A program made the translations under genes and the position numbers. This document shows, in pieces, positions 1 to 34,239 of a stretch of DNA of 34,239 bases. The stretch is taken from positions 1 to 34,239 of the forward strand of contig JAGLEV010000002.1 in the NCBI GenBank assembly GCA_023144895.1, in the 5' to 3' direction. How positions within the stretch are numbered: the first letter of the stretch is position 1; each line of letters begins with the position of its first letter. This stretch comes from Thiotrichaceae bacterium (GTDB lineage Bacteria > Pseudomonadota > Gammaproteobacteria > Thiotrichales > Thiotrichaceae). The notes beneath the pieces are model-generated. The model was not told the DNA's origin. It did no database searches and worked only from the letters and a program-made list of their open reading frames with translations.

Positions 1-332
1 AGTGTTAACATGAATAAACCCAAAACACAAGATACTTAAATTATTAGAACATAGTTAAAGCTATAAAGCCAAATAAACTTACTCAATCAAATATAATCTT
101 ATTTTATATAGAAGTTAATTAACTAACTCTTATATAATGAAAATGTAATATATAAATTATTATAGTTTTATTATACTTATTATCGACACTTTCTTTAAAC
201 ATATATCATAACTACAGTGTAATCAATTGTATTATATAATAACTCAATAGATAAAACCTATTTATTATTCATTCAATTTATTCTATACCCCTATCTTGAC
301 ACCCTATCTTTTAGTAGGTTGTTTTAGCCCGT

Positions 333-348
333 GTATCATAAATGATAC
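333..348. repeat. 16-nt inverted repeat
   Basis: The arms GTATCAT and ATGATAC are perfectly complementary around an AA centre. It lies inside the AT-rich non-coding block, so a chance origin is possible. An operator-like role is only a possibility. Confidence 0.35.
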
Positions 349-455
349 GACTCTATAAGGAAATATAGGTAATATTCTGTCCTTAGAAATAACTATGTCT
401 TCGTTGAGAGTTATTCAACATCATGATAATAATAACTATTTATAAAATATAAACA

Positions 456-475
456 ATCCTATTGTACAATAGGAT
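456..475. repeat. 20-bp perfect palindrome
   Basis: Ten bases, ATCCTATTGT, are followed directly by their reverse complement, giving an uninterrupted 20-bp palindrome. No T-tract follows, so it does not look like a terminator. A binding site for a dimeric regulator is the simplest functional reading, but no neighbouring gene within 900 bases supports it. Confidence 0.45.
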
Positions 476-1438
476 CTTATGTAAAGGATTCGATAGAACA
501 ATGTGAAAGCACTGATTATATTGTTATTTTAATATCTTAATATGATTCAATCATTGTTATTTGTAATAATGACACAGTTTTTTAGCCTTGGTGTAGAGGA
601 AATAGAAGTAAATTAAAATTATAGTGATGCTAATGATCATTAAATAAGCTTATCGTGTCAAGTAAATTAGAAAAAATAGTAATTATTTATACTGGTATGT
701 GCTATAACTTATAGTGTTGTATATATGCTTTAACCGCTGGTCAGAGTGGATTATTTTTACAAAAGAACAAAGTGATATATCATTTAAGTAGTGGTTTTAT
801 AGCGTGCTATTACTCAATATAGAGTGTTGTAAATAGCCATCAATAATTATCATTGTAAATAAACCTCACTTACTCTACTGTGTGTTTGAACTTTAATATT
901 TAGTAATACATGATATAAGAATTAATAATTTTATTATGAATATCATGGTAATAGATTCTTTATAATAAGGTCAAATAGACGGTGGCACCTACTCGATAAA
1001 GTGATATATTTACAGTGTTGCAATAAAGTAACTATATAAAATATAAACAAGCCTCATGTGTTATTAATTCTAGGTGAGTCAATCAATAAGCTCTCAAAGA
1101 ATTAAATGATTGGAAGATTAATGAGAGGTGTCGGTCAATAAAAATGCTAGGTTTTTAAGTAGTCCTGCTACTTTCTGCGATAGCTAGAGCAATGATAGCG
1201 ATATTTATTTATTTATTGTTGAACTTTGCCAACAAACGACAACTCATAAGTAATACTTGTTAACTATTTTCCAACACTCTATGAAAAATCGATCAAGTGT
1301 GAGTAATTTTTAAGCTAGATGCAACAGAAGTATTGTAAGCTACTCCAACAGCAAAACAATATGGATACAATTTAACAACCTCAAATCAACCAGTACTTAT
1401 GCCAATAATAAGGAAGCTGCAATGAAACAATACAAAAT

Positions 1439-1454
1439 GGAGGACTATAAGATG
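1439..1454 (+). promoter_or_regulatory. Ribosome binding site deciding the META-protein start
   Basis: GGAGG at 1439-1443 sits eight bases before the ATG at 1452. A second, weaker candidate, AGGAAG at 1411-1416, sits five bases before an in-frame ATG at 1422. The GGAGG site is the better match to anti-Shine-Dalgarno and gives an ordinary Tat n-region, so I prefer 1452. Both starts may be used. Confidence 0.5.
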
Positions 1455-1991
1455 AACCCTTTAGCCCTAACTCAACTAAAAAATGCTGCATCAAGACGTA
1501 ATTTTTTACTGCTACCTCTAGCCGCAATAATAAGCCAAGTTATACCCACTAGCGCACTAGCTCTTGATAGTATCACCCCGCCATCAAAAACAATAGATCC
1601 TGGTTGTCCACTGAATAGTGGTGGACCAACATTATTAAACTCAAGCTGGCGAGTAGGCACTATCTATGGGAATAGAATTCCTTATGCTATAAAAATCATT
1701 ATGAAGATTAACTCTGGCTCACTCACAGGAAACTCTGGGTGTAATAAATACACAGCCGTCTTTAAACGAGTCGGTTATACTGGATTTAGAGTGGTCAATA
1801 TTCAACGCGGCAAACAAGGTTGTAAAGTTGTTCGTCCTGTTGAAGGTGGACCAACCATTAATGTCGGTGATCTTGAAGGTGGGTTCCTGCGTACCTTGCG
1901 AAGAATGGGTAGCGTACAACAGTTTAAAAATAAACTAGTATTTTATAACCGTAGTGGTGAGCGTGCTATTATTTTAACTAAAAACACTTAA
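1452..1991 (+). CDS. META-domain (HslJ-like) protein with Tat signal
   Basis: Exported protein of about 179 residues, role unknown. The N-terminus carries a twin-arginine motif, S14-R-R-N-F-L-L, then a hydrophobic stretch and a likely cleavage site after SALA (residue 37), so a folded or metal-loaded protein exported by Tat is likely. The mature part fits the META/DUF306 fold seen in HslJ: a LLNSSWRV start, the GNSGCNKY core motif with Cys97, a second conserved-type Cys (GKQGCKVV) and a C-terminal L-V-F-Y strand. Related E. coli HslJ is a heat-inducible lipoprotein linked to novobiocin resistance, but that role should not be transferred. An upstream in-frame ATG at 1422 would add ten residues. 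The gene stands alone after the AT-rich block, with a hairpin just downstream. Confidence 0.75.
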   Translation: MNPLALTQLKNAASRRNFLLLPLAAIISQVIPTSALALDSITPPSKTIDPGCPLNSGGPTLLNSSWRVGTIYGNRIPYAIKIIMKINSGSLTGNSGCNKYTAVFKRVGYTGFRVVNIQRGKQGCKVVRPVEGGPTINVGDLEGGFLRTLRRMGSVQQFKNKLVFYNRSGERAIILTKNT

Positions 1992-2005
1992 TTACTTAGA
2001 TTCAA

Positions 2006-2041
2006 TTGCCCGTATCTGATCTAATTTATCAGTGCGGGCAA
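2006..2041 (+). terminator. Hairpin after META-protein gene
   Basis: The arms TTGCCCG (2006-2012) and CGGGCAA (2035-2041) are perfectly complementary, with an inner CTGAT/ATCAG stem at 2016-2020 and 2028-2032. It starts 14 bases after the stop codon. There is no T-run after it, so it may be a 3' stabiliser or an imperfect terminator. Confidence 0.4.
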
Positions 2042-2066
2042 AGTCAAAAACAAAAAGCATCTAACA

Positions 2067-2282
2067 ATGATCCTAGAAAGTCTCATCACTTGCCCTCTTT
2101 GTTCACACCAAGAGCAACAACAAATGCTCGAAAATGTGAATCAACAATATTATCGCTGTCAGAGCTGCCAACAACAAATTAAGGCAAGCGAAAAGAGTTG
2201 CTGTATTTATTGCTGTTATAGCAATACTCCCTGTCCTACCGCACAAATTACAGGCTCTGCATGTTGTGCTAGTGATGATTAA
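2067..2282 (+). CDS. Cysteine-rich GDCCVxC-like small protein
   Basis: A 71-residue protein with eleven cysteines, so probably metal- or thiol-active. The first half is a zinc-ribbon pattern: C9-P-L-C12 and C31-Q-S-C34. The second half contains SCCIYCCYSNTPCPTAQ (residues 44-60), which closely resembles the core of the GDCCVxC-domain family (GDCCVxCSYG..PCPP.Q), a group that includes selenoprotein members. Here the leading G-D is K-S and the usual C-S-Y-G is C-C-Y-S. The protein ends S-A-C-C-A-S-D-D. There is no signal peptide or membrane segment, so it is predicted cytoplasmic. No strong ribosome binding site is visible before the ATG. The family function is unknown. The family assignment comes from recalled motif similarity only. 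Confidence 0.65.
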   Translation: MILESLITCPLCSHQEQQQMLENVNQQYYRCQSCQQQIKASEKSCCIYCCYSNTPCPTAQITGSACCASDD

Positions 2283-2442
2283 TCATGTTTTAGTCAACAC
2301 TCTTTAAGCGTATTTTTGGGATAAGCTCTTTTTATTTATTGCCCGTTCATAAAAAATACTACCCATCGATGAAATATGTCGTGTACTATCCTTGACCAAG
2401 GGAAAAGCGATAAGCTCTATGTTGTGGCTATTGGTAAAAATC

Positions 2443-2460
2443 TTTACTTTTCAAAGTAAA
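2443..2460. promoter_or_regulatory. Inverted repeat upstream of the exbB operon
   Basis: TTTACTTT and AAAGTAAA form a perfect 8-bp inverted repeat around TC, about 110 bases before the exbB-like start codon. It is A/T-rich and could be an operator or chance. It does not resemble a canonical Fur box closely enough to name one. Confidence 0.3.
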
Positions 2461-2568
2461 TTCAAATAGTAACCCACTACTAAGGCATTAATTCCTAAAG
2501 AAAGTGTGACAACATCCAGTGCCACACTATGACAATAATAAAAATGACCTAAAGGTAAAGGTAGTTAA

Positions 2569-3273
2569 ATGATTGAATTTGTTAAATCTGGTGGATTTTT
2601 AATTCTCCCGATTCTGATCTCATCTGTACTAGCTCTCGCTATTATCATTGAGCGTTTCCTCTCTCTCAATTCACGACGCATTATGCCTGAAAAGATTATC
2701 AGGAAAGCACATAAGATTGCACTAGAGCCTAACCCTTCTGCAAATTCTGATATTCCATTGATTGCAAAAAGCTCATTAATTGGCAAGATTTTAGCCTCAG
2801 GCTTACAAAATAGTAGTCAACCACGACATATTATGAAAGAAAGCCTAGAAGAAACAGGTCGCCATGCTGCTCATCAAATGGATAAGTACATGACGGCACT
2901 GGGTACGATTGCCACAATTACACCATTACTTGGCTTGCTTGGAACGGTTATTGGTATGATTCAAGTTTTTAGTGTTATTACCGAGCTAGGTGTTGGCAGT
3001 CCAACCGATTTAGCGGGAGGTATATCAACAGCATTGATTACGACGGCAACGGGTATTTCTGTTGCTGTTCCTGCACTCATTTTTCATCGCTATTACAAAG
3101 GTAAAATTAATGACTATGTTGTACGTATGGAATACGAAGCATCGAAATTAATTGAATTAACAAACTCTCCAAATAAGCGAACAGTAGCAGAAAAACCTCG
3201 TCCAGCTGCTCCAACACGCAATCCTAATGCTCCAGTACGTCGCCGTCCAAATCCCAACCCTCGGAATACGTAA
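2569..3273 (+). CDS. exbB: MotA/TolQ/ExbB-family proton channel
   Basis: Inner-membrane proton channel subunit of 234 residues, the usual ExbB2-like length. A first transmembrane segment (about residues 10-30) is followed by a cytoplasmic loop. Two more segments follow, containing the family signatures LGTIATITPLLGLLGTVIG and ISTALITTATGISVAVPAL. The C-terminus (about 207-234) is an unusual proline/arginine-rich tail. It is the first gene of a tight operon: its stop overlaps the exbD-like start by one base (TAATG). With ExbD it should harness the proton-motive force. The partner is not visible, because no tonB or receptor lies nearby. The arrangement exbB-exbD-lpxK-trm112 is familiar from pseudomonads, where it is not part of the classical TonB locus. 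The start has a reasonable AAAGGTAG site before it. Confidence 0.88.
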   Translation: MIEFVKSGGFLILPILISSVLALAIIIERFLSLNSRRIMPEKIIRKAHKIALEPNPSANSDIPLIAKSSLIGKILASGLQNSSQPRHIMKESLEETGRHAAHQMDKYMTALGTIATITPLLGLLGTVIGMIQVFSVITELGVGSPTDLAGGISTALITTATGISVAVPALIFHRYYKGKINDYVVRMEYEASKLIELTNSPNKRTVAEKPRPAAPTRNPNAPVRRRPNPNPRNT

Positions 3274-3695
3274 TGAATTTTAAAAAAGTACAAGAGGAGG
3301 AAACAGAGGTTAATCTAACACCATTGATTGATGTCGTCTTTTTATTACTGATTTTCTTTATGGTCACCACGACCTTTGAAAAAGATTCTAAGATAAAAAT
3401 TCAATTAGCCACCGCTCAAAGTAGTCGAGCTGAAGTTCAAAAAAATGTCATTGAATTGTTGATTGACGGCAAAGGACGTTACTATATTGATAAAAAAGAA
3501 GTGATTAACTCTAAGCCTGAAACATTATTCCGTGCAATGAGTCTCACTTTAGACAAGGTAAAAGAAACGCCCTCTCTCGTTATTTCAGCGGATGCTAGTG
3601 CAAGCTACCAGTCCGTTGTCACCGCGATGGATATTGCAGGACGACTGCGCTTAACCAATTTTTCATTAGCTACGACGCAAACAGAGCGTAAATAG
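3273..3695 (+). CDS. exbD: ExbD/TolR-family biopolymer transport protein
   Basis: A 140-residue partner of the upstream ExbB-like channel. It has a short acidic cytoplasmic N-terminus, then a single transmembrane helix beginning NLTPLIDVVFLLLIFFMV. Asp20 in this helix is the family's essential protonatable residue (Asp25 in E. coli ExbD). The remainder is a periplasmic domain with the pattern K-G-R-Y-Y-I followed by V-I-S-A-D-A-S. The start codon shares a base with the exbB stop, so the two are translationally coupled. TolR is an alternative name, but there are no tolA/B/pal neighbours, so ExbD-like is safer. It ends four bases before the lpxK start. Confidence 0.88.
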   Translation: MNFKKVQEEETEVNLTPLIDVVFLLLIFFMVTTTFEKDSKIKIQLATAQSSRAEVQKNVIELLIDGKGRYYIDKKEVINSKPETLFRAMSLTLDKVKETPSLVISADASASYQSVVTAMDIAGRLRLTNFSLATTQTERK

Positions 3696-3699
3696 TTAC

Positions 3700-4701
3700 T
3701 TGCAGTCTTTTTTACAGCGCATTGTTGAACACATCTGGTATCAACCTAAACACTGGGGGAGACTACTTCTTCTCCCCTTAAGTCTTCTCTATCAACTACT
3801 CTTTTTTCTCAATAAACGCAAAGCAATAGCAAAACAACAACCCGCTAAGCTACCGATTCTTATCGTTGGAAATATCAATATTGGTGGTACAGGTAAAACA
3901 CCACTGGTTATTGCTATTGCAAAACTCCTCCAAAAAAATAACTTAAAGCCTTGTATTATTTCTCGAGGCTATACTGGGGAGTCAAAACAATGGCCTCTTC
4001 TTGTTACTCATCAAACAGAGGTTAGACTCTGTGGTGATGAAGCCAAGCTAATGTTTAATCATACCAAGCTCCCCGTTATTACAGGAGCCAACCGTGTTGA
4101 AAGCATTCGTTTTGCACAACAGCACTGTGATTGTAATATTATTATCTCTGATGATGGTTTGCAGCACTATGCCATGCCACGTGATATTGAATTAATCGTG
4201 GTTGATGGTCAACGCCGATTTGGTAATAAGCTATTGCTACCCGCAGGTCCTTTACGAGAGAAGGTTAAAAGACTAGAGTCCGTTGACTTTATTGTCTGTA
4301 ATGGAATAGCCGCTAACGATAATGAGTATGCAATGCGTCTGTTAACTAAGCCATTACTGCCCATTAAATCGAGCAAAATTCACTTTCCTCCAGAAGTAAC
4401 AGAAGTGGTCATTATGACGGGAATTGGTAATCCCCATCGCTTTATCAATAGTGTAAAAACATTAGGTTATACTATTATCCATCACGCCTTATTTGTTGAC
4501 CATCATCGTTTTATTGCGGAGGATCTTAATGCTCTCAGAGAGCGTTTTCCAAAAACTGCAATTATTATGACCGAGAAAGATGCGGTTAAATGTGAAAATT
4601 TTAATACCGATAATTTTTGGTACCTACCTATTCATGCACAGCTCAGTAATGATTTCAATCAACGCTTATTAAAACTCGTGTTAACATGCATGAATGAATA
4701 A
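3700..4701 (+). CDS. lpxK: Tetraacyldisaccharide 4'-kinase LpxK
   Basis: Phosphorylates the 4' position of the tetraacyl disaccharide 1-phosphate to make lipid IVA, a late step of lipid A synthesis at the cytoplasmic face of the inner membrane. The 333-residue length is typical. An N-terminal membrane helix ([16 protein letters not shown]) is followed by the Walker A loop [12 protein letters not shown]. Further conserved stretches are IISRGYTG, the GDEAKL segment, [15 protein letters not shown] and TEKDAVKC. The only usable start is TTG at 3700, four bases after the exbD-like stop: an in-frame stop lies at 3667 and no ATG or GTG occurs between. TTG together with a poor ribosome site suggests low, coupled translation. 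The gene overlaps the next one by eight bases. Confidence 0.95.
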
Positions 4702-4882
4702 GAAGCTACTCACCATCTTGGTCTGCCCTGTTACCAAAGGACCATTAATTTATGATAAAAAAAATCATCGTTTAATTTCATGCTCTAGTCGTCTAGCCTA
4801 CTTTATTAAGGATGGAATTCCTCTATTACAAGAAGAAGAAGCCATTGAACTCAGTAGTGAAGAAGTTGAAAAATACAGATAA
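4694..4882 (+). CDS. Trm112 family protein (YcaR-like)
   Basis: A 62-residue cytoplasmic protein of the YcaR/Trm112 type, with [14 protein letters not shown] at the front, a second Cys at position 30 and the hallmark [12 protein letters not shown]. In bacteria this family usually sits between lpxK and kdsB; its precise function in gammaproteobacteria is unsettled. The CPVC of E. coli YcaR is CPVT here, the same variant found in pseudomonads, so it is not a defect. The gene overlaps lpxK by eight bases. Instead of kdsB, the next gene is a flavoprotein that overlaps its 3' end. Confidence 0.85.
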
Positions 4883-6071
4883 TCTAAAATATCATTATGA
4901 TGTTGCTATTATTGGTGCAGGTGCATCTGGGCTTATGTGTGCGATTGAAGCCGCTCAGCGTGGACGTAAAGTTATTATTCTGGAAAAAGCAAATAAAGCG
5001 GCTAAGAAAATTCTAATTTCTGGTGGTGGTCGTTGCAACTTCACTAATACCGAAACCACGGCTGATAACTATCTTTCTGATAACCCACACTTCTGTAAAT
5101 CAGCCTTAGCTCGCTACACACCTTGGGATTTTTTACAGCAATTAGAGCGCAATGGTCTTAGCTGGAATGAAAAAGCCAAAGGACAACTTTTTTGTGATCA
5201 AAAAGCACCAGCCATTGCAGATTTATTGATAAGTCAATGTGCTCAACTAGGTGTTACCATTGCCTACTCCCAAACGATCAAAACAATAGAAAACCAGAGC
5301 AATGGAAATTATTCACTGAGTACAGAGAATAATCAATATACTTGCTCCTCATTAGTTGTTGCTTGTGGTGGACCTTCTATTCCCAAAATGGGAGCAACAT
5401 CTTTTGCTCTTGATATTGCTAAACAATTTAAACAAAAAGTGAAGCCTTTTATTGCAGGCTTAGTCCCTTTTTTAGTACAGCATAACAAACCACCCTACTC
5501 ATTCAATGAACTCAGCGGTGTTGCCCTTACTGTCAGTATTCGTTGCAACAACATGACATTTACCGATGATATGTTAATAACTCACCGTGGTTTAAGTGGC
5601 CCCGTCGTTTTACAAATATCATCTTATTGGCAAGCAGGTGATAAAATCACTATTGACTTAGCACCTCATCACCAGCTCAGTGCATGGCTACTCTTAGAAA
5701 AAGAAAACCATCCACGGGTTAGCTTACAAAATACTTTGAGCAAAGTACTACCCAAACGTCTAAGTCACCGTCTTGTACAAAACTTATTTGAAAACAATCC
5801 TTTAAATCAACTCAATACTTCTACTATTCAACAGATTGCTGACCAGTTGCACTGTTTTCAAATAACGCCTGATGGTACTGAAGGCATGCGTACTGCTGAA
5901 GTCTCACTGGGTGGGGTTAGCACAGAGGCACTTTCTTCTAAAACCTTTGAATCCTTGAATCAGTCAGGTCTCTTTTTTATTGGCGAATGTATTGATGTGA
6001 CAGGGCACTTGGGGGGATATAACTTTCAATGGGCTTGGGCTTCTGGCTGGTGTGCAGGTCAATATGTATAA
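4857..6071 (+). CDS. HI0933/YhiN-family NAD(P)/FAD-dependent oxidoreductase
   Basis: Flavoprotein of about 404 residues; substrate unknown. The N-terminal FAD loop is [16 protein letters not shown] with [24 protein letters not shown]. The C-terminal signature [22 protein letters not shown] is diagnostic of the HI0933 (BaiN/YhiN) family. Start is uncertain. The in-frame ATG at 4812 would add a lysine-rich extension that merely overlies the Trm112 gene and has its AAGG too close to the start. GTG at 4857 and TTG at 4866 give the N-terminus normal for the family and a short 17-26 base overlap. I chose GTG. It is the last gene of the exbB-exbD-lpxK-trm112 run. No membrane segment or signal is seen, so it is cytoplasmic. 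Confidence 0.88.
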
Positions 6072-6098
6072 GAAGGTTTAGAGTGCCCTGCCCTTACA

Positions 6099-6124
6099 GC
6101 GTTACCAAATAAAATGGGTAACGC
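6099..6124. terminator. Hairpin between converging genes
   Basis: GCGTTACC (6099-6106) pairs perfectly with GGTAACGC (6117-6124). An A-rich stretch, not T, follows on the plus strand. A second imperfect stem, CTATTG-A-CTC with GAGCAATAG, lies at 6141-6166. The position between convergent genes suggests transcription end for one or both strands. Confidence 0.4.
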
Positions 6125-6198
6125 AAAAAATAAAATAGTGCTATTGACTCTTTTTTAGAGCAATAGTCTGTCACTAAGTGAAGTCCAAGATGTCAAAT

Positions 6199-7212
6199 TT
6201 ATGACCTTAATCCTGTGGCTAATTCTAGTAATTTTTTCGATAAATGCTCATACAGCTCTATCGATTCAGTCTGATCTAGCTGAATATGAGTATTAACCAA
6301 GTCTAACCAATGTTGATTTTCTGAATCATTATTTAATAGGTTAATTAGCTTTATATTACTAATAACACCATAATTCCCCGTTGCTTTCATCTGATCAGAA
6401 CGTTTCACCAAAGCTTTCGCTTGCTCACAAAGAATTTTATTCAGTAAATAAATTTTAGTTGATGGGAATTTAAAGCCCATACTCATATGCTGACCTTGCT
6501 GATTTAGGCTAACAACAATATCATTATCTTTTATATTTTGTTCTGCAATGAGATCAGAAATATAATTAAGTATCGCTCTGGCTGATGACTGTGATGTCTT
6601 TTTAATATCGAGTTGACAACCAATGTCATACCAGTCCAGTGCTTTGATATGCTCATTTCTCAAGCGATGCTCTAAGGCATTAATGATAAGGTCAACATCG
6701 TGACCAATCGCATGTTGCTGAGTAAAGTGGAGATTAATCATTCCTTCTTCAAATAAAACATTCTTCTGAATATCAAGGTCTTTATACTCTGCAAGTGCGG
6801 ATAAAAATATTTCCATAAAAGAGAGCAATTCAACTTTATGCTCCCAATCTTCAAACCAATAATTACACTCAAATGATATTTGTAGTTCTTGTTCACTATT
6901 GAGGAAGTGATAGTAGCTACTATTTTCATAGCCCAAATCATCACTACAATCACAGGTAATACGAATCTCGTGTGGAAACTCTCGCCCCGAGCGATAACGC
7001 ACATCCTCTAACGATAAATCTTTTGCTAGAGAAAACCTAGATTCTAACTGTGTTGGATTTTCTAAATTTTTTACATTTTCTATCATGTAATTCTTACCTT
7101 TAAAATTAAGAACACCTTCAGTTTTAGGTTTCTGATCAGCAATACATAACTTAACCTTATTGTGAACAGTCATTAGGTGAGGTGAATAGTCTGCACTTTT
7201 CATTGGGTTCAT
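6199..7212 (-). CDS. Hypothetical cytoplasmic protein, 337 aa
   Basis: I do not recognise this protein. It has no signal peptide, no membrane helix and no catalytic motif that I can name. It is rich in charged residues (E, D, K), with clustered Cys near ITCDCSDDLGYENSSYYHF (about residues 85-103) and a likely helical C-terminal half (LELATGLRS end). An alternating hydrophobic pattern at ELQISFECNYWFEDWEHKVELL suggests a beta sheet then helix in the first half. The length, codon usage like its neighbours and the lack of a competing frame support a real gene. It is monocistronic and faces the exbB-flavoprotein operon. A Met four codons into the protein is an alternative start. Confidence 0.65.
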   Translation of the reverse strand: MNPMKSADYSPHLMTVHNKVKLCIADQKPKTEGVLNFKGKNYMIENVKNLENPTQLESRFSLAKDLSLEDVRYRSGREFPHEIRITCDCSDDLGYENSSYYHFLNSEQELQISFECNYWFEDWEHKVELLSFMEIFLSALAEYKDLDIQKNVLFEEGMINLHFTQQHAIGHDVDLIINALEHRLRNEHIKALDWYDIGCQLDIKKTSQSSARAILNYISDLIAEQNIKDNDIVVSLNQQGQHMSMGFKFPSTKIYLLNKILCEQAKALVKRSDQMKATGNYGVISNIKLINLLNNDSENQHWLDLVNTHIQLDQTESIELYEHLSKKLLELATGLRS

Positions 7213-7323
7213 TTGTTCTGCTTATATTGGTATTTAAGGGGCTGAACAGGATAAAAAACGACCTGATCAAAGATGTCTGTCCTTTAAGCCGAGAATAAAC
7301 ACCTTTCATCGACTTAGTTATCA

Positions 7324-7551
7324 TTAAGCAAATATGATGCCAAACCCTATTTTAAATTTCAATTTAACCCAAAAATACAAAATATAAAAACAAATAAGGC
7401 TAATAAATACACAGTTTGAACACAAAACAATCAAGTTATTGTCAGCGGACTGAATGAAAATTATAAGCAAACATATCAATAGGCTATAAGTTATACAGCC
7501 CCAATAGCTCCACTTATTACGAAGTAGACATTCGGTGACAAAATACGACAT
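7324..7551 (-). CDS. Possible small membrane protein, 75 aa
   Basis: An open frame rich in Leu, Ile, Phe and Cys, with two stretches that could be membrane helices (about residues 20-35 and 42-62) and basic residues at the ends. AAGAGA lies upstream of the ATG. It sits in an otherwise empty 560-base gap. AT-rich non-coding DNA often yields hydrophobic frames like this, so it may be spurious. Apart from this frame I see nothing in 7213-7771. Confidence 0.25.
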   Translation of the reverse strand: MSYFVTECLLRNKWSYWGCITYSLLICLLIIFIQSADNNLIVLCSNCVFISLICFYILYFWVKLKFKIGFGIIFA

Positions 7552-7771
7552 TGGTTAACATCTCTTTCTTAATAGTTAATGTTAAGAGAGCGACCGTTTA
7601 CAGTCAAATTGATACTACACATAGCTTCAATCTTTAGTTAATGAATATTTAGACCTATGCTGATTATAACGACAACACACCTTGAGCATCCGCTGTTTTT
7701 AACACGATGAAACTAGGTGATTACAACCCATTGTGTATTGACCGTAACATAAGGTCATAAGGATTATAACC

Positions 7772-8926
7772 ATGAAAACTAATAGTATTAAGCAAGGTGG
7801 TCACAAGATAGCCATTATGATAACGCGTAGTAATGTTGGTGGTGCTCAAATACATATTAAGGATATTGCCTTAGGATTAAAGTCATACGGTAATCAGGTT
7901 TTTATTATTGTGGGAGAGCTAGGAGAGTTCACTACGCTACTGGATGAGCTTAATTTAGATTATCACTATATACCTGAACTACAGCGATCAATCAATATAG
8001 TCAAAGACATCAAAGCCTACTTCAGCATTAAAAAATATTTAAAAAATATTAAACCCGACCTACTCTCAACGCATTCATCAAAAGCAGGAATGCTAGGACG
8101 TATTGTGGCAAGACAACTGTCTATTCCCGCCACCTTTACTGCACATGGCTGGTCTTTTACTGATGGCGTTAGCCCTATTAAGAAAATAATTTATAAAACG
8201 CTAGAGCGATTAGCATCACATCTGCCTGGAAAAATCATCACAGTGTCAAAATTTGACTACCAACTTGCCATAAAGTACAAGATTTGCCCTAAGGAAAAAT
8301 TAGTAGCAATACAAAATGGTATGCCTGATATTGCTCCTGAACTTTATGCCAACCCAAGCACACAGCCACCTAAAATAGTGATGGTCGCTCGTTTTTGCGA
8401 ACAAAAAGATCACATGTCATTGATTCATGCGCTTTCTCATATTAGCTCAACTCACTGGGAGCTAGAATTCATTGGTGATGGTGATAGTCGAGCGCTGCAA
8501 GCAAAAATTAACTACCTCAGCCTTAAACAACAAATTAAAATTTCTGGCTACCAATCGAATATTAATGAAATTCTATCGACTAGCCAAATAGTTGTACTGA
8601 GTAGTCACTGGGAAGGTCTGCCATTAACGATTATTGAAGCAATGCGAGCAGGTTTGCCAGTCATTGCTAGTGATGTTGGTGGTGTTAGTGAGGCTGTTAT
8701 TGATGGAAAAACGGGATATTTAACCCATTCCGTTGATGAGCTAGCAACACGCTTAGAATTACTGATTACTAACCCAATATTGCGCCAACAACTGGGATCA
8801 CAAGCACGCATTGCTTATCAAAACAATTTGACACTGAAACAACAGCTCAATAAAACCTTTGATGTTTATGATCAAGTCATGACGGATCACACAGCAAAGC
8901 CTCATAGTAAACCATCCATAGCATAA
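7772..8926 (+). CDS. Glycosyltransferase family 4 (GT-B fold)
   Basis: A 384-residue cytoplasmic, probably membrane-associated retaining glycosyltransferase, likely in exopolysaccharide, capsule or O-antigen assembly. The N-terminal Rossmann half shows SNVGGAQIHIKDIALGL and STHSSKAGMLGR. The C-terminal Glycos_transf_1 half shows VARFCEQKDH, the loop SSHWEGLPLTIIEAM with the E-x7-E nucleotide-sugar motif, then GLPVIASDVGGVSEAV and GKTGYL. The length is normal for the family. The start is supported by AAGGAT eight bases upstream. It stands alone with gaps on both sides; a second surface-polysaccharide set lies at 23932-28607. The sugar donor cannot be read from the sequence. Confidence 0.88.
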   Translation: MKTNSIKQGGHKIAIMITRSNVGGAQIHIKDIALGLKSYGNQVFIIVGELGEFTTLLDELNLDYHYIPELQRSINIVKDIKAYFSIKKYLKNIKPDLLSTHSSKAGMLGRIVARQLSIPATFTAHGWSFTDGVSPIKKIIYKTLERLASHLPGKIITVSKFDYQLAIKYKICPKEKLVAIQNGMPDIAPELYANPSTQPPKIVMVARFCEQKDHMSLIHALSHISSTHWELEFIGDGDSRALQAKINYLSLKQQIKISGYQSNINEILSTSQIVVLSSHWEGLPLTIIEAMRAGLPVIASDVGGVSEAVIDGKTGYLTHSVDELATRLELLITNPILRQQLGSQARIAYQNNLTLKQQLNKTFDVYDQVMTDHTAKPHSKPSIA

Positions 8927-9329
8927 ACCAGACTCTGTATAAACTCATTGCCAATTCGCTTGTAAATAGCTACAATATTTGCCACATCACCATTAATACT
9001 GTTCTATACTTTATAAGTTAAAAATTACTAACAGATTAAAGGCTAGTGGCTGAAATTAACAGCCAACCGATTGAAAATACCCAAATAATAGAAGTCTATT
9101 CTGGGTTTCAGCATCATTTTCATACTAATAAAACCAGTACTTTCCATTTTATACTATCTATAAAATAAATTGATGACAATTTAAGTCTAAAGCCTTGATT
9201 TTCTGTTGCTAAAAAATTGCAACTCTCTTGCTTTATAACTAAAATGGGAACTGCTGCAATAAAACGCTTACTGTTTATATAAAATTAATCTGAAGTCTCA
9301 TTCAGACGATACACCGAAGGGATACAACA
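8927..9329. other. Intergenic gap before macroglobulin gene
   Basis: No gene is seen. An imperfect stem around 9079-9106 (CCCA...TGGG with AATAG/CTATT inside) could mark the end of the glycosyltransferase transcript. A plausible promoter at 9217-9245 is listed separately. Confidence 0.5.
9217..9245 (+). promoter_or_regulatory. Candidate sigma-70 promoter for macroglobulin gene
   Basis: TTGCAA (9217-9222) and TAAAAT (9240-9245) are separated by 17 bases, giving a leader of roughly 80 bases before the ATG at 9330. Similar chance matches are common in AT-rich DNA. Confidence 0.4.
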
Positions 9330-12300
9330 ATGAAGAAACTGCTTGCAGTAGCACTCCTGCTTAATATCTTATTTTTATCAGGCTGCTTTAGCTCATCAGC
9401 TGAAAATTCTGCTACAGAGGATAATACCCGTCAGCAATCATCAACCACTCCAAAACCTAGTCAAAACCAGTGGAAAAACTTGATCAAGACTCATAGCAAA
9501 GGAGTCGTGAGTAAAGATTCACAGATTGTTATCAACTTTAATCAGCCAATGATCAACAGTGATCTTGTGGGTAAATCGGCTGAAACCGTCTTTAGCATAG
9601 AACCTAAAGTGAAAGGTAAAGCAACTTTTGTATCAACACAGCAGATTGTCTTTGCCCCAGAGCAACTTTTATTATCAGGTGCTCGTTACACTATCCACTT
9701 AAAAGATGATGCAGCCTTAATTCCAACCATTGATACAACGCATCAATTTATGATCCAAACGATCCCGATGGAATATCAAATTACGATCAATAAGATTAAA
9801 GTCAATGGTCAAAACAATAGCCTGATGACCTTATCAGGTACTGCAATATTCTCAGACATCATTAAAATTGATCAAATTAAAAAAATAGTAACCGCTAGCT
9901 TGCAGGATAAGAAGCTAGCAGTGAACTGGTCGGGTGGTAGTGCTCAGTCAAAGTTTACATTTACCATTGAAAATATTAAGCGTGATAGCTTTAGTACCGA
10001 TTTACGCCTAATGTGGAATGGTGAGTCTATTGGTATTAAAAGTAAGGGTAGTAGAGAAATTACCATCCCTTCAAGCAACGTATTGAAAGTCCTGAATGCA
10101 AAGCTTATTCGATCTGATAAATCCAAGGCTTATATTCAAGTCACATTATCTGATATACAAAATAGTCGTCAACAACTGGATGGCTTAGTTCGTTTGGAGC
10201 AAATTCCTGATAAAAATAATAAAACAGCCAAGAAAGTAAAACTTAAATACACTATTGATGGCAATATTATTAAGGTTTACCCTCTTAAGGTCATCAAAGG
10301 GAAATTCAACCTTGCGATTGATGCCACCTTAAAATCTAAGTCAGGTAATAAGCTTGGTAAAGTATTTAATCAAACGATTACCATTAAAGATCAAAAGCCT
10401 TCAGTGCGCTTTGTCGGTAAAGGGCAGATCCTACCTAATAATGACACTTTAACCGTTCCTTTTGAGGCAGTACATGTTAATGCGGTGACAGTTACTGCTT
10501 TTCTTATTAAAGATGAGAATATGGCGCAGTTCTTTCAAAACAATCAGCTTGCAGGAAATAGTGAACTTGAGCGTGTAGGACGTTATCTTTGGCACAAAAA
10601 GATACCACTCAACCCTGCCAACCCTGCTCAAGCTAACCGTTATAATCTGGATGTTAGTGAGTTAGTTAAATCACACCCTAGCGGTTTATTTCGTTTAAGC
10701 CTATCCATCGATCGTCGCTTCTCAACGTATGAGTGTAAAGACGAAACACCAACGAAGGCGAGAGACAAAAAACTAAAAAATAATGAAGACCTGCATACGA
10801 GTGAACTCAGCGGCTGGGATGGTATTGAAAGCTATTATGATGATGGTAATCAAAATAGCGGAAAATGGGCAGATCGTTTAAAGCCTTGTAGTGACGCTTA
10901 CTTTAACTATGATTCAAATCCTGTGACAGATCACAAGAATGTTATTGCTAGCAATATCGGTCTACTCGCTAAGCAAGATGGTCATGGCAAAATGTTAGTT
11001 GTTGCAACGGACTTAGCCACAACAGAGCCACTCGCCAATACACTATTAAGTATTTATAACTTTCAAAACGATTTATTAGCAACAAGCGTTACTGATAAAG
11101 AAGGCATTGCACATATTAAACTCAATAAGACTCCTTTTTTATTAACCGCTAAAAAGGGTGATGATAAAGCTTATCTTAAATTGAATACAGCCACCGCTCA
11201 GTCAATAAGTCACTTCGATGTGGGTGGTGATAAGAGTAAAAAAGGCGTGAAGGGCTATATTTATGGTGAGCGTGGTGTTTGGCGACCAGGTGATGATATT
11301 CACCTCACCTTGGTTGTCTACGATAAAGGTAAAACGATTCCTGCCAACCATCCTGTGACTATGCGCCTAATCGACCCTAGCGGTGTTGTCAGCCAAACTC
11401 TCATCAATACAAGCCCTGTCAGTAATTTTTATCAATTTAAGTTAAAGACTGATGAGGATGCAACGACTGGAAAGTGGTTAGTTAAGGCACAGCTAGGGGG
11501 TAATGAATTTACCAAAATGCTGAATATTGAAATGATACGCCCTAACCGTCTTAAAATTGATTTGGATTTTGCTACAAAAGCACTGCATGGTTATAAAACA
11601 TTACCTACAGGAAAACTCTTCTCTCAGTGGCTACATGGTGCTAAAGCCAATGGTTTAAAAACTAAAGTATCGGTTCGATTTAGAGAAAAAAGAACAAAAT
11701 TTACTAGTTTTACTGATTATCAGTTCGATGACCCTTCACGCTCACTAGATAGTGCTGAAACTACTTTGTTAGAAGGTCGATTAGACGAGGAAGGCAATCT
11801 TAGCTTTGATAAACAATTCAATCCCAAGTCACAGTCACCAGGCATGTTAAGTGCATGGTTTACTAGTCGTGTCTTTGAGCAAGGGGGTGGTTTTAGTACT
11901 AGCAAACACTTCCTTGATTATCATCCTTATGAAAACTATGTAGGTATCAAGCTACCAAAAGGTGATGCCAGTCGCAATATGCTCTTAACGGATGAAGATC
12001 ATACGCTTGAAATTGCCTCAGTCGATGCTAATGGTGTCGCTAGTAACTTAGATGCTGTACAAGTAACCTTATATAAAATTAACTGGAAATGGTGGTGGGA
12101 TAAAAGTTCAGACTCACTCAGCTCCTATAGTAATGCTAATCATAGTAGCAAGTTACAACAAAGCATTGTAAAAACTAGCAATGGTCGTGGGCAATGGAAA
12201 TTTAAAATTAACTATCCTGACTGGGGGCGTTATTTAATTCGTGCCTGTGACGTTTCAGGCAAGCATTGTACGGGTAAAACCTTATATATGGATTGGCCCG

Positions 12301-15200
12301 GATGGGCAGGTCGTGCACAAGAAGAAGGGTCTAGTGCTGCCAGTACATTAAGTCTAACCACCGATAAGAAAGAATACAAAGTCGGTGAAACTGCCATTAT
12401 TCAAGCACCTAAGGCAACTCAGGGACGGGCATTATTAACCGTAGAAAGTAGTAATGAAATCCTGCAGCAACAATGGATAATTTTTGATAAAACACGTCAA
12501 CAAGTCTCCTTGCCGATTACTGCAAAAATGGCACCCAATGTGTATGCCAATATTACTGTATTGCAGCCTCATAATAATCGTAAAAGTGACCGCCCTATTC
12601 GCATGATTGGTATTGTGCCTCTAAAAGTTTTAGATCCTAAAACACATCTTACCCCTGTCATCACGGCTAAGGATGAATGGAAACCTAAATCGAAACAAAC
12701 CGTACATATTAAAGAAGCCAATAATAAAACCATGACCTATACCCTCGCTCTTGTTGATGAAGGTTTATTAGGGCTCACTCGCTTTAGAACACCTAATTTG
12801 CATCAATACTTTTACCGTAAAGAAGCACTGGGTATTAAAAGCTGGGATTTGTTTGACCAAGTTGTAGGTGCCTATGGTGGCAATATTGAACGTATTCTTG
12901 CCCTCGGTGGTGGCGATGATGTGCAATTAGATGATGCTGCCAATAAACCCAAGCGCTTCCCTCCTATCGTGCAATTCTTTGGTCCCTTTACTTTAAAGGC
13001 GGGTGAGAGTAAGCAACATGAGCTTGAGCTACCTCCTTATATTGGTGCAGTACGTCTAATGGTCGTTGCGGGTGATCAAGGAAGCTATGGGCTTACAGAG
13101 AAATCAATCTTTGTACGTGATCCACTGATTATTCAACCCAGCTTGCCTCGTATACTCAGTAGCAATGAGGAAATGAATATTCCCATTACTGTTTTCTCTA
13201 CACGAGATGACATTAAAGACGTTGAAATTACGATAGTGACGGATGATCTCATCAGCACGGAGAGTGATAAAACAACGGTACACTTTGATAAAGTGGGTGA
13301 CAAACTTGGCTTTATTCGTATCAAAACAGGGTCTAAGACAGGGAAATCCAAGCTCACTATTACAGCAACCAGTGGTCAGTATCAATCAAGCAGTGAAATC
13401 TTTATTGATATTCGTCACCCTAACCCTCTAACGCATACCATTGCTGATTATACAGTGAATGCTCAAAGTGCCTCTGATCTCACCATTAAATCTCATGGTC
13501 TTGCTGGGACGAACACCTTCAACCTTGAAGTCTCAACGATTCCACCTCTGGGATTGCATAAGCATCTTGATTATCTCATTAAGTATCCTCATGGTTGCTT
13601 AGAACAAACAACCTCTGCGGCATTCCCTCAATTATACCTTAGTCAGCTTGTTGATGGCTCTGCGGCTAAAGCTAAAGAAACTGAAAACAATGTTGCTGCG
13701 GCTATCGATAAGTTAAAAACCTTTCAAAATATGAAAGGTGATTTTAGCTATTGGCCAGGTGGTAATCGTCAAAACCTTTGGGCAAGCTTATATGCGGGTC
13801 ATTTCTTAGTGGAAGCAAAGAAACAAGGCTTTGAGGTGAATGATAATATGCTCAACTCATGGTTAACTTACCAAGTAAAACAAGCGAATAATTGGCTGCA
13901 AGGCAATAAGAATTATGCCTATATTCAAGCCTATCGCTTATATGTTCTTGCTTTAGCAGGAAAACCAGAAATTGGTGCGATGAATCGCTTAAAGGAAAGT
14001 AATCAGCGAGGCTATAAATCACGCTGGTTATTAGCAGCAGCTTACAAATTAAGTGGGTTAGATACTGCGGCTAAAAGTGTGGTTGAAGGCTTAATTGCTA
14101 ACCCTGAAATAGCGACTGAGAAAAATAGTGATACCTTTAGTAGTAATCTGAGTGACCTAGGTATTGTTCTTAATGCGTTAAGTACTCTAGAAAATAATGC
14201 CGATGCTAAGCACTATATCAAAGCAATCGCTAAGGAGTTAAGTAAAGAACATCAAAATACTCATGGCATTGCATGGGCTCTTGCTGCTGTCTCACACCAT
14301 GTCGGTGGTAAGGAAGGTTCTGGTGTTAAAACAACATTAACGCGTGATGGTAAGAATCCAGAAGTAATCAATAGTAAAAAGAGCTTTATTAGTCGTCAAT
14401 ACACAGGTATTGCTAAGGAAGACCTAAAGGTTAAACTCGATAATCCGAGTGCAAAAATGCTCTATACCCAGCTAACCAGTAGTGGTATTCCTGCTTCGGG
14501 TGATGAAAGTGAAGTACAAAATGGCATGAAACTTACCATTGAGTACTTTGATGTCAATAGCAAAGAAAAGCTAGATATGAGTCAACCGATCACTCAAGGT
14601 CAAGATATTCTGGTGACGATTACGATGAGCCAAGACTACCAAGACCGAGCTGAAAATCTTGCATTAACTTATATTGTTGCAACAGGTATGGAGATTCATA
14701 ATCCTAATGTTGGCAATAATAAAGCACTGGATCACCAAAATGTACGTGATGATCGTATCCATAGCTATTTTGCTCTTAATCGTGAGACTCCGATCAAGTT
14801 GAGCTTTATTGTTAATGCTGCCTATGCAGGCAAAGCTTACCTTCCTGCCGTTCAAGTACAGTCAATGTACCAACCTGAAAAGAAAGCACGTATTAAAGGG
14901 CAATGGGTTCATGTTGCCAGAGATGCTGGCACTAAGGCAAAAGCTCCAGTATCGGCTAAGAGTACGATTAATGCGGTTGCGGTGATTGACATTAAAAAAG
15001 CGAAGGTTATTCCTCGTAAAGCTTGGTTATATAATGAGCCTAATGATGAAGGTAAATCGAAGATGTATTTGATTAAAAATGACCGTGTTGAAATTCTGAA
15101 AGAGCTCTCTAGTGAGGAAAAAGGTCAGTGGAGCTTTATACGCTTCTATGGCAGTAAAACGGTTGAAATGTGGCTAAAAACAGAACATCTTGCAAAGTAG
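9330..15200 (+). CDS. Bacterial alpha-2-macroglobulin lipoprotein with C-terminal SH3-like domain
   Basis: A 1956-residue periplasmic protease-trap lipoprotein. The signal peptide ends in the lipobox L-S-G-C (Cys19); the residue after Cys is Phe, which does not suggest inner-membrane retention by an Asp+2 signal. The order is as in bacterial macroglobulins: repeated MG beta domains; an MG2-type segment (GYIYGERGVWRPGDDIHLTL, about 644-663); the A2M core (FFGPFTLKAGESKQHELELP); the thioester motif C1423-L-E-Q1426 within a helical TED; and a receptor-binding-like end. Residues 1885-1956 look like an SH3b-type domain (AWLYNEPNDEGKSKMYLIKN, then GQWSFIRFYG and MWLKTEHL). At 1956 residues it is larger than E. 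coli YfhM (about 1650). The usual partner pbpC (PBP1c) is not adjacent. AAGGG precedes the ATG. Confidence 0.93.
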   Translation: MKKLLAVALLLNILFLSGCFSSSAENSATEDNTRQQSSTTPKPSQNQWKNLIKTHSKGVVSKDSQIVINFNQPMINSDLVGKSAETVFSIEPKVKGKATFVSTQQIVFAPEQLLLSGARYTIHLKDDAALIPTIDTTHQFMIQTIPMEYQITINKIKVNGQNNSLMTLSGTAIFSDIIKIDQIKKIVTASLQDKKLAVNWSGGSAQSKFTFTIENIKRDSFSTDLRLMWNGESIGIKSKGSREITIPSSNVLKVLNAKLIRSDKSKAYIQVTLSDIQNSRQQLDGLVRLEQIPDKNNKTAKKVKLKYTIDGNIIKVYPLKVIKGKFNLAIDATLKSKSGNKLGKVFNQTITIKDQKPSVRFVGKGQILPNNDTLTVPFEAVHVNAVTVTAFLIKDENMAQFFQNNQLAGNSELERVGRYLWHKKIPLNPANPAQANRYNLDVSELVKSHPSGLFRLSLSIDRRFSTYECKDETPTKARDKKLKNNEDLHTSELSGWDGIESYYDDGNQNSGKWADRLKPCSDAYFNYDSNPVTDHKNVIASNIGLLAKQDGHGKMLVVATDLATTEPLANTLLSIYNFQNDLLATSVTDKEGIAHIKLNKTPFLLTAKKGDDKAYLKLNTATAQSISHFDVGGDKSKKGVKGYIYGERGVWRPGDDIHLTLVVYDKGKTIPANHPVTMRLIDPSGVVSQTLINTSPVSNFYQFKLKTDEDATTGKWLVKAQLGGNEFTKMLNIEMIRPNRLKIDLDFATKALHGYKTLPTGKLFSQWLHGAKANGLKTKVSVRFREKRTKFTSFTDYQFDDPSRSLDSAETTLLEGRLDEEGNLSFDKQFNPKSQSPGMLSAWFTSRVFEQGGGFSTSKHFLDYHPYENYVGIKLPKGDASRNMLLTDEDHTLEIASVDANGVASNLDAVQVTLYKINWKWWWDKSSDSLSSYSNANHSSKLQQSIVKTSNGRGQWKFKINYPDWGRYLIRACDVSGKHCTGKTLYMDWPGWAGRAQEEGSSAASTLSLTTDKKEYKVGETAIIQAPKATQGRALLTVESSNEILQQQWIIFDKTRQQVSLPITAKMAPNVYANITVLQPHNNRKSDRPIRMIGIVPLKVLDPKTHLTPVITAKDEWKPKSKQTVHIKEANNKTMTYTLALVDEGLLGLTRFRTPNLHQYFYRKEALGIKSWDLFDQVVGAYGGNIERILALGGGDDVQLDDAANKPKRFPPIVQFFGPFTLKAGESKQHELELPPYIGAVRLMVVAGDQGSYGLTEKSIFVRDPLIIQPSLPRILSSNEEMNIPITVFSTRDDIKDVEITIVTDDLISTESDKTTVHFDKVGDKLGFIRIKTGSKTGKSKLTITATSGQYQSSSEIFIDIRHPNPLTHTIADYTVNAQSASDLTIKSHGLAGTNTFNLEVSTIPPLGLHKHLDYLIKYPHGCLEQTTSAAFPQLYLSQLVDGSAAKAKETENNVAAAIDKLKTFQNMKGDFSYWPGGNRQNLWASLYAGHFLVEAKKQGFEVNDNMLNSWLTYQVKQANNWLQGNKNYAYIQAYRLYVLALAGKPEIGAMNRLKESNQRGYKSRWLLAAAYKLSGLDTAAKSVVEGLIANPEIATEKNSDTFSSNLSDLGIVLNALSTLENNADAKHYIKAIAKELSKEHQNTHGIAWALAAVSHHVGGKEGSGVKTTLTRDGKNPEVINSKKSFISRQYTGIAKEDLKVKLDNPSAKMLYTQLTSSGIPASGDESEVQNGMKLTIEYFDVNSKEKLDMSQPITQGQDILVTITMSQDYQDRAENLALTYIVATGMEIHNPNVGNNKALDHQNVRDDRIHSYFALNRETPIKLSFIVNAAYAGKAYLPAVQVQSMYQPEKKARIKGQWVHVARDAGTKAKAPVSAKSTINAVAVIDIKKAKVIPRKAWLYNEPNDEGKSKMYLIKNDRVEILKELSSEEKGQWSFIRFYGSKTVEMWLKTEHLAK

Positions 15201-15218
15201 GCTGTTATTGATAAATGA

Positions 15219-15251
15219 TAAGCATCATGGTTGTTAAAGTCATGATGCTTA
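15219..15251 (+). terminator. Hairpin after macroglobulin gene
   Basis: TAAGCATCATG (15219-15229) and CATGATGCTTA (15241-15251) form a perfect 11-bp stem, 19 bases after the stop. A long T-run is missing (AATTGTC follows). It is a strong secondary structure and a likely transcript end, but not a textbook terminator. Confidence 0.55.
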
Positions 15252-15394
15252 ATTGTCACATTGGTCAAAGATCTAACTCACAACAAAACGACACGAAAGA
15301 TAACTAACACCAGTATAAGTAAAGTAAATGATTGCAAAGCAAAGGGGTTCTCCCCCATAATACGCGTTGATTCAGGTGATTTACTACTTAATAT

Positions 15395-16885
15395 ATGTTT
15401 GATGATGATAGTGACGAACAGCGTAAACTTAAAAGAAATGCTGAACTCTTATTCCATTTAAGAGGGCTTCTCAGTGATACAGAATTACTGACTGAGATAG
15501 AAGACTTAAGACCTTATGAGTGTGATGGCTTATCCGCTTACAAAAAACTACCGATTGCGGTGGTCATACCGACAACGGTTGAACAAATACAACAAATTGT
15601 TAATATTTGTTCACGTATGTTTATTCCTATCGTTGCACGAGGTGCAGGAACAGGGCTATCAGGGGGTGCACTACCTCATGAAATGGGTATTATTTTAAGC
15701 TTAGCTCGATTGAATAAAATATTGGATGTTGATCCATTAAATCAAACCGCAACGGTTCAGCCGGGTGTGCGTAATATTTCCATATCGGAAGCCGCTAAGC
15801 CTTATGGTCTCTTCTATGCTCCCGATCCTTCATCCCAAATTGCCTGCTCTATTGGCGGTAATGTTGCAGAAAATGCAGGGGGTGTACATTGTTTAAAATA
15901 TGGGCTGACTGTTCACAATATATTACAAGTGACTCTCGTTAATGCTGATGGGGAACTACTGACGGTTGGTTCACTTGCACTCGATAATATAGGCTATGAT
16001 CTACTCGCTTTAATCACAGGCTCAGAAGGCATGTTGGGTATTATTGTTGAGATTGTGGTTAAACTCAAACAAAAGCCTCCCGCTATTAATGTCATTCTTG
16101 CTGCCTTTAATAAAACCGAAGATGCGGCTAATGCTGTGAGTAAAATCATTGGTGCAGGAATTATTCCAGCAGGCTTAGAGATGATGGATGCCTTGGCTAT
16201 TCAGGCGGCTGAAGACTTTGCTCAAGCAGGTTATCCTCGGGATGCCCAAGCGATTTTATTATGTGAGCTTGATGGTAGCGAAGAACGATTAGAATTTGAA
16301 AGTCAGCAGCTTTGTGACTTACTCAATCAATGTGGTGCTAGCTCTATCCGTGAAGCCAGTTCTAGTGAAGAGCAAGCTAAACTATGGGCTGGACGTAAAG
16401 CCGCCTTTCCTGCAGTTGGGCGTTTAGCACCTGATTATTATTGTATGGATGGTACGATTCCACGTCATCAAATTGCTCATGTGCTTAATAAAATTGGTGA
16501 GCTTTCTGATTATTTTGACTTAAAAGTTGCCAATGTCTTTCATGCGGGTGATGGTAATCTTCATCCATTGATTTTATATGATGCAAACCAAGAAGGTGAG
16601 TTTCTTAAAGCCGAGCAATTTGGTGAGAAAATATTACAACTCTGTGTTGATGCGGGTGGTACAATCACGGGAGAGCATGGGGTCGGTAGTGAAAAAATAG
16701 ATAGTATGTGTTACCAATTCAGTGATGCCGAAATTAGTCAGTTTCATGCTATCAAGGAGGCATTTGACCCTAATCTAATCTTGAACCCCGAAAAAACCAT
16801 ACCAACACTTCATCGCTGTGCCGAGCTTGGGCAGATGCATGTGCATGATGGTCAATTGCCCCACCCTGAAATACCTCGCTTCTAG
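15395..16885 (+). CDS. glcD: Glycolate oxidase subunit GlcD (FAD-linked)
   Basis: The 496-residue catalytic flavoprotein of the three-subunit glycolate dehydrogenase, which oxidises glycolate to glyoxylate and passes electrons to GlcF and the quinone pool. The FAD-binding-4 domain has RGAGTGLSGGALP (about 82-94), then SSQIACSIGGNVAENAGGVH and GSEGMLGI. The FAD-oxidase C-terminal domain has NVFHAGDGNLHPLILYD and GGTITGEHGVG. It is about the size of E. coli GlcD (499). The family also contains D-lactate dehydrogenases; the complete D-E-F set argues for glycolate. The ATG at 15395 has only a weak ribosome site. glcE starts nine bases later. No glcC regulator or glcB is visible here. Confidence 0.93.
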   Translation: MFDDDSDEQRKLKRNAELLFHLRGLLSDTELLTEIEDLRPYECDGLSAYKKLPIAVVIPTTVEQIQQIVNICSRMFIPIVARGAGTGLSGGALPHEMGIILSLARLNKILDVDPLNQTATVQPGVRNISISEAAKPYGLFYAPDPSSQIACSIGGNVAENAGGVHCLKYGLTVHNILQVTLVNADGELLTVGSLALDNIGYDLLALITGSEGMLGIIVEIVVKLKQKPPAINVILAAFNKTEDAANAVSKIIGAGIIPAGLEMMDALAIQAAEDFAQAGYPRDAQAILLCELDGSEERLEFESQQLCDLLNQCGASSIREASSSEEQAKLWAGRKAAFPAVGRLAPDYYCMDGTIPRHQIAHVLNKIGELSDYFDLKVANVFHAGDGNLHPLILYDANQEGEFLKAEQFGEKILQLCVDAGGTITGEHGVGSEKIDSMCYQFSDAEISQFHAIKEAFDPNLILNPEKTIPTLHRCAELGQMHVHDGQLPHPEIPRF

Positions 16886-16894
16886 GCTAAAACA

Positions 16895-17950
16895 ATGTCA
16901 ACTGTCAAACAATTACAGCAACAGATTCAAACCGCGCTTGATAAAAAGAGCCCACTTTTTATTCAAGGTGGTGGTAGTAAAGCATTTTATGGTAATCCTG
17001 TTGATACTAATAATAGATTAATAACCACCGATTATAATGGTATTGTTGATTATCAGCCCTCTGAGCTATTTGTTACTGTAAAAGCAGGCACAACATTAAT
17101 AGAACTTGAGCAAGTCTTAGCAGAGAAGCAACAACAACTAACCTTTGAAGCACCTATTTTTAAAAAGGAAACAACTATTGGTGGTGTGGTATCCGCTGGA
17201 CTCTCTGGCCCTCGCAGTGCTTATGCTGGTAGTATTCGTGATAGTGTGCTGGGTGTAAAAATCATCAATGGTCATGGTGAGATTGTCAGCTTTGGGGGTC
17301 AAGTCATGAAAAATGTGGCGGGCTATGATATGTCTCGCTTAATGGCAGGCTCTTTGGGCACATTAGGTCTTATATTAGAGGTCTCACTCAAAGTACTACC
17401 TAAGCCAGAAGTAGAAATGACGTTGATGCTTCCCTGTCCACATGAAGAAGCCATTGAAAACTTCAATGAATTACGTCAATCAGGGCTTCCGATTAGTGCT
17501 AGCTGTTATATTGACAGCGAAATCTTTGTTCGCATTGCAGGTCAAAAGGATCATCTTAATGCATTAATTCGCCGTCATCGCTGGAAAACCTATGATCAGG
17601 GTGATCGTTTTTGGGAAAGTATTCGTAATCATACCCACCTATTTTTTAATCATGGCAATATGCCCTTATGGCGTTTATCAGTCTCTCCTGCATCCGCAAT
17701 CAATGGACGACTGAATACTGACACAATGATTGAATGGGGTGGTGGTGTACGCTGGGTGAATAGTAATACACCCGCGAATATCATTGTCACCAGTGCTCAA
17801 AAGAAAGGAGGTCACGCCATACTTTTTAGAGGTGCAATACCAGGTGTTAGAACCTTTCCAACACCTGATCCTGAAGTGTTAAAAATACACCAAAACCTTA
17901 AATATAAGCTAGATCCTAAGGGGATTTTCAACCCGGGACGAATATATTAA
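16895..17950 (+). CDS. glcE: Glycolate oxidase subunit GlcE (FAD-binding)
   Basis: The 351-residue second flavin subunit of glycolate dehydrogenase. It has an FAD-binding-4 fold: PLFIQGGGSKAFYG near the N-terminus, then FEAPIFKKETTIGGVVSAGLSGPRS and NVAGYDMSRLMAGSLGTLGLI. The C-terminal part is short, as is usual for GlcE compared with GlcD, and ends KYKLDPKGIFNPGRIY, the typical end of the family. It starts nine bases after glcD, and its stop shares one base with the glcF start (TAATG), so all three subunits are coupled. Confidence 0.93.
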   Translation: MSTVKQLQQQIQTALDKKSPLFIQGGGSKAFYGNPVDTNNRLITTDYNGIVDYQPSELFVTVKAGTTLIELEQVLAEKQQQLTFEAPIFKKETTIGGVVSAGLSGPRSAYAGSIRDSVLGVKIINGHGEIVSFGGQVMKNVAGYDMSRLMAGSLGTLGLILEVSLKVLPKPEVEMTLMLPCPHEEAIENFNELRQSGLPISASCYIDSEIFVRIAGQKDHLNALIRRHRWKTYDQGDRFWESIRNHTHLFFNHGNMPLWRLSVSPASAINGRLNTDTMIEWGGGVRWVNSNTPANIIVTSAQKKGGHAILFRGAIPGVRTFPTPDPEVLKIHQNLKYKLDPKGIFNPGRIY

Positions 17951-19152
17951 TGGAAACAAAATTAAGCGCAGCGATTAAAGAACACACGAAAGCGGATGAA
18001 ATTGATTCGATTTTGCGAAGCTGTGTACATTGTGGTTTTTGTAATGCAACCTGCCCTACTTACCAATTACTCGGTGATGAGAATGAAGGTCCCCGTGGAC
18101 GTATTTATCTCATTAAGCAGTTTGTTGAAGGTCACGCGATTACTGAAAATACCGTTGCTCATTTAGATCATTGTCTACATTGTGCTAGTTGTGAGACAAC
18201 CTGCCCATCAGGGGTGAAGTACACGCGTTTATTGGATATTAGTCGTCCATTGATTGAAGAGAGCTATACACGCCCTAAAAAAGAACGGACACAACGTAAA
18301 CGTTTGGCAAAAACACTGTCTAACCCACTCAAATTTTCTGTCTTATTAAGCGCAGGTAGAATAGGGAAATTTTTATTACCCAGCAATATCACTGAAAAAA
18401 TTCCAGAAAAACGTAAGGCTTTAGATTGGCCAGTAACGAAGCATCAACGCAGAATGCTGATTCTTGATGGTTGTGTGCAACCTTCAATCAGCCCCGACAT
18501 TAATGCCAGTACTTCACAAGTTCTTGATAAAATGGGCATTACACTATTGCGCATTAAAAAAGTAAGCTGTTGTGGTGCCGTCAAGCTACACCTCTCTGAA
18601 GAAGAGGCTGCACTACAGCAAATGCGTAATAATATTGATTATTGGTGGAGTGCAATTACTGAAGGGGTAAAGGTTGAAGCAATCATCTCTACAGCAAGTG
18701 GTTGTGGTGCTACATTAAAGGAATATGGCTATCACCTCAAAGATGACCCTGATTATGCTAGCAAAGCCATATTAGTCTCAAGGCTTAGCAAAGATATTGC
18801 TGAAATCATTAGTGAAGAAATGATTCCAAAAGCAACAAAACCACTGACTTTAGCTTGGCATCCACCTTGTACATTACAACATGCTCAAGGAATTACAGGT
18901 ATGGTTGAGGCTATTTTAAAAAAGGCGGGTCATAAACTAGTCCCTGTTGCCGATCAACATTTATGCTGTGGTTCAGCGGGTACTTACTCTGTGCTACAAC
19001 CAGAAATTGCTGATCAATTACGTGAAAATAAGCTTAAGGCGCTGAGTGAAGCTAAGCCTGATATGATTGTGACGGCGAATATTGGTTGCCAAACACATCT
19101 GGAACAAAAAGCAGATATTCCTATTAATCATTGGATTAACACTTTACTCTAA
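17950..19152 (+). CDS. glcF: Glycolate oxidase iron-sulfur subunit GlcF
   Basis: The 400-residue electron-transfer subunit of glycolate dehydrogenase. Two [4Fe-4S] ferredoxin clusters are seen at the N-terminus: C25-x2-C28-x2-C31-x3-C35 and C75-x2-C78-x2-C81-x3-C85. Two CCG (heterodisulfide-reductase-type) domains follow, with KVSCCGAVKLHL and HLCCGSAGTY and the later ANIGCQTHL. Length and order match E. coli GlcF (407). It carries electrons from GlcD/GlcE toward the quinone pool at the inner membrane. It is the last gene of glcDEF, closed by a strong bidirectional terminator four bases downstream. Confidence 0.94.
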   Translation: METKLSAAIKEHTKADEIDSILRSCVHCGFCNATCPTYQLLGDENEGPRGRIYLIKQFVEGHAITENTVAHLDHCLHCASCETTCPSGVKYTRLLDISRPLIEESYTRPKKERTQRKRLAKTLSNPLKFSVLLSAGRIGKFLLPSNITEKIPEKRKALDWPVTKHQRRMLILDGCVQPSISPDINASTSQVLDKMGITLLRIKKVSCCGAVKLHLSEEEAALQQMRNNIDYWWSAITEGVKVEAIISTASGCGATLKEYGYHLKDDPDYASKAILVSRLSKDIAEIISEEMIPKATKPLTLAWHPPCTLQHAQGITGMVEAILKKAGHKLVPVADQHLCCGSAGTYSVLQPEIADQLRENKLKALSEAKPDMIVTANIGCQTHLEQKADIPINHWINTLL

Positions 19153-19155
19153 ACA

Positions 19156-19188
19156 TAAAAATGCCACTACTTCTGAGTGGCATTTTTA
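19156..19188. terminator. Rho-independent bidirectional terminator
   Basis: An A5-TGCCACT arm and its exact complement AGTGGCA-T5 surround a seven-base loop. The T-run ends transcription of glcDEF on the plus strand. The mirrored A-run gives the same for iscR arriving from the minus strand. Confidence 0.92.
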
Positions 19189-19233
19189 TCTAACAATTAA
19201 AAGTATTTCTTATTTTAGTTAAAATTTAATCAT

Positions 19234-19734
19234 TTATGATGCTATGCGACTCTCAACCGCAGGACGTACCGGTGGAAACATTGTAGCAATACGGCTAGAC
19301 ATAGTATCTTGGCGATCAGAAATTTCTCTCACTTCGGGGCGATTAACAAACTCATTAAGCTTAATGCCATCAAGGAATACATAAAGTTGCTCACTTAGAT
19401 CTGTCCATAATTTATGAGTAAGACAAGGCTTACCATTATTACAGTCTGCTTTACCATCACAATTAGTGGCATCAATCGACTCATCAACTGACTTTATAAT
19501 ATCAGCAACACTGATTTGAGAAGCTGGCTTACCTAAACGATAACCTCCGCCGGGGCCTCTAACACCTTCAACGAGATTATCTTTGCGTAATTTAGAAAAA
19601 AGCTGCTCTAAGTAAGAGAGTGAAATGCCCTGACATTTTGAAATATCTGCTAACGTCACAGGTCCTGTTACATCATGAATGGCGAGATCCATCATGGCTG
19701 TAACGGCATAACGACCTTTTGTTGAAAGTTTCAT
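19234..19734 (-). CDS. iscR: Rrf2-family Fe-S cluster regulator IscR
   Basis: A 166-residue transcription factor sensing the Fe-S status of the cell. The winged helix at the N-terminus reads [18 protein letters not shown], then [14 protein letters not shown] and the wing [11 protein letters not shown]. The cluster ligands C92, C98 and C104 with H107 fall at exactly the E. coli IscR positions, so a [2Fe-2S] form is expected. It is not followed by iscS, iscU or iscA; the neighbour downstream is the converging glc operon. A strong promoter and an overlapping IscR-type box lie upstream, pointing to autoregulation. AGAGG precedes the ATG. The C-terminal tail after residue 135 is family-typical in length but not recognisable. 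Confidence 0.92.
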
Positions 19735-19782
19735 AGTAAACCTCTGTCGACCTATTAGATCTTGCTAATATAATATAACTCC

Positions 19783-19811
19783 AATATAAAATAACCTAGT
19801 AGCTTGGTCAA
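19783..19811 (-). promoter_or_regulatory. iscR sigma-70 promoter
   Basis: Read on the minus strand, TTGACC (19811-19806) and TATATT (19788-19783) are separated by exactly 17 bases, near-ideal sigma-70 elements about 50 bases before the iscR ATG. A further TTGACA lies upstream at about 19852-19857 without a clear matching -10. Confidence 0.72.
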
Positions 19812-19815
19812 GTAT
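19791..19815 (-). promoter_or_regulatory. IscR type 1 operator
   Basis: A 25-base element (minus strand: ATACTTGACC, five bases, ACTAGGTTAT) that matches most positions of the known type 1 IscR motif (ATASYYGACT, five bases, AGTCRRSTAT). It covers the -35 element and spacer of the iscR promoter, where bound [2Fe-2S]-IscR would block transcription. The match was judged by eye. Confidence 0.6.
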
Positions 19816-20030
19816 TATTATTTTATCAAAAAATCAATCTTGTCAAGTCGGTATTTTAATCGGTAGCTTATGTTTAAGAGATAAAATTTAAGAAAAGCAA
19901 GAGAGGCGTTTCAAGTAGCTAATTTTATTATTAATAATATGTATTTAATAATAAAAAACAGGATTTTATATTTAATTTTTTAGCTTAAATTATTATGCTC
20001 TATCATTCTAAATGGTCGATATTTTGAGAC

Positions 20031-20065
20031 AAAAAAATAGGGAAGAGTCACTACCTTCTTCCCTA
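20031..20065 (-). terminator. Rho-independent terminator of dsbC
   Basis: On the minus strand, TAGGGAAG pairs with CTTCCCTA around a 12-base loop and is followed by seven T. It lies 25 bases after the dsbC stop codon. Confidence 0.92.
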
Positions 20066-20089
20066 CTTTTATAAGCTATTTGTGGTGAA

Positions 20090-20959
20090 TTACTTCAGAC
20101 CTAAACGCTCAACCAATATATTGACAGGCATATAACCAGGAATCAAAGTACCATCTTCTGTTATTAAAGCAGGAGTTCCAGTCACACCAATCTTTCTTCC
20201 TAAAGTATACTGTTCTACCACAGGGTTATCACAAGTCTTATTAGGAATAGCTTTACGCTCTTTAGCTTTAGTTAATGCCTCTTTATTATCATCAGCACAC
20301 CAAGCACTGATTGCTTTAGCAAAGGATGGAGTATTAGGACCTGAGCGAGGGAATAAATAGTAATTAACCGTAATCCCTTTTTTGTTTAGTGCAGGCACAT
20401 CATTATGTAGTTTTGAGCAATAAGGGCAGTCAATATCAGTAAAGATGGTTAATACTTGCTTCTCATCTTTTGCTTTAAAGCTAATCGTTTTAGACACATC
20501 TTGCTTAGCAATAATCTCTTTACGTTTAACCTTATAAGCCTCCTCAGCACGTTTTTTTGCTATAGAGGTAAGATTTCTCTTTGATTCAATATCAATAACC
20601 TCTCCAACAAACATGTATTTAGCATCATTGTTAACATAAATCACTTCAGTACCAACAGTAATTTCATACATTCCAGGAGCGCCTGACTTAGTGACATTGT
20701 CGGGAGCTTCACCACCAAATAAAGGGGTAAGCACTTTAATGATATTTGCAATAACAGGGTCTTTTCCCTCATCCTTTTTAGGTTCTGCTTTTTTAACAAG
20801 AGAGTCATCGGCTTTTAGCACACCTGCCTCTACAGCTGCCGTCTTTTCTTTAGCCTCCTTTGCAGCAAAAGCATTACCTATCTCCGATTCTGCTAAAACA
20901 AAAGTGGAGACCAAACCTAACCCACTCAGTAATGTTATTGTTATTAGTAATTTATTCAT
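20090..20959 (-). CDS. dsbC: Thiol:disulfide interchange protein DsbC
   Basis: Periplasmic disulfide isomerase of 289 residues. The signal peptide (MNKLLITITLLSGLGLVSTFVLA) is followed by a charged linker (about 30-68), an N-terminal dimerisation domain (YEITVGTEVIYVNND) and a thioredoxin-fold domain. The active site is C178-P-Y-C181 in FTDIDCPYCSKLH; E. coli DsbC has CGYC. The cis-Pro segment is VTGTPALI. Two more Cys (SAWC and NKTCDNP) match the structural disulfide of DsbC. The mature protein is roughly 50 residues longer than E. coli DsbC because of the linker. The xerD-dsbC order is conserved with E. coli, but recJ does not follow; a terminator and iscR do. TAGGAAT precedes the ATG. DsbG is a less likely alternative. 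Confidence 0.92.
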   Translation of the reverse strand: MNKLLITITLLSGLGLVSTFVLAESEIGNAFAAKEAKEKTAAVEAGVLKADDSLVKKAEPKKDEGKDPVIANIIKVLTPLFGGEAPDNVTKSGAPGMYEITVGTEVIYVNNDAKYMFVGEVIDIESKRNLTSIAKKRAEEAYKVKRKEIIAKQDVSKTISFKAKDEKQVLTIFTDIDCPYCSKLHNDVPALNKKGITVNYYLFPRSGPNTPSFAKAISAWCADDNKEALTKAKERKAIPNKTCDNPVVEQYTLGRKIGVTGTPALITEDGTLIPGYMPVNILVERLGLK

Positions 20960-21043
20960 TGATATTCCTAAGTTTAAAAATTTGTTGTCATTTTAGGGCT
21001 TATTTAACCTAACCCCTAGTTTAAAAAATACCCACACTCTACT

Positions 21044-21068
21044 GCTTTTTTACTCTCAAGTAAAAAGC
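21044..21068. repeat. Inverted repeat between xerD and dsbC
   Basis: GCTTTTTTAC and GTAAAAAGC pair with one unpaired base around a six-base loop, just after the xerD stop on the minus strand. It is A/T-rich and without a T-tail, so a weak attenuator at most. Confidence 0.3.
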
Positions 21069-21071
21069 TTC

Positions 21072-21989
21072 CTAAGCTCGTGGGTGATGTTGCTGATGTA
21101 ATTCTTGTAATCGTGCCTTAGCAACATGAGTATAAATTTGTGTTGTTGATAAATCAGTATGTCCTAGTAATAACTGTACGACTCGTAAATCTGCACCATG
21201 GTTCAATAAGTGTGTAGCAAAGGCATGACGTATTGTATGGGGTGATATTTTTCTATTAATACCTGCCTGTACTGCATGTTTCCTTATAAGATACCAAAAA
21301 GCTTGCCGTGTCATTCCTGAGCCACGCTGAGTAATGAACAAGTCATTACTGACTCCCTTGCCAAGGATTAATCTAGGACGTGATTCTTCTAAGTAAGCTT
21401 TTATTGAATCAACCGCTTCATCCCCCATAGGTACTAAGCGCTCTTTGCTTCCTTTACCTAGCACTCGCACCACACCATTGGCTAAAGAACAGCGTGACAG
21501 CTCTATACCAATCAACTCACTGACTCGTAAGCCTGTGGCATAAAGCAATTCCAGCATCGCCTTATCCCTTAAGCCTTCTGCTGTTTCTACATTGGGAGCT
21601 GATAAAAGAGCTAAGACTTCAGGCTCACTTAAAGTATCAGGAATATTACGTACTAATTTTGGTGTACTAATTAACTCCACAGGAGAGTCATTCACTAATT
21701 TCATGCGTAATAAATAACGATAAAATTGGCGCAAACAGGATAATAAACGCGCCACACTACTAGCTTTAAATTTTTCCGCAAAACACCATGCAAGATAAGA
21801 CTGGATCTGCTCCTTTGTTACGACTACCAGATCAACAGGTACATTGACAGAATCATCCTGTGCCAACCAAGTCGAGAATTGCCGCAAATCACTCTCATAG
21901 GCCATTAAGCTATGTTCACTCAAGCCTTTAGTTGACCATGCTTCATCAAGAAATTCAGCAACAAGAGGAACAGCATTAGCAACACTCAT
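21072..21989 (-). CDS. xerD: Site-specific tyrosine recombinase XerD
   Basis: A 305-residue recombinase resolving chromosome dimers at dif together with XerC. The N-terminal SAM-like core-binding domain includes LSEHSLMAYESDLRQFSTWL. The catalytic domain has every residue of the RKHRHY set: R155 (ATGLRVSEL), K179 (GKGSKERLVP), H251 and R254 (HTIRHAFATH), H277 (LLLGHTDLSTTQ) and Y286 (IYTHV). Length and the adjacent dsbC both favour XerD over XerC. Its ATG overlaps the end of the acetyltransferase gene by four bases (ATGA), so it is translated as part of a run of four genes beginning at 23772. Confidence 0.95.
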   Translation of the reverse strand: MSVANAVPLVAEFLDEAWSTKGLSEHSLMAYESDLRQFSTWLAQDDSVNVPVDLVVVTKEQIQSYLAWCFAEKFKASSVARLLSCLRQFYRYLLRMKLVNDSPVELISTPKLVRNIPDTLSEPEVLALLSAPNVETAEGLRDKAMLELLYATGLRVSELIGIELSRCSLANGVVRVLGKGSKERLVPMGDEAVDSIKAYLEESRPRLILGKGVSNDLFITQRGSGMTRQAFWYLIRKHAVQAGINRKISPHTIRHAFATHLLNHGADLRVVQLLLGHTDLSTTQIYTHVAKARLQELHQQHHPRA

Positions 21990-22420
21990 GACAGTATTTT
22001 CTTCATCATAATATGAGGAATACCTGCGTCATCAAAGACATCACCATACTCAGTAAAGCCGAATGGCTGGTAAAATATTTTGATATAACATTGCGCACCT
22101 AATAAGAGTGTCTTTGCCTCTAATACCTGCTGAGAGTATTGGATTGCATAGTGCATTAATTCAGTGGCGATACCTTGGCGGCGATAACTTTTAGCAACGA
22201 CAAGTCTCCCTAGTTTCACGACATTATTTTCCTGTGCAACTAAACGTAAAGTGGCGATCATCGTTTCTTGATCTTGTACACAACAATGTATTGCCAGACT
22301 ATCGAACTCATCCTCTTCTAAATCAGCAGGGACATTTAACTCTTGAACAAAAACGTTAATACGCAAATCTAAGGTTGCATCCCATAATACAGAAGGCTGT
22401 ATAAAGTGAAGGTATTCCAT
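21986..22420 (-). CDS. GNAT family N-acetyltransferase, ElaA-like
   Basis: A 144-residue acyl-CoA-dependent acetyltransferase with an unknown acceptor. The acetyl-CoA loop is seen in VVKLGRLVVAKSYRRQGIAT (motif R-x2-G-x-A). The C-terminal part, AQCYIKIFYQPFGFTEYGDV followed by DAGIPHIMM, closely follows ElaA-type proteins (Y-x2-FYxxFGF, GIPHI.M). It is cytoplasmic. It sits between the ketopantoate-reductase-like gene (nine-base gap) and xerD (four-base overlap), so co-transcription is expected even though the functions seem unrelated. Confidence 0.85.
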   Translation of the reverse strand: MEYLHFIQPSVLWDATLDLRINVFVQELNVPADLEEDEFDSLAIHCCVQDQETMIATLRLVAQENNVVKLGRLVVAKSYRRQGIATELMHYAIQYSQQVLEAKTLLLGAQCYIKIFYQPFGFTEYGDVFDDAGIPHIMMKKILS

Positions 22421-22429
22421 TGTGATAGC

Positions 22430-23200
22430 TTAAGTCATCTGCTCGGCAATAGCGAATAAAACAGGGACTTCAATATTCGCTGACTTGGCTACATCTAGGG
22501 CGCGTTGTAAACGAATAGGCGCACTACGCCCCATACATTGATGCTCAGGATCACCCTCAAAAGCAACGACCATCGCATCAATAAGCGCTTGATTATCTAC
22601 TGTCACTCCACCTAATAAATGTGATTGTAGTTTGGCAATATCGTCACTAACAGACCGAGCAAAATCCTGATGATTTTCCCAAAGGTTCGCCACAGTTCCA
22701 GGTGCTTTTAAGCCCGCGATATTACTAGTCAAAATATAGTAATTTTTACGCAGTAATTCAAAGGTAAGCTGTTCCGTTGATTCTAACAGGGTATTAGGGA
22801 TAGATAAGGCATCTAAAGCACTTGATAATAAGGTCGCATGAGGGCCATAAAGCGTAGTGGGAACAACAACCTTAACATCTTGCCCTGATTTTTTTTCAAA
22901 CCAAATGGATGCAATCGTTATATCACTATAACTGTGTTTTTGCCAATCAGGTGGTAGTAATTCATTTTGGATCAGCACTAACTGAGAACGCCACTGCTCT
23001 GGTATTTGTGGTAATAAAATATCAAGATCTGACTCCCCTACGGCTAAAACAACCAAGGCAGGGTTAGGTAATGCTATCGCTTCTGCTTCCATATCCATAC
23101 TACGTATTACAGGATAAACTGGATGCCCTAAACGTAAAAAACCACGAGCAATCACAGAACCAATCTCACCTATACCAATAACAACAACCGACGACTTCAT
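22430..23200 (-). CDS. Rossmann-fold ketopantoate-reductase-like protein
   Basis: A 256-residue cytoplasmic protein with an N-terminal NAD(P)-binding fold, VVVIGIGEIGSVIARGFLRLGH, matching G-x-G-x2-G. Later strands are VVLAVGESDLDILLPQI and LVLIQNELLPPDW. The helical C-terminal half has RKNYYILTSNIAGL, reminiscent of the K-x3-N region of PanE/ApbA. It is shorter than PanE (about 300), and the PanE substrate residues are not clearly kept, so the substrate is open. It could be a specialised dehydrogenase or a non-catalytic relative. It is the second gene of the run ending in xerD. A purine-rich AGGATGAGAG precedes the ATG. Confidence 0.6.
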   Translation of the reverse strand: MKSSVVVIGIGEIGSVIARGFLRLGHPVYPVIRSMDMEAEAIALPNPALVVLAVGESDLDILLPQIPEQWRSQLVLIQNELLPPDWQKHSYSDITIASIWFEKKSGQDVKVVVPTTLYGPHATLLSSALDALSIPNTLLESTEQLTFELLRKNYYILTSNIAGLKAPGTVANLWENHQDFARSVSDDIAKLQSHLLGGVTVDNQALIDAMVVAFEGDPEHQCMGRSAPIRLQRALDVAKSANIEVPVLFAIAEQMT

Positions 23201-23259
23201 TCTCTCATCCTATTCATCAATCAAATGGATCGTATTTTATAGGTATTTGTGTGAATGCG

Positions 23260-23772
23260 TCAATTGCCCGTATTGGCTTCGATACACTGCTTCACCATCG
23301 CTTTTCTTTGCTCATTATTCAGCTCTTTTTCTTCTGCGGCGACAATATTACAAGCTTCTATTGTATCGGGGTCGACAACGCTTGCCTTGCTTTCTTTTAA
23401 GCTATTAAAATTATCCTGTTGTACTCTTTGTTGAGTACGAGAAACACATTGAGCAACCGCTTGATGAATATGAGCATTAGTCACACCGGCTTGACGACTT
23501 GATCGAATACATTGGTCTTTAATTTCTCGTTCAGTACCATCAGAAAGTACTTGTTCACCCACTAATTTATATTGATCACTCACAACCTCTTGAGGAGAGG
23601 GTTTATTTTGTTGAGCAGACTCAGATTCAACTCTTGAGGAGTGGATTATTGTATTAACAGAATCATCACTCCAGAGTTTTTCTGCCCATTCAAACTTCAT
23701 CCCCAATGCAACCGCAATAATAAAGAGGATTAACCCAATAAGCATAGCAGTAAGTAAAGTCCGAAAAGTCAT
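23260..23772 (-). CDS. Membrane-anchored protein with two C-x20/21-C segments
   Basis: I do not recognise this 170-residue protein. An N-terminal membrane helix (residues about 6-24, LTAMLIGLILFIIAVALGM) would act as an uncleaved anchor, leaving a charged, mostly helical domain, probably periplasmic. That domain has two similar units: DQC-IRSS...AVAQC (20 residues between Cys) and EAC-NIVA...MVKQC (21 residues between Cys), each ending in a V-A/K-Q-C pattern, as expected for helical hairpins closed by a disulfide. It is the first gene of the run leading to xerD, with dsbC just beyond, which fits a disulfide-bonded product but does not prove one. A possible terminator for the upstream gene lies at 23819-23879. 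Confidence 0.65.
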   Translation of the reverse strand: MTFRTLLTAMLIGLILFIIAVALGMKFEWAEKLWSDDSVNTIIHSSRVESESAQQNKPSPQEVVSDQYKLVGEQVLSDGTEREIKDQCIRSSRQAGVTNAHIHQAVAQCVSRTQQRVQQDNFNSLKESKASVVDPDTIEACNIVAAEEKELNNEQRKAMVKQCIEANTGN

Positions 23773-23818
23773 TTGAAAGCTCTATGGCGTAAAGGAAATT
23801 TTTTGTCAAAATAAAAAT

Positions 23819-23879
23819 CGATTCAGCACATGATATATTGTACCAGCTTTAAAATACATCACTTAAACGTGCTGAACCG
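23819..23879 (-). terminator. Long-loop hairpin after the BY-kinase-like gene
   Basis: On the minus strand, CGGTTCAGCAC pairs with GTGCTGAATCG (one G-T pair) across a 39-base loop, followed by ATTTTTATTTT. The stem and T-rich tail suit a terminator; the long loop does not. Confidence 0.4.
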
Positions 23880-23931
23880 AAAAACACTAACAAAATTGCT
23901 ACCTAAAATGATAAATACATGTCAGGTCGTA

Positions 23932-25068
23932 TTATAATGACCAGTATTTACGTCCTTGGCGACCTAAGTTGAGCTTACTACCTGATTTAAAACGTAACCA
24001 TCGTGAAAAACGTTTTTGACTGTAATCTCGATAGTAGTTTGGACTCACTACGTCGGTAAGAGCATTAACTTTTAATAAATTAATGGTCGTATTGCTCACT
24101 TGGCTTAATACACTGAGTTGTTTTTTTATTTTATCTAACTGTACCGTGCTCTCAGGAACCACGATAAGGCTCGTTGTAGCCACTCTATGCAGCAATAGAG
24201 TGTCTGAAAAACCTCGTACAGGTGATGAGTTTATAATGACATAATCAAAATATTTTTTTGCCTTAGAAAGAAACGAACTCATGTTCTCATGAGACAAAAG
24301 GTCAATCGGTGAATGGTTTCGTAACGAGCCACCTGTAATAACAAACATCTTATTGTTCGATGTTAGTTTTTTAGTAATATCATTGAGCTTGGCATCACCT
24401 AATAGAAAGTTAATTAACCCTTGATTGTTCGCTACGGATAAATGAGTATGTAATGTTGGGTGACGAAAATCAGCATCAACCAATAAGACTTTTGATCCTA
24501 ATTCAGCAATAAAATAAGCAAGATTAGCAGCGCTCATTTCTTTGCCTTCATTAGCATTAATGCTACTCACTAAAATGACTTTATTTTCATTAGGCTTCTG
24601 ACTATGAGCTAATACTGTTGCTGTAATACGGTATGCCTCGGCAACACGGGAGTAAGGATCACTTAATAACTTTGCCTTAGCAAAAAAATGTTCTCCTTGA
24701 GTCACAATAGGTATGACACCAATCACAGGAACACCACTCATTAGCTCAATCGCATGAGATCTGACACCTTGACGATGATGCCAGACATTAATATAAAGTC
24801 CCATTAATAAGCCTGCAAGTAAAGCCAGTAGGAGAATCCAGCCAGTGGTAATATTTAAGGGTTGAAGAACAAGGTAGATAACAATACTCAAAATAGAAAT
24901 AAAAAGACTACTAAAATAGAGTGCTAGCTTGTGGTGATGAAAAAATTGCTTTAATACATCCACTCTTTTTTTCCAAAGAGGAATGCAGATGGATGGAATG
25001 TTTGAAGACTCAAAATTGGATTGAGAATGCTGTCTGGCTGGAGAATCAGAGTGCTGTATGTGTAACAT
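23932..25068 (-). CDS. BY-kinase-like ATPase with degenerate Walker motifs
   Basis: A 378-residue relative of the CpsD/CapB/Wzc-type tyrosine kinases that control polysaccharide export. Two membrane helices (about 49-69 and 76-94) precede a P-loop domain, but the large periplasmic Wzz segment is absent. The Walker A region is NANEGKEMSAANLA, where E177 replaces the Ser/Thr that follows the P-loop Lys176. Walker A' (VLLVDADFRHP) is intact. Walker B is FDYVIINSSP, with N280 in place of the catalytic Asp. The C-terminus has Y345, Y346, Y349 and Y375, fewer than a classic tyrosine cluster. ATP hydrolysis is therefore doubtful, and a regulatory pseudo-ATPase is likely. Substitutions were confirmed at codon level (GAA and AAC). 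Neighbouring surface enzymes fit a glycan role. Confidence 0.78.
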   Translation of the reverse strand: MLHIQHSDSPARQHSQSNFESSNIPSICIPLWKKRVDVLKQFFHHHKLALYFSSLFISILSIVIYLVLQPLNITTGWILLLALLAGLLMGLYINVWHHRQGVRSHAIELMSGVPVIGVIPIVTQGEHFFAKAKLLSDPYSRVAEAYRITATVLAHSQKPNENKVILVSSINANEGKEMSAANLAYFIAELGSKVLLVDADFRHPTLHTHLSVANNQGLINFLLGDAKLNDITKKLTSNNKMFVITGGSLRNHSPIDLLSHENMSSFLSKAKKYFDYVIINSSPVRGFSDTLLLHRVATTSLIVVPESTVQLDKIKKQLSVLSQVSNTTINLLKVNALTDVVSPNYYRDYSQKRFSRWLRFKSGSKLNLGRQGRKYWSL

Positions 25069-25299
25069 AGGCTTGCTACTGTTATAGTTATAAATAGAAT
25101 TTTAGTATCGATGGGTAGATTATTAAGTACTAGACACCTGAGTGACAAAGGCTCTTGACCTTAAAGGAAATTATTCTGTGATAAGTGGTAAGTTATTGAG
25201 CAGGCTACAATATCATTCATAGAGCCAGCATAAAATGCTATAGTTGCATATAACTATTTGTCAAAACTAAAAGAAACCATCTTATAGAGCCGTTATCGA

Positions 25300-26358
25300 T
25301 CAAATTTTAGGTATATCCACCGCCTTATCAAACCAGTGCCACTTCCCTTTCAATACCTTATCCAAGCTATTTATACGCTCTTGACTAAGAATAGAACCTT
25401 CAATTTTACGAATCAATATTTGCTGAATATTATTAGGAAACTCCTTAGCAATCTGCCTATAAACTTCTGGGTCATTCTCGCCACTATCCCCAATCAAAAT
25501 AAACTGATGTTGAGGATAGCGATTTAAAATTCCTCGAATAGTCATTAGCTTATATTTTTTAGAAGACTTAAAAAAATTAATCAAGCTTGAATCTTGAAGC
25601 CGAAAGTGGCGTAAAGAAACAGTGCCTTTAGGATAATGTGACCAGAGAAAATCTTTTAAACTAGGGTATAATTGCCAAGGCGATGCTGAAACATAATGAA
25701 AATAAGCGCCTTTATCTGCCAGTTTTTTATAATAAGCAGGCAGACCTTCTGGTGCCTTATAAGGTTCTACAAAGGTATGACGCATCAAAGCCTTTTTATT
25801 CAAAACCTCGCTAATCTTAATCGTATCATCAATATCAGAAATAACACTCAAACCCTGTTTGGGAATAAACAGCACTTGTCCTGTAAACTTGCGTTTATCT
25901 TTTTCTGGAAGAATAAGCTGGTAATCAACCCAGCCTGATTGATTACCCACTTTGCAAGTCGTCGCTAGTTGACTATAGCTATGACCACCTAAAACAGTTT
26001 TATTCAGTTCTAGCGTCTTATCATTAAGATTGATTTTTAGCTTTTTGTACCACTGATTATCCACTAAAAACCAAGCAATACGTTGACGAAAAAGATCAGA
26101 CTCTGTTTGCTCTTTGCTTAAACCAAATTTTGTCATCAACTCTGCAACCAACTTGGTACTGGCATTCACTCTCAGGCTGTTTTCTTCAAACTCAAAAACC
26201 CAAGAATGAACAGGTACTTCACAGCGCCCATCTTCAAGAATATGGGCTGCTGTTGGAAAGAATACAACATCCTCATCAGGCTTAATTGATGCACCATAAC
26301 TCACGGGCACGAGTAGTAAGGATAAAAAAGCCCAACCTTGTTTGATAAAACCCAACAT
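25300..26358 (-). CDS. App1-family phosphatase domain protein (DUF2183)
   Basis: A 352-residue secreted or periplasmic phosphatase-like protein. The N-terminal signal peptide (FLSLLLVPVSYGAS) is followed by a beta-rich half, then a HAD-like catalytic domain with the D-x-D-x-T motif D175-I-D-D-T179 in ISDIDDTIKIS, VSASPWQLYPSL and a GDSGENDPE acidic motif. These are hallmarks of the App1/DUF2183 family, whose yeast member is a phosphatidate phosphatase; the bacterial substrate is unknown, possibly a lipid or polyphosphorylated compound. TAGGAT precedes the ATG. The gene is divergent from the methyltransferase with only 64 bases between starts. Confidence 0.85.
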   Translation of the reverse strand: MLGFIKQGWAFLSLLLVPVSYGASIKPDEDVVFFPTAAHILEDGRCEVPVHSWVFEFEENSLRVNASTKLVAELMTKFGLSKEQTESDLFRQRIAWFLVDNQWYKKLKINLNDKTLELNKTVLGGHSYSQLATTCKVGNQSGWVDYQLILPEKDKRKFTGQVLFIPKQGLSVISDIDDTIKISEVLNKKALMRHTFVEPYKAPEGLPAYYKKLADKGAYFHYVSASPWQLYPSLKDFLWSHYPKGTVSLRHFRLQDSSLINFFKSSKKYKLMTIRGILNRYPQHQFILIGDSGENDPEVYRQIAKEFPNNIQQILIRKIEGSILSQERINSLDKVLKGKWHWFDKAVDIPKI

Positions 26359-26422
26359 AAGTAAAATCCTAATAATTAAAATAAGGTTACTATAGTAAAA
26401 TACAATAACATGAGCTTACCCA

Positions 26423-27064
26423 ATGCCTCTTGATAACATCCACCGTCAGCAGATACTCTCTAGCTACAATAGCGCATTTAAACGACATGGCTTTCATGCC
26501 AATGCTTTACTTTGGAGCAGCAAAGAAGTTCAAGAGTTACGCTTTAGTAAAATAGCAGAGATTGCAATAAAATCAGGTGACTCCATCTTAGATGTTGGTT
26601 GTGGCTTTGGTCATTTTGCAGGATTTTTAGTAAAATTAGGGCTAGATATACAGTTTACAGGCATTGATTTATCTGAGAATTTTATTATTGAAGGACGTAA
26701 ACATTATCCTGATGCTGATTTGCAAGTAGGTGATTTATTTGACTACAACCCTGCTCCCAACCACTTTGATTATCTGACCCTCTCTGGAACACTGAATAAT
26801 AAGCTGAATGATAATGGCGATTATGCCCACCAAGTCATTAAACGCTTATTTGCAAGCTGTCGTAAAGGTATCGCTTTCAACCTATTGGATGCTCGCCATC
26901 AATGGACGGCGAGCCGCTGGGACTTACAAAGCTTTCACCCCGAGGAAATCATTGCTCTACTTGAGCCTATGGCTGAACGTATTGAACTGATTGATGATTA
27001 TTTGGAGAATGATTTTACCGTGTTGGCTTGGAAGGACTCAGCAACTTTTCAAGATGCTTATTAA
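26423..27064 (+). CDS. Class I SAM-dependent methyltransferase
   Basis: A 213-residue cytoplasmic methyltransferase of unknown acceptor. The SAM-binding glycine loop is ILDVGCGFGHFAGFL (about residues 54-68), followed by the acidic strand end FTGIDLSENFI and the QVGDLFDY motif. The later YLTLSGTLNNKL and LFASCRKGIAFNLL fit motifs IV and V. A small-molecule or lipid substrate is more likely than DNA, as no target-recognition domain is present. It is the only plus-strand gene within a minus-strand block, and its 3' end overlaps the SGNH hydrolase gene by 50 bases on the opposite strand. Confidence 0.8.
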   Translation: MPLDNIHRQQILSSYNSAFKRHGFHANALLWSSKEVQELRFSKIAEIAIKSGDSILDVGCGFGHFAGFLVKLGLDIQFTGIDLSENFIIEGRKHYPDADLQVGDLFDYNPAPNHFDYLTLSGTLNNKLNDNGDYAHQVIKRLFASCRKGIAFNLLDARHQWTASRWDLQSFHPEEIIALLEPMAERIELIDDYLENDFTVLAWKDSATFQDAY

Positions 27065-27755
27065 GGTGCTGATAACCTAGATTATTCAAATGTAGCCAAT
27101 CATGACTATAACGAGAATCTATTTTTCTATCCTTACCCACTAACAACTGATAACTATCGAAGATAATCCTATTTTCAGCCTGTAAGGTTTTGATAAAAAG
27201 ATTCACTTCATCAATGGCTTCAATAATCACTTGCTCTCTCATACCTAAAGCTTTCCTATCCAACGAAATATCAGCCAAAGGAAACACGGTTGTTAAAATA
27301 ACTTTGGCATTAATATCATTAGCTTGCTCCAATAGAGTCATAATATTATTTTTACAATCAGTAATAATACGCGCTTTTTGCTCTGGAAATAGAGGGATCA
27401 TTTTTAAATCATTAATACACATCTGCACCAAAATAATACTCGGTTTATAAGGAGCAACGTGAGTGATAAATCGTTTAACAATCTGTATTGAAGTTTGACT
27501 ACCAATCGAACGGTTAATAAAGTGGAACTGGTCATTTTCAGCAAAAGGCCAGCTCAAGCTCCGAGAATCACCATAAAAGACCACGGTATTTTCTTTGACC
27601 TCAACGGTCGTTGAAGGATAGTATTCCAACTCCATAGGATCGAGTCTTAAGGCATGTAATGGAATAAAAGATTTCTTATAAAAAATATAGTTTAATGCCA
27701 TTGAAATACTGAGTAATATGACAAGAATTATTATAATGAAATAATTTGTTTTCAT
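27015..27755 (-). CDS. Membrane-anchored SGNH/GDSL hydrolase-like protein
   Basis: About 246 residues. A membrane anchor (NYFIIIILVILLSISMALNYIF) is followed by an extracytoplasmic SGNH domain: block I is FYGDSRS (GDS with the nucleophile Ser), block III-like CIND, and block V SHDWLHLNNLGY with the D-x2-H pair. Such enzymes deacetylate or transfer acyl groups on surface sugars or lipids. Three starts are possible: ATG at 27755 (chosen, giving M-K-T-N directly before the anchor), ATG at 27794 and TTG at 27827. None has a good ribosome site. The 3' end overlaps the convergent methyltransferase gene by 50 bases. A second SGNH gene lies 60-140 bases upstream. Confidence 0.75.
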   Translation of the reverse strand: MKTNYFIIIILVILLSISMALNYIFYKKSFIPLHALRLDPMELEYYPSTTVEVKENTVVFYGDSRSLSWPFAENDQFHFINRSIGSQTSIQIVKRFITHVAPYKPSIILVQMCINDLKMIPLFPEQKARIITDCKNNIMTLLEQANDINAKVILTTVFPLADISLDRKALGMREQVIIEAIDEVNLFIKTLQAENRIIFDSYQLLVGKDRKIDSRYSHDWLHLNNLGYQHLNKHLEKLLSPSKPTR

Positions 27756-27890
27756 AAAAACATACCGTATGAGTAACCGATCAACTGCTTCCATGTAGCT
27801 GATAGATTCTAGTTCAAACTGACTCAAATTCCCATTGCTAAACAGCAGAATATGGTAACGAGAGAAAAGTTTATGGAGCTTACCAGCTGC

Positions 27891-28607
27891 TTACAAATAC
27901 TTATTCTGTATCAAAGCATTTAACCAACGACTAGCAAGTTTCACTTCGCCTCTAGCATTAGGATGAATCTTATCTCTTTCCATATCGCTCTGAAAATTCA
28001 TTCCAGAATACATATCAACAGTACGCACTGGCGAACTAGGCTGATTTAGCTTTATCGCTAACCGACCAATCAACTGATTAAGCCAAGGAACTTTGCTACT
28101 TTTCCCAATGGGCATAATTTTAGCTAACAAGACCTTAACTTTAGGGTTTCTTTTACGAATTTTAACAATAATTTTTTCAATATCGTCGACGGTAGATTCT
28201 GGTGACTGAGACTGCATAAGATCATTAGTCCCTAGGTGTATCAATACAATATCTGGGGTGTAATTCACCAACCAAGAAGATAAGCCTGCGGTACCATCAT
28301 CTAATCCTTTAAGAATTTGATCAGCACGCCAACCAGAATGACCTTCATTAGCTCGTGGAAAGTGACGACCTTTATAATGCTGCCAATGACGACCACCATT
28401 TCCTTTTTGTAGTTGACTGCCAACAAATGCAAAGGGTTTTCCCTTGTCGACTAACGACTTCCAAAGTGGGTATCGATAGCTTAATTTTTGTGTACTAGCA
28501 CAGCTAATAGAGTCACCGAGTGGTAAAATTTTTACTCGTGGCGCATTCGCATAACTAGCGGTAGAAAGCACTAGGGTAAGAGAGACTAAGAGTCGGAATA
28601 AGTTCAT
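27891..28607 (-). CDS. Secreted SGNH/GDSL hydrolase
   Basis: A 238-residue exported esterase-like protein. The signal peptide (LLVSLTLVLSTASYANA) is followed by block I LPLGDSISC (Ser33), block II NEGHSGWRADQIL, block III LIHLGTNDLMQ and block V DKIHPNARGE with the Asp and His of the triad, so all four SGNH blocks are seen. It resembles secreted acetyl-esterase-like enzymes acting on polysaccharides. The substrate is unknown. It lies upstream of the anchored SGNH gene on the same strand and could share its transcript. Its start region faces soeA across 279 bases. Confidence 0.85.
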   Translation of the reverse strand: MNLFRLLVSLTLVLSTASYANAPRVKILPLGDSISCASTQKLSYRYPLWKSLVDKGKPFAFVGSQLQKGNGGRHWQHYKGRHFPRANEGHSGWRADQILKGLDDGTAGLSSWLVNYTPDIVLIHLGTNDLMQSQSPESTVDDIEKIIVKIRKRNPKVKVLLAKIMPIGKSSKVPWLNQLIGRLAIKLNQPSSPVRTVDMYSGMNFQSDMERDKIHPNARGEVKLASRWLNALIQNKYL

Positions 28608-28649
28608 AAGATTAGCGGTTTATTTTAATAAAAAAATGATTATAATAGC

Positions 28650-28666
28650 TTGTATTATAAATACAA
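28650..28666. promoter_or_regulatory. Inverted repeat in the SGNH-soeA divergent region
   Basis: TTGTATT and AATACAA are perfectly complementary around ATA. It lies 43 bases before the SGNH start and about 220 before soeA. An operator is possible; chance is not excluded because the region is very A/T-rich. Confidence 0.28.
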
Positions 28667-28886
28667 TAGTCTACTTAAACAAAAATAACTTCTGTTTATA
28701 ATTTGAGCTTTATAAGCGTATTATTATCGTGGTATATTGCATCAAATTTACTGATGCCTCAATACGATTAATTATATTTTTCACATAGATAAGATACTCG
28801 TCTATTAGAATATGGCAATATTATTGTTTTCTAACGCAATAACACATATAATCACGCGCTTACTGTCTTAAGAAAACACATCAATT

Positions 28887-31811
28887 ATGTCAAATTCTCC
28901 CGTCAGAAAAGATGTCGAGGTTAAGAGTACAACCTGCTACATGTGCGCCTGTCGTTGTGGTATCAACGTAACTCTTGAAAAAGGTGAAGTACGCTATATC
29001 GAAGGAAACCCTAACCACCCTCTTAACAAGGGCGTGATTTGTGCCAAAGGTTCCTCAGGTATTATGAAGCAGTATTCTCCTGCACGATTAACCAAACCCC
29101 TCAAACGAAAGCCAGGCACAGAACGGGGAGCGGGCGAATTTGTTCCTATCGAATGGGATGAAGCTTTTCAGATCATGGAAGATCGTTTAAGCAATATTCG
29201 AGCGACCGATCCTAAGAAGTTTGCTTTATTTACGGGTCGTGATCAGATGCAGGCATTGACAGGGATGTTTGCCAAGCAGTTTGGAACACCGAACTATGCA
29301 GCCCATGGTGGTTTCTGTTCCGTGAATATGGCGGCGGGCATGATCTACACAATTGGTGGATCATTTTGGGAGTTTGGTGGTCCCGATTTAGAACGCGCTA
29401 AGCTATTTGTTATGATTGGTACAGCAGAAGATCACCACTCTAACCCTCTTAAAATTGAGCTTTCTCATTTTAAGCGCAATGGGGGTAAATTTATTTCTAT
29501 TAACCCTGTACGCACAGGTTATTCTGCCGTAGCAGATGAATGGGTACCCATTCGCCCTGGTACTGATGGTGCATTATTTCTCGCCTTAATTCATATATTA
29601 ATCAAAGATGCTTTATTTGATCGAGACTTCTTAATTAAATACACCAATGCGGCTGAATTAATCAATCAAGACGAAGAGGATAATAGCTTTGGTTTGTTTG
29701 AACGTACCACAGAAGATCGCCGTGAAGGCTGTGTTGATCCACAAAATAAATTATGGTGGGATCGCGATACCAATGAAGCGGTATCCAGCCAGAATAGAAA
29801 TGCAAACCCCTATCTTTTTGGTGAATACGACCTAAAGGGTACAAAAGTTAAAACAGCATTTCAGCTTTTAGCGGATCGTGTTGAGGCATTTACCCCTCAA
29901 TGGGCTGCTCAAATCACGGGTATTGATGAGACAACCATCACGCGCCTAGCACATGAAATGGGTGTTACTGCACGCGATCACAAAATTGAACTACCCATCT
30001 CGTGGACAGACACATGGGGTGAAGAACACGATACCGTCACGGGGAATCCTGTTGCTTTTCATGCCATGCGTGGTTTAGCCGCTCACTCTAATGGCTTCCA
30101 CTCGATTCGTAATATGGCGATTTTAATGACCTTATTGGGCACGATTGATCGCCCAGGTGGTTTTCGTCATAAAGCCCCTTTCCCACGCCCTATTCCTCCT
30201 TGCCCTAAGCCACCCAATAGCCCTGATGATGTGCAACCAAATACACCATTAAACGGTATGCCTCTAGGTTTTCCAGCCTCTCCTGATGATCTATTTGTTG
30301 ATGATAAAGGTGAGCCGATACGTTTAGATAAAGCCTTTTCATGGGAGCATCCTTTATCAGCCCATGGTTTAATGCACAATGCGATCACTAATGCTTGGCG
30401 TGGTGATCCGCATAAAATAGATACTCTATTATTGTTCATGGCGAATATGGCATGGAACTCTTCAATGAATACTAGCGAAGTTCGCAAAATGTTGGTTGAT
30501 AAAGAAGAATCGGGTGAATATAAAATCCCCTACATTATTGTCTGTGATGCCTTCCAATCAGAAACCGTACAATTTGCTGATTTAGTACTGCCTGATACGA
30601 CCTATTTAGAACGCCATGATGTCATGTCTATGCTGGATCGCCCTATTTCTGAATATGATGGTCCAGTTGATGCTGTACGTGTACCAATATTGCCACCGAC
30701 AGGTGATTGTAAGCCATTCCAAGAAGTCTTAATTGAAATGGGTACACGCCTTAAATTACCAACGTTTATTAATGATAAAGGACAGCGTAAATATCGTGAT
30801 TATCCTGACTTTATTATTAACTTTGAAACGGCTCCAGGATCAGGTATTGGATTTTTATCAGGCTGGCGCGGTAAGTCAGGCGAGAAAACCATGAAAGGTG
30901 AGCCTAACCCGAATCAATGGGAAATGTATGCGAATAATGATTGTGTTCACCATCACAAGTTACCGCGCTCTTACCAGTATATGCGTAACTGGAATGAAGG
31001 TTATTTAGAGTGGGCGCAACATCATGGTTTAACCCGTTATGCTGCCCCTATTCAACTGCATATTTACTCTGAAATCTTTATGGAGTTTAGACGTGCCGCA
31101 CAAGGTAAACGTGAAGGTAAACAGCCACCTGATCATTTACGTGCTCGTGTAGAAACCTATTTCGATCCATTGCCTATGTATCATGAACCACTGGAAGTTG
31201 AAATGACAAACCGTCGTGAATATCCATTAAGTGCGATCACTCAGCGCCCTATGGCAATGTATCACTCATGGGACTCACAAAACGTTTGGTTGCGACAGAT
31301 TCATGCTTATAACCACCTGTATTTACACCCCAGTATTGGTAATCAAAATGGCTTTGATGATGGCGATTGGGTTTGGGTAGAATCAATGCACGGTAAGGTT
31401 CGCTGTCTGTGTCGTTTCTCTGAAGCGGTAGAACCTAGCACTGTCTGGACTTGGAATGCCATTGGTAAAGCATCGGGTGCATGGGGACTAGATAAGACTG
31501 CCAATGAGTCAAACCAAGGTTTCTTATTAAATCACTTAATTGCTGAAGAGCTTCCTTGTCGTACTCGTGAAGGCTTTATTTCTAACTCCGATCCTGTCAC
31601 AGGGCAAGCGGGTTGGTATGATGTTCGTGTAAAGGTATACAAAGCTGAAGATAAGGAAGAAAAAATAACGTCTCCTGTCTTTAAGAGTATGCAGCCATTA
31701 CCGGGTATGTTTAAACGTAGAAATCCCAATGATCCATTAGCTTACCAAAGTGGTAAAGGAATCTTTAAGAAATTATTAGATTCTGCTAAAAAGATGTCAG
31801 GAGGTCACTAA
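28887..31811 (+). CDS. soeA: Sulfite dehydrogenase molybdopterin subunit SoeA
   Basis: The 974-residue catalytic subunit of a membrane-bound, cytoplasm-facing sulfite-oxidising enzyme of the DMSO-reductase superfamily. An N-terminal [4Fe-4S] site is formed by C17, C20, C24 and C52 (TTCYMCACRCGINV and GVICAKG). Molybdopterin domains follow, including FALFTGRDQMQALTG, HGGFCSVNMAAG, IGTAEDHHSNPLKIELS and VCDAFQSETVQFADLVLPD. The C-terminal guanylate-binding domain has HAYNHLYLHPSIGNQNGFDD. There is no twin-arginine signal, in keeping with a cytoplasmic active site. Size and the B and C partners match SoeABC of Allochromatium vinosum. A polysulfide or other sulfur-compound enzyme is the alternative. 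The start is poorly marked by a ribosome site. The stop shares one base with soeB. Confidence 0.88.
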   Translation: MSNSPVRKDVEVKSTTCYMCACRCGINVTLEKGEVRYIEGNPNHPLNKGVICAKGSSGIMKQYSPARLTKPLKRKPGTERGAGEFVPIEWDEAFQIMEDRLSNIRATDPKKFALFTGRDQMQALTGMFAKQFGTPNYAAHGGFCSVNMAAGMIYTIGGSFWEFGGPDLERAKLFVMIGTAEDHHSNPLKIELSHFKRNGGKFISINPVRTGYSAVADEWVPIRPGTDGALFLALIHILIKDALFDRDFLIKYTNAAELINQDEEDNSFGLFERTTEDRREGCVDPQNKLWWDRDTNEAVSSQNRNANPYLFGEYDLKGTKVKTAFQLLADRVEAFTPQWAAQITGIDETTITRLAHEMGVTARDHKIELPISWTDTWGEEHDTVTGNPVAFHAMRGLAAHSNGFHSIRNMAILMTLLGTIDRPGGFRHKAPFPRPIPPCPKPPNSPDDVQPNTPLNGMPLGFPASPDDLFVDDKGEPIRLDKAFSWEHPLSAHGLMHNAITNAWRGDPHKIDTLLLFMANMAWNSSMNTSEVRKMLVDKEESGEYKIPYIIVCDAFQSETVQFADLVLPDTTYLERHDVMSMLDRPISEYDGPVDAVRVPILPPTGDCKPFQEVLIEMGTRLKLPTFINDKGQRKYRDYPDFIINFETAPGSGIGFLSGWRGKSGEKTMKGEPNPNQWEMYANNDCVHHHKLPRSYQYMRNWNEGYLEWAQHHGLTRYAAPIQLHIYSEIFMEFRRAAQGKREGKQPPDHLRARVETYFDPLPMYHEPLEVEMTNRREYPLSAITQRPMAMYHSWDSQNVWLRQIHAYNHLYLHPSIGNQNGFDDGDWVWVESMHGKVRCLCRFSEAVEPSTVWTWNAIGKASGAWGLDKTANESNQGFLLNHLIAEELPCRTREGFISNSDPVTGQAGWYDVRVKVYKAEDKEEKITSPVFKSMQPLPGMFKRRNPNDPLAYQSGKGIFKKLLDSAKKMSGGH

Positions 31812-32539
31812 TGACTCAGCTCGCTCTTATTATTGATTTAAATGTCTGCGTCGGTTGCAGTGCCTGTGTTACTTCTTGTAAGGAGTGGAATACATCGGGT
31901 CAAGCAGGGCCGATGACAGACTTTAATGCTTATAGTCGTGACCCAACAGGAACTTTCTTTAATCGCGTACAATCTTATGAGATCGGTGAATACCCTTTTA
32001 CTGAAGTCGTCCATTTTCCAAAATCTTGTTTACATTGTGAAGAGCCACCTTGTGTGCCAGTTTGCCCTACAGGTGCTTCATATAAGCGTAAAGAAGATGG
32101 TATTGTACTGGTCGATTATGACAAATGTGTTGGTTGTAAGTATTGCTCTTGGGCTTGTCCCTATGGTGCACGTGAAATCGATGAAAATCAGAAGGTCATG
32201 AAAAAATGCACACTGTGTGTTGACCGCATCTATGATACCTCACTTCCTGAGTCACGTCGTAAGCCCGCTTGTGTCTTAGCTTGTCCAACGTCAGCCCGTA
32301 TTTTTGGTGATGTCCATGATGAGCATTCAGAAGCATCACGCTTAATTCGTGAAGAAGGGGGTTATCAATTAATGCCAGAGTGGGGAACAAATCCTGCTAA
32401 TCATTATTTACCCCGCCGTAAAGTAAGAATAGACCTTCAAGATGATGATCTTAATCGTGTTGAGAATCCACTTAAAGATGAAAACTTCACTAAGCCATCA
32501 GATGATGACCTCACACTAGAAGATTCAAGTTGGATCTAA
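31811..32539 (+). CDS. soeB: Sulfite dehydrogenase iron-sulfur subunit SoeB
   Basis: The 242-residue electron-transfer subunit between SoeA and the quinone-binding SoeC. It holds four ferredoxin-type cysteine clusters: C13-C16-C19-C23; CLHCEEPPCVPVCP; CVGCKYCSWACPYG; and CTLC with ACVLACP. That is enough for four [4Fe-4S] clusters, as in DmsB/PsrB relatives. AGGAGG before the ATG inside the soeA end gives strong coupling (TAATG overlap). The acidic C-terminal tail (about 213-242) is typical of neither DmsB nor PsrB, and I cannot assign it. Confidence 0.9.
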   Translation: MTQLALIIDLNVCVGCSACVTSCKEWNTSGQAGPMTDFNAYSRDPTGTFFNRVQSYEIGEYPFTEVVHFPKSCLHCEEPPCVPVCPTGASYKRKEDGIVLVDYDKCVGCKYCSWACPYGAREIDENQKVMKKCTLCVDRIYDTSLPESRRKPACVLACPTSARIFGDVHDEHSEASRLIREEGGYQLMPEWGTNPANHYLPRRKVRIDLQDDDLNRVENPLKDENFTKPSDDDLTLEDSSWI

Positions 32540-32551
32540 AAGGATAATATT

Positions 32552-33526
32552 ATGCATCCCGCATTTTCAGTTATATTTTTAACCACTTTGCTTGGTTTGT
32601 CGCAAGGTTTATTTACCGCATTGATCACAGCACAAACCTATGCTTCAGTGGAGTTGGTAAAAGTTGAACAGTCCTCAGAATTCTATGCGATTGGTACATT
32701 GATTTCATTGGTCTTTCTTGTTTCAGCACTATTAGCTTCATTCTTTCACTTAGGAAGACCTGAGCGGGCTTGGCGAACAGTCTCACAATGGAAAACCTCA
32801 TGGTTATCTCGTGAAGTTATCGTGCTACCCAGTTTTGGATTGGTGGCTTTTATTTATGGTCTGATCCATTGGTTTAATCTTGATATAACACTCGTACACC
32901 TTGGACCACTAGAAATTAATCTATCCCTCATTGTTGGCATTGTGGCAGTGCTACTTAGCTTTACATTATTTATTTGTACTGCAATGATTTATGCAAGTAT
33001 GCGTTTCTTACAAGAATGGGCAACACCATTAACCTTAGTTAACTTTGCTTTATTAGGTCTCGCTTCTGGTTTTGCATTGGCGACAGCTTATGCCTTTAAA
33101 AGCGCCCCCAGTCTCGTCAATATGTTTGCAGGCTGGGCAATCATCTTTACAGTGTTAGCGATGATAACTAAAGTGAGTTCACTGATTCGTAATAGTTTAA
33201 TTAAACCTAAATCAACGGCTAGTTCAGCCATTGGTATTCGTCATAGCAAGATTAGACAAATAGCACAAGGCGCTATGGGTGGCTCATACAATACGCGTGA
33301 ATATTTTCATGGACAGTCTGATGGGACAATGAAAGCAGTTAAATGGGGCTTCTTGATACTTGTCTTTTTAGTTCCTTTAGTATTGATTACTATCGGTTTA
33401 CTACAGCATTCTTATATTGCTTATATTCTTGCTGTTGCTGTTCAATATGTGGGATTATTACTAGAGCGTTGGTTCTTCTTCGCTCAGGCTAAACATCCTC
33501 AAAATATTTATTACCAAACAGTATAA
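32552..33526 (+). CDS. soeC: Sulfite dehydrogenase membrane anchor SoeC (DmsC-like)
   Basis: A 324-residue integral membrane anchor with about eight hydrophobic helices, a DmsC/NrfD-like quinone-interacting subunit. The family pattern FFHLGRPERAWRTVSQWKTS, then WLSREV, follows the second helix. A cytoplasmic loop rich in basic residues lies at about residues 213-257. It passes electrons from SoeB to the quinone pool, completing sulfite to sulfate oxidation in the cytoplasm. It starts 12 bases after soeB with AAGGAT in front of the ATG. A hairpin after the stop marks the operon end. Confidence 0.88.
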   Translation: MHPAFSVIFLTTLLGLSQGLFTALITAQTYASVELVKVEQSSEFYAIGTLISLVFLVSALLASFFHLGRPERAWRTVSQWKTSWLSREVIVLPSFGLVAFIYGLIHWFNLDITLVHLGPLEINLSLIVGIVAVLLSFTLFICTAMIYASMRFLQEWATPLTLVNFALLGLASGFALATAYAFKSAPSLVNMFAGWAIIFTVLAMITKVSSLIRNSLIKPKSTASSAIGIRHSKIRQIAQGAMGGSYNTREYFHGQSDGTMKAVKWGFLILVFLVPLVLITIGLLQHSYIAYILAVAVQYVGLLLERWFFFAQAKHPQNIYYQTV

Positions 33527-33537
33527 CTTATACCGTA

Positions 33538-33571
33538 ATCCCTGTGAGTTGTGTTATAAGCTCATAGGGAA
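33538..33571. terminator. Hairpin between soeC and rseB
   Basis: TCCCTGTGAG (33539-33548) and CTCATAGGGA (33561-33570) pair with one G-T wobble across a 12-base loop, followed on the plus strand by ATTTT. It lies between convergent genes and may serve both strands. Confidence 0.6.
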
Positions 33572-33586
33572 TTTTACCAGTATTCT

Positions 33587-34239
33587 TTATAACTTTCTTA
33601 AAGCTTTAAATATATCTTCTAGTGTTGCCTTGGGCACCTCACCAACGAGTACAACCTCATAAGCTAATAATTTATGGGAAACGATATTAAGTGCACCAGA
33701 GCTAATCGGCTCTCCATTTTTACTAGTCCCTTTGCTAATAAATACCGAAACTGAAGTCATACCATCACTAACAATTAACTGTTTAGATTTTCGATTAAAT
33801 TTATCATTCTTTACCCAGTGATTCGAGATAGGCTTAAATCCTGTGGGCAATGAATCAAATATCCACGAAGCCTCTTTATTGCTTTTTCTTCCTTTGGTCA
33901 TAGCCTTAACAGGTATCAAGCTTTTTGAAATCTGAGCCATAATATTTTGACTTTTTTTGTTAGCAGATAAAACTTTAAAACTGGTAAACATAAACTGTTC
34001 TACTGTTTTGTGTTTCTGGTCAATTAAGGTATATTTGAGAACAATGCTATGCTTGGCATCAATACAATATTTTTGTAAATAACGCTTCCTATCTTTCGGT
34101 CTTGCTAGAACAATCTGACAAGAACGACCTGCCACTTTGCTCTTTGCCCCAAGGTCAAAAGAGTAAATTTTTTGTAAGGCGGGAGTGACTTTCGGTATTC
34201 TACCTAAAGAAAAATTATTAATTTTTTTTGAAGCACTAC
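33587..34239 (-). CDS. rseB: RseB/MucB-family sigma-E regulator (partial)
   Basis: C-terminal part, about 217 residues, of a periplasmic RseB/MucB-type protein; the reading frame stays open to the window edge, so the 5' end and start are outside. RseB binds the anti-sigma factor RseA and senses lipoprotein or LPS signals to protect RseA from cleavage. The visible part has the lipoprotein-binding-like end YSFDLGAKSKVAGRSCQIV, then a linker and the C-terminal domain: LPTGFKPI, QLIVSDGMTSVSVFIS and VLVGEVPKATLEDI, all classic RseB positions. The in-frame GTG at 34135 is internal and not the start. rseA and rpoE would be expected upstream, beyond the window. The gene converges with soeC. Confidence 0.88.
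   Translation of the reverse strand, partial: SASKKINNFSLGRIPKVTPALQKIYSFDLGAKSKVAGRSCQIVLARPKDRKRYLQKYCIDAKHSIVLKYTLIDQKHKTVEQFMFTSFKVLSANKKSQNIMAQISKSLIPVKAMTKGRKSNKEASWIFDSLPTGFKPISNHWVKNDKFNRKSKQLIVSDGMTSVSVFISKGTSKNGEPISSGALNIVSHKLLAYEVVLVGEVPKATLEDIFKALRKL

What the first reader, a model, noticed from the sequence alone, without database searches (positions are those of the whole stretch)
23932..25068. BY-kinase-like protein with both ATP-site catalytic residues replaced
The domain keeps Walker A' (VLLVDADFRHP) and the P-loop lysine, but has Glu instead of Ser/Thr after the lysine (GKEMS) and Asn instead of Asp in Walker B (VIINSSP). It also lacks the periplasmic Wzz domain and has few C-terminal tyrosines. 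Loss of two independent Mg-ATP residues with an otherwise intact fold suggests a pseudo-ATPase that may regulate glycan assembly by binding rather than phosphorylation.
Basis: partly seen in the sequence, partly recalled or inferred. Interest (0 to 1): 0.62.

Follow-up and report, generated by a model that had tools for sequence, protein, structure and literature searches.

The report
Stripped-down Wzc kinase, ATP site lost
A bacterial tyrosine-kinase-like membrane protein, of a type that normally helps make surface polysaccharide, has lost its outer domain and, in this species, two key ATP-site residues as well, so it probably works as a non-catalytic membrane protein, a variant of the recently described bacterial pseudokinases.

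Summary
The 378-aa ORF at 23932-25068 (-) is a BY-kinase-fold protein with NANEGKEMS (E for Ser/Thr), intact Walker A' (VLLVDADFR) and VIINSSP (N for Asp). Of 129 distinct kinase domains examined it alone has either change. It is not soluble: two predicted TM helices remain with about six residues between them.

The genome belongs to the family of Cocleimonas (Thiotrichaceae). Two congeners carry 387-389 aa orthologues, also without the periplasmic domain, but with canonical GEGKS and VIID. Beside the same downstream gene, other genera usually have a full-length 750-793 aa Wzc, and two congeners have that gene with no kinase next to it. This looks like stepwise erosion: periplasmic domain lost, then ATP-site residues in this lineage, whole gene elsewhere. 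The tyrosine-poor tail and altered EX2RX2R motif are older, shared by the orthogroup.

The fold is predicted intact (Z 34.8 to CapAB) and no significant rate excess is seen, though power is low. Best reading: a retained, membrane-anchored BY-pseudokinase; main rival: a gene on its way out. BY-pseudokinases (EcpK, HfsB) are already published, so: new variant of a known kind.

The parts
23932..25068 (-). BY-kinase-like membrane protein, 378 aa
24865..24924 (-). predicted TM helix 1 (residues 49-68), counterpart of Wzc TM1
   Evidence: homology to full-length TM1 is detectable in the two congeners (median z 8.4 and 5.2) but not from the window protein itself (z 0.4)
24772..24846 (-). predicted TM helix 2 (residues 75-99), counterpart of Wzc TM2; six residues separate the two helices, where 15 full-length relatives have 382-396 between TM cores
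24619..24639 (-). EX2RX2R position: EAYRITA (E144, R147, second Arg replaced by A150)
24532..24561 (-). P-loop INANEGKEMS (residues 170-179); E177 (codon 24538-24540) in place of Ser/Thr
24463..24489 (-). Walker A' VLLVDADFR (residues 194-202); D198, D200 and R202 kept
24220..24240 (-). Walker B VIINSSP (residues 277-283); N280 (codon 24229-24231) in place of Asp, S282 in place of Pro
23962..23976 (-). C-terminal KLNLG (residues 365-369), a short tail motif of the orthogroup
23260..23772 (-). downstream 'partner': 170-aa protein with one hydrophobic N-terminal segment and two Cys pairs (C88/C109, C141/C163), no Pfam family
21072..23200 (-). flank used for synteny: 256-aa protein (sub-threshold F420_oxidored match), GNAT acetyltransferase, XerD

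Best explanation
The protein descends from a full-length Wzc-type (PCP-2a) polysaccharide co-polymerase kinase of an orthogroup seen here in Thiotrichaceae. Shown by comparison: in three species of this genus the periplasmic domain (about 380-400 residues) is missing between TM1 and TM2, leaving a TM hairpin joined to the BY-kinase domain; in the window's species the residue after the P-loop Lys (S to E) and the Walker B Asp (D to N) have also changed. Inferred: E177 puts a carboxylate where a hydroxyl normally helps bind Mg-phosphate, and N280 removes a conserved acid of the site, so Mg-ATP binding and phosphotransfer are very probably lost. Inferred: the gene is retained as a non-catalytic, membrane-anchored BY-pseudokinase that acts by binding, either in an assembly with itself or by joining or capping the rings of the genome's two canonical Wzc proteins, perhaps with the small envelope protein encoded just downstream. 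The binding partner is not shown.
For: Fold intact: AlphaFold2 mean pLDDT 80.5, kinase-domain blocks mostly 90 or more; VIA-align Z 34.8, rmsd 2.0 A over 238 residues to CapAB 3bfv, next family (MinD) Z 18.7. Only one of 129 with E and N; 32 of 39 columns conserved at >=85% are kept, the Asps and Arg of Walker A' among them. Orthologues with canonical sites and also without the periplasmic domain in G002 and G003; support 1.0 for the three together. Partner gene directly downstream of a Wzc-type kinase in 17 of 18 loci of other genera fetched, 15 of the 18 being complete at 750-793 aa, and in Cocleimonas flava. TM1 of the congeners matches TM1 (z 8.4, 5.2); TM2 plus linker matches TM2 (z 15.5 for G002, 7.4 for the window). 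Not visibly relaxed: window-only against G002-only changes 30:24, p 0.50; against G003 29:17, p 0.10; XerD gives 19:13 and 12:4. Second codon positions far more conserved than third (0.70 vs 0.33 to G002). Walker-dead Wzc K540M forms octamers, and Wzc without the periplasmic motif-3 helices still forms octamers with normal autokinase activity (PMC8285477 passages).
Against: One species only; no second genome of this lineage shows the E/N pair, so retention after the loss is not demonstrated. The rate and codon tests cover the whole branch, before and after the ATP-site change, and have little power. Two congeners lack the kinase beside a retained partner, so the gene is dispensable in this genus. 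The ring-interface motif EX2RX2R lacks its second Arg here and in 36 of 36 of its clade, which argues against a canonical octamer. Conserved positions outside the two named are also lost (P282S, G330N), and with 7 departures the window is fourth highest of 129 (three canonical domains have 10, 9 and 8; median 2). The window's own TM1 shows no direct similarity to full-length TM1 (z 0.4). No binding partner was tested.
Confidence: 0.58

Rival explanations
1. Gene in decay: after loss of the periplasmic domain the kinase lost its role in this genus, the ATP site drifted, and the ORF has simply not yet been broken; the end state is the clean absence seen in two congeners.
For: Partner retained with no kinase and no remnant found by tblastn beside it in G001 and G005; changes at other conserved positions (P282S, G330N, T168S) and the fourth-highest number of departures of 129; window differs at 21 of 81 positions invariant in six relatives; window-only changes outnumber those of each congener, not significantly; window branch 0.63 against about 0.39 in the kinase tree.
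Against: ORF intact at 378 codons; no significant rate excess (p 0.50, 0.10) and XerD shows the same tilt; Walker A' Asps and Arg kept; predicted fold intact.
Confidence: 0.27
2. Still a nucleotide-binding or even active enzyme with an unusual site: Lys176, Walker A' Asp198/Asp200 and Arg202 remain, and E177 might serve as a metal ligand.
For: G175, K176, D198, D200, R202 all kept; NCBIfam still scores it over the TIGR01007 cut-off.
Against: S/T and D are present in all 128 other domains; CapB1 of S. aureus has the GKS and Walker B Asp (alignment) and binds ADP-Mg but showed no activity (PMC3795738 passages and introduction), so kinase activity can be absent even without such changes.
Confidence: 0.1
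3. Assembly or sequencing artefact.
For: Draft assembly of 103 contigs.
Against: E177 needs at least two base changes and the two sites lie about 310 bp apart; no stop or frameshift in the frame; the short form is seen in three separate assemblies.
Confidence: 0.03

Closest known systems
EcpK of Myxococcus xanthus and HfsB of Caulobacter (BY-pseudokinases; PMC12004946: abstract, passages and section 9 seen)
   Same: BY-kinase fold without residues needed for catalysis; proposed to act by binding rather than phosphorylation.
   Different: EcpK and HfsB are stand-alone pseudokinases that bind a PCP-2 lacking a kinase (EpsV, HfsA); EcpK has none of the Walker motifs. The window protein has two TM helices and its own juxtamembrane segment, keeps Walker A' and the P-loop Lys, and no PCP gene was found next to it.
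Wzc / PCP-2a polysaccharide co-polymerase kinases (full-length relatives in Thiotrichaceae, e.g. Cocleimonas flava L111)
   Same: TM1, TM2, juxtamembrane segment and BY-kinase domain; same downstream gene.
   Different: No periplasmic Wzz/GNVR domain; ATP-site S/T and D lost. (The tyrosine-poor tail is shared with its full-length relatives.)
CapB1 of Staphylococcus aureus (PMC3795738: passages and introduction seen)
   Same: BY-kinase for which its authors found no activity and suggested a pseudokinase role.
   Different: CapB1 is the cytoplasmic half of a split pair and its crystal structure binds ADP-Mg; its inactivity is not explained by missing Walker residues.
Fused PCP-2/pseudokinase proteins attributed to Cuthbertson et al. 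in PMC12004946 (e.g. Sinorhizobium SMc01795)
   Same: Pseudokinase domain on a TM protein in one chain.
   Different: Those are described as keeping the transmembrane/periplasmic part; here the periplasmic part is gone. Their sequences were not examined here.

Membership tests
BY-kinase (catalytic) | BY-kinase fold (MinD/Mrp-type P-loop domain) | tested here: met
   Z 34.8 to CapAB, 34.3 to Wzc kinase domain; phmmer 6e-19 to 4jlv
BY-kinase (catalytic) | Walker A with GK[S/T] | tested here: not met
   GKE; 128 of 128 other domains have S or T
BY-kinase (catalytic) | Walker A' hhhDxDxR | tested here: met
   VLLVDADFR
BY-kinase (catalytic) | Walker B hhhD | tested here: not met
   VIIN; 128 of 128 others have D
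BY-kinase (catalytic) | C-terminal tyrosine cluster | tested here: inconclusive
   4 Tyr in last 40 residues; clade median 2 (n 36), outside clade median 6 (n 92)
BY-kinase (catalytic) | EX2RX2R ring-interface motif | tested here: not met
   EAYRITA; second Arg absent in 36 of 36 clade members, present in 77 of 93 others
BY-kinase (catalytic) | Autophosphorylation on tyrosine | not testable with these tools
   needs purified protein
PCP-2a (Wzc) | two TM helices flanking a large periplasmic domain | tested here: not met
   two predicted TM helices present, periplasmic domain absent
BY-pseudokinase (EcpK/HfsB type) | BY-kinase fold lacking catalytic residues | tested here: met
   P-loop Lys and Walker A' are kept, so the loss is partial
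BY-pseudokinase (EcpK/HfsB type) | stand-alone protein paired with a PCP-2 that lacks a kinase domain | tested here: not met
   predicted membrane-anchored; no Wzz/GNVR match in the 26 of 33 window ORFs that were scanned. One stand-alone Wzz+GNVR protein of 387 aa lies on another contig
BY-pseudokinase (EcpK/HfsB type) | direct binding to the PCP | not testable with these tools
   needs two-hybrid or co-purification

The most novel reading that the evidence does not exclude
A whole Thiotrichaceae Wzc orthogroup has been leaving phosphorylation control in steps: first the second Arg of EX2RX2R and the tyrosine-rich tail (with a short [K/R/G]-[L/I/V]-N-L tail in many members), with an envelope partner in several genera; then the periplasmic domain; then the ATP site. 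The end product is a new kind of BY-kinase-derived membrane scaffold with no periplasmic reach and no catalysis, which works with the Cys-paired partner rather than with a polysaccharide polymerase.
Probability: 0.2. Interest if true: 0.6.

Novelty: new variant of a known kind. Interest (0 to 1): 0.42.

Why it matters
It gives a natural series (full-length kinase, kinase without periplasmic domain, same with two ATP-site residues lost, no kinase) in one bacterial family, with the same downstream neighbour. That makes it possible to ask which part of a Wzc protein matters for what. It also shows a naming risk: the protein passes the NCBIfam cut-off for 'tyrosine autokinase' although its site is very probably dead.

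Tried and rejected
Considered and rejected: soluble CapB/CpsD-type protein (two predicted TM helices); strain-level point mutation or sequencing error; a family-wide conserved E/N substitution (orthologues are canonical); that low tyrosine content marks the pseudokinase (orthogroup-wide).

Led nowhere: the search for related loci with the window protein alone found no named relative; Pfam, NCBIfam and PDB profile searches gave the partner no family (two PDB hits at E 0.15-0.16); sigma-70-like promoter matches were no more than in shuffles (14 vs mean 13.5); the local four-gene tree does not resolve the order of the congeners (supports 46-73); no nearer relative with the E/N pair was found, so dN/dS after the change could not be computed.

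Choices that affect counts: the 129 domains are what remained of 147 aligned stretches (E<=1e-15) after removing identical or contained ones; (50 of 63 genomes with a match at E<=1e-60) loci were kept for the 30 best of 52 matches, so not every family member's motif was read; alignment A4 for the structure job used 51 relatives of 61 available (60 listed plus L111), the rest left out to save space. The partner count (23 of 63) is a lower bound: G006, whose kinase DNA is contained in the Cocleimonas flava locus L111, was not hit, yet L111 shows a partner with a broader profile (E 4e-39). MAFFT did not align TM1 with TM1 across the missing domain; that claim rests. The XerD of G003 used is cut by the contig end (187 aa). 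The roles of S/T and D in Mg binding are from general knowledge of P-loop proteins (recalled); the 2008 CapAB paper was not held.

Full report
What is there. The ORF at 23932-25068 on the minus strand encodes 378 aa. Pfam AAA_31 (44.3 bits, cut-off 27) and NCBIfam TIGR01007 (110.8 bits, cut-off 108.05) place it among BY-kinases; the best solved relatives by sequence are CapAB, Etk and Wzc.

The N-terminus is not simply missing its Wzz domain: two hydrophobic helices are predicted (residues 49-68 and 75-99) with six residues between them, where 15 full-length relatives have 382-396 residues between TM cores. In the two congeneric orthologues the first helix matches TM1 of full-length Wzc relatives (median z 8.4 and 5.2 against 15 proteins) and not the TM2 region (z 0.0 and -0.4); the TM2-plus-linker stretch matches TM2 (z 15.5 for G002, 7.4 for the window; G003 not tested). 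The window's own TM1 is too diverged to show this directly (z 0.4), and MAFFT did not place it there. Weak Wzz-model matches at the N-termini of the G002 and G003 orthologues (E 0.009 and 0.004, below the cut-off) agree. So the simplest history is loss of the periplasmic domain from between the two TM helices.

Where it comes from. The 63 genomes of the window's order are all of one family with 8 genera. One of them, G006 of genus g2, carries DNA that is contained in the Cocleimonas flava locus L111, and NCBI places Cocleimonas in Thiotrichales, Thiotrichaceae. The best named matches are Cocleimonas flava and two Thiothrix records. Its genome has two other Wzc-type kinases with canonical motifs (C78, 757 aa; C41, 737 aa, in a row with a Wza-type gene and a low-molecular-weight tyrosine phosphatase gene), and one stand-alone Wzz+GNVR protein of 387 aa on C89.

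The erosion series. The gene downstream (23260-23772, one hydrophobic segment and two Cys pairs; call it the partner) was used as an anchor. Its three-sequence profile finds it in 23 of 63 genomes, a lower bound since Cocleimonas flava has one that only a broader profile found. Of those 23, the 18 from other genera show a Wzc-type kinase immediately upstream on the same strand in 17 (15 complete at 750-793 aa, two cut by a contig end); the exception, L107, has none there. In the four g2 loci fetched and in Cocleimonas flava the kinase and partner are followed by xerD and dsbC, as in the window, with other genes between in some. In the window's own genus of six genomes: G002 and G003 have the short kinase with canonical GEGKS and VIID; the window has the short kinase with GKE and VIIN; G001 and G005 have the partner with an M17-aminopeptidase-type gene upstream (domain tested in G005) and no kinase or tblastn-detectable remnant between them; G004 has neither at the thresholds used. 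G001 is 69% complete and G004 is in 570 contigs, but the absences in G001 and G005 are read from continuous sequence. Whether these are one loss or two is not resolved.

What is old and what is new. A tree of 129 distinct kinase domains puts the window, its two short orthologues and full-length relatives in one clade of 36 (support 0.99). In all 36 the second Arg of the EX2RX2R ring-interface motif is A, S or T, against R in 77 of 93 outside; the last 40 residues hold a median of 2 Tyr (n 36) against 6 outside (n 92; same-family proteins outside the clade: median 4, n 26); and a [K/R/G][L/I/V]NL motif near the C-terminus is in 22 of 36 and 0 of 93. So the tyrosine-poor tail is old. The S-to-E and D-to-N changes are new: no other domain examined has them. 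One other domain, in L175, has Arg in place of the P-loop Lys.

Is it a live gene? The predicted fold is intact (mean pLDDT 80.5) and superposes on CapAB at Z 34.8, 2.0 A over 238 residues, and on full-length Wzc including TM2 (7nhr, Z 34.2, rmsd 4.0 A, model residues 71-353), well above MinD-type proteins (18.7) (Foldseek). The window keeps 32 of 39 columns conserved at >=85%; its seven departures (N280, S282, N330 and four milder ones) are the fourth-highest number of 129, where three canonical domains have 10, 9 and 8 and the median is 2. It differs at 21 of 81 positions invariant in six relatives. Relative-rate counts against a four-sequence outgroup give 30 window-only against 24 G002-only changes (p 0.50) and 29 against 17 for G003 (p 0.10); XerD from the same genomes gives 19:13 and 12:4. 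Branch lengths are 0.63 for the window and about 0.39 for the congeners in the kinase tree, but the window is also long for the neighbour genes. I read this as no clear relaxation, with low power; it does not date the ATP-site loss.

How it most likely works. Shown: architecture by prediction and homology, lineage-specific loss of two ATP-site residues, retained frame and neighbour. Inferred: no productive Mg-ATP binding, no phosphotransfer. Known from others: Wzc K540M, which cannot phosphorylate, forms octamers, and Wzc without its periplasmic motif-3 helices still forms octamers with normal autokinase activity while polysaccharide production is abolished (PMC8285477, passages). A short, ATP-dead form would then be a membrane ring or ring subunit with no reach into the periplasm. 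The lost EX2RX2R Arg is against a canonical octamer. The most likely role is binding: scaffold for, or cap on, another Wzc or the partner.

Compared with what is known. BY-pseudokinases are in print: EcpK of M. xanthus, with HfsB of Caulobacter as a second case, and fused PCP-2/pseudokinase proteins attributed there to Cuthbertson et al. (PMC12004946: abstract, passages and section 9); CapB1 was proposed as a pseudokinase in 2013 (PMC3795738: passages and introduction). I also saw passages of PMC11986026 and PMC8394532. The window protein differs in being a membrane hairpin without periplasmic domain, with partial motif loss, and with a canonical counterpart in sister species. In my searches (otherwise listings only, and one search showed 12 of 41 papers) I saw no description of a Wzc lacking only its periplasmic domain; this covers open-licence PMC papers only.

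Verdict. Observation confirmed; interpretation partly supported. New variant of a known kind; interest moderate.

Noticed in passing
window 23260-23772 (-); alignments A2, L093-L110: Uncharacterised protein with one hydrophobic N-terminal segment and two Cys pairs spaced 21-22 residues apart (C88/C109 and C141/C163 in the window), found in at least 23 of 63 family genomes and directly downstream of a Wzc-type kinase in 20 of those 23 (window included); matches no Pfam family.
   Followed up: partly
L091 (G005 C49) 6220-8544; L092 (G001 C105) 983-3135: Two congeners keep the partner but have no kinase between it and the gene upstream (M17 aminopeptidase in G005), with no remnant found by tblastn.
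   Followed up: yes
C-termini of the 36-member clade, e.g. window 23962-23976: Short tail motif [K/R/G][L/I/V]NL in 22 of 36 clade members and 0 of 93 others, together with absence of the second Arg of EX2RX2R in 36 of 36.
   Followed up: partly
G000:C89:4241-6155 (L229): A stand-alone Wzz+GNVR chain-length protein (387 aa) lies next to a Cas6-type gene (PF09559, E 4e-48) on the same strand; odd neighbours.
   Followed up: no
window 25300-26358 (-): The gene upstream of the kinase encodes an APP1-type phosphatidate phosphatase catalytic domain (PF09949, E 9e-47); no match to it in the fetched stretches of G002 and G003. That APP1 is best known from yeast is recalled.
   Followed up: no
window 9330-15200 (+): Bacterial alpha-2-macroglobulin-type protein of 1956 aa, next to a glcD-type gene.
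   Followed up: no
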